A stretch of DNA of 64,000 nucleotides from Bolinopsis microptera (lineage: Eukaryota > Ctenophora > Tentaculata > Lobata > Bolinopsidae), in contig NC_087082.1 in NCBI RefSeq assembly GCF_026151205.1, positions 1-64,000 on the forward strand. The letters are read 5' to 3'. A program made the position numbers and the translations under genes. The notes below the pieces were generated by a model. It was not told the DNA's origin. It ran no database searches and worked only from the letters and a program-made list of their open reading frames with translations. Position 1 is the first letter of the stretch. Every line of letters begins with the position of its first letter. Of this stretch, positions 1 through 64,000 are shown piece by piece.

Positions 1-516
1 ATTGATATATTCCTGTGGCGAGTATTGAATTTTAAGATAGGTTTCGAAAATTATACTTTCACCGGTCACATTTTAGTATTTAATCGGGAAATGATAACCA
101 ATTTATTGAGTAACACATAACAGTTAAGATTTTGAGAGGCTCGTGTATAATTTCAACTTAATGTCTCGTATCACACGGTCGATCATGCACTATGCACGTC
201 TCACGCTCCTTTACTTGCTTCGTCTTGGTTCTTTCTCATGGCTCTTATTATTTTTCTCGCCCAAACATTGTCACGTGATATGGGAGCAAATTTTCAGACT
301 CAGATTACGTGATCAGGACCCTTACACAGTTTCACCTGGGGAAAAACAACCACTATAATTTAGGAATTTAGGATGGCTTGAAGTTATGGCTCTTACTAAT
401 TCGCACTCCCAAAAATTTCACGTGACTTTGGTTTTTATGTTACCTGAGGACCCCAGGCTATTATGTTCATTAACATAAAGATTTGGCGGAATGACAGGCT
501 GAGCGCGGCCCAGTAA
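1..516. other. No gene recognised
   Basis: AT-rich sequence to the left of the segmental duplication. The short open frames here (for example 143-358) show no recognisable domain. Nothing in it is repeated elsewhere in the window as far as I can see. Confidence 0.4.
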
Positions 517-955
517 ATCGATGCCATGAATTGAAGGACAATAGATTTTTTGCAAAGAAGCGAGTCCGATATCATCAAAATGTTCATATAATATAGTCAG
601 CGACAGAGCTTCTTTTGTTTTTAAAATCTGCTAGTACGCGACATTGATCGATTTTTATCTGTAAATAATTTTCTCGCTGCTGCACGTGCATTATATGAAT
701 ATCGAGCTGCTGATATATTATTTATAGCTGTTGCATTACATAATTCGAAATGAATTTGAAAGAGCTCGATCATGGTTTGTGATTTCACAGTAATGTGATA
801 CATTTAAGTTATAATTTGATTTTCAAAACTGGTCACTCAGTTTTCATAAAAATAGAAAATGTTTCAAAAAATGTAAAGTACTCTCACTTAATCGAGGTTA
901 ATCTGCCTAATAGTAATAGTAATAAAGGTGAACTTATAATTATATACGAGACCGA

Positions 956-964
956 AGCGAAGGA
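956..964. repeat. Target-site duplication AGCGAAGGA, left copy
   Basis: The 9-bp word agcgaagga stands immediately left of the Mutator-like element and again at 2328-2336 on its right. The paralogous empty site at 21106-21114 has it once. This fixes the element ends to the base. Confidence 0.93.
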
Positions 965-2327
965 GGTTCACGTACTGTAGTGCGACACGTACTCTAGTGC
1001 GACATGTACCCTAGTGCGAAACCTCCAAGATCGACAATGTCGCAGACCGCAGTTGAGTACGTTACCTGGTCCCTGGATCGTAGTGCGACACGTACCCTAG
1101 TGCGACAGAGAATTTTCAAGGCCGACACTGTCGCACTACAGTGCGCTACCTGGACTGTAGTGGGACACGAACTAAAGTGCGACAAAGCACTTTACACATT
1201 CGCTAGGTCATGTTGCTGCATCCTCCTCCAATCCACGGGGAGTAAGCCGAATGTGAGGGGAATTCTCCAGCCGTCAGGATAGAGTCCGTGGATAGTCACC
1301 AGCTGAAGGTACCATCGATGACAAGATGAGGGGCCTCAGCTAAACGATCCATATTTTCCACAGTGCCGAACAGGAAAGATCTTCTTCTCTCTGCTGAGTA
1401 GGTAGAATCCCAAAGAAGGAAGGTTTCGCCACAGTTCGTTCTGATGTAGTCAGGAGTTAGGACAAGGTCAGCCAAAGAGCGGGGAGCAACAGGATGCCTC
1501 ATGGCCTTCGTCCGAGCTGTGCGTGCCATCTTAGCGAGGGATTCCTGCTGAGTTTTGACATGGCTTCGAAGGAGAGGGGTCCAACAGCGTCAGCAATTAG
1601 GTGTTTCGTAGGGAGATCAGTATCGGAAGCTTTCCGTTTCATGTTCTACTTTGCTGTGTAGACAGAGTTTGCTGCAGGAGTAGGAGGGTGGGAATGGGTC
1701 TTCGTACTGGTCACACTCACAGTAGTGTCGTTCATCAGACTGAGAAGTCCGGAGCAGATCTTCTCAGTGCATCGCAGTAGGTCCTGTCGTCGCGCTTCTT
1801 ATCCAGGCAGTAGCGGTATCCGTCGTGGATAACGTTTCTTGAACCAGTAGTGCGTCAAGGAATGAAGGTGATTGAAGAAGACATGTTGATGTTGTTCGAT
1901 GCTTTGGTAGAATCATCGTGACCTTATATATGGCCCAAGCATATGAACTTGTTATCCCAATCGGATATATACCTTCATACGATGCCGGATGTGTGTGATA
2001 GGAATGAGGATCATATGCTGCTTACGAGTTACCCGGTGGATCACACACTGCATACGTGGCTTGAACTGACCCGAAGGAATTGTGATCACTGGATCACTTC
2101 GAAACACGTGATGTGAACCGACGAATCGTATTCGCAAGATCATTTCGAAATAAGTGACGTGAACCGACCCGACGAATCACTTAAGTCAGGATATTTTGTC
2201 GCAGTAGAGTATGCTACCTGGATCGTAGTGCGACACGTACCCTAGTGCGACAGAGGGTGTTTTTGTCGGACTTCGCACTAGAGTACGTGTCGCACTAGAG
2301 TACGTGTCGCACTACAGTACGATTACC
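965..2327 (-). mobile_element. Mutator-like (MULE) DNA transposon, internally deleted
   Basis: The element is bounded by a 9-bp direct repeat, the target-duplication length typical of the Mutator superfamily. Copy B of the segmental duplication preserves the empty site. Terminal inverted repeats begin GGT and run into cgtactgtagtgcgacacg on both ends; positions 4-6 differ (tca left, aat right). The termini are built from a degenerate sub-repeat of about 17 bp (gtgcgacacgtactcta, with variants), repeated several times at each end and again inside (about 1078-1185, 2210-2310). The internal part retains a piece of MULE transposase on the minus strand. At 1.36 kb it is much shorter than an autonomous MULE and is surely immobile without help. 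Confidence 0.88.
1205..1595 (-). pseudogene. MULE transposase fragment (start of DDE domain)
   Basis: Read on the minus strand, an open frame of about 100 codons (annotatable Met at 1529) ends in FGTVENMDRLAEAPHLV then DGTFSW and a stop near 1296. In a shifted frame directly downstream the sequence continues as QLVTIHGLYPDGWRI followed by PLTFGLLP. The order 'DGTF - QL.TIHG - PL.F.LLP' is the beginning of the MULE transposase catalytic domain, where the Asp of DGTF is the first catalytic residue. A short deletion or frameshift separates the two parts. The remaining DDE residues and any zinc finger are absent, so this is a relic that explains the origin of the surrounding element and encodes no working enzyme. 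Confidence 0.8.
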
Positions 2328-2336
2328 AGCGAAGGA
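2328..2336. repeat. Target-site duplication AGCGAAGGA, right copy
   Basis: Right partner of the 9-bp duplication at 956-964. Confidence 0.93.
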
Positions 2337-3315
2337 ATAGCTCCTTTTTTAAAAGATTTGACCTTCACCACACACTACCTGTTGAGAAACTTATTTTTAT
2401 ATTATTTACCCAGATCGGGTGTCTATTTACCGAGAAAAAGGTTATATACTCGCCACAGGAATATACCAATAACTAGACTCAGGTGGGTACGTCCATCTAA
2501 CTATCTGAGAAAGACGCTCAGAGATAAAGCCATATGTTTGGCACATCTGCAAAGGCAGCTCTCTAACAAAGTGTGACATCTACCCAAAAGGCAAAACTTT
2601 TTCCACTGGTACTTATATGATTGATCTTGAGAAAGATCCGAATGTTTATAGAACAAAGGAAGCCAGTATAATGGTGAATTGTCATCGATGTACCGGTTCC
2701 GGTTATATTTAGTCTCTTTGTCTTCTATTCGGGGCGTTTAGACTTTAGTTTCTCTTGTCACCTTTATCTCATATCGTCCCAACTCCCAAATAATCAAATA
2801 TCATCGATTGACTCGAGAAAAAACAATAATACCGAGCTGTCAAAAGATTATAAAAAGCTGTTGCATTACACGATTCGAAATGAATTTGAAAAATTATTAG
2901 TCATTCAGCAATGTGATGAAGTGGAGTAACAAATTTATTTTAAAAACCGGAAATTGATCAGTACTCCCAAATATAGCAAAAATATAAAGTATGCTTCTTT
3001 CCTAATCAAGGATGATATGTGATTAATTTTTACCCCCATGAAAACTACAAATGCTGTAATCTGTAATATACTGGAGGAAAAACATTGGTCATGATTAAGG
3101 CGTTCAATTATTTGCTTGATTAAGAATCATATGGGATGTACAAGAAGAAAGAAATTGTAGCTATAATAGCGTTAAGATCACAAAATTTCATTTTTGAAAA
3201 TGAGACACAGTTCCTGTCTGATCCATTGTCTGGTTGACCAGACAATTAAGCATATACAATATAACTTGAAGTAGAGAAGGGACTGGGGGAGGTGGTGAAA
3301 GCATTTTTTCTTAGA
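2337..3315. other. Non-coding part of duplicated segment, 3' of the receptor
   Basis: About 980 bp between the MULE and the receptor stop codon, matched at 21115-22090 with few changes. No convincing ORF, RNA or element ends are visible. It lies downstream of the receptor (minus strand), so part of it may be its 3' UTR. Confidence 0.4.
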
Positions 3316-5793
3316 TTAAGTCGGCTGATCTTCTGGCAGAGGAGCTAATTGTTCGTTTACATTCGGAATATTTGCCATGACATTTAGTTCAATTTCGTTT
3401 GTTGCAACGTTATCAACAGAGTGAGTTAATTTCTTCCATACTCTCCAAACAAGAGAGGTCATACTTTTATACAAACCACTGTAAAATATCGGGTTGAGAA
3501 GACTGTTGATTGGAATCACAACCAGAGCGAATATTTCAAATGTTTTGGCTGGAGGGGGACTGTTACTGATCCACGAGAAGTGAATGACAGCAGCCATGAA
3601 GGACACCCAGCTCACTAACTGGGAGATTATCATGAGAGAAACTTTAAGAGCTAACTGAGTTGTGTTGTCATTATTGTCTGGGCCAACTCGTCGACGGGAA
3701 CGTTTAGCTTCGATGACAATGATGATGTATGCTACTGAAATTACTATCAGTAATGTAGATACAGCTATGCAATAGAAGACTTTGTACAATTGATAGCTGT
3801 TTTGCATCTTAAAGATGTTATATATACAGAGAGGTGTGTTGCCGTAGTATCCTATATCAATTACATCGAAAATTGTATCATCAGAGGTAATGTTAGCATG
3901 TCTGAGATCGGCCAGAATCTTTGAAATGTCTGTCGATGAACTGTTTTCAAAATAATGGCCGTGAATTTTTCGAACATGTTCTATCATGTCATGACCTTTT
4001 TGTGTCGATATGAAAGGGTTTCTTTGAACTGCAAGCAGGTTTATGCTTGTCCGGAAGACATTTTGTATCTGATGAACAGGTAAAGTAGGTACAATGGCAT
4101 GGATCAGGTTCAATAGAGAGACGACAGCAGTAACTATCATAACCTTTCTTTTAGACAGTTCAACAGAGCTCCCCATTGTACATTTAATACATCTCACTAT
4201 CCCCATGATGCCAATAACAAGCAATGATCCATGAGAAGATAGTGAAAATATAATTCCAAGCATCATACAATGCAAACTTGCACGCCACTCTTCATCAAAT
4301 TGACAGTAATCACCCTTGAACCGCAACACAATTCCTGCAACCATCATAAGTAACAAATATATTCCCATGAGAAGGTCGTAAAAGCATATTAGAAGCCGCA
4401 AAAGTTTGTCTATTTGAGCCGCTTTCGAATTTTGACTTGAATGTAAGGTTTTGAGTGCAACAACAATATTTATTATTATGGTGCTAAGTCCTAGAAAACT
4501 TGTCAAAACTGTAATGAGTATAGATTGTACCAGGAATTCTGAAGATGCCAAGCCATCCATGATGCAACCAGCACACTCATCTTTCCCATTTGTGCAATCT
4601 CTCCTTTGATCACATACTCTACTTTCGTCAATCCATGAGACAGTTTCATTTGTTGAGCAGTAAAAGCGTCCCGGACAACCAAGCTCATCAGCATTATTTT
4701 TGCAATTCATTATACCATCACAGATATCAGATATTGCGTATGATTCCTCGAACGGATCATCCATATTCTCAATTTGACATTGGAATACAAAGTTAAGTGA
4801 CATTCCAAACTGTATAAAGTCAATATGCTGACAAAATTTCTCCCATTTTTTCAACTCTGTTGTATTCGTACACTGACTACGACAAACTGACTTCGCTTGT
4901 CCACCAGAAAGTACAGCGGGACTACGTATATTCAAGTTTTGTAGACAATCGCCCAGCTCACTTGTTACTTTGTAATAATAATTTTCACCTCCGTCAGTGC
5001 AATTAATATCGGCTGGATGGCCTGAGCAGTCCAATTCTCTTATTTGTGGTAAATATAAACAGTACTGGGCTCGGGGTAGGCAAAGTCGTTTTATTTGTGG
5101 TATCTTGTGACACGACAACTCATATGAATCCTGACAAAGGCACTCATCACTTTGGTCAGCACAGTCAACTATCCCGTCACAAATATTTGCAAAGCTGATA
5201 CAAGCTATCCCTCCGTCACTCCTTGGACAGTACATGACCTGGTCCTGATAGTATGTTCCTCCGGTCCGGCAGTTGCACTCATCAGTCGAGCATATACTGT
5301 AGGAATTACATAATTCACTCGGATATATTTCACATTGGTAAAGGTCTCCTCCCACCATTGTCAAATCTGATAGTGTGTCATTCACTAGAATCTCACTCCA
5401 TTCCAGGTAAAAATTAAAATAATCTATTTCAATGGGGCAAATTGTCGACATGTTTCGATCATAGGTTTTATCCAATTTGTCGTCCTTGTGATAAAATCGA
5501 CTGTCAGTATCGTTATAGCGCATGTACCTCCCAGATGTAATCAGTCTGTGACACAGTGAAGGGTAAATATATAAACTAGACCGATCAACAAAGGAAGGGA
5601 ATAAACTTAATGGGTGTTTATAAAGCGAAACAGATTTTACCGCCTTCTCGTCCATTTCCCTTCCCACTTTTTCTCTAGATAAGTGCCCTTTTCCGTCTTC
5701 ACTTGTATTACAGTTTGAATTTGTTGATGATATGCCGACAGTTTTATTGAGTATTATAACACACAGTAGGATTGCTGACTTGATCTTCTCCAT
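3316..5793 (-). CDS. LDLa-domain class A (rhodopsin-like) G-protein-coupled receptor
   Basis: An uninterrupted 825-codon frame. Residues 1-20 form a hydrophobic signal peptide (MEKIKSAILLCVIILNKTVG). The ectodomain is Cys-rich and carries LDL-receptor class A modules. Their signature ICDGIVDCADQSDEC lies around residues 205-220 and DICDGIMNCKNNADELGC around 355-375, followed by a third degenerate one (VCDQRRDCTNGKDEC). Seven hydrophobic helices follow from about residue 425. TM2 is LLICFYDLLMGIYLLLMM. TM3 ends GIVRCIK where a classic receptor has DRY. TM7 contains LNPIFYSGLYKS, the NPxxY motif. A basic stretch (EAKRSRRR) sits in the third cytoplasmic loop. It should be a plasma-membrane receptor of the LDLa/relaxin-receptor-like kind without leucine-rich repeats; the ligand is unknown. 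The gene is intronless, which could mean retroposition or ancestral loss of introns. The C-terminal third is duplicated at 22091-22461. Confidence 0.88.
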   Translation of the reverse strand: MEKIKSAILLCVIILNKTVGISSTNSNCNTSEDGKGHLSREKVGREMDEKAVKSVSLYKHPLSLFPSFVDRSSLYIYPSLCHRLITSGRYMRYNDTDSRFYHKDDKLDKTYDRNMSTICPIEIDYFNFYLEWSEILVNDTLSDLTMVGGDLYQCEIYPSELCNSYSICSTDECNCRTGGTYYQDQVMYCPRSDGGIACISFANICDGIVDCADQSDECLCQDSYELSCHKIPQIKRLCLPRAQYCLYLPQIRELDCSGHPADINCTDGGENYYYKVTSELGDCLQNLNIRSPAVLSGGQAKSVCRSQCTNTTELKKWEKFCQHIDFIQFGMSLNFVFQCQIENMDDPFEESYAISDICDGIMNCKNNADELGCPGRFYCSTNETVSWIDESRVCDQRRDCTNGKDECAGCIMDGLASSEFLVQSILITVLTSFLGLSTIIINIVVALKTLHSSQNSKAAQIDKLLRLLICFYDLLMGIYLLLMMVAGIVLRFKGDYCQFDEEWRASLHCMMLGIIFSLSSHGSLLVIGIMGIVRCIKCTMGSSVELSKRKVMIVTAVVSLLNLIHAIVPTLPVHQIQNVFRTSINLLAVQRNPFISTQKGHDMIEHVRKIHGHYFENSSSTDISKILADLRHANITSDDTIFDVIDIGYYGNTPLCIYNIFKMQNSYQLYKVFYCIAVSTLLIVISVAYIIIVIEAKRSRRRVGPDNNDNTTQLALKVSLMIISQLVSWVSFMAAVIHFSWISNSPPPAKTFEIFALVVIPINSLLNPIFYSGLYKSMTSLVWRVWKKLTHSVDNVATNEIELNVMANIPNVNEQLAPLPEDQPT

Positions 5794-5870
5794 TTGACTA
5801 CAATTGTGTCTTGCCTGTCAAATATACGGGTATTAGTGTTGCAGTAGTACTTCTATTATTAGTACTACTA

Positions 5871-6756
5871 TATCACAATGCTGGCAAGCATAACCGTTGC
5901 CATTATATTCAGAATACTATTTACCCCCCATAATTTTTAAGTTTGAGTTAATAAACTATGATGATTATATATGAATTTCACTTGATAGAGTGCTTACTGC
6001 TTATCTTAAAGTTAAATATTTTTACAGGCTCAAATGATGTAGTTTTACGAAGATTTCAAGCCTTACGTTGTGTGTCTCCCTTCGTGTCCAAAAGCATTAC
6101 CTATACCCCCTATATTATTGTCTATTATATCCCCGTTATTGTTTTTCAGGCATTGAGACTCATCGAAAGTAGTTCAGCAATGGTATACATTTGAATTCAA
6201 TGTTAAAGATGGCAGGAATAAGAAATAGTTATGTGGAGGTTTTTAAGAAATCTGCGCAAAATACGCGCCAGCATGTCACAATGCTGGCAAGCATAACCGT
6301 TGCCTTTATATTCACAACACTATTTACCCCCTATGGCTATACTATTATATCCCCTTTATTGTTTTCCAGGCATTAAGACTGAAAGACTCATCGAAAGTAG
6401 TTCAGCAGGTATATTTAAGTTCAAAACATTCTAATTCAATGTTAAAGATGACAGGAATAAGAAATAGTTATGTGGAGGTTCTTAATAAATTTGCGCAAAA
6501 TACGCGCCAGCATGTTATACGAAATTAGGTAAAAAACCCAAAATCGCCATATTCAGGTGCCTTAAAAACCATGTTAAAATTGCAAGTTAGAGATCTGAAA
6601 CTTTGCAGGGCGTCTAGTCCAATTGTCCAAATCGACTGGGAAAAAATTTCATGTTTTAGGAGTATCGGGAAGTGGGTTTTCTGGAACCTCTGTTTTGCAA
6701 CAGATTGTCGTGAAGTATATAGAATTAGATGTATATATTTATATATATAGATGTAT
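5871..6756 (-). repeat. R repeat copy a, terminal part, inverted (end block + F block)
   Basis: Starts at A|TCACAATGCTGGCAAGC and contains two partial end-blocks (about 5871-6300 and 6270-6525), then the F block in reverse (acgaaattaggtaaaaaacc to cagattgtcgtgaag). It stops in an AT-rich tract at about 6720-6756, where another R copy begins in the opposite orientation. The matching remainder of this inverted copy (E and D blocks) appears at about 20142-20478. The 13 kb between may therefore be a pile of later insertions into this one copy (inference). Confidence 0.65.
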
Positions 6757-7073
6757 TTGACCAAAACCCATAATCATGGGTAGAGTGAACCGCTGCCAGT
6801 GTCTCTCTTTTCCAAACAAAAGGAAATGTTAAAGAACCGTCCGCAAATGCAAATTGATACCGAGAATGAAATCGGTCGCTCGCTTTTCCCATTCAATAAG
6901 CTTTATTACAATTCGTAAGCCGTGAATGAATGGGAAAAGCGAGCGACCGATTTCATTCTCGGTATTAATTTGCATTTGCGGACGGTTCCTCAAATTAATA
7001 TCATTTACTTTTGTTTGGAAAAGAGAGACACTGGCAGCGGTTCACTCTAGCCATGATTATGAGTTTTGGTCAA
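6757..7073. repeat. Foldback end of R (copy b), about 317 bp palindrome
   Basis: Opens ttgaccaaaacccataatc and closes with its reverse complement. The two arms (about 140 bp each) are nearly perfectly complementary and include tcggtcgctcgcttttccca and its mirror, around a short centre (ataagctttatt). Sister copies are at 12331-12842, 27997-28320, 29796-30120, 34115-34618, 47094-47599 and 50521-51033. Four of these have an extra centre of about 170-190 bp. Confidence 0.9.
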
Positions 7074-7509
7074 ATATCATCTTTTTTTGATTATTATGTC
7101 AGGATAATTTACACAGTCGAAACTTCATGAATAACTATAAGTATAAGGGGGTAATTTCAACGATTTCGAAATTTTACCTTTGAAAACATTTCCTTGTCTT
7201 TAGGTAGGTATATTTGTCGATAAAAGACTGAATAAGGCACTTTTTACTCACTCAAGTTGGCATTTAATTCATATATATAATGCCATTTAAATATCGTGGG
7301 AAAGCAGAATATATTCGAAATCACGAAAAGCAAAATTCTCACCTTTCGCACGTGCAAACTTTGAGCGGACGCTGCATGCGCATACAACATTGAATCACCG
7401 TACATTTTTGCATAGTGGTATTTAATATATAGTTTGACAAGCACGCAAAGTTTCAAAAGATTTCAAAAAGAACTTGAATCACAACGGGACTCCAAAGTTG
7501 ATAAAAATC

Positions 7510-10350
7510 AAGGCTAAAGGATCAGGAGTTTGTCTTTACCTGAAAAACTCTCTAAACTTTAATAAGATTACTGGATTATCTCTCTGTAATGAGCACATAG
7601 AATCACTGTTTGTATCTATCACCAGTATGAAAGACCCAACTGTTGTAGGGGTTATCTACCGTCCTCCAAACGCATCACTTGAACTGTTTAACGAAGCATA
7701 TGAACGTATTCTCTCTAAACTGAATGGCAAGAAGGTATATATCCTTGGGGATTTCAATGTTAACATTTTAAACCACCCATCTTCATCAGAGGACAAATTC
7801 CAAGAAATAATATTTAACAATGGCTTTATACCAACCATATCAGTGCCAACTCACCATATGCCTGGTTGTTCCAGGACTTGTATTGACAATATCCACACCA
7901 ATGTATTAGACCAATCCCTTATCTCTGGTGTCATATCTGACAAGATCTCCCATCACCACCCTATATTCACATTTGTTAAGCTTTCCCCCGACTCTGTGTC
8001 ACTATCTGATTCACCAGACAAAATTACTATACACTACGACTATAGTAATGCTAACCTAGAGAAGCTCTGTCTTGAAATAGAAAACGATTTAGATAGGTTC
8101 CACTACAGTTGTGACACATTTGACTCTTTTATGCAGCTATTTCAAGAAAAAATAGACTTGTCTTGCAAACTTCTAACTCCAAGAACCACTAAACGTAATA
8201 GCATAACCAACCCTTGGATTACCCAGGGCCTAATTAATTCCATCGAGAAGAAAGCTAGATTGTATTTCGAATGGAAAAAGACTTGTACATTAAAATTACC
8301 TGACGGGGATCCGAATAAGCACATTTGCTACAAGGAATTTGACAAGTTTCTCAAAAGCTCAATAAATATGGCAAAGGCTATGTGCTACACTAGAAAATTC
8401 GAAAAGTACAGCATGAACTCGAAAAAGACGTGGGAAGTTATTAATGAACTCCGTGGTAAAACTATGTCTCGATGTAAGGACGATTTTGTCATAAACGGTC
8501 AGAGAGTTACCTGCAGACGAATAATTGCTAACAAATTTTGTGAATATTTTACATCTCTTGCAAGTAATCTCAATAAAAATGTACTGACGAACAATAGTAT
8601 TTCTCTGGAACCAATAGAATCATTTGCTCAGTTCATGTCAAATTCAGTATCTGACTCCATTTATCTGGAAGAAACTAATAAAGACGAGATCATCGAGGTG
8701 ATCAAAGATTTTCAAAATGGCAAGGCGAGTGACATACCAATAATTGTAGTAAAGAAATCATCAAAGCTCATAGCTGGTACCTTGGCCAGGCTTTACAACA
8801 CATGCATACAAAGTGGTACATTCCCGAGTATTTTTAAAACTGGTAAAGTTATTCCTATTTACAAGAAAGACAATAAGGAATGTATTGAAAACTATCGGCC
8901 TGTATCAATATTGCCTTTATTTGGAAAAATTTTCGAGAAGATCATTTACAAACGGCTCTATAATTTCTTCACATCTAAAGGTGTACTGACAGACTCACAG
9001 TTTGGATTTAGAAAAGGTCATTCCACCACTCATGCTCTACACAAATCTATAGACTCCGTTACAAAGACTCTAGCTGGCAATAAACATGTCTTAGGAATAT
9101 TCATTGACTTAAGCAAAGCCTTCGACACCCTTGACCACAACATTCTTCTAAGCAAATTAAACTCCTATGGTATTAGGGGCACAGCACTTACCTTACTTAA
9201 AAGCTATTTGACTAACAGAAAGCAGTATGTTATGTATAACGATGTACCATCAGAAACATTGGATGTGAAATTTGGGGTACCACAGGGGTCAATTCTAGGG
9301 CCGTTACTCTTCCTACTGTATATGAACGATATAGTGAACTGTTTTTCTGACAGTGAGGTGAAATTTGTACTTTATGCTGATGACACTAATATCTTTATTT
9401 CAGGACCATCTAGAGAAGCAACATACAAAAAAGCAAACTTAGTTCTTAAACATGTGTCGATTTACATGAAATGTAATCTACTCCATATCAATATGTCTAA
9501 ATGTTGCTACATCCATTTTAAACCTGCCTCTGAATATGATGAGACCTGTGCAAGGACCAGACCATTTGCTAACCTGCTAGATGAGTCTAGGTCAATATTC
9601 ATCGATGGTAAGGTTATTACTAAAGTCAAGGATACCAAATTCCTAGGTATTGTTATAGATAGTAAGTTAAACTGGGCTGCCCATATGCACTACATTCGTA
9701 AAAAACTTCGGTCCATGACTGGTGCAATCTGTAGAATTCGACACTCGATACCTGGTGAACTATATTTGAAAATATATAATGCTCTCTTTGAATCACATCT
9801 CAGTTATGGTATAAGTGTTTGGGGCGTTGTCCTTAAAGAACGATCAAATGACAGTCTTTTTATCACACAGAAGCACTGTGTAAGGATCCTTTTTGGTGAT
9901 CTCGACTCATATTTAGATAAACAATCAACATGTGCACGTACTAGACCGTATGGTATGCAAAAATTAGACCATAAACACTTTGAAAAGGAGCATACAAAAC
10001 CCATTTTTAATAGACTAAAAATTCTAACGGCTCAAAACTTGTACAAATATCACTGCATTTTAGAATTCTCTAAGATTATCAAGTACCACTGCCCCTACTC
10101 CCTTTATGAGGCCATCAACATTTCAAACCGTGCAACGAGTCTAACTGTTATTCTTCTAAATAAATCAAATACCTTTTTGTTTAATGCAGCCAAGCTTTGG
10201 AACACAGTTCATAAAAAAATTTTAACTTCAAGCAATTGCCTAGAAACTTCCATTAACTTGATAAAATTGAGAACCAAAGCACTATTAGTACAATCACAGG
10301 CAGCTGACTTAAAAGATACCTGGACTCCAACCAATTTTAAATTGCAGTAA
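7510..10350 (+). CDS. LINE ORF2: partial endonuclease (EEP) plus reverse transcriptase
   Basis: About 946 codons remain. The frame happens to extend 12 codons back into R sequence with a non-ATG start, so the annotated beginning is a truncation point and no start codon is implied. The C-terminal half of an apurinic-type endonuclease comes first (GVIYRPPN, then ILGDFNVN, and a CIDNIHTN region). After a linker come the reverse transcriptase motifs: ENYRPVSILP, FIDLSKAFDTLDH (motif A, with its catalytic Asp), GVPQGSILGPLLF (motif B) and LYADDTNIF (motif C, the Asp pair). A C-terminal domain follows. There are no internal stops, so the copy is young. The missing N-terminal endonuclease half makes it unable to move by itself. 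Clade assignment within CR1/L2/Jockey would need a tree. Confidence 0.88.
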   Translation, partial: KAKGSGVCLYLKNSLNFNKITGLSLCNEHIESLFVSITSMKDPTVVGVIYRPPNASLELFNEAYERILSKLNGKKVYILGDFNVNILNHPSSSEDKFQEIIFNNGFIPTISVPTHHMPGCSRTCIDNIHTNVLDQSLISGVISDKISHHHPIFTFVKLSPDSVSLSDSPDKITIHYDYSNANLEKLCLEIENDLDRFHYSCDTFDSFMQLFQEKIDLSCKLLTPRTTKRNSITNPWITQGLINSIEKKARLYFEWKKTCTLKLPDGDPNKHICYKEFDKFLKSSINMAKAMCYTRKFEKYSMNSKKTWEVINELRGKTMSRCKDDFVINGQRVTCRRIIANKFCEYFTSLASNLNKNVLTNNSISLEPIESFAQFMSNSVSDSIYLEETNKDEIIEVIKDFQNGKASDIPIIVVKKSSKLIAGTLARLYNTCIQSGTFPSIFKTGKVIPIYKKDNKECIENYRPVSILPLFGKIFEKIIYKRLYNFFTSKGVLTDSQFGFRKGHSTTHALHKSIDSVTKTLAGNKHVLGIFIDLSKAFDTLDHNILLSKLNSYGIRGTALTLLKSYLTNRKQYVMYNDVPSETLDVKFGVPQGSILGPLLFLLYMNDIVNCFSDSEVKFVLYADDTNIFISGPSREATYKKANLVLKHVSIYMKCNLLHINMSKCCYIHFKPASEYDETCARTRPFANLLDESRSIFIDGKVITKVKDTKFLGIVIDSKLNWAAHMHYIRKKLRSMTGAICRIRHSIPGELYLKIYNALFESHLSYGISVWGVVLKERSNDSLFITQKHCVRILFGDLDSYLDKQSTCARTRPYGMQKLDHKHFEKEHTKPIFNRLKILTAQNLYKYHCILEFSKIIKYHCPYSLYEAINISNRATSLTVILLNKSNTFLFNAAKLWNTVHKKILTSSNCLETSINLIKLRTKALLVQSQAADLKDTWTPTNFKLQ

Positions 10351-10933
10351 TTAAATTGCACATGCAGCAGCACACACCTAATATTACTATCATGATTGAA
10401 CTGTAAGCTGATAAGCTTTCAGATCCATTTTTAACCACTTGATGTAATGTTTTTAATAATTAAATATTTTATTTTACAAATTTATATCAGATCGAACCTA
10501 TATTTGATAATCGAACCTATATTCGATAATCAAACCTGTATTCGATAGTTAAATTTATGCGATAAATTGATATTGATATTATTATTGTTGAATGAAGTTA
10601 ACTCCTGAGATAAATTTTATTAATTTTTAACAAAGGGACTTGGAGTATAAACGACCAAGTTTGCATAAATGCCTACCCAACCAAGAATTTAGGAGGCAAG
10701 GGTGGGTGCGTAAACTTTACGGTCTGCACTCTCCGATCCTGTATCACCCTGGATTCTATTTGACGTATTTTTGTATTAGGTATATACCTTCTATCCATTC
10801 TCTTGCTACTCCAAGTCCCCTAAGATATCTGGTAAAAAGGTCCTGCTAGTTATATATAATTTAATATATTTATGTTTGCTTTAATTGATACTAAATAAAA
10901 TTGTTGTTTTCTTGAAAAATTGTTGTTTTCTTG
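7510..10933 (+). mobile_element. CR1/Jockey-group non-LTR retrotransposon, 5'-truncated
   Basis: Inserted in R between aaaaatc (ends 7509) and gtgaaaataac (from 10934); both halves are contiguous in other R copies. The 5' end begins inside the endonuclease. The 3' part after the stop codon (10351-10933) holds short direct repeats (cctatattcgataat variants at 10497-10550) and ends in a doubled aaattgttgttttcttg instead of poly(A), as CR1-like LINEs often do. 5' truncation is the normal outcome of target-primed reverse transcription. Confidence 0.85.
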
Positions 10934-11148
10934 TGAAAATAACAATTTTCAGTGATATCAGATATAAGCTATTTTAAATCAATTTGGGCGTGTCCCCACG
11001 TGTGCAACTTTTCAATTTCAACTTTAAAACTAGCCTATTACACAATTTAGACCTTAAAGAAGCAAAATTGAGCTCCACAACCCAAGGGATGGTCCAACAC
11101 CAAAGAATACTAATTCACAACTTTTGTGTTTTTATAAAATTATTCTTC

Positions 11149-11607
11149 AAACAAGAATTTCGCCGCGGTTACACCACGCACGATTAATTTTCCCTGCTTA
11201 AACCCAAAACCGTTAATATTTGCAACGAAAAGTCAATTTTATCGATTGATAAAAATTAGATATTGGATTATTTTGTTGTTGAAAAATTGCAATATTTTCA
11301 TTGTAATTTGTTATTGCGCGCGTGCAGGATTGCATGTAATCGAATATTTCGTACGCCGCGCACAAATTTGGCCTAGTTTTATTTGAACGGCATCGTTTGA
11401 CAATTGAAATTCGCGTTGGATACTGCAATTAACTAACACATGCCGAGCGTCGCGCGCAGCATAACAGACTCTTCCTATACTCATAATTATAGGGGAGTGG
11501 TCTATATTGCGAAGGAGCTGGAGCAGACTTTTGTCGACATCGCAGGACCGTCGGGCCACCTCAATACTTATTCCCTACGATCTTTTTGCTTTCGGCAAGA
11601 GCAGGGA
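11149..11607. mobile_element. Unclassified 0.46-kb insert in R (AACAAGAATTTCGCC family)
   Basis: R reads ...attcttcaa / aaaaaagcacta... elsewhere (for example 28920). Here about 458 bp intervenes, beginning acaagaatttcgccgcggtt and ending gcaagagcaggg. The same 5' word aacaagaatttcgccgcgg starts another stretch at about 25046. The related aacaagaattgcgcc appears in reverse at 36755-36771 and 45022-45036. No terminal inverted repeat or target duplication is clear. Confidence 0.55.
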
Positions 11608-12330
11608 AAAAAAAGCACTAACTTCAATAGCGAATATCTTTATGAAGGAGTAAGGTAGGAAACTTTTCCGGTAGATTTTCAGAATGCTTGAACAATTATC
11701 TAAGGTAGAAATGTCCTCAGATTTTGAATAAAATTACTTTTTAATAGTGTAAAATCGATTTGAAAAGTTGTTATTTTGTCAAAAATCAAGTTTAAAAACA
11801 CTTAAATTGATGACGTCATCAAGTGATGATGACGATAAATTGTTTTTCGATATAATGTAAACTAAAGTATAAACAATTATCTTTAAAACCTGTGGTTCGA
11901 AATGACTGTATCTTTTATACTTTTGAATCTACGGACACTTAAATGTAGGCTACAATTGACTGCCAAAGCGTCTATACATACATACATACATACATTTATT
12001 ATATATATCCTTCACGACAATCTGTTGTAAAACTTTTTTTACAGTCGATTTGGACAAGGTCTAGACGCCCTGCAAAGTTTCAGATCTCTAACTCAATTTT
12101 AACATGGTTTTTAAGCCACCTGAATATGGCGATTTTGGGTTTTTTACCTAATTTCGTATAACATGCTGGCGCGTATTTTGCACAAATTTCTTAAAAACCT
12201 CCACATAACTATTTCTTATTCCTGTCATCTTTAACATTGAATTAGAATGTTTTTTACTTAAATATACCTGCTGAACTACTTTCGATGAGTCTTAATGATT
12301 GGAAAACAATAAAGGGGATATAATAGTATT

Positions 12331-15163
12331 TTACCAAAACCCATAATCATGTGGGTAGAGTGGACCGCTGCCAGTGTCTCTCTTTCCCAAACAAAAGGAA
12401 ATGATATTAATTTGATTGACCGTTCTCAAATGCAAAATGATACCGAGAATGAAATCGGTCGCTCGCTTTTCCCATTCATTCTCGGCTTACGAATTGTAAT
12501 AATTTTCGATTGATTACATGTCAATCAGATGCTGTAAAAATCTCTTTGGGTTGCGTTCGGGTCGATACCTAGTATTTCGGGGTAAGGGTGGTAGTTATCA
12601 CTTATTGCATTAGCTGAAGTTTATTGAATCTTTATTGCCGAGTACAGCTGCCTTTGCACTTTGGGTAGTTCTTCTTAATCTATTACAATTGTAAATGAAT
12701 GGGAAAAGCGAGCGACAGATTTCATTCTCGGTATCATTTTGCATTTGAGAACGGTCAATCAAATTAATATCATTTCCTTTTGTTTGGGAAAGAGAGACAC
12801 TGGCAGCGGTCCACTCTACCCATGATTATGGGTTTTGGTAAAATATCATCTCTTTTTGATTATAATGTCAGGGTACTTTATAAAGTCGAAATATAAACTG
12901 ATATCTTCATTATAATAAGGAGGAAGTTTCAACAATTTCGAAATTTTTCCTTTAAAAACATTTCCTTGCGTTTAGGTAAGCATATCGGTCCATCACTGAC
13001 TGAATATACCACTTAATAGTCATTCAAGTTGACATTAAATTCATATATAATGACATTAAACTGTCGTGGCAAAGCAGAATTTGTTGGAAATCACGAATGA
13101 GCAAAATTCTCACCTTTCGCACGTGCAAACTTTGAGCGGACGTTGCATGCGCATCCAATATTGAATCGCCGTAAATTTTTGCATGTAATTGTTTTATATA
13201 CAGCTTGATAAGCATTCAAAGTTTCAAAGTATTTCAAGAAGAACTGTAATCACAACGGCACTCTAAAGTTGACAGAAAATGACGAAAACAGTAATTTTCA
13301 GTGATTTTAGCAATTTTCTATCAATTTGGGCGTGTCCCCACGTGTGCAACTTTTTGATTTTCAACTTTAAAACTAGCCTAATGCACAATTTATACCTATA
13401 GGAAGCAGAACTGAGCTCCACAACCCAAGGCATGGCCCAACACCAAAGAATACTAAATCGCAAAATTAACGTTTTTATAAAATAGTTCTTCAAAAAAGCA
13501 CAAACTTCAATGACAAATATCTTTATGTAGGAGCAAGCTAGAAAAACTTTCCGGTAGATTTTCAGAATGCTTGAACAATTATCTAAGGTAAAAATTTCCT
13601 CAGATTTTGAATAAAATTACTTTTTAATGGTGTAAAATCATTTTTAAAAGTTATTACTTTGTCAAAAATCAAGTTTTAAAAACGGTTAACTTGATGACGT
13701 CATCAAGGGGTGTTCATGACATCAAATAATTTGTTTATACAATGTAAACTAAAGTGTAAACAATTATTTTCAAGACCTGTGGTCGGAATTGGCTGTATCT
13801 TTTATACTTTTGAATCTACGGACAATTAAATACAGGCTACAATTGACTGGCAAAGCGTCTATCCCTGAATATATATGTATGTATGTATATGTCCCGACAA
13901 TCTGTCGTAAAACAGGGGTTCTAGAAAACCCACTTCCCGATGTTCCTGAAACCTGAAACTTTTTTTGCAGTCGATTTGGTCAACGTCTAGACGCCCTGAA
14001 AAATTTCAAATCTCTAACTCGATTTTAACATGGTTTTTAAGGCACCTGAATATGGCGATTTTGGGTTTTTTACCGAATTTCGTATAACAGTGCTGGCGAG
14101 TATTTTATCATTATGCAAATTTCTTAAAAATCTCAACATAACTATTTTTTATTCCGGTCATCTTTGACATCAAATTAGAATGTTTTGAACTAAAAATAAA
14201 TCTGCTGAACGACTTCCGATGAGTCTTAATGCCTGAAAAACTCCTGCCGGAGGCGGCGGCCTTCGGCCGCCGCCTCCGGCCGGAGTGCACGCTTCGCGTG
14301 CACGAAAGAGGCTTGTAACGTGTACCAAAGGGGGTATAATAGTAAAGGGGGTTTAATAGTAAAGGGGGTATAATAGTAAAGGGGGTACATAGTATACCCA
14401 CAATAAATGCACCGGTCGTGCTTGCCAGCACTGTGATATGTCCCGACAATCTGTTGTAAAACAGGGGTTCTAGAAAACCCATTTCCCGATGCTCCTGAAA
14501 CTTGAAACTTTTTTTACAGTCGATTTGGTCAACGTCTAGACGCCCTGAAAAATTTCAGATCTCTAACACAATTTTAACATGGTTTTTAAAGCACCTGAAT
14601 ATGGCGATTTTGGGTTTTTTACCGAATTTCGTATAACATGCTGGCGCGTATTTTGCGCAAATTTCTCAAAAACCTTCACATAACTATTTCTTATTCCTGT
14701 CATATTTAAAATTAAATTAGAATGTTTTGAACTTAGATATACCTGCTGAACTACTTTCGATGAGTCTTAATGCTTGAAAAACAATAAAGGGGTATACTAG
14801 TAAAGGGGGTAAATAGTAAAGGGGGTATAAAAGTCAAGGCGGTAAATAGTAAAGGGGGTAAATAGTAAAGGGGGTAAATAGTAAAGAGGGTAAGTAGTAA
14901 AGAGGGTAAATAGTATTGTGAATATAAGAGGCACGGTCATGCTTGCCAGCATTGTGATGTATATGTCCCGACAATCTGTCGTAAAACAGGGGTTCTAGAA
15001 AACCCATTTCCCGATGCTTCTGAAACCTGAAACTTTTTTTGCAGTCAATTTGGTCAACGTCTAGACGCCCTGAAAAATTTCAGATCTCTAACTCAATTTT
15101 AACATGGTTTTTAGGGCACCTGAATATGGCGATTTTGGGTTTTTTACCGAATTTCGTAGAACA
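12331..15163 (+). repeat. R repeat copy c with three tandem F+end-block units
   Basis: Foldback at 12331-12842, then blocks B to E to about 13890. Three consecutive F+end-block units follow, starting at tgtcccgacaatctg near 13892, 14440 and 14963 (spacing about 546 and 522 bp). Unit 1 carries the GC-rich double hairpin, unit 2 the AT-rich variant, and unit 3 is cut off at 15163 by the Harbinger element. This is the only place where the terminal unit is tandemly amplified. Confidence 0.8.
14086..14437 (+). repeat. R end block with GC-rich double hairpin (MITE-like), copy 1
   Basis: Bounded by inverted words cagtgctggcgag and cttgccagcactg, with TA beside both ends. Inside are a palindrome at 14246-14280 (16-bp arms, loop ttc), a second at 14285-14303 (gtgcacgc-ttc-gcgtgcac), then tandem 17-18 bp units of the form gggggtataatagtaaa. 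Similar blocks are at 19716-20090, 44416-44758, 48954-49297 (inverted) and 51248-51573. Confidence 0.85.
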
Positions 15164-15216
15164 GTTTGATCGTAACTGTTTCGTGGAGGACACCCACGAA
15201 ACAGTTACGATCAAAC
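15164..15216. repeat. Perfect 23-bp inverted repeat at left end of Harbinger region
   Basis: Left arm 15164-15186 and right arm 15194-15216 are exact reverse complements (start gtttgatcgtaactg) around a 7-bp loop aggacac. The loop and inner arms contain tttcgtggaggacac, which also forms the right boundary at about 19700-19714. That makes this the left terminus of the element, perhaps with a duplicated inverted end. Confidence 0.8.
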
Positions 15217-15987
15217 TTAGGCTGTAATATTTACGATCGTGAGACATCCACTGTCAAAGTTACTATCAATCTGTCCACGAAACGTTAATCGATTTAAGCC
15301 TTACGATTGAACTTTAGCTACTTACGATATAACTTTACGATCTACATATGATATCCTACTACCACCTTATTAACCCAAATAAGGAGCGTGATGGTTGCGT
15401 GAGATGAATCACGCGATCGTAGATTCAAAATTTGATCGTAAGTTGAACTTTTGGTTGATCGTAGAAATGGCCACTTACGATATAACTCACGACACCTATT
15501 TGTCAACTTTTAGGGACTTACGATCGACTTAGAGGTCGATATTACGCTATTACCGAATCTTCTTCCTATATTCTTAAACGTTTAATGACTTTAAATGGTA
15601 CTGATCAAAATAGTCTGTGATCGGATAAAAGTGTTTATAGTTATATTATTTCAATAACAATAGAGGACATGCTAATATACCCATTGAACGAAATTAAAAA
15701 TTATTACCATTCTGCTCATACGGGTAATGATAAAAATATGATGACCTCACAGTTAACAAAATATAATTGCGCATTTAACCAAAGAATTCATTCTGACTCT
15801 GTGCTGTACTAATTGCTCAAGTATCAGTCTGCTGCACTGCCACTGTCGCTTTGTCACTGCCTGACCCTGCGCGTAAATTTATTAGTAGATGATTAATATT
15901 TTGTCGAATTTTCATAGAAATATGGTTATTTTGAACCATGTGATATGATGTGTTATAGTCATCAAATAAAATACAATTATATTAAAC

Positions 15988-17196
15988 TTAAAGGTGTATT
16001 GAAATTAACCTTTTCTTGGAGCTGAAGTGAGTAACCATTAGTTTGTTTCTTGCCACGATCCCGCGGATGCTGAGCGTCTTATCGGATTGTGAGATAGTAG
16101 GTGGTGGTCGGATCGACACATTAGAAATGTTCTCAAGTTCTATGCTCTTCTTCACATGCTCTGAAGTTGTCATCGGGAAATTCCGCTCAATGCAATAATT
16201 ATGCAACACCATGCAGCTCACGATTATAGCGCATGCCATATCAGGTGCAAACATCAGGGCACCCCCACTCTCCTTGCAGAGGCATCTGAAGCGAGATTTT
16301 AGTGCCCCAAATGCCCGCTCAATTACACACCGAGACTTCTTGTGGCGTCCATTATATTTTACCTTTGCCGTGGAGTCCGGTTCAAGATACGGTATCATCA
16401 TTTCTTCTCTCTGAGCATAACCCGAATCCCCAATGAGCCAACCTTGGTAGTCAGAGGGTTTTGAAGCGAGGAAAAGCCCCAGTTCTTCTCTGAAAGAGCA
16501 ATGCTCCCATATTGTAGAATCATTTACGCTCGCAGGCCACCGAACAGATGCTTCCAAAAACTTTAATCTATGGTCACAAATTGCCTGACAGTTAATGTAG
16601 TGTCCGGGATGCCGACCCACATACGCATCTTCGTCAACTGACGGGGCTCTTATCTTTATCTTAGTCCCATCAATTGCCCCAAGACACCCTGGAAACCCAC
16701 CATAATCCAGGAAACCTTGTTTAGTCGCAACAACCGAGCTTGTTTCCCACGAGTTAGTGATATACTCACTCGCCAATGACGACAAGGCAACCGAAACATT
16801 CTTTACACAATTCTCGACAGAACCAAGTGACAGTTTGAGGTCGGCAGTGCTGCGAAGTGAGCGAAGTGAGTTGCCAGAGGAATAGAAGCTAAGGGCAACC
16901 ATGAGCTGAGTCTCAACAGGGAGGCCAGATTGAGTCTTCCGCTCAATCAACTCGTGTTTTCTGATTTTTTCTGCGAAATGATGGATTCCGACTTTGTCTA
17001 AACGAAAATTATCTATTATTGAAGTATCAGTAGAGCGGTCAAGAAAGTCAGTAACAGACTGATGAGTTCGACTGACGACCGGATGGCTCTGGACGGTGAC
17101 CCTGTTGCTATACCAATGATAAAATGCCATTATTGATTTCGTGAATTCCTTAAATGCAAATAAATTAAGTTGATTGTTGAGGGAGTGTGGTGTCAT
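15988..17196 (-). CDS. Harbinger (HARBI1-like) DDE transposase
   Basis: An intact 402-residue frame of about the usual length for Harbinger transposases. A helix-turn-helix-like N-terminal part (ETQLMVALSFYSSGNSLRSL, around residues 94-115) precedes the DDE_Tnp_4 nuclease. Its acidic residues sit in GAIDGTKIKIRAPS (about 183), GDSGYAQREEMMIPYLE (about 255) and VIERAFGALKSRFRCL (about 290). This enzyme cuts and joins element ends in the nucleus together with a Myb-like partner, here encoded divergently at 18006-19120. No stop or frameshift is visible. It could also be a domesticated HARBI1 gene, but the partner gene and element ends beside it favour a transposon. Confidence 0.92.
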   Translation of the reverse strand: MTPHSLNNQLNLFAFKEFTKSIMAFYHWYSNRVTVQSHPVVSRTHQSVTDFLDRSTDTSIIDNFRLDKVGIHHFAEKIRKHELIERKTQSGLPVETQLMVALSFYSSGNSLRSLRSTADLKLSLGSVENCVKNVSVALSSLASEYITNSWETSSVVATKQGFLDYGGFPGCLGAIDGTKIKIRAPSVDEDAYVGRHPGHYINCQAICDHRLKFLEASVRWPASVNDSTIWEHCSFREELGLFLASKPSDYQGWLIGDSGYAQREEMMIPYLEPDSTAKVKYNGRHKKSRCVIERAFGALKSRFRCLCKESGGALMFAPDMACAIIVSCMVLHNYCIERNFPMTTSEHVKKSIELENISNVSIRPPPTISQSDKTLSIRGIVARNKLMVTHFSSKKRLISIHL

Positions 17197-18005
17197 AAAT
17201 TATAGTCATATGTGTATTTATTAGTTAAAATTCCTTATTATATATATACAATATATATATATGAAAGAGAAATATATATATATAATAATTATAATAGGTA
17301 ATCAACTCAGAAAGTGCTGGAACTGATCCTGGAAGTAATGTAAGAATTCAAGTAATGTAAGCAAAATCACACACACTGAATTTGGTTTGGTTTGGTTTGG
17401 TTTAGAGAGCTTAGACGTGAGGTCTAAACTGGGTCGATTGAAAAGTGAGCTACAGATTAGCGGCTGGGAAAAACAAAGAGATGGAGATTAGTGATTAACT
17501 ATGCTGGTAATCAGTACGGGTGCTGAGTGAACGTTTGGCAGACCATAAAAACCGGAAGAAAAACTGTTAATGACTTTCAAACATCCTAGAATTAAGTGCC
17601 ACAACCATGAGGTTAAAGTCAAGAAGGTCTAAAATGGATCTAATTGTATAATGTGCTACCGAGAAAAGTACTTAGCAAAGTAACATGAGGAAATTAAACT
17701 ACTATAATTAAGGGGATAAATGGTGATCGTGAGATAATAACTACAAACCATGCCTCATGATAGACGATAAAGTGAGTATATGAATGGAAAGAGCTAAATA
17801 ATTAACTCCGGTAATCAAATACTGGTATTACATAAAATAGTGAAGTCCACACGTTTAAAATTCTGTCCATTATAGAAACTGTGCCGGGGTAATTTAAGCG
17901 GGAAAAAACTAACAGCAGGAGCCGGGATTATCAGAATCTATCCCGCCCGCCCGTTCTTCGCTCAAATTTGTTTTCTGTTATAATTATCAGTTATCAACCT
18001 TCATC
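17197..18005. promoter_or_regulatory. Divergent intergenic region of the Harbinger element
   Basis: About 0.8 kb between the two divergently transcribed Harbinger genes. It contains an AT dinucleotide tract (17237-17285) and a ggttt pentamer run (17382-17402). It presumably holds both promoters; no specific core element can be assigned by eye. Confidence 0.4.
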
Positions 18006-19120
18006 ATGCAGACCGTATCTGATATTACCGCTATTACTCCACCTTCTGATCCTATAGACCGGCCTTCCTCATCCAATACTGAACAGATCTCATCGGATTC
18101 GACAGGACCTCCTTTGGACACTGACCTAACTACTTTAGACGCTGACCTCGCTACTTTAGACACTGAACTCGCTAGAATTACATCAGATGGCGACCTCACT
18201 ACTTCGGATAATGGAATAACCCCGCCGATAACCATCATCAATGCCTCACTAGGGAAAAGGAAAAGAAAGAAACAGAAGGCGGAGCCCGTAACTGCAGTTG
18301 TCAAGAAGGAACGAGCACGGAACCTCACCTCGGAGGAGGTGCAAGTTATTATGCAGGAAGCGGGGAAGAACACAGCTATTATCAAAGGCCGATTCACGCC
18401 TACTATAACCAGCGAGGCAAAGGAGAAATTGTGGTTAGCAATAACTAGGTGAACGCGATCAACGGTAAAGGAGACAGAGAATGGAAGGATGTTAGGAAGA
18501 AATGGATCGACACTTCATGCTCTGCTAGGTCCAAGCTTCGCAACATTGAAAAGGAGCAGCGAAAGACTGGTGGTGGCGCCAGCTCAGCCCCCCCTCTCAG
18601 CAAGGTGGAAACCCTTGCTTTGGACAGTATATCAGGAACAACTGTTCGGGGTATTCCAGGAGGAATCGACACTGCAGATGTGTCACGTTCTTTTGGAATC
18701 ATTGGAAGTTTGATAGCTCACTCAAACCTGGTGCTAAACGACAGTAACGACTCGGAAATATCCTTTGACCTGAACAGAAACCCGAGATCCAGCACCCCGA
18801 GTTCCAGCACCCCGAGATCCAGCACCCCGATTCCCTCCCCCGACTCCTCTATTCAGAGTCCCTTCTCTCTATCAACACCACCATCCTCCTTTCAACTGCA
18901 ACCCTCTCCACTAGCCACACAAACCTCCTCTCAGAATCCTCCTGCTAGAGCTACAACTGGCTCGATCCGCTCAAGCAGAACGGTAACAAGAGACGTCCGA
19001 AACGACGAGTTTAAGCAGTTGCTGTCAGAACAGAAACGGACAAACGACATCCAGGAAGGCGTGCTTAGACTGCAACGAGCGAAAAATAAACGATCAGTGA
19101 AATACATTTCATTGTGGTAG
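18006..19120 (+). pseudogene. Harbinger Myb/SANT-like DNA-binding protein, frameshifted
   Basis: Two overlapping frames make one gene. 18006-18452 (148 codons, ATG start) ends LWLAITR-stop. 18449-19120 continues at once with VNAINGKGDREWKDVRKKWID in the next frame, directly preceded by a stop in its own frame. Together they give a trihelix-type Myb domain (LTSEEVQVIMQEAGK, then KEKLWLAITR, then REWKDVRKKW). A Ser/Pro/Thr-rich linker follows with a short tandem repeat (SSTPRSSTP, about 18785-18830), then a basic helical tail (SEQKRTNDIQEGVLRLQRAK). This is the second protein of Harbinger elements, which binds subterminal DNA and recruits the transposase. A single 1-nt indel near 18446-18452 breaks it. 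It could instead reflect a sequencing error. Confidence 0.82.
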
Positions 19121-19715
19121 TTGTACATATCTCAGTGACTGAGCATATAATTATAAACGTTTGATCTATTATGGTATATATAATCTTTAATCTTACAGTT
19201 AAGTTACATGGTACGCATGGAATTTATCATATTATTTTATATTGTTGTAACATACTTGTTTATTTTTGTCTCTAGCTCTTGATGAATGATTTAAAACGAT
19301 TTAAATTACATTTTATAACACATCAATAAACTTGATAGAATTACATTAGATACACTTGAAATAAAGTAAGAACAAGAAATAAAGACCGCCATCAATTCTA
19401 TTAACACAACGCAAAACGAGTTCAATTTATGATTAAAATGGCGTTATACAAGAGTTGCGCGTTCCGACTGCGTGAATTAACTTGTGTTGCAAATCTCCTA
19501 TTGGTCAATGTACCGCGTCACGTGATAAAACAATTTACTCTACGATCAACCTTGAACTGAGTTTCGTGGACAAGATTCCGGAGGCTAATTAAATTGATTT
19601 ACATGATCTCAGATTACAAAATGTTTCGTGGACACTTTTTAGGCGCGATCGTAAAGTTACGATCGATCTTAGAGTACACGATATAACTTACGATATAACT
19701 TTCGTGGAGGACACG
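19121..19715. other. 3' flank and right subterminal region of Harbinger
   Basis: AT-rich 3' sequence with possible polyadenylation words (aataaa near 19325 and 19363), followed by the right subterminal cluster of ttacgat / atcgta motifs (19535-19705) ending tttcgtggaggacac. Confidence 0.5.
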
Positions 19716-20478
19716 AGTATTTTATGCAAATTTCTTAAAAATCTGAACATAACTATTTTTTATTCCTGTCATCTTTGACATCAAATTAGAATGTTTTGAA
19801 CTAAAAATAAATCTGCTGAACGACTTCCGATGAGTCTTAATGCCTGGAAAACTCCTGCCGGAGGCGGCGGCCTTCGGCCGCCGCCTCCGGCCGGAGTGCA
19901 CGCTTCGCGTGCACAAAAGAGGCTTGTAACGTGTACCAAAAGGGGTATAATAGTAAAAGGGGTATAATAGTAAAGGGGGTATAATAGTAAAGGGGGTATA
20001 ATAGTAAAGGGGGTATAATAGTAAATGGGGAACATAGTATACCCACAATAAATGCAACGGTCGTGCTTGCCAGCACTGTGATAGGGGGTAAATAGTGTTG
20101 TGAATATAAGGGCAACGGTAATGCTTGCCAGCATTGTGATAGACGCTTTGGCAGTTAATTGTAGCAGGTTTTAAAGATAATTGTTTATACTTTAGTTTAC
20201 TATATTATATCGAAAAATAATTTATCGGTATCCTCATCATGCACTTGATGACGTCATCAATTTAAGTGTTTTTAAAACTTGATTTTCGACAAAATAACAA
20301 CTTTTCAAATCGATTTTACACCATCAAAAAGTAATTTTATTTAAAATCTGAGGACATTTCTACCTTAGATAATATTTCAAGCATTCTGAAAATCTACCGG
20401 AAAAGTTTTCTACCTTACTCCTTCATTAAGATATTCGCTATTGAAGTTAGTGCTTTTTTGAAGAATAATTTTATAAAA
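19716..20478. repeat. R pieces right of Harbinger: end block, end-block remnant, then inverted E-D
   Basis: 19716-20090 is the interrupted end block with GC-rich hairpins (palindrome about 19857-19891). 20091-20141 is a short end-block remnant (gccagcattgtgata). From 20142 the sequence runs in reverse through E (gacgctttggcagttaattg) and D (gatgacgtcatcaa, about 20248) to about 20478. The reversed part fits as the missing half of R copy a at 5871-6756. Confidence 0.75.
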
Positions 20479-20666
20479 GCACAGCGTAAATAAAGTATGC
20501 AAGATATCATTAGTATTAGTATTACCAAACAGCTCAGTTTGGTAAAATGACTGACTTGAGCTCCCAACCTGCGTGCCGCCACCTCGCTATATAGTGATGC
20601 TGGCCGCTGGGTCACATGACCTTCTTATTCAGTTATTGAAATTCACAAATCAGATAAAGGCGGTTG

Positions 20667-22461
20667 ATCGATGCAATGAATTGAAGGACAATAGATTTTT
20701 TGCAAAGAAGCGAGTCCGATATCATCAAAATGTTCCTTTAATATAGTCAGCGACAGAGCTTCTTTTGTTTTTAAAATCTGCTAGTACGCGACATTGATCG
20801 ATTCTTATCTGTAAATAATTTTCTCGCTGCTGCACGTGCATTATATGAATATCGAGCTGCTGATATATTATTTATAGCTGTTGCATTACATAATTCGAAA
20901 TGAATTTGAAAGAGCTCGATCATGGTTTGTGATTTCACAGTAATGTGATACATTTAAGTTATAATTTGATTTTCAAAACTGGTCACTCAGTTTTCATAAA
21001 AATAGAAAATGTTTCAAAAAATTTAAAGTACTCTCACTTAATCGAGGTTAATCTGCCTAATAGTAATAGTAATAAAGGTGAACTTATAATTATATACGAG
21101 ACCGAAGCGAAGGAATAGCTCCTTTTTTAAAAGATTTGACCTTCACCACACACTACCTGTTGAGAAACTTATTTTTATATTATTTACCCAGATCGGGTGT
21201 CTATTTACCGAGAAAAAGGTTATATACTCGCCACAGGAATATACCAATAACTAGACTCAGGTGGGTACGTCCATCTAACTATCTGAGAAAGACGCTCAGA
21301 GATAAAGCCATATGTTTGGCACATCTGCAAAGGCAGCTCTCTAACAAAGTGTGACATCTACCCAAAAGGCAAAACCTTTTCCACTGGTACTTATATGATT
21401 GATCTTGAGAAAGATCCGAATGTTTATAGAACAAAGGAAGCCAGTATAATGGTGAATTGTCATCGATGTACCGGTTCCGGTTATATTTAGTCTCTTTGTC
21501 TTCTATTCGGGGCGTTTAGACTTTAGTTTCTCTTGTCACCTTTATCTCATATCGTCCCAACTCCCAAATAATCAAATATCATCGATTGACTCGAGAAAAA
21601 ACAATAATACCGAGCTGTTAAAAGATTCTAAAAAGCTGTTGCATTACACGATTCGAAATGAATTTGAAAAATTATTAGTCATTCAGCAATGTGATAAAGT
21701 GGAGTAACAAATTTATTTTAAAAACCGGAAATTGATCAGTACTCCCAAATATAGCAAAAATATAAAGTATGCTTCTTTCCTAATCAAGGATGATATGTGA
21801 TTAATTTTTACCCCCATGAAAACTACAAATGCTGTAATCTGTAATACTGGAAGGAAAACATCGGTCATGATTAAGGCGTTCAATTATTTGCTTGATTAAG
21901 AATCATATGGGATGTACAAGAAGAAAGAAATTGTAGCTATAATAGCGTTAAGATTACTAAATTTTATTTTTGAAAATGAGACACAGTTCCTGTCTGATCT
22001 AATTGTCTGGTTGACCAGACAATTAAGCATATACAATATAACTTGAAGTAGAGAGGGGACTGGGGGAGGTGGTGAAAGCATTTTTTTCTTAGATTAAGTC
22101 GGCTGATCTTCTGGCAGAGGAGCTAATTGTTCGTTTACTTTCGGAATATTTGCCATGACACTAAGTTCAATTTTGTTTGTTGCAACGTTATCAACAGAGT
22201 GAGTTAATTTCTTCCATATTCTCCAAACAAGAGAGGTCATACTTTTATACAAACCACTGTAAAATATCGGGTTGAGAAGACTGTTGATTGGAATCACAAC
22301 CAGAGCGAATATTTCAAATGTTTTGGCTGGAGGGGGACTGTTACTGATCCACGAGAAGTGAATGACAGCAGCCATGAAGGACACCCAGCTCACTAACTGG
22401 GAGATTATCATGAGAGAAACTTTAAGAGCTAACTGAGTTGTGTTGTCATTATTGTCTGGGC
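20667..22461. repeat. Segmental duplication, copy B
   Basis: Counterpart of 517-3683 without the MULE insertion. Upstream, 20480-20667 is shared only with copy C (26720-26893). The right end is abrupt at 22461 inside the receptor coding sequence, where LINE sequence begins. Confidence 0.9.
22091..22461 (-). pseudogene. Truncated receptor duplicate (TM6-TM7 and tail)
   Basis: Encodes the last 125 or so residues of the LDLa receptor, from DNNDNTTQLALKV to the stop. It includes TM6, TM7 with NPIFY and the cytoplasmic tail. Compared with the full gene it has conservative changes (VWKKL to IWKKL, NEIELN to NKIELS, IPNVNEQ to IPKVNEQ). The 5' part is gone, replaced by LINE sequence. With no signal peptide, ectodomain or TM1-5 it cannot make a receptor. 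Confidence 0.9.
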
Positions 22462-23436
22462 ACAGGTCAGGGTGACATTCAAGCACCTCCTGTCTTTAAT
22501 TTCTGCCTAAACTTTTCTGCATTTCTGGCTGAGACCAACAAGATCATCAGTCAAGGCGCAGTGCTGCAGAAAGAGATGAAGACGGTCGAGGAAAAGGTCA
22601 TTCTGGACACCGATTATGCTGATGACATGGCTATTATGGAAGGCCTACAGGAATCAACTGATCTATTAGTTCATTACAGCTCCTACGCTGGGCTCAGAAT
22701 AAATGCAAAGAAGACCCAATGCATGGCTGTAAGCAAGTGCGCCTCCCAGCGACCTTTCATCAAGGATGATTGTATTGAGCTGTCGGTTGAGGGTGAACCC
22801 GTCGAGCAGGTTAGCAACTTTGTCTACCTGGGTGCAACTATCAGTGGGGATGGGACAATCAACAGAGACCTGGATGTCCGTATTCAGAAGGCTAATGGCG
22901 CCTTTCATCAGCTCTGGAACATTTGAAATAGCAGAACTATAAAGACTCCAACCAAGATCAGGATCTATAGGGCTGCTGTCCTCACCATCTTGTTGTATGG
23001 AGCTGAAGTCTGGAACACCACCAAAAAGCAGATGAAACGCTTCGAGGTTTTCCATCAAACCTCCTTGAGAAGGATCCTTAGGATTAAATGGTTCTTTCAT
23101 GTGACCAACGACGAAATTCTTAGGAGGGCTGGCATCAAGTCAGTTGAGACTTTCATCAGTGCTGCCAGGCTACGTTGGTATGGACATGTAGTTAGAATGC
23201 CAGACTCTAGACTACCGAGGTTTCTGTTGAACTGGAAGCCAAATTATGGAAAGAGGTCAAGGGGCAGACCCCGTAAGAACTGGAAGTCCTGCGTACTCGA
23301 AGATGCTGCTAAGTTTACAGGTGTTGAAAACATCGACAACGACACAACAGAAGCTTTGGCTACCAACCGAGTACAGTGGAGACATATGTTACGCCGCCAA
23401 CGCGATGTGTGTGATGCAGGCCACTCCAACGACTAG
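22462..23436 (+). pseudogene. RTE-like reverse transcriptase C-terminal half with one stop codon
   Basis: The frame opens GQGDIQAPPVFNFCLNF (RT motif B region) and continues DTDYADDMAIMEG (motif C, the Asp pair), then LRINAKKTQCM and FVYLGATISGDG. After a TGA at 22924-22926 it continues in the same frame: YRAAVLTILLYGAEVW, RLRWYGHVVRMPDSRLPR, GRPRKNWKSCVLEDA, ending DAGHSND-stop. The GHVVRM and RGRPRKNW boxes are hallmarks of the RTE C-terminus. The N-terminal endonuclease and RT motif A are missing. Confidence 0.85.
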
Positions 23437-23451
23437 GAGGAGACCTTACCA

Positions 23452-23487
23452 TGTATGTATGTATGTATGTATGTATGTATGTATGTA
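23452..23487. repeat. (TATG)n microsatellite, LINE 3' tail
   Basis: About nine tatg units directly after the LINE coding end. Confidence 0.85.
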
Positions 23488-23488
23488 G

Positions 23489-23879
23489 TTGTTGAGTTAT
23501 CTCAAAATCTCCAGAAAAGTCTCATTTTGGGCCGATCAAAATTTTGCAACTTAAACTTTGCAGATTCCTGTCCTCTGAATAGAAGTCTGATTGGCTGAAT
23601 TGTGTCACACTGTCACGTGCTGGCTACTTGGAGATTGGAATGCGCCACGCGTGCAAATCATGCTTAATGTCGCGCGCGAGCTCTAGCCGTCTGTTTAAAT
23701 TAAACCACCTCTAGTACCAGCGTCAGCCAGTAACTTTTGCTGGGTAATGTCGGAAGTAAGGTAAAATAAACGTTAGACTTAAAATAATGGTGTTATTTTA
23801 GCAAAGGTAAATGGCGTCGTATCGTTGCTTAGCAACATCAAGAGATTGCACGTGCGCGAGCAATAACAGATTAGCAACG
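23489..23879. other. No gene recognised
   Basis: Unique-looking sequence between the LINE tail and the first Helitron; no ORF or element ends seen. Confidence 0.35.
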
Positions 23880-24191
23880 CTAGGAACCCGTCTAACCCTA
23901 AAATGGTGTCAAGACTCAAGAGACTAAAACAATTATTACCTTTTTAATTCGCGTTTTTGACACCACTTGGGGTACCAAATTTTGGGCTCTAAAACTCCTA
24001 TTTCTTGGCCAATTTTTTATATTTTCTTGCTGATTTGGAGGCCATTAAAGCATTTGACCCAGTCAAAAAAGATTCAGTTGTATATCTTTGACGGTTTTTG
24101 CATAAATTCGCGTTAAAGTTGATGCCGTGGTGTCAGTAAAATGGCACAGATAAATATATATATATATCGTCTCGCTTTATATATAGTAAGA
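23880..24191 (-). mobile_element. Non-autonomous Helitron, copy 1
   Basis: On the minus strand it begins TCTTAC at 24191 (followed by tatatataaagcgagacga) and ends ...gggttcctag at 23880-23883, i.e. CTAG. The 5' TC and 3' CTRR ends and the T to the right fit Helitrons. Copies 2 and 3 have proven empty sites. This copy lacks three bases near its 3' end (ctag-gaaccc against ctagcaggaaccc). Confidence 0.8.
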
Positions 24192-26212
24192 TGTTGATAC
24201 ATGTTTCGGCGGCGCGAAAAGTGGCATGCAACGTATGTCAATATTTATGATACCTTACAAGACATATTTATAACGTACGAAATGCGACGGTTTTCCCGAA
24301 ATTTCGCCATATTTTCGGACCGCCAAAATTTCGGTCGTCGTAATAGAATCCGTCGCATTATTTTTAGCTCATTCCAATAATTGTGGCTTCATCGATTCAT
24401 TTTGTTCTTGAAAAGTTAGTGATATGATGGTGGGACAAATAAACACAATATTCCGATGAATTTAATGTCAAGTAATACGCTTATCCGAGAATCTTACTCC
24501 TTGGAGTACACTGGAGAACAGCGAGAAACTGAAAGAGTCGAGCCGGACCCCTTAAGTATAGAGGAAGATGAAGAAATCGATTTATAAGTTTCATTTTGTT
24601 TCAACATGATTTTACCGATTTTTAGAAAATTTTGAATTTCCTTTGTGTCAGAAAACAAAATGATGAAAAATACCCTTATTTTCTGTGACGTCCGAAATGT
24701 GACGGTTTTTGTTCAATTTCGCCATATTTTCGGACCGCCAAAATTTCGGTCGTCGCAAATTGGTCCGCCACAAAAAAGTCATGTAAGGTACGTCATCTGT
24801 CGTCATGACTATTTTAATTTACCTCACATTTAGGCTCACGCAGTAACGGCAGTCGGCAACGCTATGACTATTCATAACTTTGGTTGTGATTGATATTTTT
24901 GATACGGTAAAAAGTATCGTTTAGGGAACCAAATACTAAAACAACATTGTCGTCGTTGCCAAATAAAAGCCACACTTTCTACAATAATTTTGACAGTATA
25001 ACAGAGCTAGACGATGAAAAAAAAATTAAACATAACTGATTTTAACAAGAATTTCGCCGCGGTCGCGGTTACACCACGCACGATCAAATTTACCTGCAAT
25101 GTAATCGTTTTACTTGTATTTTAACGGGTGCGGGCCGCCGGGTGATAGTGATACTCGTAAAATATTTGTTTCGTAAAATATTTGTACTCGTAAAATATTT
25201 GTTTCGTCGACGAGTCCAACTCGGCGCGCGTCCTGGTAGAGGTAAATTAATATAAACCTACAACTTGTATTGCATCCCATAGTGGTGTTTGGCGCACGTG
25301 ATAACCGTTTTTATTATATTAGGCGTGCTAAGTACATGTACCTGAAAGGCTTTTATCCAACAGGTTTCTCTCAGACTTTTTATATCTCACTCCCTTTTTC
25401 CACACTAGGTGACCGAAACGTACACGTCATTCTCAATTCTATAGCAAACAGGCGACTACTCTCGCTACTGAATCAAGTGCTGTGCGACACACGGTCATCC
25501 TAGTATGATGAGATTAACGATGCTTAAAACGACAACTATACTAGCAAAAACGTGTCCCCACGCGCTGGGCCGGCCGGGGTGTATCTATTATAGTTATACT
25601 GTTGTCGTTGAATCTACGGATACTTGAATGTAGGCTACAATTGACTGCCAAAGTGTCTATATACTATTGTATTATTGATTATATACTAGTGTATTATACA
25701 CTTGTATTATATACTAGTGTAATACAAGTGTATAATAATAGGCGGGTGTGGTGCGGAGTTAACAAGGGTTAATTTCTAAAACGATTTAAATAAAAAATGG
25801 AAAGCGGTTCAAATATAATAGTATTATAATATTTGAAAACACGCATAACATTAACATTGTCGTATGAAAGTATGAACTCTCTCTGCGGTCCAAACAGGAT
25901 ATGAACAACTCCCCTAATACGCTTATAGTATAACATGACAGCGAATCTTACCCGGATAACCCAATTATGATTTATGTACCAACGCTACTTATTCAGCTAC
26001 ATATGCAGTAATGGGAGAGCGAGCGAGGAGGGAGAAAATGTGAGATATTTATGTAACATTTGTGGTACAAAACCATCAATTAAACCACTTACCATGCCAC
26101 CGACCGATTTAAAAAAACCTTTACCATTTGCCTTTGGCTTTTTCATAGTTTAGTCGGCACTATACCGAAAAAACCAGCCCCGTAACTCTTACCGTTTTTT
26201 TTATTAAGCCGC
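24192..26212. other. Intergenic, several short repeats, possible small coding exon
   Basis: Contains a duplicated word (atttcgccatattttcggac and flanks) at about 24298 and 24717. A 41-codon acidic open frame at 24465-24587 and an AACAAGAATTTCGCCGCGG-type terminus at about 25046 are also present. An R block-E fragment lies at about 25608-25665 (tgaatctacggatacttg, ggctacaattgactgcc), with AT palindromes at 25676-25740. No larger gene is visible. Confidence 0.4.
24465..24587 (+). CDS. Possible small acidic ORF or terminal exon (doubtful)
   Basis: ATG to TAA, 40 residues: starts MSSNTLIRESYSLEYTG and ends in an acidic tail SIEEDEEIDL. Open upstream to 24423 with another in-frame ATG at 24456. 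Codon choice looks more coding-like than the surroundings, and an acidic C-terminus like this is common at the end of transposase or regulatory proteins. I do not recognise it. It lies between the two copies of the atttcgccatattttcgg repeat. Confidence 0.2.
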   Translation: MSSNTLIRESYSLEYTGEQRETERVEPDPLSIEEDEEIDL

Positions 26213-26271
26213 TCGGAAATTACACGCACACAGACAGAAAACACACATTCTGAGATTATTGTTTAAGATAA

Positions 26272-26316
26272 GCCATACTGATGAGTCCTAATAGGACGAA
26301 ACACTGTGTCTATGGA
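26272..26316 (+). ncRNA. Type I hammerhead ribozyme, copy 1
   Basis: The conserved core is complete: CTGATGA (26278-26284), stem II GTCC/GGAC with loop TAATA, then CGAAAC. Stem III is short, ACA/TGT around a CTG triloop, followed by cleavage-site C at 26310 (TGTGTC). Stem I pairs CCATA (26273-26277) with TATGG (26311-26315), all five base pairs Watson-Crick. A minimal stem III of 3 bp is usual for animal type I hammerheads. Confidence 0.93.
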
Positions 26317-26462
26317 TAAATATGCTCGTCTAGTTTACTAAGCTTGAGCACTCTGGGGAATGAATAGATCTACCGCTTAGCTTAAACGCAAAGCTCCTAA
26401 CTCGTAATGAGTCTGTAGAGCACTCTGGTACCTATTTCTTTCCCTCATCATTAAGGGCTTGG

Positions 26463-26524
26463 TGGTGCAGTGGCATGGTCCCGGGCCAGCAGTCGTAAGA
26501 TCCTAAGATTGCTGGTTCGATTCC
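26463..26524 (+). promoter_or_regulatory. tRNA-like internal Pol III promoter (A and B boxes)
   Basis: A box TGGTGCAGTGG at 26463-26473 differs from consensus TGGCNNAGTGG at one position. B box GGTTCGATTCC at 26514-26524 is a perfect match to GGTTCGANNCC. They are 51 bp apart, within the working range for type 2 Pol III promoters. The surrounding sequence resembles a tRNA T arm (one mismatch in the stem) but does not fold into a full cloverleaf, so it is tRNA-derived and not a tRNA gene. Confidence 0.8.
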
Positions 26525-26558
26525 CGCCATCAGCAAAAATCAACCCTGATGATTTGAG

Positions 26559-26601
26559 CCCTACTGATGAGTCCTAATAGGACGAAACACTGTGTCTATG
26601 G
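26559..26601 (+). ncRNA. Type I hammerhead ribozyme, copy 2
   Basis: Core identical to copy 1 from CTGATGA (26563) through TGTGTC (cleavage after 26596). Stem I is CCCTA against TATGG, so one of the five pairs is a C-U mismatch. That may weaken it compared with copy 1. Confidence 0.88.
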
Positions 26602-26719
26602 ATATATAAAATATATATGCTTTCTTAGTTCTGATCTCACGTATGTTAAGGAAGCTTGAAAAGAGCGCCGCGTACAGGGATTGGCGTGCCAGCTAATACT
26701 AAGGGCAAGGCACAGACGC

Positions 26720-27296
26720 ACAGTGTAAATAAAGTATTCAAGATATCATTACCAAACAGCTCAGTTTGGTAAAATGACTGACTTGAGCTACCAACCTGCT
26801 CGCCGCCACCTCGCTATATAGTGAAGCTGGCCGCTGGGTCACATGACCTTCTCATTCAGTTATTGAAATTCACAAATCAGATAAAGGCGGTTGATCGATG
26901 CAATGAATTGAAGGACAATAGATTTTTTGCAAAGAAGCGAATCCGATATCACCGATGATTTCTTTGAAATTCTCATATAATATAGTCAGCGACAGAGCTT
27001 CTTTTGTTTTAAAAATCTGCTAGTAAGCGACCTTGATCGATTCTTATCTGTAAATAATTTTCTCGCTGCTGCACGTGCATTATATGAATGTCGAGCTGCT
27101 GATATATTATTTATAGCTGTTGCATTACACAATTCGAAATGAATTTGAAAAAGCTTAATCATGGTTTGTCATTTCTCAGTAATGTGAAAGTTAAGTTATA
27201 ATTTGATTTTCAAAATTGGTCACTCGGTTTTCACAAAAATAGAAAAAAATGTTTCAGAAAATTAAAAGTACTCTCACTTAATCGAGGTCAATCTGC
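26720..27296. repeat. Segmental duplication, partial copy C
   Basis: Matches 20480-21060 (copy B) with more substitutions than A and B show between them, so it is an older copy. It stops before the receptor-linked part. Confidence 0.85.
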
Positions 27297-27442
27297 GATT
27301 AATTGTAATTCTTAATATAACTTGAACTTTCTCAAAATATTTTAAATTGGAGATTTGACTTCATTGGTATTTCACTAATGCTTTTTCAAACTGAAGGTTT
27401 TTTCTGCAACTGACATTGACAGTTTAACCTATACAATGCTAT

Positions 27443-27722
27443 ATGGACACGTTCATTTGAGTTTGAGGATATTGGTAAATATAAGTGACCCTATTAAAAG
27501 GCACAGTGTAGTTGAATTTGTCACACTATGAAATTACACAAACCCTTGATGGTTAGGATAATCGTCTCATCCTCTAGGCTAACTTTGTCACATAACGATA
27601 TCTTGTTCAGGTGATAAGATATCGCTTAAATACGGCCGGCACGGAAATGGTTACATTGTCACACTATAAACATGTGACGGAGTAAATATGGACCCCTTGC
27701 TGCCGTTTTTGACCAAATTTTT
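27443..27722 (+). mobile_element. Element Y left-end fragment (solo)
   Basis: Begins atggacacgttcatttgag and matches 29313-29594 until ...gaccaaattttt, where it diverges. Contains three tttgtcaca-type motifs. The break lies exactly where the second Y copy (45037) begins, so this left module behaves as a unit. Confidence 0.75.
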
Positions 27723-27996
27723 TCCTTTTCACCGTTTTGAAAAAAGGCAATAGTGAAAGGTTACGAATGGACGATTTTGCAGAAAAACGTGGATTTTGGA
27801 GAACGTGATAGGTGGGTTTAAATATGTCGTGTGTCCTTCCTTCCTTCCGTTCGTTACCATGCAATGAAAAGTTGGGCGCGCGCGAGGATTGCTTGCGGAG
27901 ATGTGATGTTTAGACAACCTGTGATCTATGAATGCGCGGCGCGACTGTGTTTTAATGTATATGATGCATATAATGTATAATATTACTATTAGGTAA
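27723..27996. other. No gene recognised
   Basis: Sequence between the Y fragment and the next R copy; short frames only. Confidence 0.35.
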
Positions 27997-29310
27997 TTGA
28001 CCAAAACCCATAATCATGGGTAGAGTGAACCGCTGCCAGTGTCTCTCTTTTCCAAACAAAAGAAAATGATATTAATTTAAGGAACCGTCCGCAAATGCAA
28101 ATTGATACCGAGAATGAAATCGGTCGCTCGCTTTTCCCATTCAATAAGCTTTATTACAATACGTAAGCCGTGAATGAATGGGAAAAGCGAGCGACCGATT
28201 TCATTCTCGTATCAATTTGCATTTGCGGACGGTTCCTTAAATTAATATCATTTTCTTTTGTTTGGAAAAGAGAGACACTGGCAGCGGTTCACTCTACCCA
28301 TGATTATGGGTTTTGGTCAAATATCATCTCTTTTTGATTATAATGTCAGGATAATTTACACAGTCGAAACTTAATAAGGAGGTAATTTCAACGATTTCGA
28401 AATTTTACCTTTGAAAACGTTTCCTTGTGTTTAGGTAGGCATATCTGTCAATAACAGACTGAATATTGCACTTTTTACTCATTCAAGTTGGCATTAAATT
28501 CATATATAATGCCATTTAAACATCGTGGGAAAGCAGAATATATTCGAAATCACGAACGAGCAAACTTTGAGCGGACGTTGCGTGCGCATAAAATATTGAA
28601 TCACCATAAATTTTTGCATAGTGGTATTTAATGTATAGTTTGATAAGCATGCAAAGTTTCAGAAGATTTCAAAAAGAACTTGAATCACAACGGGACTCCA
28701 AAGTTGGTAAAAATCGTGAAAATAACAATTTTCAGTGATTTTAGCTATTTTAAATCAATTTGGGCGTGTCCCCACGTGTGCAACGTTTCGAATTTCAACT
28801 TTAAAACTAGCCTATAACACAATTTAGACCTTTAGGAAGCAAAATTGAGCTCCACAACCCAAGGGATGGCCCAACACCAGAGAATACTAATTCACAACTT
28901 TTGTGTTTTTATAAAATTATTCTTCAAAAAAGCACTAACTTCAATAGCGAATATCTTTATGAAGTAGCAAGGTAAGAAACTTTTCCGGTAGATTTTCAGA
29001 ATGCTTGAACAATTATCTAAGGTGAAAATGTCCTCAGATTTTGAATAAAATTACTCCTTAATGGTGTTAAATCGATTTGAAAAGTTGTTATTTTGTCAAA
29101 AATCAAGTTTTAAAAACACTTAACTTGATGACGTCATCAAGTGATGATGATGACGTTAAATTATTTTTCGATATAATGTAAACTAAAGTATAAACGATTA
29201 TCTTTAAAACATGTGGTTCGAAATGACTGTATCTTTTATACTTTTGAATCTACGGACACTTTAATGTAGGCTACAATTGACTGCAAAAGCGTCTATACAT
29301 ATTATTATAT
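27997..29310 (+). repeat. R repeat copy d, left part (foldback to block E)
   Basis: Foldback 27997-28320, then B, C (gtgtccccacgtgtgcaac near 28766), D (gatgacgtcatcaa near 29126) and E. It is broken in the AT-rich tract after E by element Y and resumes at 33685. Confidence 0.88.
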
Positions 29311-29795
29311 ATATGGACACGTTCATTTGAGTTTGAGGATATTGGTAAATATAAGTGACCTTATTAGAAGGCACAGTGTAGTTGACTTTGTCACACTATG
29401 AAATTACTTAAACCCTTGATGGTTAGGATAATCATCTCATCCTCTAGGCTAACTTTGTCACATAACGATATCTTAATCAGGTGATAAGATATCGCTTAAA
29501 TACGGCCGGCACGGAAATGGTTACATTGTCACACTAAAAACATGTGACGGAGTAAATATGGACCCCTTGCTGCCGTTTTTGACCAAATTTTTTAGTGTCC
29601 AGTTGATTGGATGGGTACATATGACCATTACCTACATATTTGACGACTTTTTTCGTTAGATGGTGCATTCAGGTTGACTCTGTCACACATTAAAGAAAAT
29701 ATGTGATGAATGTTTAGGGCACCCTGATAAGCAATGCTGAGTAGTGTAAGTTTATTTGATAGCCTGGAAGTGCTGGGAATTGTTATTATATCATA

Positions 29796-31557
29796 TTGAC
29801 CAAAACCCATAATCATGGGTAGAGTGAACCGCTGCCAGTGTCTCTCTTTTCCAAACAAAAGAAAATGATATTAATTTGAGGAACCGTCCGCAAATGCAAA
29901 TTGATACCGAGAATGAAATCGGTCGCTCGCTTTTCCCATTCAATAAGCTTTATTACAATTCGTAAGCCGTGAATGAATGGAAAAAGCGAGCGACCGATTT
30001 CATTCTCGGTATCAATTTGCATTTGCGGACGGTTCCTCAAATTAATATCATTTTCTTTTGTTTGGAAAAGAGAGACACTGGCAGCGGTTCACTCTACCCA
30101 TGATTATGGGTTTTGGTCAAATATCATCTCTTTTTGATTATAATGTCAGGATAATTTACACAGTCGAAACTTAATAAGGAGGTAATTTCAACGATTTCGA
30201 AATTTTACCTTTGAAAACGTTTCCTTGTGTTTAGGTAGGCATATCTGTCAATAACAGACTGAATATAGCACTTTTTACTCATTCAAGTTGGCATTAAATT
30301 CATATATAATGCCATTTTAATATCGTGGGAAAGCAGAATATATTCGAAATCACGAATGAGCAAAATTCTCACCTTTCGCACGTGCAAACTTTGAGCGGAC
30401 GTTGCGTGCGCATAAAATATTGAATCACCATAAATTTTTGCATAGTGTTATTTAATATATAGTTTGATAAGCATGAAAAGTTTCAGAAGATTTCAAAAAG
30501 AACTTGAATCACAACGGGACTCCAAAGTTGGTAAAAATCGTGAAAATAACAATTTTTAGTGATTTTAGCTATTTTAAATGAATTTGGGCGTGTCCCCACG
30601 TGTGCAACTTTTCGATTTTCAACTTTAAAACTAGCCTATAACACAATTTAGACCTTTAGGAAGCAAAATTGAGCTCCACAACCCAAGGGATGGCCCAACA
30701 CCAGAGAATACTAATTCACAACTTTTGTGTTTTTATAAAGTTATTCTTCAAAAAAGCACAAACTTCAATAGCGAATATCTTTATGAAGGAGCAAAGTAAG
30801 AAACTTTTCCGGTAGATTTTCAGAATGCTTGAACAATTATCTATGATGAAAATGTCCTCAGATTTTGAATAAAATTACTCCTTAATGCTTTAAAATCGAT
30901 TTGAAAAGTTGTTATTTTGTCAAAAATCAAGTTTTAAAAACACTTAAATTGATGACGTCATCAAGTGATGATGATGACCATAAATTATTTTTCGATATAA
31001 TGTAAACTAAAGTATAAACAATTATCTTTAAAACCTGTGGTTCGAAATGACTGTATCTTTTATACTTTTGAATCTACGGACACTTAAATGTAGGCTACAA
31101 TTTACTGCAAAAGCGTCTATACATATATATATAGCTTCACGACAATCTGTTGTAAAACAGGGGTTCCAGAAAACCCACTTCCCGATACTCCTGCAACATG
31201 AAATTTTTTTTACAGTCGATTTGGACAAGGTCTAGACGCTCTGCAAAGTTTCAGATCTCTAACTCGATTTTAACATGGTTTTTAAGGCACCTGAATATGG
31301 CGATTTTGGGTTTTTTACCTAATTTCGTATAACATGCTGGCGCGTATTTTGCGCAAATTTCTTAAAAACCTCCACATAACTATTTCTTATTCCTGTCATC
31401 TTTAACATTGAATTAGAATGTTTTGAACTTAAATATACCTGCTGAACTACTTTCGATGAGTCTTAATGCCTGGAAAACAATAAAGGGGATATAATAGTAT
31501 AGGGGGTACATAGTGTTGTGAATATAAGGGCAACGGTTATGCTTGCCAGCATTGTGA
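29796..31557 (+). repeat. R repeat copy e, complete, nested in Y
   Basis: Uninterrupted R: foldback 29796-30120, B, C (near 30592), D (near 30952), E (near 31090), F (31137-31330), and end block of the AT-rich type to ...gccagcattgtga. Y copy 2 (around 45240) is contiguous across this point, reading gcatatagtcgtaagg. R therefore spans exactly ttgacc...attgtga. There is no target duplication, or at most TA. In reverse orientation the element begins TC and sits between A and T. Confidence 0.88.
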
Positions 31558-32694
31558 TAGTCGTAAGGAATTAAAACACAGAAGGCACAACCAAGTTTAC
31601 TTTGTCACATAATCTTGATGATATCTGAACATGTGTGAAATTGAACAAATAATGATATACCAGCTTAAACCCCTTATATTACGTACTATGGATCAAACAA
31701 CACTGATAGTACCATGCACCAGTCACATAAATCATTATCAGGTGGTGATATGTTAACAGTGTCACAATTAAACTACCGCTACATGGTCAAAAATAGGGTA
31801 ATTTCGTCACAAAAAATTATTATAACTCTGTTAGCTCCTTGCTGGCAAAATAACTAGTTTATCGAAATTTTGTTGATGATAAAGTTACATCTAAGTTTGA
31901 CCCATATCTATAATCTCTGAAATTTTGGTGCAATTTGGAGACGAATTACGTGAGTTATTAAGAGGTTGCGTGTGGGTAGTCACTTATGGGCCACCCTGTA
32001 GTATTCTAATAGAGGTATAGTTCTTCAAAATAGGGGCAAGACATGTTTACTTTGTCACATCGGTTATTATAAGAGTTAGGTAATCGTCATCAGATTAAAA
32101 GATATTTTTCGTAGTTTGGATCGATTAATACTTTAATATACCTGTAATAAAGCATCCTACGTATGCCAATTTTAGCACACTATCTTGATACTGTTGGGGC
32201 AGGGAAAGTTAATTTTGTCACATTTTTAATGTCTTTGACAAATTAATCTAAACGTTTTAAATTGAGCTCTTATGTTCTGGACAATATTCTTCCAATCGTT
32301 TCTGAAAGAATGTTGAATTCTAATAGAGTTATAGATCTTCAAAATAGGGGCAAGACATGTTTACTTTGTCACATCAGTTATTATAAGAGTTAGGTAATCA
32401 TCATCACATTAACATATATTTTTTTGTAGTTTGGATTGATTTATATAGGTAATAAAGCAGCCTATGCTAATTTTTACACACTATCTTGAAATTGTTGGGG
32501 CATGAAAAGGTAATTTTGTCACATTTTTAGTGACTTTGACAAATTTAACCTAAAATTGTTAAACTTAAGCTCTGATATTCTGGACAATATTCTAATAAAG
32601 GTATAGAATATAGATCTTCCAAATAGGGGCAAGACATGTTTATTTTGTCACATCAGTTATTATAAGAGTTATTATAAGAGACTATTTCATTCTA

Positions 32695-33002
32695 CTAGCA
32701 GGAACCCGTCTACCCTAAAGTGGTGTCAAGACTCGAGAGACTAAAATAATTATTACCTATTTAATTTGCGTTTTTGACACCACTTGGGAGTCCAAATTTT
32801 GGGCACTAAAATTCTTATTCCTTGGCCAATTTTTTACTTTTTCATGCTGATTTGAAGGCCATTAAAGCATTTGACCCAGTCAAAAAAGTTTCAGTTGTAT
32901 ATCTTTTACGGTTTTTGCGGAAAGTCGCGTTAACGTTGATGCCATGGTGTCAGTAAAATGGCACGGAACCATATATATCGTCTCGCTTTATATATAGTAA
33001 GA
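32695..33002 (-). mobile_element. Non-autonomous Helitron, copy 2 (empty site known)
   Basis: Minus strand TCTTACTATATATAAAGCG ... CTGCTAG. Y copy 2 at about 46013-46025 reads cattctataatcattg with no insert. Here cattcta and taatcattg flank the element, so it entered between A and T with no target duplication. That is diagnostic of rolling-circle Helitrons. Confidence 0.92.
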
Positions 33003-33684
33003 TAATCATTGTTTTTAATCTATTTACGATTTCGTATAATTTTTTGTGACAATGTAAACATCAACTGATCTTAACTTGCATCAACTACATTGTCATCATA
33101 TAGAATTTTCCCACCTTTCAAACCAAAATCAGATATAAATAATTCGCCCAAAATTTAAAATTTCATATATTGTGACAGAATTAACCTCATTTCCCAATAA
33201 CCAAGTGCCTGTATTAGCTAACTAGTCAAAACAACATATTTTAGGGCTATGATTGGTAGAGCAACCATCAAATAATGAGTTGAAAGGGTTTTTAGGACAC
33301 CTCACAGTAGAATAGAGGTATGGCATCATGAGTGTGACAAAGTTACCCAAATATTGCCTTGTAACCGTTCGATCCGTGCCCATTAACCAATGTTGTATCA
33401 TAATTGTTAGATTGACCTAATTTACTATATTTCAGACCAAGGAATGATAATTAGACAACTGCAGTTAACTAAGTCACACAAAATGTGACATTTGAAACAT
33501 TAACGTGCTTAACAACAATAGATTTTCTTTCTGAGCGGTGCATATGGGAGTATGAGTTACGTGGCTAATGTTCAGAACTTCTGAACGTGCTAAGTTAATA
33601 GATGTCAAAATTAAGCCACTATCGTCAAAAACGCTATTATTTTTGTTTACCAATATCCTCAAACTCAAATGAACGTGTCCATAT

Positions 33685-34114
33685 ATATATGCTTCACGAC
33701 AATCTGTTGTAAAACAGGGGTTCCAGAAAACCCACTTCCCGATACTCCTGAAACATGAATTTTTTTTACAGTCGATTTGGACAAGGTCTAGACGCTCTGC
33801 AAAGTTTCAGATCTCTAACTCAATTTTAACATGGTTTTTAAGGCACCTGAATATGGCGATTTTGGGTTTTTTACCTAATTTCGTATAACATGCTGGCGCG
33901 TATTTTGCGCAAATTTCTTAAAAACCTCCACATAACTATTTCTTATTCCTGTCATCTTTAACATTGAATTAGAATGTTTTGAACTTAAATATACCTGCTG
34001 AATTACTTTCGATGAATCTTAATGCCTGGAAAACAATAAAGGGGATATAATAGTATAGGGGGTAAATAGTGTTGTGAATATAAGGGCAACGGTTATGCTT
34101 GCCAGCATTGTGAT
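33685..34114 (+). repeat. R repeat copy d, right part (F and end block)
   Basis: Resumes at gcttcacgacaatctgttg after element Y and ends gccagcattgtga, directly abutting the foldback of the next R copy with a single T between. Confidence 0.85.
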
Positions 34115-35140
34115 TTGACCAAAACCCATAATCATGGGTAGAGTGGACCGCTGCCAGTGTCTCTCTTTCCCAAACAAAAGGAAATGATATTAATTTGATT
34201 GACCGTTCTCAAATGCAAAATGATACCGAGAATGAAATCGGTCGCTCGCTTTTCCCATTCATTCACGGCTTACGAATTGTGATAAGTTTCGATTGATTAG
34301 GTACATCAATCAGATGCTGTAAAAATCTCTTTGGGTTGCGTTCGGGTCGATACCTAGTATTTCGGGGTAAGGGTGGTAGTTATTACACATTGAATTAGCT
34401 GAAGTTTATTGAATCTTTATTGCTGAGTACAGCTGCCTTTGGGTAGTTCTTCTTAATCTATTACAATTGTAAATGAATGGGAAAAGCGAGCGACCGATTT
34501 CATTCTCGGTATCATTTTGCATTTGAGAACGGTCAATCAAATTAATATCATTTCCTTTTGTTTGGGAAAGAGAGACACTGGCAGCGGTCCACTCTACCCA
34601 TGATTATGGGTTTTGGTAAAATATCATCTATTTTTGATTATAATGTCAGGGTACTTTATAAAGTCGAAATATAAACTGATATCTTCATTAATAAGGAGGA
34701 AGTTTCAACAATTTCGAAATTTTTCCTTTAAAAACATTTCCTTGTGTTTAGGTAAGCATAGCGGTCGATCACTGACTGAATATGCCACTTAATACTCATT
34801 CAAGTTGGCATTAAATTCATTTATAATGACATTAAACTGTCGTGGCAAAGCAGAATTTGTTGGAAATCACAAATGAGCAAAATTCTCACCTTTCGCACGT
34901 GCAAACTTTGAGCGGACGTTGCGTGCGCATCCAATATTGAATCACCGTAAAATTTTGCATGTAATTGTTATATATATAGTTTGATAAGCATGCAAAGTTT
35001 CAAAGTATTTCAAGAAGAACTGTTATCACAACGGCACTCTAAAGTTGACAGAAAATGACGAAAACAGCAATTTTCAGTGATTTTAGCAATTTTTTATCAA
35101 TTTGGGCGTGTCCCCACGTGTGCAACTTTTCGATTTTTTT

Positions 35141-36771
35141 CCATCGCCTTAAAAAGGCATTAGATGGTTAGAAGTGGTAGGATTTGAGAATGGGTATAGT
35201 GGGTATATGTTTTTCGTTCGGTGTCACAAAGCAAAACATGCATAACCCTCCGCATAACCATTTAAATGTATCTTCTCTGCGCGTGGAGCAGTAAAGGTGT
35301 CGTCGTCACGGTTACCCTCCGCATACATTTGCACGATTCGACGATTGAATTACACTTTCAGATGCGCGGCGCCAAGCTGTCTGAAGTTTTCATAACAGTT
35401 ACGGTCAGCGTATGTAATTTGTAATTACAATCATTTATTCTGTTGTTTTAAATGGATTTTAATTTAAATAATATTGATCATTGATGCGCTACAAGTACAA
35501 CATATTAATTTCAGGTTTTGTTGTGAGTTATTAATATTGGTGCAACAACAGACTTGGCTCCCGATAATGCTATTAGAAATTAGAAATTAGAAATTAGAAA
35601 TTAGAAATTAGAAATTAGAAATTAGAAATTATTAGAAATTAGAAATTAGAAATTAGAAATTAGAAATTAGAAATTAGAAATTATATTAGAAAGATCATTA
35701 CAAAATTACATGTTTCAGATCCCAATCAGTTGAATGAAGATTATTAGTAATCCGTTATATTGTTGAACGAGCGTGCTTAAAGTTAATCACTTTATACAGT
35801 CGATCTTCGAGATTGTTCTAAAATTGGAACTAACATATCAGATAAGAGGGTTTGGGTTTCGAATAGTCGTTCAGGGCCAGCTAGAGAACGGGTTGCAAAA
35901 GTTACGTGACAGTCGAGTGCAAAGTGATTAATCATCATGATCATCCTTTGTTGAACAAGTTATGATGCTGATATTATTTTGCACGTGATTGTCGAGTGAT
36001 TGATTTGTTATACGAAATTAAATGGACCATAAATGTTATTATGAGTTACATTATGATTACCAGTACTACAGGTTTCACGACCACCATTTTATTTAATCGA
36101 ACAACTTATAGTTATGCAGTAGACTTGTAAAAAACCATTCCTTCACATGGCTTTTGTTTTTCAAACTTTTAACTGCATATCAATCACCAAACAGGCGAGC
36201 ATGCTAAATCACTTTTCGGTCGATCTTCGAGATTGTTCTAAAAGGGCCCACGACAGTCGAAACCTACTTCAATCGAAGTATTTTCGGACGATGATATTAT
36301 CACGTGATGGTCACGCGCGTGAATTTTACATTGCTTTTATGTCAAGGTGTACTCTATACCATGACTGCAGCTGATAAATCGCGTGTGCGTCGCGCGTATA
36401 CAATTTCTCTTTCCGCTATAATACATTTTGTTTTGTACTGATATTTGTCGTTTAAGCTTTCGTTAACTTCATGCCATACAAACTTCTTATTTTGTTGTGG
36501 GTGCTTGGTGCAACCACCGACTTGGGTCCCGATATTAGTAATCCTTAATTATATTGTTGGATAAACCATGATGTTGATTTTATGTTGGACATGATAGTAT
36601 AGAAATTGATTTATTATACGGAATGGACAGTATATTTTATTATTATTAACATTATATTACCTACAACGTAATTATTAATTATTTTTGCCAACATAAATTT
36701 AAACGATCGACAAAAGGTAATGCCTACGGTCGATGGAAATCTAGCGTCCGCTAACCGGCGCAATTCTTGTT
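35141..36771. mobile_element. Element Z, unclassified insert in R
   Basis: About 1.6 kb between R halves ...gtgcaacttttcgatttt and aactttaaaactagcc. Left end ccatcgccttaaaaaggcat and right region taatgcctacggtcgatgg are partial inverted matches. The right extremity ctagcgtccgc...gcgcaattcttgtt is shared with 44990-45036. It contains a heptamer array (35572-35690). Internal duplicated words include gtcgatcttcgagattgttc near 35799 and 36219, and acttggctcccgat / acttgggtcccgat near 35553 and 36521. No ORF of note. Confidence 0.6.
35572..35690. repeat. (AGAAATT)n heptamer array
   Basis: About 15 head-to-tail copies of agaaatt with two interruptions, inside element Z. Confidence 0.95.
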
Positions 36772-36963
36772 AACTTTAAAACTAGCCTAATGCACAATTT
36801 ATATCTATAGGAAGCAGAACTGAGCTCCACAACCCAAGGCATGGCCCAACACCAGAGAATACTAAATCGCAAAATTGACGTTTTTATAAAATAATTCTTC
36901 AAAAAAACACAAACTTCAATGACGAATATCTTTATGAAGGAGCAAGCTAGAAAAACTTTCCGG

Positions 36964-36977
36964 TAGATTTTCAGAAT
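36964..36977. repeat. 14-bp target duplication, left copy
   Basis: tagattttcagaat occurs here at the edge of the 474-bp array and again at 39979-39992; uninterrupted R copies have it once. Confidence 0.85.
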
Positions 36978-36980
36978 TTT

Positions 36981-39978
36981 TTAGTAGTGGAACAGCAATA
37001 CTAAGGTAATGGGACTACTGCGGACCCTCTACCGGCCAAACCTTGTTAACAAAGCCGCAGTCAAGGTTCGGTGAACGGTAGTTAAAAGCGCTTAAGGGAC
37101 ATAAGTCATATTGGTAGAGCAACATCATGTAGTGGACGTCTTAAGAAATGAGGAGTAGGTAGAATGTTAGGTTGCTCCTTTATAAATCGTCTTTTTCTCC
37201 GATAATAAGTTGACATCAAGTCTTGAAAATTGTTCGAGAAGAATCTCGAATAATTTAGTTGCAGCGTGCCACATGGCTATCTAAACTGCAAACCCTACCC
37301 ATTGCTGAGCAAGGCCTTTATCTTCTCCGACGAGCGGGATCATCAATAATAAGGTCTGATCGTCATCTTCTTACAGCGTTCGATGTCTGTGTGAAGGTAA
37401 AATGGTGATATCCTCTGGATCAGGCAGAGGTTGAGTGTTATCGGGATTATTTCTTTAGTAGTGGAACAGCAATACTAAGGTAATGGGACTACTGCGGACC
37501 CTCTACCGGCCAAACCTTGTTAACAAAGCCGCAGTCAAGGTTCGGTGAACGGTAGTTAAAAGCGCTTAAGGGACATAAGTCATATTGGTAGAGCAACATC
37601 ATGTAGTGGACGTCTTAAGAAATGAGGAGTAGGTAGAATGTTAGGTTGCTCCTTTATAAATCGTCTTTTTCTCCGATAATAAGTTGACATCAAGTCTTGA
37701 AAATTGTTCGAGAAGAATCTCGAATAATTTAGTTGCAGCGTGCCACATGGCTATCTAAACTGCAAACCCTACCCATTGCTGAGCAAGGCCTTTATCTTCT
37801 CCGACGAGCGGGATCATCAATAATGAGGTCTGATCGTCATCTTCTTACAGCGTTCGATGTCTGTGTGAAGGTAAAATGGTGATATCCTCTGGATCAGGCA
37901 GAGGTTGAGTGTTATCGGGATTATTTCTTTAGTAGTGGAACAGCAATACTAAGGTAATGCTGTTCCACTACTAAAGAAATAATCCCGATAACACTCAACC
38001 TCTGCCTGATCCAGAGGATATCACCATTTTACCTTCACACAGACATCGAACGCTGTAAGAAGATGACGATCAGACCTCATTATTGATGATCCCGCTCGTC
38101 GGAGAAGATAAAGGCCTTGCTCAGCAATGGGTAGGGTTTGCAGTTTAGATAGCCATGTGGCACGCTGCAACTAAATTATTCGAGATTCTTCTCGAACAAT
38201 TTTCAAGACTTGATGTCAACTTATTATCGGAGAAAAAGACGATTTATAAAGGAGCAACCTAACATTCTACCTACTCCTCATTTCTTAAGACGTCCACTAC
38301 ATGATGTTGCTCTACCAATATGACTTATGTCCCTTAAGCGCTTTTAACTACCGTTCACCGAACCTTGACTGCGGCTTTGTTAACAAGGTTTGGCCGGTAG
38401 AGGGTCCGCAGTAGTCCCATTACCTTAGTATTGCTGTTCCACTACTAAAGAAATAATCCCGATAACACTCAACCTCTGCCTGATCCAGAGGATATCACCA
38501 TTTTACCTTCACACAGACATCGAACGCTGTAAGAAGATGACGATCAGACCTCATTATTGATGATCCCGCTCGTCGGAGAAGATAAAGGCCTTGCTCAGCA
38601 ATGGGTAGGGTTTGCAGTTTAGATAGCCATGTGGCACGCTGCAACTAAATTATTCGAGATTCTTCTCGAACAATTTTCAAGACTTGATGTCAACTTATTA
38701 TCGGAGAAAAAGACGATTTATAAAGGAGCAACCTAACATTCTACCTACTCCTCATTTCTTAAGACGTCCACTACATGATGTTGCTCTACCAATATGACTT
38801 ATGTCCCTTAAGCGCTTTTAACTACCGTTCACCGAACCTTGACTGCGGCTTTGTTAACAAGGTTTGGCCGGTAGAGGGTCCGCAGTAGTCCCATTACCTT
38901 AGTATTGCTGTTCCACTACTAAAGAAATAATCCCGATAACACTCAACCTCTGCCTGATCCAGAGGATATCACCATTTTACCTTCACACAGACATCGAACG
39001 CTGTAAGAAGATGACGATCAGACCTCATTATTGATGATCCCGCTCGTCGGAGAAGATAAAGGCCTTGCTCAGCAATGGGTAGGGTTTGCAGTTTAGATAG
39101 CCATGTGGCACGCTGCAACTAAATTATTCGAGATTCTTCTCGAACAATTTTCAAGACTTGATGTCAACTTATTATCGGAGAAAAAGACGATTTATAAAGG
39201 AGCAACCTAACATTCTACCTACTCCTCATTTCTTAAGACGTCCACTACATGATGTTGCTCTACCAATATGACTTATGTCCCTTAAGCGCTTTTAACTACC
39301 GTTCACCGAACCTTGACTGCGGCTTTGTTAACAAGGTTTGGCCGGTAGAGGGTCCGCAGTAGTCCCATTACCTTAGTATTGCTGTTCCACTACTAAAGAA
39401 ATAATCCCGATAACACTCAACCTCTGCCTGATCCAGAGGATATCACCATTTTACCTTCACACAGACATCGAACGCTGTAAGAAGATGACGATCAGACCTC
39501 ATTATTGATGATCCCGCTCGTCGGAGAAGATAAAGGCCTTGCTCAGCAATGGGTAGGGTTTGCAGTTTAGATAGCCATGTGGCACGCTGCAACTAAATTA
39601 TTCGAGATTCTTCTCGAACAATTTTCAAGACTTGATGTCAACTTATTATCGGAGAAAAAGACGATTTATAAAGGAGCAACCTAACATTCTACCTACTCCT
39701 CATTTCTTAAGACGTCCACTACATGATGTTGCTCTACCAATATGACTTATGTCCCTTAAGCGCTTTTAACTACCGTTCACCGAACCTTGACTGCGGCTTT
39801 GTTAACAAGGTTTGGCCGGTAGAGGGTCCGCAGTAGTCCCATTACCTTAGTATTGCTGTTCCACTACTAAAGAAATAATCCCGATAACACTCAACCTCTG
39901 CCTGATCCAGAGGATATCACCATTTTACCTTCACACAGACATCGAACGCTGTAAGAAGATGACGATCAGACCTCATTA
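36981..39978. repeat. Concatemer of a 474-bp unit with an internal inversion, inserted in R
   Basis: Forward units start at 36981 and 37455, plus a 31-bp start of a third at 37929. The sequence then flips: inverted units follow with landmarks aaataatccc at 37977, 38451, 38925, 39399 and 39873 (the last partial), all exactly 474 bp apart. The two sides form an inverted repeat of about 960 bp separated by only about 14 bp (aatactaaggtaat). Units are almost identical (one visible difference, aataaggtct against aatgaggtct). The unit has no long ORF. A notable internal palindrome is ttcgagaagaatctcgaa. I do not recognise it as rDNA, 5S, snRNA or histone. The block is flanked by a 14-bp duplication of R sequence. 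Confidence 0.95.
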
Positions 39979-39992
39979 TAGATTTTCAGAAT
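39979..39992. repeat. 14-bp target duplication, right copy
   Basis: Partner of 36964-36977. Confidence 0.85.
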
Positions 39993-40316
39993 GCTTGAAC
40001 AATTATCTAAGGTAAAAATTTCCTCAGATTTTGAATAAAATTACTTTTTAATGGTGTAAAATCATTTTTAAAAGTTATTACTTTGTCAAAAATCAAGTTT
40101 TAAAAACGGTTAACTTGATGACGTCATCAAGGGGTGTTCATGACGTCAAATAATTTGTTTATACAATGTAAACTAAAGTGTAAACAATTATTTTCAAGAC
40201 CTGTGGTCGGAATTGGCTGTATCTTTTATACTTTTGAATCTACGGACAATTAAATACAGGCTACAATTGACTGGCAAAGCGTCTATCCCTGAATATATAT
40301 GTATGTATGACTATGT

Positions 40317-40883
40317 ATATTAGTGCTTTTCATGCAACAAGTAAAACAAATCCTTTATGTCATGTTTCCAGGGTTTGGACTGGAATTGCCTGCTTAAAGA
40401 ACCTCCATCGCATTACATTACATAATTTTCTGAAACATATATTACATTTACAATAAATTATGCAATATCACAACATTACAATCAACAAAATAAATTTAAT
40501 CGCAGAATCTCAAATGCAAATAATCGTAAATTAAACACAAAAAACAAACAACAAAAAACAAATTAAACATGCAATAAATGAATATACGAATGCGCATCTT
40601 TTGTCAACTTACTCCTTCATAAAATTAATTTTTGACAACAAAATTTTTTAGACGGTAAAATAATGGTTACTAATTTATAAGTCACAAATAATAAATCAAT
40701 ACAAATTAATCACAAATACTAGAATAATTAATAGATATTAGGTAACTTATATAACTGAAAAACGATATATGTCGATACAAATTACAAAATAATATTAGGT
40801 GATTGAAACATTTCAATAAATTCATCATAAATATCACTACCATATTTACCCCAAATATTTAATCTTGATTTATAAAACTTGAC
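40317..40883 (-). repeat. Penelope-like element, 3' terminal repeat (pseudo-LTR)
   Basis: 567 bp that match 43646-44212 at a constant offset of 3,329 with no difference I can see. It spans the element's 3' end and the last 34 codons or so of its ORF. A partially tandem 'pLTR' of this kind is typical of Penelope-like elements. Confidence 0.93.
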
Positions 40884-43577
40884 AAACTTGTTGCGCAAAG
40901 CAGCCAACTTAAATCCTTGCGCAACCAATTTACCTAAAAGTTCGGTAACACAATTTTTGAAACCCTTAAGTGTCGAATTAATTCTGGCTAATCGTACTAA
41001 TTGAGAAATAAATATTCCATAAGACAAATTATTTGGAACGTTTCCATCCAAAAAAGGATAAGATATAACTTTAAAATTATAATCTTTTCTTTTATCATAT
41101 AACGTCACTCTAAACTTTCCTTGATAAATACTAATGTTTAAGTCTAGATAGCAACATTTACGAGCCGAAATATTAGTATTATTTACTATCATTTCCTTAG
41201 GATAAATATCTTCTAATACATTCTGTAATAAATTGAAATCATTAAAAACTATCAAATCATCTTGATAACGAAATGTGTCTTTTAATCTTTTTAGATTTTC
41301 TGTATCCCCTTGTTCTATCAAAAGTTTAATATATTTATATTCGTAAACATGTAAATAAACATTAGCTATTTGTGGTGCTGCATTGGTACCCATTGGTATT
41401 CCAATAACTTGTCTATAAATTTGACCCTGATAAGTAACATAAGAATTATCAATCAAATAATTAAGACATTCCAAAAGTGTATCTTTAGAAAAATGAACTT
41501 TATTTTTACTAACATTATCAGAGAAATATGCCTTCTTAGTATAAAGATTAGGAATAATATAAGACTTATCTTTAAAATCAAATACTCTTTCTACAAACAT
41601 ACGAAGATTATCCTTCAATTGAATATGAGGAATAGATGTATATAAAGTTGAAAAATCATAAGTACTGACAGACTTTAAACCTTTCTGGGTATTATCATAA
41701 CTAAGAAAATCTAAGATAGGCTCATTATTATCAATAACAAAATAATCATTTCTAACGTGAAATTTATTATCATATATAGATTTATTTTTAGCTGAGTGAA
41801 GCATAGATTTAATACAAATGCTAAGATAGACTGATAATTGTTGTAAACTACTTCCACTACCAGACGTTATATATCTAACTCCGACTGGCTTTTTATGCTG
41901 TTTTGGTGTAATATATAAATAAGGTAATTTGCTATTATCTTCATCAAATTTAATACGATGTTTAAGTAAGAATGCTTTATGCTCATTAATTATATCATCT
42001 TCTGAACGATTAACTTTAGTAAATGTATTCGATGATAATTCCTTTTCAATCATACTAATATAGAACTTTTTACAAACAATAGTAATATTATTTTTGGCTT
42101 TATCGGTAGGAACCAATACAAAATCTTTATGAAGCTCATCTAAATCTGCTAAGACTTCAACATCTGATAATACTGAATAATAGGGATATGGTTTAGCTCC
42201 TTGCAGTTGAATTTTCACTTGCTCTATGATTAGTGTTTTCCACTCTTGAAACTCTTCTATAGGTTTATGCCATAAATTAGACAATTTATCGCAATAGCTT
42301 TTGAGTGCCGTCTTTACTGATTGTAAAGCTTTTTCAGTACATGGTTTAGCTTGGTCTCTATAATTTAATCCCTTCATTAGGAGATTACGAAGTTTATCAT
42401 TACTGATCATTGATAGCTCTCCTGTAATGACATGTTTATGAGTAGGGTCTGTATAACGACTTGATGCACAATTACATTTCAATGTTTCTGAGTCAATGTT
42501 AGCTTCATTATATACTTTTTTGTAGTTAAGTACTTTAGATCTGATTGTTGGAGGGTATTTGTAGGACAATGTAGGTTGCTGATGATACTTTGACTTGAAT
42601 GGTGCAGCTTTAGTAACTTGTTCCATTTTAAATATCTTTCGAAAATCAATATACTCGACAAATTTATTAACATAATTAACTACAATAAAAGAATTTGATT
42701 TACTATTATTCTTACACGCTAAACCCATTCTTGTAAGGTAAAACCATGATAAATCTTTAACTAAGAGAATTTTATGAAATCTATATGTCGTTATACTACT
42801 ATTAAAATTATTAATATAAGATATAGCTTTAATATATACTAACTTAAGTTGTTTCTTTTTAAGATTACATAGATTAGTACGAATATCATGCATATCAATC
42901 ATATTATCATCATCCAGCAAATCTTCATAAAATACATCGATATCAAATTCTTGTCTTTCACTTACTATATTACTAATAAATCTACCTCCACGTGAATGTC
43001 TATTTATTTTAACTATATCGAACTGACTATAAATCGTTGTTTTAGAGTTCATCACAATATTGCAGGCATCTAGTATGTTCTTCTTTTTAACACGAACGTT
43101 GAGACCATATGGGAAAACTGTATTTAACTGCAACATACAAGCTTCTTCAATGTCTTCTCTTTCTTTCAATGTAGTATTATTAGGTAAGAGTTTAATCGGC
43201 ATGATAGCCATGTTTTCAGTGCTATGAATTTTAGTGAAGTGATCACGAAGTATTTTGCAGCCTCCACCACGTTTTATAGTAGATTTATGTTGGCTTATTC
43301 TAGAAGCAATTGAATTGATAGTGTGCCCAATGTATTGATATTTACAATCTTTATGCAAGCATTTTATCAAGTAGATGCAATTCTTCGTTTGACATGATCA
43401 ATTAAAGTCAATGAGGAAAGTAGAGTTTGTAGTGTTATTAGTGTAGAAGTTGTCAAAAGAAAGGCGGTTTAAGCATGTAACGCATGATTTTCTATCACAT
43501 GGTACTATGTTAAAGGTTTCAAGAGATTCTGGATCATTTATACTCTGATGATCATCAAAAGATTGTTCCGACTTCAT
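40782..43577 (-). pseudogene. Penelope-like polyprotein: zinc cluster, GIY-YIG nuclease, reverse transcriptase (one stop codon)
   Basis: ATG at 43577 (MKSEQSFDDHQSINDPES) opens a 931-codon frame interrupted only by TGA at 43400-43398, 60 codons in. A cysteine cluster (PCDRKSCVTC) comes first. Next is the GIY-YIG nuclease: CIYLIKC stands for GIY, then YQYIGHT for YIG, Arg and His in SRISQHKS, HFTKIH, a catalytic-type Glu in EREDIEEA, and LNTVFPYGLN. The reverse transcriptase follows: YLYITPKQHK, TYDFSTLYTSIPH (motif A), GIPMGTNAAPQIANVYL (motif B), FRYQDDLIVF (motif C) and CYLDLNI. Homologous proteins have Cys-x-Cys where the stop lies, so TGC or TGT to TGA is a likely single mutation; readthrough or recoding is not excluded. 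The enzyme would prime reverse transcription at a nick made by its own nuclease domain in the nucleus. Confidence 0.88.
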
Positions 43578-43645
43578 GCAGAAAAAAGATAACTAAGCTA
43601 TCATTGACCAAGCAGGGCGCAGAAACAGCCACAGTAGATCACTAA

Positions 43646-44212
43646 ATATTAGTGCTTTTCATGCAACAAGTAAAACAAATCCTTTATGTCATGTTTCCAG
43701 GGTTTGGACTGGAATTGCCTGCTTAAAGAACCTCCATCGCATTACATTACATAATTTTCTGAAACATATATTACATTTACAATAAATTATGCAATATCAC
43801 AACATTACAATCAACAAAATAAATTTAATCGCAGAATCTCAAATGCAAATAATCGTAAATTAAACACAAAAAACAAACAACAAAAAACAAATTAAACATG
43901 CAATAAATGAATATACGAATGCGCATCTTTTGTCAACTTACTCCTTCATAAAATTAATTTTTGACAACAAAATTTTTTAGACGGTAAAATAATGGTTACT
44001 AATTTATAAGTCACAAATAATAAATCAATACAAATTAATCACAAATACTAGAATAATTAATAGATATTAGGTAACTTATATAACTGAAAAACGATATATG
44101 TCGATACAAATTACAAAATAATATTAGGTGATTGAAACATTTCAATAAATTCATCATAAATATCACTACCATATTTACCCCAAATATTTAATCTTGATTT
44201 ATAAAACTTGAC
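43646..44212 (-). repeat. Penelope-like element, 5' terminal repeat (pseudo-LTR)
   Basis: Identical by eye to 40317-40883. Its first bases (in element orientation) repeat the ORF's C-terminal codons, so it arose from an upstream, 5'-truncated tandem copy. Confidence 0.93.
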
Positions 44213-44415
44213 TTGATTGTCCCGACAATCTGTCGTAAAACAGGGGTTCTAGAAAACCCACTTCCCGATGTTCCTGAAACCTGAAACTTTTTTTGCAGTC
44301 GATTTGGTCAACGTCTAGACGCCCTGAAAAATTTCAGATCTCTAACTCGATTTTAACATGGTTTTTAAGGCACCTGAATATGGCGATTTTGGGTTTTTTA
44401 CCGAATTTCGTATAA

Positions 44416-44758
44416 CAGTGCTGGCGAGTATTTTATGCAAATTTCTTAAAAATCTCAACATAACTATTTTTTATTCCGGTCATCTTTGACATCAAATTAG
44501 AATGTTTTGAACTAAAAATAAATCTGCTGAACGACTTCCGATGAGTCTTAATGCCTGAAAAACTCCTGCCGGAGGAGGCGGCCTTCGGCCGCCGCCTCCG
44601 GCCGGAGTGCACGCTTCGCGTGCACGAAAGAGGCTTGTAACGTGTACCAAAGGGGGTATAATAGTAAAGGGGGTTTAATAGTAAAGGGGGTATAATAGTA
44701 AAGGGGGTACATAGTATACCCACAATAAATGCACCGGTCGTGCTTGCCAGCACTGTGA
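44416..44758 (+). repeat. R end block with GC-rich hairpins, copy in R-f
   Basis: Same structure as 14086-14437, ending gtgcttgccagcactgtga|ta. Confidence 0.85.
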
Positions 44759-45036
44759 TACGCCCAATTTGTACTTGGCACGCGTAGTGTATTGATGTGT
44801 ACACGAGTATAGTTTACCTTTGCTGATAATTTATTGAATTACAGATACAAGTTAATATAAGTTCTACGGCAATTGAACTGAATTTCAAGTGTTTCCCGTA
44901 TTTGATGCATAATTTATCAATATTATTATCATGAAGATTGAAGTGAGCTGATTGGAGCTTATACTTAAATTTATAGTAAATGTGAAATGGAAATCTAGCG
45001 TCCGCCAAAACGAAACAACGGGCGCAATTCTTGTTG
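44759..45036. other. Unclassified; right end shared with element Z
   Basis: The last 45 bp or so (gaaatctagcgtccgc ... gcgcaattcttgtt) match the right end of element Z at 36735-36771. The rest is unique in the window. Confidence 0.45.
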
Positions 45037-46708
45037 AGTGTCCAGTTGATGGGATGGGTACATATGACCTTTACCTACATATTTGACGACTTTTTTCGTT
45101 AGATGGTGCACTCAGGTTTACTCTGTCACACATTTAAGAAAATATGTGAAGAATGTTTACTTTTAGGGCACCCTGATAAGCAATGCTGAGTAGTGTAGGT
45201 TTATTTGATGACCTGGAAGTGCTAGGAACTGTTATTATATTGCATATAGTCGTAAGGAATTAAAACACAGAAGGCACAAACAAGTTTACTTTGTCACATA
45301 ATCTTGATGATATCTGAACATGTGTGAAATTGAACAAATAATGATATACCAGCTTAAACCCCTTATATTACGTACTATGGACTTATGGATCAAACAACAC
45401 TGCTAGTACCATGTGCCAGTCACATAAATCATTATCGGGTGTAATATGTTAACAGTGTCACAATTAAACTACCGCAACATGGTCAAAAATAGGGTAATTT
45501 CGTCACAACAAAATTATTATAACTCTGTTAGCTCCTTGCTGGCAAAATAACTAATTTATCGAAATTGTTTTGATGATAAAGTTACATAGTATTTTAATAG
45601 AGGTATAGTTCTTCAAAATAGGGACAAGACATGTTTACTTTGTCACATCAGTTATTATAAGAGTTAGGTAATCGTCATCACATTAACAGATCTTTTTCGT
45701 AGTTTGGATCGATTAATATAGGCAATAAAGCATCCTATGCCAATTTTAACACACTACTTTGATATTGTTGGGGCAGGGAAAGTTAATTTTGTCACATTTT
45801 CAGTGACTTTGACAAATTTAACCTAAAATTGTTAAACTTGAGCTCTGATGTTCTGGACAATATTCTACCAATTTTTTCTAAAAGAATGTTGAATTCTAAT
45901 AGAGTTACAGAATATATAGATCTTCAAAATAGGGGCAAGAAATGTTTACTTTGTCACATCAGTTATTTAATTTTAAGAGTTATTATAAGAGTTATTATAA
46001 GAGACTATTTCATTCTATAATCATTGTTTTTAACCTATTTACGATTTCGTATCATTTTTTGTGACAATGTAAACATCAACTGATCTTAACTTGCATCAAC
46101 TGCATTGTCATCATATAAAGTTTTCCCGCCTTTCAAATCAAAATCAGATATAAATAATTCGCCCAAAATTTAAAATTCCATATATTGTGACAGAATTAAC
46201 CTCATATCCCAATAAGCAAGTGCCTGTATTAGCTAACTATTCAAAACAACATATTTTAGGGCTATGATGGGTACATCAACCATCAAATAATGAGTTAAAA
46301 GGGTTTTGAGGACACCTCACAGTAGAATAGAGGTATGGTATTCTGACTGTGACAAAGTTACCCAAATATTGCCTCGTAACCGTTCGATCCGTGCCCTTTA
46401 ACCAATGTTCAATGTTGTATCATAATTGTTAGATTGACCTAATCTACTATATTTTAGACCAAGGAATGATAATTAGACAACTACAGTTAACTAAGTCACA
46501 CAAAATGTGACATTTGAAACATTATAGTGCTTAACAACAATAGATTTTCTTTCTGAGCAGTGCATATGGGAGTATGTGTTACGTGGCTAATGTTCAGAAC
46601 TTCTGAACGTGCTAGGTTAATAGATGTCAAAATTAAGCCACTATCGTCGAAAACGCTATAATTTTTGTTTACCAATATCCTCAAACTCAAATGAACGTGT
46701 CCATATAG
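45037..46708. mobile_element. Element Y, copy 2 (lacks left end; no nested insertions)
   Basis: Starts agtgtccagttgatggg, matching 29594 onward, and runs to the right TIR (…aaatgaacgtgtccat, ending about 46706). It is contiguous where copy 1 has R-e and Helitron 2, giving empty sites for both. It has two of the roughly 300-bp internal units where copy 1 has three. The left module (TIR and about 280 bp) is absent. Confidence 0.82.
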
Positions 46709-47093
46709 TGATAATGATATAATGGGAATATAAGGGGAACGTATTACTATTACGGCAATTACTATCATTGACCAGGGCGAGACAAACAATGACATAAAAG
46801 ACTTTAAGTAATAACAATATTTAGTTATTATTTACCAATTCTATAATTTCTGAACATCAACGGCAAAAAATGGGAAAATATTGATAACAGCACACAAGAT
46901 TCGCGTTCGGTACATCATTGATGAAATCCTGAAAGGCAATGAACACACAGGGGTGTAGGAAGCGGGGAGGCAGGGGGGGGCCATCGCCGCCCCCCCCCCC
47001 CCCCCCCCCCATGAAATCTGGGCAAGGGGCCAAAAAGGGCCAACTTTTTAATTTAGGTTTCGATTTTTTTAATAGAAATTTATTTAAGTCAAT
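46709..47093. other. No gene recognised; contains a G-run/C-run palindrome
   Basis: Short interval with homopolymer runs (about 46970-47010: a g-run, then ccatcgcc, then a long c-run) that may be error-prone in assembly. Confidence 0.4.
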
Positions 47094-48953
47094 TTGACCA
47101 AAACCCATAATCATGGGTAGAGTGGACCGCTGCCAGTGTCTCTCTTTCCCAAACAAAAGGAAATGATATTAATTTGATTGACCGTTCTCAAATGCAAAAT
47201 GATACCGAGAATGAAATCGGTCGCTCGCTTTTCCCATTAATTCACGGCTTACGAATTGTAATAAGTTTCGATTGATTAGGTACATCAATCAGATGCTGTA
47301 AAAATCTCTTTGGGTTGCGTTCGGGTCGATACCTAGTATTTCAGGGTAAGGGTGGTAGTTATTACTTATTGATTTAGCTGAAGTTTATTGAATCTTTATT
47401 GCTGAGTACAGCTGCCTTTGGGTAGTTCTTCTTAATCTATTACAATTGTAAATGAATGGGAAAAGCGAGCGACCGATTTCATTCTCGGTATCATTTTGCA
47501 TTTGAGAACGGTCAATCAAATTAATATCATTTCCTTTTGTTTGGGAAAGAGAGACACTGGCAGCGGTCCACTCTACCCATGATTATGGGTTTTGGTCAAA
47601 TATCATCTCTTTTTGATTATAATGTCAGGGTACTTTATAAAGTCGAAATATAAACTGATATCTTCATTAATAAGGAGGAAGTTTCAACAATTTCGAAATT
47701 TTTCCTTTAAAAACATTTCCTTGTGTTTAGGTAAGCATATCGGTCGATCACTGACTGAATATGCCACTTAATACTCATTCAAGTTGGCATTAAATTCATT
47801 TATAATGACATTAAACTGTCGTGGCAAAGCAGAATTTGTTGGAAATCACAAATGAGCAAAATTCTCACCTTTCGCACGTGCAAACTTTGAGCGGACGTTG
47901 CGTGCGCATCCAATATTGAATCGCCGTAAAATTTTGCATGTAATTGTTTTATATATAGCTTGATAAGCATGCAAAGTTTCAAAGTATTTCAAGAAGAACT
48001 GTTATCACAACGGCACTCTAAAGTTGACAGAAAATGACGAAAATAGCAATTTTCAGTGATTTTAGCAATTTTCTATCAATTTGGGCGTGTCCCCACGTGT
48101 GCAACTTTTCGATTTTTAACTTTAAAACTAGCCTAATGCACAATTTATATCTACTAGCAGGAACCCGTATAATATAACTCTAAACGGTGTCAAGACTCAA
48201 CAGACCAAAATAATTATTACCTATTTAATTCGCGTTTTTGACACCACTTGGGGGTCCAAATTTTGGGCTCTAAAATCACTAATTCTTGGCCAAATTTTTA
48301 TTTTTTCATGCTGAATTGGAGGCCATTAAAGCATTTGACCCAGTCAAAAAAGTTTCAGTTGTATATCTTTTACGGTTTTTGCGGAAATTCGCTTTAAAGT
48401 TGATGCCGTGGTGTCAGTAAAATGGCACGGATAAATAAATATATATATCGTCTCGCTTTATATATAGTAAGATAGGAAGCAGAACTGAGCTCCACAACTC
48501 AAGGCATGGCCCAACACCAGAGAATACTAAATCGCAAAATTGACGTTTTTATAAAATAATTCTTCAAAAAAACACAAACTTCAATGACGAATATCTTTAT
48601 GAAGGAGCAAGCTAGAAAAACTTTCCGGTAGATTTTCAGAATGCTTGAACAATTATCTAAGGTAAAAATTTCCTCAGATTTTGAATAAAATTACTTTTTA
48701 ATGGTGTAAAATCATTTTTAAAAGTTATAACTTTGTCAAAAATCAAGTTTTAAAAACGGTTAACTTGATGACGTCATCAAGGGGTGTTCATGACGTCAAA
48801 TAATTTGTTTATACAATGTAAACTAAAGTGTAAACAATTATTTTCAAGACCTGTGGTCGGAAATGGCTGTATCTTTTATACTTTTGAATCTATGGACAAT
48901 TAAATACAGGCTACAATTGACTGGCAAAGCGTCTATCCCTGAATATATATGTA
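47094..48953 (+). repeat. R repeat copy g, left part (foldback to block E), with Helitron 3 inside
   Basis: Foldback 47094-47599, B, C to 48153, Helitron 48154-48472, D (gatgacgtcatcaa near 48767), and E ending ctgaatatatatgta. It is then broken by an inverted R copy and resumes at about 51034. Confidence 0.87.
48154..48472 (-). mobile_element. Non-autonomous Helitron, copy 3 (empty site known)
   Basis: Minus strand TCTTAC...CTGCTAG. R without insert reads atatctataggaagcag (36810). Here atatcta and taggaagcag flank the element, again an A|T insertion without target duplication. Confidence 0.92.
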
Positions 48954-51033
48954 TCACAGTGCTGGCAAGCACGAGCGGTGTCTTTATTGGGGGTATACTA
49001 TGTACCCCCTTTACTATTGTACCCCCTTTACTATTATACCCCCTTTACTATTATAACCCCTTTGGTACTCGTCGGAAGCCTCTTTCGTGCACGCGAAGCG
49101 TGCACTCCGGCCGGAGGCGGCGGCCGAAGGCCGCCGCCTCTGGCAGGAGTTTTTCAGGCATTAAGACTCATCGGAAGTCGTTCAGCAGATTTATTTTTAG
49201 TTCAAAACATTCTAATTTGATGTCAAAGATGACAGGAATAAAAAATAGTTATGTTGAGATTTTTAAGAAATTTGCATAAAATACTCGCCAGCACTGTTAT
49301 ACGAAATTCGGTAAAAAACCCAAAATCGCCATATTCAGGTGCCTTAAAAACCATGTTAAAATTGAGTTAGAGATCTGAAATTTTTTAGGGCGTCTAGACG
49401 TTGACCAAATCGACTGCAAAAAAAGTTTCAGGTTTCAGGAGCATCGGGAAATGGGTTTTCTAGAACCCCTGTTTTACGATAGATTGTCGTGATATATTCA
49501 GGGATAGACGCTTTGCCAGTCAATTGTAGCCTGTATTTAAGTGTCCATAGATTCAAAAGTATAAAAGATACAGCCATTTCCGACCACAGGTCTTGCAAAT
49601 AATTGTTTATACTTTAGTTTACATTGTGTAAAAAAATTATTTGACGTCATAAACACCCCTTGATGACGTCATCAAGTTAACCGTTTTTAAAACTTGATTT
49701 TTGACAAAGTATTAACTTTTAAAATTAATTTTAAACCATTAAGGAGTAATTTTATTCAAAATCTGAGGAAATTTTTATCTTAATAATTGTTCAAGCATTC
49801 TGAAAATCTACCGGAAAGTTTTTCTAGCTTGCTCCTTCATAAAGATATTCGTCATTGAAGTTTGTGCTTTTTTGAAGAATTATTTTATAAAAACGTCAAT
49901 TTTGCGATTTAGTATTCTCTGGTGTTGGGCCATGCCTTGGGTTGTGGAGCTCAGTTCTGCTTCCTATAGGTATAAATTGTGTATTAGGTTAGTTTTAAAG
50001 TTGAAAATCGAAAAGTTGCACACGTGGGGACACGCCCAAATTGATACAAAATCGCTAAAATCACTGAAAATTGCTGTTTTCGTCATTTTCTGTCAACTTT
50101 AGAGTGCCGTTGTGATTACAGTTCTTCTTGAAATACTTTGAAACTTTGAATGCTTATCAAGCTGTATATAAAACAATTACATGCAAAAATTTACGGCGAT
50201 TCAATATTGGATGCGCACGCAACGTCTGCTCAAAGTTTGCACGTGCGAAAGGTGAGAATTTTGCTCATTCGTGATTTCCAACAAATTCTGCTTTGCCACG
50301 ACAGTTTAATGTCATTATATATGAATTTAATGCCAACTTGAATGAGTATTAAGTGGCATATTCAGTCAGTGATCGACCGATATGCTTCCCTAAACACAAG
50401 GAAATGTTTTTAAAGGAAAAATTTCGAAATCGTTGAAACTTCCTCCTTATTAATGAAGATATCAGTTTATATTTCGACTTTATAAAGTACCCTGACATTA
50501 TAATCAAAAAGAGATGATATTTTACCAAAACCCATAATCATGGGTAGAGTGGACCGCTGTCAGTGTCTCTCTTTCCCAAACAAAAGGAAATGATATTAAT
50601 TTGATTGACCGTTCTCAAATGCAAAATGATACCGAGAATGAAATCGGTCGCTCGCTTTTCCCATTCATTTACAATTGTAATAGATTAAGAAGAACTATCC
50701 AAAGGCAGCTGTACTCGGCAATGAAGATTCAATAAACTTCAGCTTGTTCAATAAGTAATAACTACCACCCTTGTCCCTTACCCCGAAATACTAGGTATCG
50801 ACCCGAACGCAACCCAAAGAGATTTTTACAGCATCTGATTGATGTAATCAATCGAAACTTAATTATACAATTCGTAAGCCGTGAATGAATGGGAAAAGCG
50901 AGCGACCGATTTCATTCTCGGTATCATTTTGCATTTGAGAACGGTCAATCAAATTAATATCATTTCCTTTTGTTTGGGAAAGAGAGACACTGACAGCGGT
51001 CCACTCTACCCATGATTATGGGTTTTGGTAAAA
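48954..51033 (-). repeat. R repeat copy h, complete, inverted, nested in R-g
   Basis: Begins TCACAGTGCTGGCAAGC at 48954 after A and runs end block (GC hairpins), F, E, D, C, B and foldback (50521-51033). It lies in the ATGT-rich E/F junction of R copy g. This is the longest uninterrupted copy (about 2.08 kb) and has the long-centre foldback. Confidence 0.87.
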
Positions 51034-51573
51034 TGTATGTATAATTATATGTCCCGACAATCTGTCGTAAAACTGGGGTTCTAGAAAACCCACTTCCCGA
51101 TGTTCCTGAAACCTGAAACTTTTTTTGCAGTCGATTTGGTCAACGTCTAGACGCCCTGAAAAATTTCAGATCTCTAACTTGATTTTAACATGGTTTTTAA
51201 GGCACCTGAATATGGCGATTTTGGGTTTTTTACCGAATTTCGTATAACAGTGCTGGCGAGTATTTTATGCAAATTTCTTAAAAATCTCAACATAACTATT
51301 TTTTATTCCTGTCATCTTTGACATCAAATTAGAATGTTTTGAACTAAAAATAAATCTGCTGAACGACTTCCGATGAGTCTTAATGCCTGAAAAACTCCTG
51401 CCGGAGGCGGCGGCCTTCGGCCGCCGCCTCCGGCCGGAGTGCACGCTTCGCGTGCACGAAAGAGGCTTGTAACGTGTACCAAAGGGGGTATAATAGTAAA
51501 GGGGGTATAATAGTAAAGGGGGTACATAGTATACCCACAATAAATGCACCGGTCGTGCTTGCCAGCACTGTGA
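51034..51573 (+). repeat. R repeat copy g, right part (F and end block)
   Basis: After atgtatgtataattata, F resumes at tgtcccgacaatctgtc. The GC-hairpin end block is 51248-51573, ending gccagcactgtga|ta. Confidence 0.85.
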
Positions 51574-51577
51574 TAAT

Positions 51578-51920
51578 TTTCAAAGTTTACTTGGAAACTA
51601 CTTTTGTTCATGTTTCATGCTACCCTGATCATTATGAGCCAAACATATTTTTTCGGTTTTCGAAGTTCGATATACGATTTTGGACTCGAGGGTTCCCCTT
51701 TCACCTTTGTAATGCGATCTCGGAAGGCAGGCCTCCCCTTCGCGGCTTCGCAATACGAGCTCGGAAGCGGGAGCTCTGCTTTCAGGTACGTATCGAGAAT
51801 GACTCGGACCGGAAATTTTCTAAGTAAAAAATGTTCAAAGTTTTCTTGGAAACTACTTTTGTTCATGTTTCATGCTACCCTGATCTATATGAGCCAAAAA
51901 TATATATTTCGGTTTTTTGA
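51578..51920. repeat. Two direct copies of an 80-bp sequence
   Basis: cttggaaactacttttgttc onward at about 51590 and again at about 51846 (cttggaaactacttttgttc), roughly 256 bp apart. The right parts are gagccaaacatattttttcg and gagccaaaaatatatatttc. No gene is seen in or around them. Confidence 0.75.
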
Positions 51921-51984
51921 AGTCCGTACCTACATTCGGAAGGTTGTGGATGTGATACTGATTGGTTTCATATACTAATAGTAA

Positions 51985-52230
51985 TTATAAAAAACGTGAT
52001 ATTTGGCCCACAGATTTTAAGGAAAACACGCGAATTTGGTCCTCAGATTTAAAGGAACTGAAAAAAATCGCGATTTGTCGTGAGGCCAGGATCTGAAAAA
52101 TCGCGATTTGTCGCGGCAAACGTGAAAAATCGCGATACCGCACATACTGCAATTCTTGATTAAGCCGTTCGGAAATTACACGCAAAAGAACAAACATCTT
52201 GAGATTATTTAGTATAGACTAGTGTAACCC
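51985..52230. other. AATCGCGAT-motif cluster and a repeat shared with the retrozyme flank
   Basis: aaaatcgcgat(tt) occurs three times (about 52068, 52097, 52127). 52156-52213 (ttaagccgttcggaaattac … gagattatt) matches 26211-26266, just left of the first hammerhead. Probably the end of an unclassified element. Confidence 0.45.
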
Positions 52231-52768
52231 GTGCCTATGGCCGGGACTTCACTATCGCAGTTGAAATGCAAAAGTATAAACTCGCCTATTATATATTCTC
52301 ATATTCGAAAGCACGCATTAAATTTTTGTAGTTAAACTTAAAACGTAGGACATAAGGTAAGAGTTTAAGTAAAAAAATGCACTCACTCACTCACGTGACT
52401 AGCGGAATTATTTTGTGGCACGTGGTGTGTCACATGATCACATGAGCATCTAATCAGATCCCAATCTCAAAGTTAATTGGCAATTATAAGTTATAACACT
52501 TTGATGGTCCGGCTCGGTTTCGAACTTGTAACCTCTGGCTTAGCCCGGTTCATAAAACAAAAATATTATCCAATAATTGCGGCAATAGGCTTATCTGTTG
52601 TTCCTTAGGCCAAATAACTACCAAACAAATTTTGAAGCTTCAACTCCAACCGGAAACACCCCCACATGCCACGCCCATTTTTTTCATCAATTTTTAACAG
52701 GTAAAAATCTTCATATCATCAATTTAGGCACGAAGGAGTGCTTTAAGTGCTCCAACAGTTTGGGGTCT
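52231..52768. other. No gene recognised
   Basis: Unique-looking AT-rich sequence without a convincing frame. Confidence 0.35.
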
Positions 52769-52946
52769 AATAGTAATGGTAGAAAAAGGTTAACTTTAGT
52801 CAAAGTCTCAAGTCCCCACGGCGCTTGGTTTAGGCGCACTGGATCTCGCATCTCGCGCCTCCGCCGCGAGATTTGTTGCGCCAAAACTAAAGGTCGTAGA
52901 GACATGAGACTTCGACTAAAGTTAACCTTTTTCTACCATTACTATT
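52769..52946. mobile_element. Foldback MITE, about 178 bp
   Basis: Arms of about 40 bp: aatagtaatggtagaaaaag … at the left and its reverse complement at the right (…ctttttctaccattactatt). The centre is GC-rich with its own short palindromes (gcgcctccgccgcgag). No ORF. Confidence 0.85.
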
Positions 52947-53609
52947 TGAGTATCACAGTTCCAGAGCTCTAAACACATTCCTTCATCTTTAAAACAACAA
53001 TCATATGGATTTTGCCTGTAAAAGTGGAACTAATCCTTTAAAATCATTTAAAGAAGTCAGCAGGTTATAATCTAGGTACCCTGGCTTTCGGATGCCTTCA
53101 CAAGCAAGCTGTCTAATCTTCGTTGCCAGAGGAATATTTTCGTCAAACTAGGATTTAAATGAGGTTCTTATTTCTTCATAACTCGTTACTGATAGGATCA
53201 GCATCGATGAGGTCCAATAATTCCTTCATAGCTCGTCACTGACAGGGTAACCGATCACTTTTAATAAGGTCTGATGATTTCTTCGAGACTAACGAGGATA
53301 CGTCAAGACAAAGTTTAACATTGTGGAAATTCAGTTGGGTTGACCTTTTTTTCCAAAAAAGGCTTTTTTTATACATTTTTTTTTTATACGTTCGACATTT
53401 TTCTGCATTTATTTTTGCTTCACGTTTTGCTATTTTTTAAAGATATCTGGGCACTTTGGTGCGCTTTAAACAGCGAATTTTTAATCTTTATTAGTCGTTC
53501 TCGAAATATATCCCTGAGTACAGCCAAATCGTACTATAAGTATACAGTCAGGGACCTCTGAGAGATGCCGGTCATGTGGTCAACTAAACGTCTAAGTTCA
53601 AAGTTGGGC

Positions 53610-53745
53610 AATTTTTTCACGTCTCATTTTAGCGGCACGTCTTTCTGACCGTGTAGCTCTGGCTACAGATCCTTCCTTCTCATATCGCTTCACAATCCGG
53701 TAGATAGTAGTCTTAGCCAAACCGGCAAACCTTGTGCTATAACAT
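53610..53745 (-). pseudogene. Transposase helix-turn-helix fragment (Tc1/mariner-like)
   Basis: On the minus strand: GLAKTTIYRIVKRYEKEGSV, then RSERRAAKMRREKI. LAKTTIYRIVKRYEKEGS is the recognition-helix and linker pattern of the paired-type N-terminal HTH of Tc1/mariner-like transposases. No DDE domain is nearby and stops bound it on both sides, so it is a short relic. Confidence 0.6.
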
Positions 53746-54095
53746 TTTTTGCTGTGAAGCTTTGCCAGTCGTCACGTTGGCTTTCCCAAATTTAAATAAA
53801 CTGTACAACATACAAGCTGCAGTATAGTGTATACAGTATACCTCGAAAAGAGGTATACAGCGTGTGTCAAACTATTGACATACATGATCTCCTGATTCTA
53901 CGACCCACAGTTCGAAATCAAACATTATTTTAATATTATGATCGTAACAATTGACCCATTCTGTACATGACCCAGTTTAAAAATGACGAATGGTATGGTC
54001 TTGTAGAACGCCTTAACACTAAAAAGTCAAAGCAGACAAACGTCGCAATGTCGCATTCTATGAAAAGATTCCCGCCTGGCTAAACTATGTAGTTA

Positions 54096-55700
54096 TATGA
54101 AGTATTACTTACTTGGGTTACTTGGGTTGGGTTCCGAGCTAGAGTGCTACCAGGCCAAGAATGTCTTGCATCTCCACCGCCATGTAGTAGCGTGTCAGAG
54201 ACACGTGCCACCGGCCCACTCCAGCATTGAGTTCCTGTTCTGTCCAGTGTACCCAGGTGTTGGTGGAGTGTCAGGGAATTCATTGAGGAAAGCATCAAGA
54301 GCGGGTTTGAAAGTGGTCAAGGTCAGGAGAGACTTGATGGCGGGAGGGACCACGTTGTACAGTGCAGAGGCTCTAGAGGCAAAGGAGTTGAACCTCAGGT
54401 TATTGACACTTGTGTACTTGGAGGACCCTAGTGGTCGTATACACGTAGTTCCGTATCGTGAGGTCTCGCGGAAGTTGATGTTCATGCTGTTTGGAGCGAG
54501 ATTGTTATAGATCTTCCAAACTAGGATGATAGTGTATCTCTCACGCCGCCTTTGAAGGGAGTACATAGACAGGCGACGGAGGCGTTCCCAGTAGTTGAGA
54601 TTTCCAAGACCCTGGATTTTAGCAGTGAAGGATCGTTGAACTGCTTCGAGTTTAATAATTTCGCACTGCATGTGAGGAGACCACAGAGGACAGCAGTATT
54701 CAAGATGAGATCGTACGTAGGACTTGTACAGGAGCATCATGGTCGCTACATCCCTGGAGATGAAGGTGCGTAGCACCCAACTAGCCATGTTTCTGGCTTT
54801 GGCAGACTTCATCGCTATGTGAGTGCGCCAGTTGAGGTCTGGGTCGATATAGACACCCAGGTCCTTCACGTGGTCAGAGCCCTTAAGAGTCTCTCCAGAT
54901 GGTAAGATGTAGGGCTGCTTCAAGTCCGGTAGTTTGCCGTGTTGTAGAAGCTGGAACTTTTCCTCGTTAAGCTCCATGTTGTTAGCATCAGCCCAATTCA
55001 CAACCGAGAGAAGATCTTCTTGGAGAAGGATGCGATCGATATGGGAAGATATATCTTTGTGGAGCTTCGAGTCATCTGCAAACACTTTGATCTTGCTGTG
55101 CTTGACTACGGAGAAGATGTCGTCAATGTAGATGAGGAAGAGAAGGGGACCTAGGACAGTACCCTGAGGAACCCCACTGATGACGTCGATGATCGTGGAC
55201 ATGACCCCATCCACGATAACATGCTGCTTTCTGCCAGTAAGAAAGCTGGCTATCCAGTCGTAGAGCTTACCACGGATACCAAAGGCCTGAATCTTCTTGA
55301 GGAGTATCTTGTGGTCAACCTTATCAAAGGCTTTGCTGAAGTCGAGGTAGAGCACGTCAGCATTTTTGTCGAGGTTGAGATCGCAGATTATATCCTCGAT
55401 GTGATGGAGAAGCTGGGTGAGGCAGTTCTTGCCTTTTTGGAAACCGTGCTGATCAGGGTTGAACATGTTGTTGCGTTCAAGGAAGCTGACCATCTGGTTG
55501 CGCATGATGCGTTCACAGAGTTTGATGAGGTGAGAAGTCAGTGAAACCGGCCTGTAGTTAGCGGCTACAGCCTTGCTCCCCTTCTTGAAGATAGGGATGA
55601 TACTCTGGGAGCGGAACATCTCAGCGATGTCCGAAGTATCAAAAGATAGCTGCCAGAGCTTGGCTATAGTGGGAGCTAGAGTAGTAGAGGCTCTTACGGG
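54096..55700 (-). mobile_element. Non-LTR retrotransposon, 5'-truncated, CR1/Jockey-group
   Basis: Minus-strand LINE that begins within the reverse transcriptase near 55700. It ends after its stop codon (54195) in a short 3' tail of repeated acccaagta / gtaagtaatac words at about 54096-54125. Confidence 0.78.
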
Positions 55701-55703
55701 CAT
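54195..55703 (-). CDS. LINE reverse transcriptase, partial
   Basis: 502 codons without a stop. RT motifs in order: NYRPVSLTSHLIKLCERI, LYLDFSKAFDKVDH (motif A), GVPQGTVLGPLLFLIYIDD (motif B), VFADDSKLH (motif C), ELNEEKFQLL, then VKDLGVYIDPDLNWRTHI and a C-terminal thumb/tail ending MLEWAGGTCL. The open frame without decay suggests a recent insertion. The annotated ATG at 55703 is not a true start: the endonuclease and the first RT blocks are missing by truncation, and a stop stands five codons upstream. It is related to, but a different family from, the LINE at 7510-10350. Confidence 0.87.
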   Translation of the reverse strand: MPVRASTTLAPTIAKLWQLSFDTSDIAEMFRSQSIIPIFKKGSKAVAANYRPVSLTSHLIKLCERIMRNQMVSFLERNNMFNPDQHGFQKGKNCLTQLLHHIEDIICDLNLDKNADVLYLDFSKAFDKVDHKILLKKIQAFGIRGKLYDWIASFLTGRKQHVIVDGVMSTIIDVISGVPQGTVLGPLLFLIYIDDIFSVVKHSKIKVFADDSKLHKDISSHIDRILLQEDLLSVVNWADANNMELNEEKFQLLQHGKLPDLKQPYILPSGETLKGSDHVKDLGVYIDPDLNWRTHIAMKSAKARNMASWVLRTFISRDVATMMLLYKSYVRSHLEYCCPLWSPHMQCEIIKLEAVQRSFTAKIQGLGNLNYWERLRRLSMYSLQRRRERYTIILVWKIYNNLAPNSMNINFRETSRYGTTCIRPLGSSKYTSVNNLRFNSFASRASALYNVVPPAIKSLLTLTTFKPALDAFLNEFPDTPPTPGYTGQNRNSMLEWAGGTCL

Positions 55704-55882
55704 TGTCTGCTCGATACGTTAGGGACCCCAGATACACCTTACTAGACGTATTTTTGACCGTAGAATCGATTGAAAGTGGTTTCAAGATGATTGGACTGAT
55801 TGTTCTGGGGTAAAATCGCAAAAAAACCGATTTTTGGGCCAAAAATAGGCCAAAAAACCATGTTTTTTGATATTTTGAAAGT

Positions 55883-55982
55883 NNNNNNNNNNNNNNNNNN
55901 NNNNNNNNNNNNNNNNNNNNNNNNNNNNNNNNNNNNNNNNNNNNNNNNNNNNNNNNNNNNNNNNNNNNNNNNNNNNNNNNNN
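55883..55982. other. Assembly gap (100 N)
   Basis: Exactly 100 unknown bases, a conventional scaffold gap. The distance between flanks is not reliable. Confidence 0.99.
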
Positions 55983-56094
55983 GTTCTGTCAGTCAACCGT
56001 CCACACGATTGTTGAGATGTCTCACCTTGACTACTACTCACGTTGAACGGCACCTTTCTTTTTCAGCACATTCTAACCAGCTAAGCTCATAGCT

Positions 56095-56225
56095 CCGCAG
56101 AATTCCACCGAAGCATATTACGGTGGAGTATGCATATTACGGTGGAGTATGCTTCAGTTGAATTCCACCGAAGCATATTACGGTTGAGTATGCTATATTA
56201 CGGTGGAGTATGCTTCAGTTGAATT
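56095..56225. repeat. Tandem duplicated palindromic unit of about 64 bp
   Basis: gaattccaccgaagcatatt / acggtggagtatgcttcag occurs twice with an inserted half unit. Each unit is itself a near-palindrome around tatgc. Confidence 0.8.
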
Positions 56226-56229
56226 CTAT

Positions 56230-57197
56230 GGAACTCTGTCGGAATCCTTGGATAGTGCCGCTTTTCCTTCCTTTCATCAAATTGCTGTACTGGCTTTAAA
56301 TAAACGTCCTGATATATAACTGCAACTTAAGGACCTATACAGTATACACCAAAATAGAGTTTAGTGTTATCCAGCCCAAATGGAACTATTTCTGTGTTTT
56401 TGCCATTATTTCAAACCAGGAAATGCTCAATTGCAAAAAAATTGTTGATTTTGGAAATGATGCTCAAGATGGTCATTTGGGCGAGACGACATTAAACCTT
56501 TAAACCCTGTTTTAGTGTATATAAGTCCTTTAACTAGACAATCTTTACTGATAAGACGGATAATGAGCTCTTGTAAACAGTATCATTACTTATCATTACT
56601 TATCATTACTTATCATTTTTACTGATTATATAATATGCAAGGATAATTACATCTCATTTTGCATATTACATTAATTTATTATCATGCAATTAACAGACTG
56701 AGAAGACTGGTTATCACAGCCAGTGTAGTGATTTGCCATTAGTAGGGTAGTGCTCCTCAATCATTAGCAATAGGAAACCGGTTATAGTTGTCTTCAAATG
56801 ATTTGCTTCTCGACAGTAGTATAGTAGTACAGTAGGAGGGATTGCGGTTTGCTTTATTCAATAGAATTTAGAATAACACGGAACTTTGCTGATTTCCCTA
56901 ATTTTGTAGGTCTCTTTCTTAACGTATACCAATTGTGCATTCGAACTGATTTTTTTTCGTCATTGAATGATTAAGAAAACAGCAGGATGGAAACGAAGAA
57001 TAGATTTCTAAGGACAATGTCGCTGCCCAGCAATTTGAGACCTCCAGGTCTAAAAATTTCGAATAAAATAGCTTTGACAACATTGATGAAGGAGTAATGA
57101 TGGGGGGGGGGGGGGGGGGGATGGATTCTCAGAAAGAAGGAGTAATTTCTGAGCTGATTAAAAATGCCATACAGTTAACACATTCCGTCTCCTTCAG
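56230..57197. other. Intron or 5' region of the coiled-coil gene; no sure exon
   Basis: Contains cttatcatta decamers (56575-56620) and a g-run (57103-57120). An open stretch at about 56986-57096 (ATG, METKNRFLRTMSLPSNL …, stop) could be a first exon, but no donor site in a compatible phase is evident. Confidence 0.4.
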
Positions 57198-57285
57198 AGT
57201 TGACGAAGAAGTATCTGGAGGTTAGCAAGACAGTTTCTGACTCACAAATACCAGACCTCGCTACCAGAGAACAGTACAACCAGAA
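57198..57285 (+). CDS. Exon A of a coiled-coil protein (TMCC-like?)
   Basis: 88 nt between acceptor tccttcag and donor AA|gtgagt. Read with one base from the previous exon it gives LTKKYLEVSKTVSDSQI, then PDLATREQYNQ. It ends with two bases of a Lys codon, completed by the first base of exon B. The four exons A-D join in one frame with perfect phase agreement, which is strong support for a real gene. The peptide across A and B (YLEVSKTV…, NLKSQKHVRELQNKLKKLEE) resembles the coiled-coil part of the TMCC family of ER-membrane proteins. That naming is from memory of the family pattern and uncertain. Confidence 0.6.
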
Positions 57286-57310
57286 GTGAGTATAACTTTC
57301 TGAAAATCGT

Positions 57311-57438
57311 ACACAATCTTACACAATCTTACACAATCTTACACAATCTTACACAATCTTACACAATCTTACACAATCTTACACAATCTTACACAATCTT
57401 ACACAATCTTACACAATCTTACACAATCTTACACAATC
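57311..57438. repeat. (ACACAATCTT)n decamer array
   Basis: About 12-13 head-to-tail copies of acacaatctt in the intron after exon A. Confidence 0.97.
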
Positions 57439-57644
57439 ATTGTTTGTAGCAACTTCTGGTACGTTCACGTCAGTTGGTGTTTTCATCGCTATTGTCCTGC
57501 CTCAAATTTAACACCGAGATTCTTAGATTTAAACGTAGAGTTATAATGTGTCGCTCGCGCTCCCGCTCGAAATGGTATTTTGTAAGATTTTCTTGAAGTT
57601 ACTTGTTTGTGCATCAAATGGCGACAAGCTCAAAATCTTTTTGA

Positions 57645-57795
57645 AAGTTTAATCCCCCCTTAACCCCCCGCCCCCCCCCCCAGTCCCCACCTTAATCCCC
57701 CTTAACCCCCCGCCCCCCCAGTCCCCACCTTAATCCCCCCTTAACCCCCCGCCCCCCCCCCCCCCCCCCCCAGTCCCCACCTTAATCCCCCAACT
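57645..57795. repeat. C-rich tandem repeat
   Basis: Three units of roughly 55-60 bp, each with ccttaaccccccgcc, a variable c-run, then agtccccaccttaatcccc. Confidence 0.9.
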
Positions 57796-57949
57796 ACACA
57801 ATAGTAATACAAGTAGCATGTTCTGTTCATATGAGTTTTATTTGTCTTTGACATTGTGTTTTCAATTTAATATATAATAACTCTTCGATGATTAAACATT
57901 TTTTCGGATTTGCTTCATCAAAACATTTTGTCCTCCACCTTGTTATAAT

Positions 57950-58046
57950 GAATGTATAATTATCTGATAAATGTACTATTATCTGATAAATGTATAATTA
58001 TCTGATAAATGTACTATTATCTGATAAATGTATAATTATCTGATAA
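57950..58046. repeat. 20-bp tandem repeat (attatctgataaatgta)
   Basis: Five copies of an attatctgataaatgta(t/c) unit just upstream of exon B. Confidence 0.9.
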
Positions 58047-58055
58047 CGAATCCAG

Positions 58056-58134
58056 GAACCTAAAGTCTCAGAAGCACGTTAGAGAACTGCAGAATAAACT
58101 GAAGAAGTTGGAGGAGAGGAAGAAGAAGATCCGA
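58056..58134 (+). CDS. Exon B of the coiled-coil protein
   Basis: 79 nt between acceptor aatccag and donor CGA|gtgagt. Encodes (K)NLKSQKHVRELQNKLKKLEE then RKKKIR, a strongly charged heptad pattern, i.e. coiled coil. It ends in phase 0. The donor and 50 bp or so of the following intron have been tandemly copied downstream (58135-58560). Confidence 0.7.
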
Positions 58135-58560
58135 GTGAGTTCTAACTACTACTGGGGGGGGGGGGGGGGGGGGTACCGAGTAAGTTCTAACTACTACTGG
58201 GGGGGGGGGGGGGGGGGGGGGTACCGGTAACCTACTATCCGAGTGAGTTCTAACTACTACTGGGGGGGGGGGGGGGGGGGGGGTACCGGTAACCTACTAT
58301 CCGAGTGAGTTCTAACTACTACTGGGGGGGGGGGGGGGTACCGGTAACCTACTATCCGAGTGAGTTCTAACTACTACTGGGGGGGGGGGGTACCGGTAAC
58401 CTACTATCCGAGTGAGTTCTAACTACTACTGGGGGGGGGGGGGTACCGAGTGAGTTCTAACTACTACTGGGGGGGGGGGGGGGTACCGGTAACCTACTAT
58501 CCGAGTGAGTTCTAACTACTACTGGGGGGGGGGGGGTACCGGTAACCTACTACTACTACT
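58135..58560. repeat. Minisatellite carrying copies of the exon B donor site
   Basis: Seven further units of about 50-62 bp, each with (c)cgagtgagttctaactac, tactgg, a g-run of variable length, then taccggtaacctactat. Most units reproduce the CGA|GTGAGT donor of exon B; the first reads cgagtaagt. Variable g-runs suggest possible assembly uncertainty in length. Confidence 0.92.
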
Positions 58561-58616
58561 AGATCTACTAAAGATCTAACTCTTAAGTAACTAACTAGTA
58601 GCTCTTAAGTAAGTTG

Positions 58617-58871
58617 TCACAGTAACTTGTATTAAATAAAGTAAATGTAACTGTTAGTCCCTCTCAGGAACAGGAACTTGTATTAAATAAAGTAAATGTA
58701 ACTGTTAATCCCTCTCAGGAACAGGAACTTGTATTAAATAAAGTAAATGTAACTGTTAGTCCCTCTCAGGAACAGTAACTTGTATTAAATAAAGTAAATG
58801 TAACTGTTAATCCCTCTCAGGAACAGTAACTTGTATTAAATAAAGTAAATGTAACTGTTAATCCCTCTCAG
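58617..58871. repeat. 51-bp minisatellite carrying copies of the exon C acceptor site
   Basis: Five units exactly 51 bp apart, each ending ccctctcag|GAACAG. The AG dinucleotides end at 58667, 58718, 58769, 58820 and 58871. The last is the acceptor in phase with exon C. The unit between is tattaaataaagtaaatg and taactgtta(a/g)tc. Confidence 0.95.
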
Positions 58872-59014
58872 GAACAGGAACTGATGAACAATGGTTACGT
58901 ACAAGTGGACCCACAAGACACTACCCACAGTACTATGGGACATGAGACTCTGGACGGGAAACGTACTCCTGACCAGAGCAAGAAATCAGGAGTTATTCAC
59001 CGGGCTTATGAGAA
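58872..59014 (+). CDS. Exon C of the coiled-coil protein
   Basis: 143 nt from acceptor ccctctcag to donor AA|gtaagt. Encodes EQELMNNGYVQVDPQDTTHS, then TMGHETLDGKRTPDQSKKSG and VIHRAYE(K). It starts in phase 0, matching exon B, and ends two bases into a Lys codon completed by exon D. Hydrophilic, and unfamiliar as a domain. Confidence 0.7.
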
Positions 59015-59143
59015 GTAAGTTTTATTAAGTTGTAATTTGGACATATTGTGATAGGGGGGGGGGGGGAGAAGATTGGTTAACAACAGTGTGTTGAAGACAC
59101 TAGAATCACGTGTAATTAAAGTGTTCATTAGAGGGTGATAATA

Positions 59144-59231
59144 CAATAAACCCTGATTAACCGCGGAGTTTGAGGAAAGGAAACATCCGCGGTAAATCGG
59201 GGCGCATTATAATTATATCGGGGTTTTACTG
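59144..59231. mobile_element. Pogo/mariner-type MITE, 88 bp
   Basis: In an intron. The right end read inward is CAGTAAAACCCCGATATAAT and the left end is CAATAAACCCTGATTAACCG. Each continues into a shared ccgcgg palindrome, and TA stands on both sides. The CAGTAAAACC start and TA target fit Tc1/mariner-pogo MITEs. Confidence 0.75.
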
Positions 59232-59260
59232 TATTGTGAACTGTTTCAAAGTGTAACCAG

Positions 59261-59350
59261 GGTGTTCCACCACGAAATGCCTCACTTCAACTCCCCCGGT
59301 ATCACAATACACCCTCCAAAACTGGACGGCCTCTTCTTCAGTGCAAATGA
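59261..59350 (+). CDS. Exon D of the coiled-coil protein
   Basis: 90 nt from acceptor gtgtaaccag to donor GA|gtgagt. With the carried-over base it encodes (K)VFHHEMPHFNSPGITIHPP then KLDGLFFSANE. It ends two bases into a codon, so the gene continues beyond the minisatellite and the window end. No membrane segment or stop has been reached yet. Confidence 0.68.
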   Translation, partial: GVPPRNASLQLPRYHNTPSKTGRPLLQCK

Positions 59351-59377
59351 GTGAGTTAGTGTGGCTATTATATAGTA

Positions 59378-59443
59378 CAGTCACGAAAAGCTAAAAATTG
59401 TGAGAGTTACACTAAAAACTCGAAGGCCAGCTTTTCGTGGCTG
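59378..59443. mobile_element. Tiny inverted-repeat element (MITE-like)
   Basis: cagtcacgaaaagct at the left and agcttttcgtggctg at the right form a 15-bp inverted repeat with one mismatch around a centre of about 36 bp, near TA dinucleotides. Too short to classify. Confidence 0.5.
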
Positions 59444-59829
59444 TGGTATAATTTTGTAACACTTCGTTTTTTTATTGCACGTGTGATTATGACTTGGAGA
59501 ATGTTCTCCCTGTACTCCAGTAGCAGGGGTTGAGTGTGCACTCCTCCCTGCTTTAAAGCTTTGAATCTGACTCAGCTGCCGTTTGTGAATGCCCTCTCTT
59601 GAGTTGTCAAATTTATGCTTGGTTTTCATTAAAATTTCTCACATTTTTGCCTGTTTTTCCATTAAAATCAGTTATTTTGGTGCATTTATGTAAATTTATA
59701 AAATTAGTCTGGATAAATTAGTCTGTGACTGGTGATGGTGTGTACTGAAAACTACCATCAATGTACAGCACATTGCATGGGATATTGTTGTGGTCTGAAG
59801 CTTTAACCATCTAATTAATTATGCGACTC

Positions 59830-62800
59830 GTACATTTCTAGTCTCTGTAACCTCTCTATACCGAGTACATTTCTAGTCTCTGTAACCTCTCTATACCGAG
59901 TACCTTTCTAGTCTCTGTAACCTCTCTATACCGAGTACATTTCTAGTCTCTGTAACCTCTCTATACCGAGTACATTTCTAATCTCTGTAACCTCTCTATA
60001 CCAAGTACATTTCTAGTCTCTGTAACCTCTCTATACCGAGTACATTTCTAGTCTCTGTAACCTCTCTATACCGAGTACATTTCTAGTCTCTGTAACCTCT
60101 CTATACCGAGTACATTTCTAGTCTCTGAAACCTCTCTACACCGGGTACATTTCTAGTCTCTGTAACCTCTCTATACCGAGTACATTTCTAGTCTCTGTAA
60201 CCTCTCTATACCGAGTACATTTCTAGTCTCTGTAACCTCTCTATACCGAGTACATTTCTAGTCTCTGTAACCTCTCTATACCGAGTACATTTCTAGTCTC
60301 TGTAACCTCTCTATACCGAGTACCTTTCTAGTATCTGTAACCTCTCTATACCGAGTACATTTCTAGTCTCTGTAACCTCTCTATACCGAGTACATTTCTA
60401 GTCTCTGTAACCTCTCTATACCGAGTACATTTCTAGTCTCTGTAACCTCTCTATACCGAGTACCTTTCTAGTATCTGTAACCTCTCTATACCGAGTACAT
60501 TTCTAGTCTCTGTAACCTCTCTATACCGAGTACCTTTCTAGTCTCTGTAACTTCTCTATACCGAGTACCTTTCTAGTCTCTGTAACCTCTCTATACCGAG
60601 TACATTTCTAGTCTCTGTAACCTCTCTATACCGGGTACCTTTCTAGTCTCTGTAACCTCTCTATACTGAGTACATTTCTAGTCTCTGTAACCTCTCTATA
60701 CCGAGTACATTTCTAGTCTCTGTAACCTCTCTATACCGAGTACATTTCTAGTCTCTGTAACCTCTCTATACCGAGTACATTTCTAGTCTCTGTAACCTCT
60801 CTATACCGAGTACATTTCTAGTCTCTGTAACCTCTCTATACCGAGTACATTTCTAGTCTCTGTAACCTCTCTATACCGAGTACCTTTCTAGTCTCTGTAA
60901 CCTCTCTATACCGAGTACATTTCTAGTCTCTGTAACCTCTCTATACCGAGTACATTTCTAGTCTCTGTAACCTCTCTATACCGAGTACATTTCTAGTCTC
61001 TGTAACCTCTCTATACCGAGTACATTTCTAGTCTCTGTAACCTCTCTATACCGAGTACCTTTCTAGTCTCTGTAACCTCTCTATACCGAGTACATTTCTA
61101 GTCTCTGTAACCTCTCTATACCGAGTACATTCTAGTCTTTGTAACCTCTCTATACCGAGTACATTTCTAGTCTCTGTAACCTCTCTATACCGAGTACATT
61201 TCTAATCTCTGTAACCTCTCTATACCGAGTACATTTCTAGTCTCTGTAACCTCTCTATACCGAGTACATTTCTAGTCTCTGTAACCTCTCTATACCGAGT
61301 ACCTTTCTAGTCTCTGTAACCTCTCTATACCGAGTACATTTCTAGTCTCTGTAACCTCTCTATACCGAGTACCTTTCTAGTCTCTGTAACCTCTCTATAC
61401 CGAGTACATTTCTAGTCTCTGTAACCTCTCTATACCGAGTACATATCTAGTCTCTGTAACCTCTCTATACCGAGTACATTTCTAGTCTCTGTAACCTCTC
61501 TATACCGAGTAAATTTCTAGTCTCTGTAACCTCTCTATACTGGGTACCTTTCTAGTCTCTGTAACCTCTCTATACCGAGTACATTTCTAGTCTCTGTAAC
61601 CTCTCTATACCGAGTACATTTCTAGTCTCTGTAACCTCTCTATACCGAGTACATTTCTAGTCTCTGTAACCTCTCTATACTGGGTACCTTTCTAGTCTCT
61701 GTAACCTCTCTATACCAAGTACCTTTCTAGTCTCTGTAACCTCTCTATACCGAGTACATTTCTAGTCTCTGTAACCTCTCTATACCGAGTACATTTCTAG
61801 TCTCTGTAACCTCTCTATACCGAGTACATTTCTAGTCTCTGTAACCTTTCTATACCGAGTACATTTCTAGTCTCTGTAACCTCTCTATACCGAGTACCTT
61901 TCTAGTCTCTGTAACCTCTCTATACTGGGTACCTTTCTAGTCTCTGTAACCTCTCTATACCAAGTACCTTTCTAGTCTCTGTAACCTCTCTATACCGAGT
62001 ACATTTCTAGTCTCTGTAACCTCTCTATACCGAGTACATTTCTAGTCTCTGTAACCTCTCTATACCGAGTACATTTCTAGTCTCTGAAACCTCTCTACAC
62101 CGGGTACATTTCTAGTCTCTGTAACCTCTCTATACCGGGTACATTTCTAATCTCTGTAACCTCTCTATACCGAGTACATTTCTAATCTCTGTAACCTCTC
62201 TATACCGAGTACATTTCTAGTCTCTGTAACCTCTCTATACCGAGTACCTTTCTAGTCTCTGTAACCTCTCTATACCGAGTACATTTCTAGTCTCTGTAAC
62301 CTCTCTATACCGAGTACATTTCTAGTCTCTGTAACCTCTCTATACCGAGTACATTTCTAATCTCTGTAACCTCTCTATACCGAGTACATTTCTAGTCTCT
62401 GTAACCTCTCTATACCGAGTACATTTCTAGTCTCTGAAACCTCTCTACACCGGGTACATTTCTAGTCTCTGTAACCTCTCTATACCGGGTACATTTCTAA
62501 TCTCTGTAACCTCTCTATACCTCGTACATTTCTAGTCTCTGTAACCTCTCTATACCGAGTACATTTCTAGTCTCTGTAACCTCTCTATACCGAGTACATT
62601 TCTAGTCTCTGTAACCTCTCTATACCGAGTACATTTCTAGTCTCTGTAACCTTCTCTATACCGAGTACATTTCTAGTCTCTGTAACCTCTCTATACCGAG
62701 TACATTTCTAGTCTCTGTAACCTTTCTATACCGAGTACATTTCTAGTCTCTGTAACCTCTCTATACCGAGTACATTTCTAGTCTCTGTAACCTCTCTATA

Positions 62801-64000
62801 CCGAGTACATTTCTAGTCTCTGTAACCTCTCTATACCGAGTACATTTCTAGTCTCTGTAACCTTTTTATACCGAGTACATTTCTAGTCTCTGTAACCTTT
62901 CTATACCGAGTACATTTCTAGTCTCTGTAACCTCTCTATACCGAGTACCTTTCTAGTCTCTGTAACCTCTCTATACCGAGTACATTTCTAGTCTCTGTAA
63001 CCTCTCTATACCGAGTACATTTCTAGTCTCTGTAACCTCTCTATACCGAGTACATTTCTAATCTCTGTAACCTCTCTATACCGAGTACATTTCTAGTCTC
63101 TGTAACCTCTCTATACCGAGTACATTTCTAGTCTCTGTAACCTCTCTATACCGAGTACATTTCTAGTCTCTGTAACCTCTCTATACCGAGTACCTTTCTA
63201 GTCTCTGTAACCTCTCTATACCGAGTACATTTCTAGTCTCTGTAACCTCTCTATACCGAGTACCTTTCTAGTCTCTGTAACCTCTCTATACCGAGTACAT
63301 TTCTAGTCTCTGTAACCTCTCTATACCTCGTACATTTCTAGTCTCTGTAACCTCTCTATACCGAGTACATTTCTAGTCTCTGTAACCTCTCTATACCGAG
63401 TACATTTCTAGTCTCTGTAACCTCTCTATACCGAGTACATTTCTAGTATCTGTAACCTCTCTATACCGAGTACATTTCTAGTCTCTGTAACCTCTCTATA
63501 CCGAGTACATTTCTAGTCTCTGTAACCTCTCTATACCGAGTACATTTCTAGTCTCTGTAACCTCTCTATACCGAGTACATTTCTAGTCTCTGAAACCTCT
63601 CTACACCGGGTACATTTCTAGTCTCTGTAACCTCTCTATACCGGGTACATTTCTAATCTCTGTAACCTCTCTATACCGAGTACATTTCTAATCTCTGTAA
63701 CCTCTCTATACCGAGTACATTTCTAGTCTCTGTAACCTCTCTATACCGAGTACATATCTAGTCTCTGTAACCTCTCTATACCGAGTACATTTCTAGTCTC
63801 TGTAACCTCTCTATACCGAGTACATTTCTAGTCTCTGTAACCTCTCTATACCGAGTACATTTCTAATCTCTGTAACCTCTCTATACCGAGTACATTTCTA
63901 GTCTCTGTAACCTCTCTATACCGAGTACATTTCTAGTCTCTGTAACCTCTCTCTACCGAGTACATTTCTAGTCTCTGTAACCTCTCTATACCGAGTACAT
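59830..64000. repeat. 35-bp minisatellite, about 119 copies, continuing past the window
   Basis: Unit gtaacctctctataccgagt + acatttctagtctct. Variants recur (acctttctag, tctaatctct, accgggtac, tctgaaacctctctacacc). The phase is kept for 4.2 kb except for single-base indels (one missing near 61130, one extra near 62650). It lies downstream of exon D, so probably in an intron of the coiled-coil gene. Confidence 0.98.

Follow-up and report, generated by a model that had tools for sequence, protein, structure and literature searches.

The hammerhead pair in the window and its surroundings

A stretch of 64,000 nucleotides from Bolinopsis microptera, positions 1 to 64,000 of contig NC_087082.1 (the window), contains two hammerhead ribozymes with letters resembling an RNA polymerase III (Pol III) promoter between them. 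The question raised by this locus is whether it represents an animal retrozyme that carries a promoter of its own. A first-pass annotation had claimed as much from the letters, describing two complete type I hammerheads in the same orientation. An Rfam search confirmed these, as the only matches in the window over the gathering score of the RF00163 hammerhead (34 bits) were the two copies, both in the same orientation. The cleavage sites predicted from the letters, 26310/26311 in copy 1 and 26596/26597 in copy 2, are 286 nt apart, as had been stated, and the mismatch ascribed to stem I of copy 2 is visible in the Rfam alignment. The A and B boxes were likewise found where the annotation had placed them, both without mismatch. 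The features of the locus are as follows.

26271 to 26603, forward strand: whole insertion, about 1.2 retrozyme units, delimited by the family alignment; the position of its 3' end is common to other loci
26271 to 26317, forward strand: type I hammerhead, copy 1 (Rfam RF00163, 35.9 bits)
26558 to 26603, forward strand: type I hammerhead, copy 2 (Rfam RF00163, 35.6 bits), with a stem I mismatch
26311 to 26596, forward strand: monomer of 286 nt predicted from the sequence to be set free by double cleavage
26463 to 26473, forward strand: A box TGGTGCAGTGG, no mismatch to the consensus
26514 to 26524, forward strand: B box GGTTCGATTCC, no mismatch to the consensus
26457 to 26534, forward strand: weak tRNA-like block, not a tRNA by covariance model (RF01852, 13.3 bits, cut-off 47)
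26496 to 26511, forward strand: 8-nt tandem duplication between the boxes, missing from the duplicate locus L015
26597 to 26603, forward strand: TATGGAT, with which the element ends at its 3' junction; the predicted start of reverse transcription is just downstream
26604 to 26618, forward strand: TA-rich DNA at the 3' junction, seen in the sequence; TA/AT runs adjoin many loci

The insertion measures 333 nt; it begins with the 5' strand of stem I in copy 1 and stops 7 nt after the copy 2 cleavage site. The hammerheads had been read as a tandem pair; the pair is indeed present, but it belongs to an insertion of 1.2 units, and the same copy occurs again at C11:3.809 Mb (L015), inside a segmental duplication. 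This duplication, 98.1% identical between window positions 25762-26660 and L015, includes the hammerhead pair, and its left end reaches the edge of the compared C11 piece.

A dispersed family of tandem units

The genome searched comprised 264.65 Mb in 232 contigs, of which C1 to C13, at 15.2-26.2 Mb apiece, make up about 258 Mb. The 18-base core CTGATGAGTCCTAATAGG had 75 exact copies, 40 on one strand and 35 on the other; its reversed control had none. Many of these cores lie head to tail at 276-280 nt, the arrangement on which the annotation had staked its reading. A search with the 286-nt monomer gave at least 77 genome matches (40 of 73 candidates scored), and a hammerhead over the cut-off was present in 67 of the 69 genome matches listed (74 of 35497 first-look candidates scored). 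The 63 loci that were read, including the window, covered all 75 exact-core places, other monomer-match places and three further hammerhead matches. From these, 57 were kept, the window copy, L019, L042, L080, L013 and L007 being set aside either as duplicates or as pieces of a single array.

Complete units outside the window (n = 24) measured 273-308 nt, mostly 276-280, a typical unit being about 277 nt. Inserts at the 57 loci ranged from 51 to 1816 nt and the largest arrays held 6.6 units; at least 1.05 units were present in 18 loci and fewer than 1.05 in the other 39. The family thus has the tandem units of about 170-400 nt, as dimers to multimers, that are expected of a retrozyme, with a type I hammerhead in the unit both in the window and in the genome matches. 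Its dispersal by retrotransposition is seen in a fixed 3' end, variable 5' ends and TA-rich flanks. Together, the type I hammerheads, the head-to-tail units of about 277 nt and this retroelement-like dispersal give good support to the claim of an animal retrozyme, and the conclusion that the element in the window is an insertion of a dispersed metazoan retrozyme family is well supported.

Two loci of the family deserve separate mention. At C1:12165500-12170300, the flanks of L006 and L007 that face each other are reverse-complementary, as though a different element with inverted ends had inserted into a hammerhead of one retrozyme array. L036 has an additional hammerhead in the reverse orientation, complete with a TATGGAT and a TA tail of its own, and this locus probably consists of two insertions near one TA tract.

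Internal A and B boxes

The tRNA-like block was present in all 24 complete units elsewhere and is thus an integral part of the retrozyme; a SINE inserted into one retrozyme copy was ruled out by the same count. The consensus used for the A box was TRGYNNARYGG and that for the B box GGTTCRANYCC. With an A/B spacing of 28-62 nt allowed, the window monomer had no box mismatches, a result equalled by none of 2000 dinucleotide shuffles, and the family consensus had two, which was reached by 1 of 2000. Three mismatches or fewer were found in 23 of the 24 complete units, and five in one L016 unit. The B box had been called perfect, which it is in the window, but it carries two mismatches in 19 of the 24 complete units. 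Elsewhere, a B box without mismatch was found in L015 and, as GGTTCAATCCC, in L053; of the 77 matches listed, the latter is the least similar to the window unit, with 74% identity, and has both boxes perfect at a spacing of 40.

The arrangement of the boxes as first described is likewise correct for the window, but the spacing of 51 is atypical and arises from the 8-nt duplication. Nearly all complete units have a spacing of 43-44, which is tRNA-like, and the family therefore has A and B boxes spaced as in a SINE. The A box fits 36 of the 39 gap-free haplotypes (43 distinct haplotypes in all, the 4 with A-box gaps being left out); it is lost in copy L030, as is the B box in copy L035. Subfamilies carry either TAGCTCAGTGG or TGGTGCAGTGG as A box, with the differences at degenerate positions.

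Mean variation was 0.028 for 12 invariant box letters, 0.100 for the rest of the block and 0.133 for the degenerate letters. Counted over related haplotypes, and hence not as strict probabilities, variation as low as that of the 12 letters was found in 79 of 20000 column sets drawn at random from the block and in 408 of 20000 drawn from all non-hammerhead columns. B-box position 3 had been dropped from this set after its variation was seen, and with it added the conservation is weaker, at 494 of 20000 for block columns and 1669 of 20000 for all non-hammerhead columns. The whole 11-nt box windows rank 120 and 119 of 174, and thus fall in the more variable part of the unit.

The promoter had also been described as tRNA-derived, and this was not borne out. 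ARAGORN found no tRNA, the best score with tRNA-type covariance models was the 13.3 bits of RF01852, and queries with the block (89 and 85 nt, E up to 10) retrieved from the genome only retrozyme loci. Neither a parental tRNA gene nor another SINE sharing this head turned up, a weak negative in that the tRNA family search scored 63 of 14170 candidates and listed 9. A recognisable tRNA is thus ruled out by ARAGORN and the covariance models, and these together with the block searches give no recognisable descent from a tRNA of the kind that would define a SINE.

Two further possible signs of Pol III transcription were considered. TTTT is missing from the unit, which is uninformative, as it is also absent from about two thirds of the shuffles. 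A reading of the 5' insert ends as Pol III starts was unconvincing, with 5 of 57 at positions 137-140, where AT-rich letters make the boundary uncertain.

The claim of a Pol III promoter within the monomer itself therefore stands at the level of sequence, in that the boxes are integral to the unit, exceed shuffles, have tRNA-like spacing and vary less at their invariant letters. Judged in this way, the block is probably a Pol III type 2 promoter of unproven origin. It might instead be that the element is a plain metazoan retrozyme without a promoter of its own, dependent on read-through transcription, in which the A- and B-like letters are a decayed or accidental hairpin. Such a reading would agree with the view of metazoan retrozymes given in the available text of a 2020 review (PMC7761336), with the failure of tRNA models on the block, with the B-box mismatches of the 19 units, with boxes that are not conserved as whole windows and with the place of the block in the predicted rod-like circular fold (see below). 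It sits poorly with box scores in excess of shuffles, with invariant box letters that tend to escape changes, with subfamily changes between TAGCTCAGTGG and TGGTGCAGTGG at degenerate positions and with the two perfect boxes of L053, and we consider it somewhat unlikely.

3' junctions and target sites

In 50 of the 57 loci the match to the family stopped at monomer position 7-16, equivalent to 7-16 nt beyond the cleavage site; in the other 7 it stopped elsewhere. The shared 3' end lies after TATGGAT, give or take letters matched by chance by the TA tract, and mostly TA-rich DNA comes next. Among terminal junctions caught by pattern (n = 49), 47 start with TATGGAT and one, L028, continues with AAAT; 26 of the 29 internal junctions caught by pattern read TATGGATAAATAT. 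These counts were taken with two L049 rows and L028 reassigned. The letters at terminal and internal junctions thus differ, which indicates that the last bases come from the target. L021, outside the pattern, also continues with AAATA, and both L021 and L028 extend a few letters past the fixed end.

As the 3' ends span the cleavage site, and a self-cleaved linear RNA would lack this junction, the template would have been uncleaved or re-ligated, for example circular. The fixed 3' end and the TA flanks imply target-primed reverse transcription of such an RNA. In the simplest reading, a TA-rich primer would anneal, with one mismatch, to AUAAAUAU beside stem I, and copying would then pass through the intact hammerhead.

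A TA/AT run of at least 8 nt was present in the 5' flank of 35 of the 57 loci, in the 3' flank of 40 and in both flanks of 25, against a background in the window of 1.5% per 47 nt. A carrier repeat, seen also beside a Penelope-like element in the window, was matched by 17 loci. With the duplicates L019 and L080 removed, together with L030, L047 and L050, in which the carrier match is more than 200 nt away, twelve loci lie near one internal TA site of this carrier, 9 of them within 25 nt on each matched side; 4 are oriented one way and 8 the other, and their 5' ends mostly differ. L068 is a carrier copy in which the TA site is uninterrupted.

Arrays, folding and circularity

The units of the L005 array, and those of L014, differ by 0-1 letters, as would be expected from repeated copying of one circle, an explanation that fits some arrays only. 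The L011 array mixes two subfamilies with 10-12 differences, and L016 units differ by 6-15 (the mean between arrays is 14), so that simple rolling copying from one circle does not account for every array.

These arrays bear on a second alternative, in which a SINE that has Pol III boxes inside it gained a hammerhead at its 3' end and spread through a linear RNA template, with no circle, its arrays being formed by later unequal exchange or nested insertion. Such an origin would accommodate the 39 loci of less than 1.05 units, whose 3' end is fixed and whose 5' end varies, the mixed L011 array, the divergence in L016 and the resemblance of L009 to two successive insertions in one TA site. It would not accommodate the near-identity of units in L005 and L014, out of four arrays in which single units were compared, nor a 3' end placed 7 nt past a self-cleavage site, which a processed linear RNA would no longer contain. 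We regard this SINE as somewhat unlikely too. A satellite repeat spread by recombination only, as the tandem units and the one segmental duplication that takes in the window copy might suggest, is largely refuted, and highly improbable, given 57 scattered loci (duplicates removed) with fixed 3' ends and TA-rich flanks, a carrier site hit in both orientations and the uninterrupted carrier copy of L068.

Stem III of the hammerhead is very short, and two hammerheads may therefore pair for efficient cutting; a duplex of two copies over stem III was predicted at -8.9 kcal/mol. In dimer folding only this stem III duplex was seen, and no paired hammerhead. For the isolated ribozymes, the circles and the dimer alike, the minimum-energy fold was something other than a hammerhead; by the Rfam model the hammerhead core is intact. 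Vertebrate retrozymes are reported, in the accessible part of PMC7229834, to need dimeric hammerheads. Folded as circles, the family consensus was 66% paired and the window unit 63%, with z of about -3.2 and -3.3, respectively, against 60 mononucleotide shuffles of each sequence. An RtcB gene is present in the genome, with seven matches on C3.

Penelope-like elements and other features of the window

Positions 40785-43397 (reverse strand) hold an 871-aa open frame with an N-terminal GIY-YIG domain (PF01541, residues 6-60), presumably a Penelope-like element (PLE) with permuted domain order. Eight further full-length matches to this frame occur in the genome at 99-100% identity, one with a stop, and families related to it form head-to-tail arrays with a period of about 3.35 kb. 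The element, PLE-A, sits in the carrier repeat that retrozymes also hit, its flanks at 40100-40304 and 44221-44440 being copies of that repeat. No hammerhead or retrozyme sequence was found in 17 PLE flank loci of about 1-1.3 kb each, and in the flanks looked at PLE-A carries a twister-like motif, not a hammerhead. PLE 3' junctions were not in TA repeats in 2 of 3 cases in family A, 3 of 3 in family C and the 2 clear cases in family D, for which one comparison (C7) had no clear end. PLE families A, C and D were considered as retrozyme partners and set aside, since the 3' junctions compared are mostly not TA repeats.

The twister-like motif lies in repeats around the PLE at 40368-40412 and 43697-43741 (reverse strand), assigned by identity to L075, and in the window it is not over the Rfam gathering score. 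Copies in L073-L075 and L084-L086 scored 26.8-34.3 bits, short of the 37.6 cut-off; one of the helices shows UGC/GCA and CGC/GCG, and others show CGU/GCG. At E up to 10 this search also gave matches in 13 of the 14 control genomes, though none of these exceeded the cut-off. A different repeat (276-484 nt in common with L088) in L087, L088, L089, L090, L093 and L094 carries another twister-like motif, at 24.1-31.1 bits also below the cut-off and with other helix letters, GGU/ACC. For this type, 15 matches were listed on C1 at 28.5-28.8 bits, two of which were examined.

The window also contains two long reverse-transcriptase frames (7438-10350, forward; 54195-55718, reverse), a DDE_Tnp_4 transposase frame (15988-17199, reverse) and a weak reverse-transcriptase fragment below the Pfam cut-off (22426-22926, forward). 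An 833-aa frame, measured from stop to stop, at 3316-5817 (reverse) has 7-transmembrane and LDL-receptor class A matches just below the Pfam cut-offs.

Comparison with known systems

The available text of Cervera and de la Pena 2020 (PMC7229834) describes metazoan retrozymes as tandem units of a few hundred nt with type I hammerheads, occurring as dimers to multimers and devoid of LTR, PBS and PPT, and proposes for them circular RNA templates and LINE or PLE enzymes. The family described here is like these non-LTR retrozymes in its type I hammerheads and tandem units of a few hundred nt. According to the consulted portion of the 2020 review (PMC7761336), metazoan retrozymes seem to lack promoters, for which read-through transcription is proposed, and have no motif pointing to a partner element; in contrast to metazoan retrozymes as so reviewed, the present family has A and B boxes, a fixed 3' end and a TA-rich target.

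The schistosome repeats are an exception with a full tRNA, as stated in the section seen of PMC4918200, and Sm-alpha of S. mansoni is there and in the excerpted text of PMC2770079 SINE-like, with a hammerhead and similarity to tRNA-Gln-TTG. Compared by description, the family resembles Sm-alpha and Sj-alpha as a SINE-like element with a hammerhead. As far as those sources extend, however, the tRNA part of the schistosome repeats is recognised by tRNAscan-SE and their copies are estimated at more than 10,000, whereas the present family has no recognised tRNA and 63 loci were read.

Penelope-like elements with hammerheads are portrayed, in the portion available of PMC11167929, as having tandem copies, an internal reverse-transcription start and AT-rich targets. 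The family shares with them, to that extent, tandem copies, a ribozyme, a probable internal reverse-transcription start and AT-rich targets; unlike them, its 333-nt insertion in the window is too short for a reverse transcriptase and GIY-YIG frame. Plant LTR retrozymes release by two hammerheads an RNA that circularises (PMC4918200, in part), and for the monomer in the window a comparable release is predicted. A promoter has since been reported in the LTR of a plant retrozyme in the abstracted text of PMC9695139. Plant LTR retrozymes, as these partial accounts have it, possess type III hammerheads, LTRs of about 350 bp, PBS, PPT and 4-bp target duplications, from all of which the present family differs.

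In the literature searched, as far as its text was available, no promoter was found in a metazoan retrozyme outside schistosomes, and a full-text search for 'ctenophore' with 'hammerhead ribozyme', with a coverage that leaves out most subscription journals, found no paper. What is new here is the internal boxes, the mapped 3' end and the TA-rich target, the element class itself being already known.

A proposed life cycle

Taken together, these features suggest that the locus is an insertion of a non-autonomous, non-LTR retrozyme with a cycle of Pol III transcription, self-cleavage, circularisation and TA-primed reverse transcription in trans, a reading that we favour and consider reasonably probable. 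RNA polymerase III would start upstream of the A and B boxes borne by the unit and read through the tandem units, and the hammerheads would cut the RNA into monomers of about 277 nt. A ligase of the host, probably RtcB, would close each monomer into a circle. A TA-rich site may then be nicked by a reverse transcriptase acting in trans, and the TA primer end would anneal to AUAAAUAU just past stem I. Synthesis would run back through the intact hammerhead, often ending within one unit and sometimes making several rounds.

A stronger proposition is that everything required in cis, namely a working Pol III promoter, an excising ribozyme and a TA-pairing priming site, is held in one circular unit of 277 nt; we put this forward tentatively, as possible. 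If it is true, the circular RNA template would allow an insertion of more than one unit to regain a complete promoter and two cut sites, and animals would then have two independent retrozymes with a promoter, this family and that of schistosomes. With the cleavage junction intact at the 3' ends, the genome offers evidence for an RNA template that is uncleaved or re-ligated, and the family gives testable leads both on the promoter, in the A and B boxes, and on the partner, in the apparently TA-primed 3' end beside stem I. It may also add ctenophores as a phylum with hammerhead retrozymes, and the boxes carried in the unit suggest a way in which elements of this kind could be expressed at any site of insertion.
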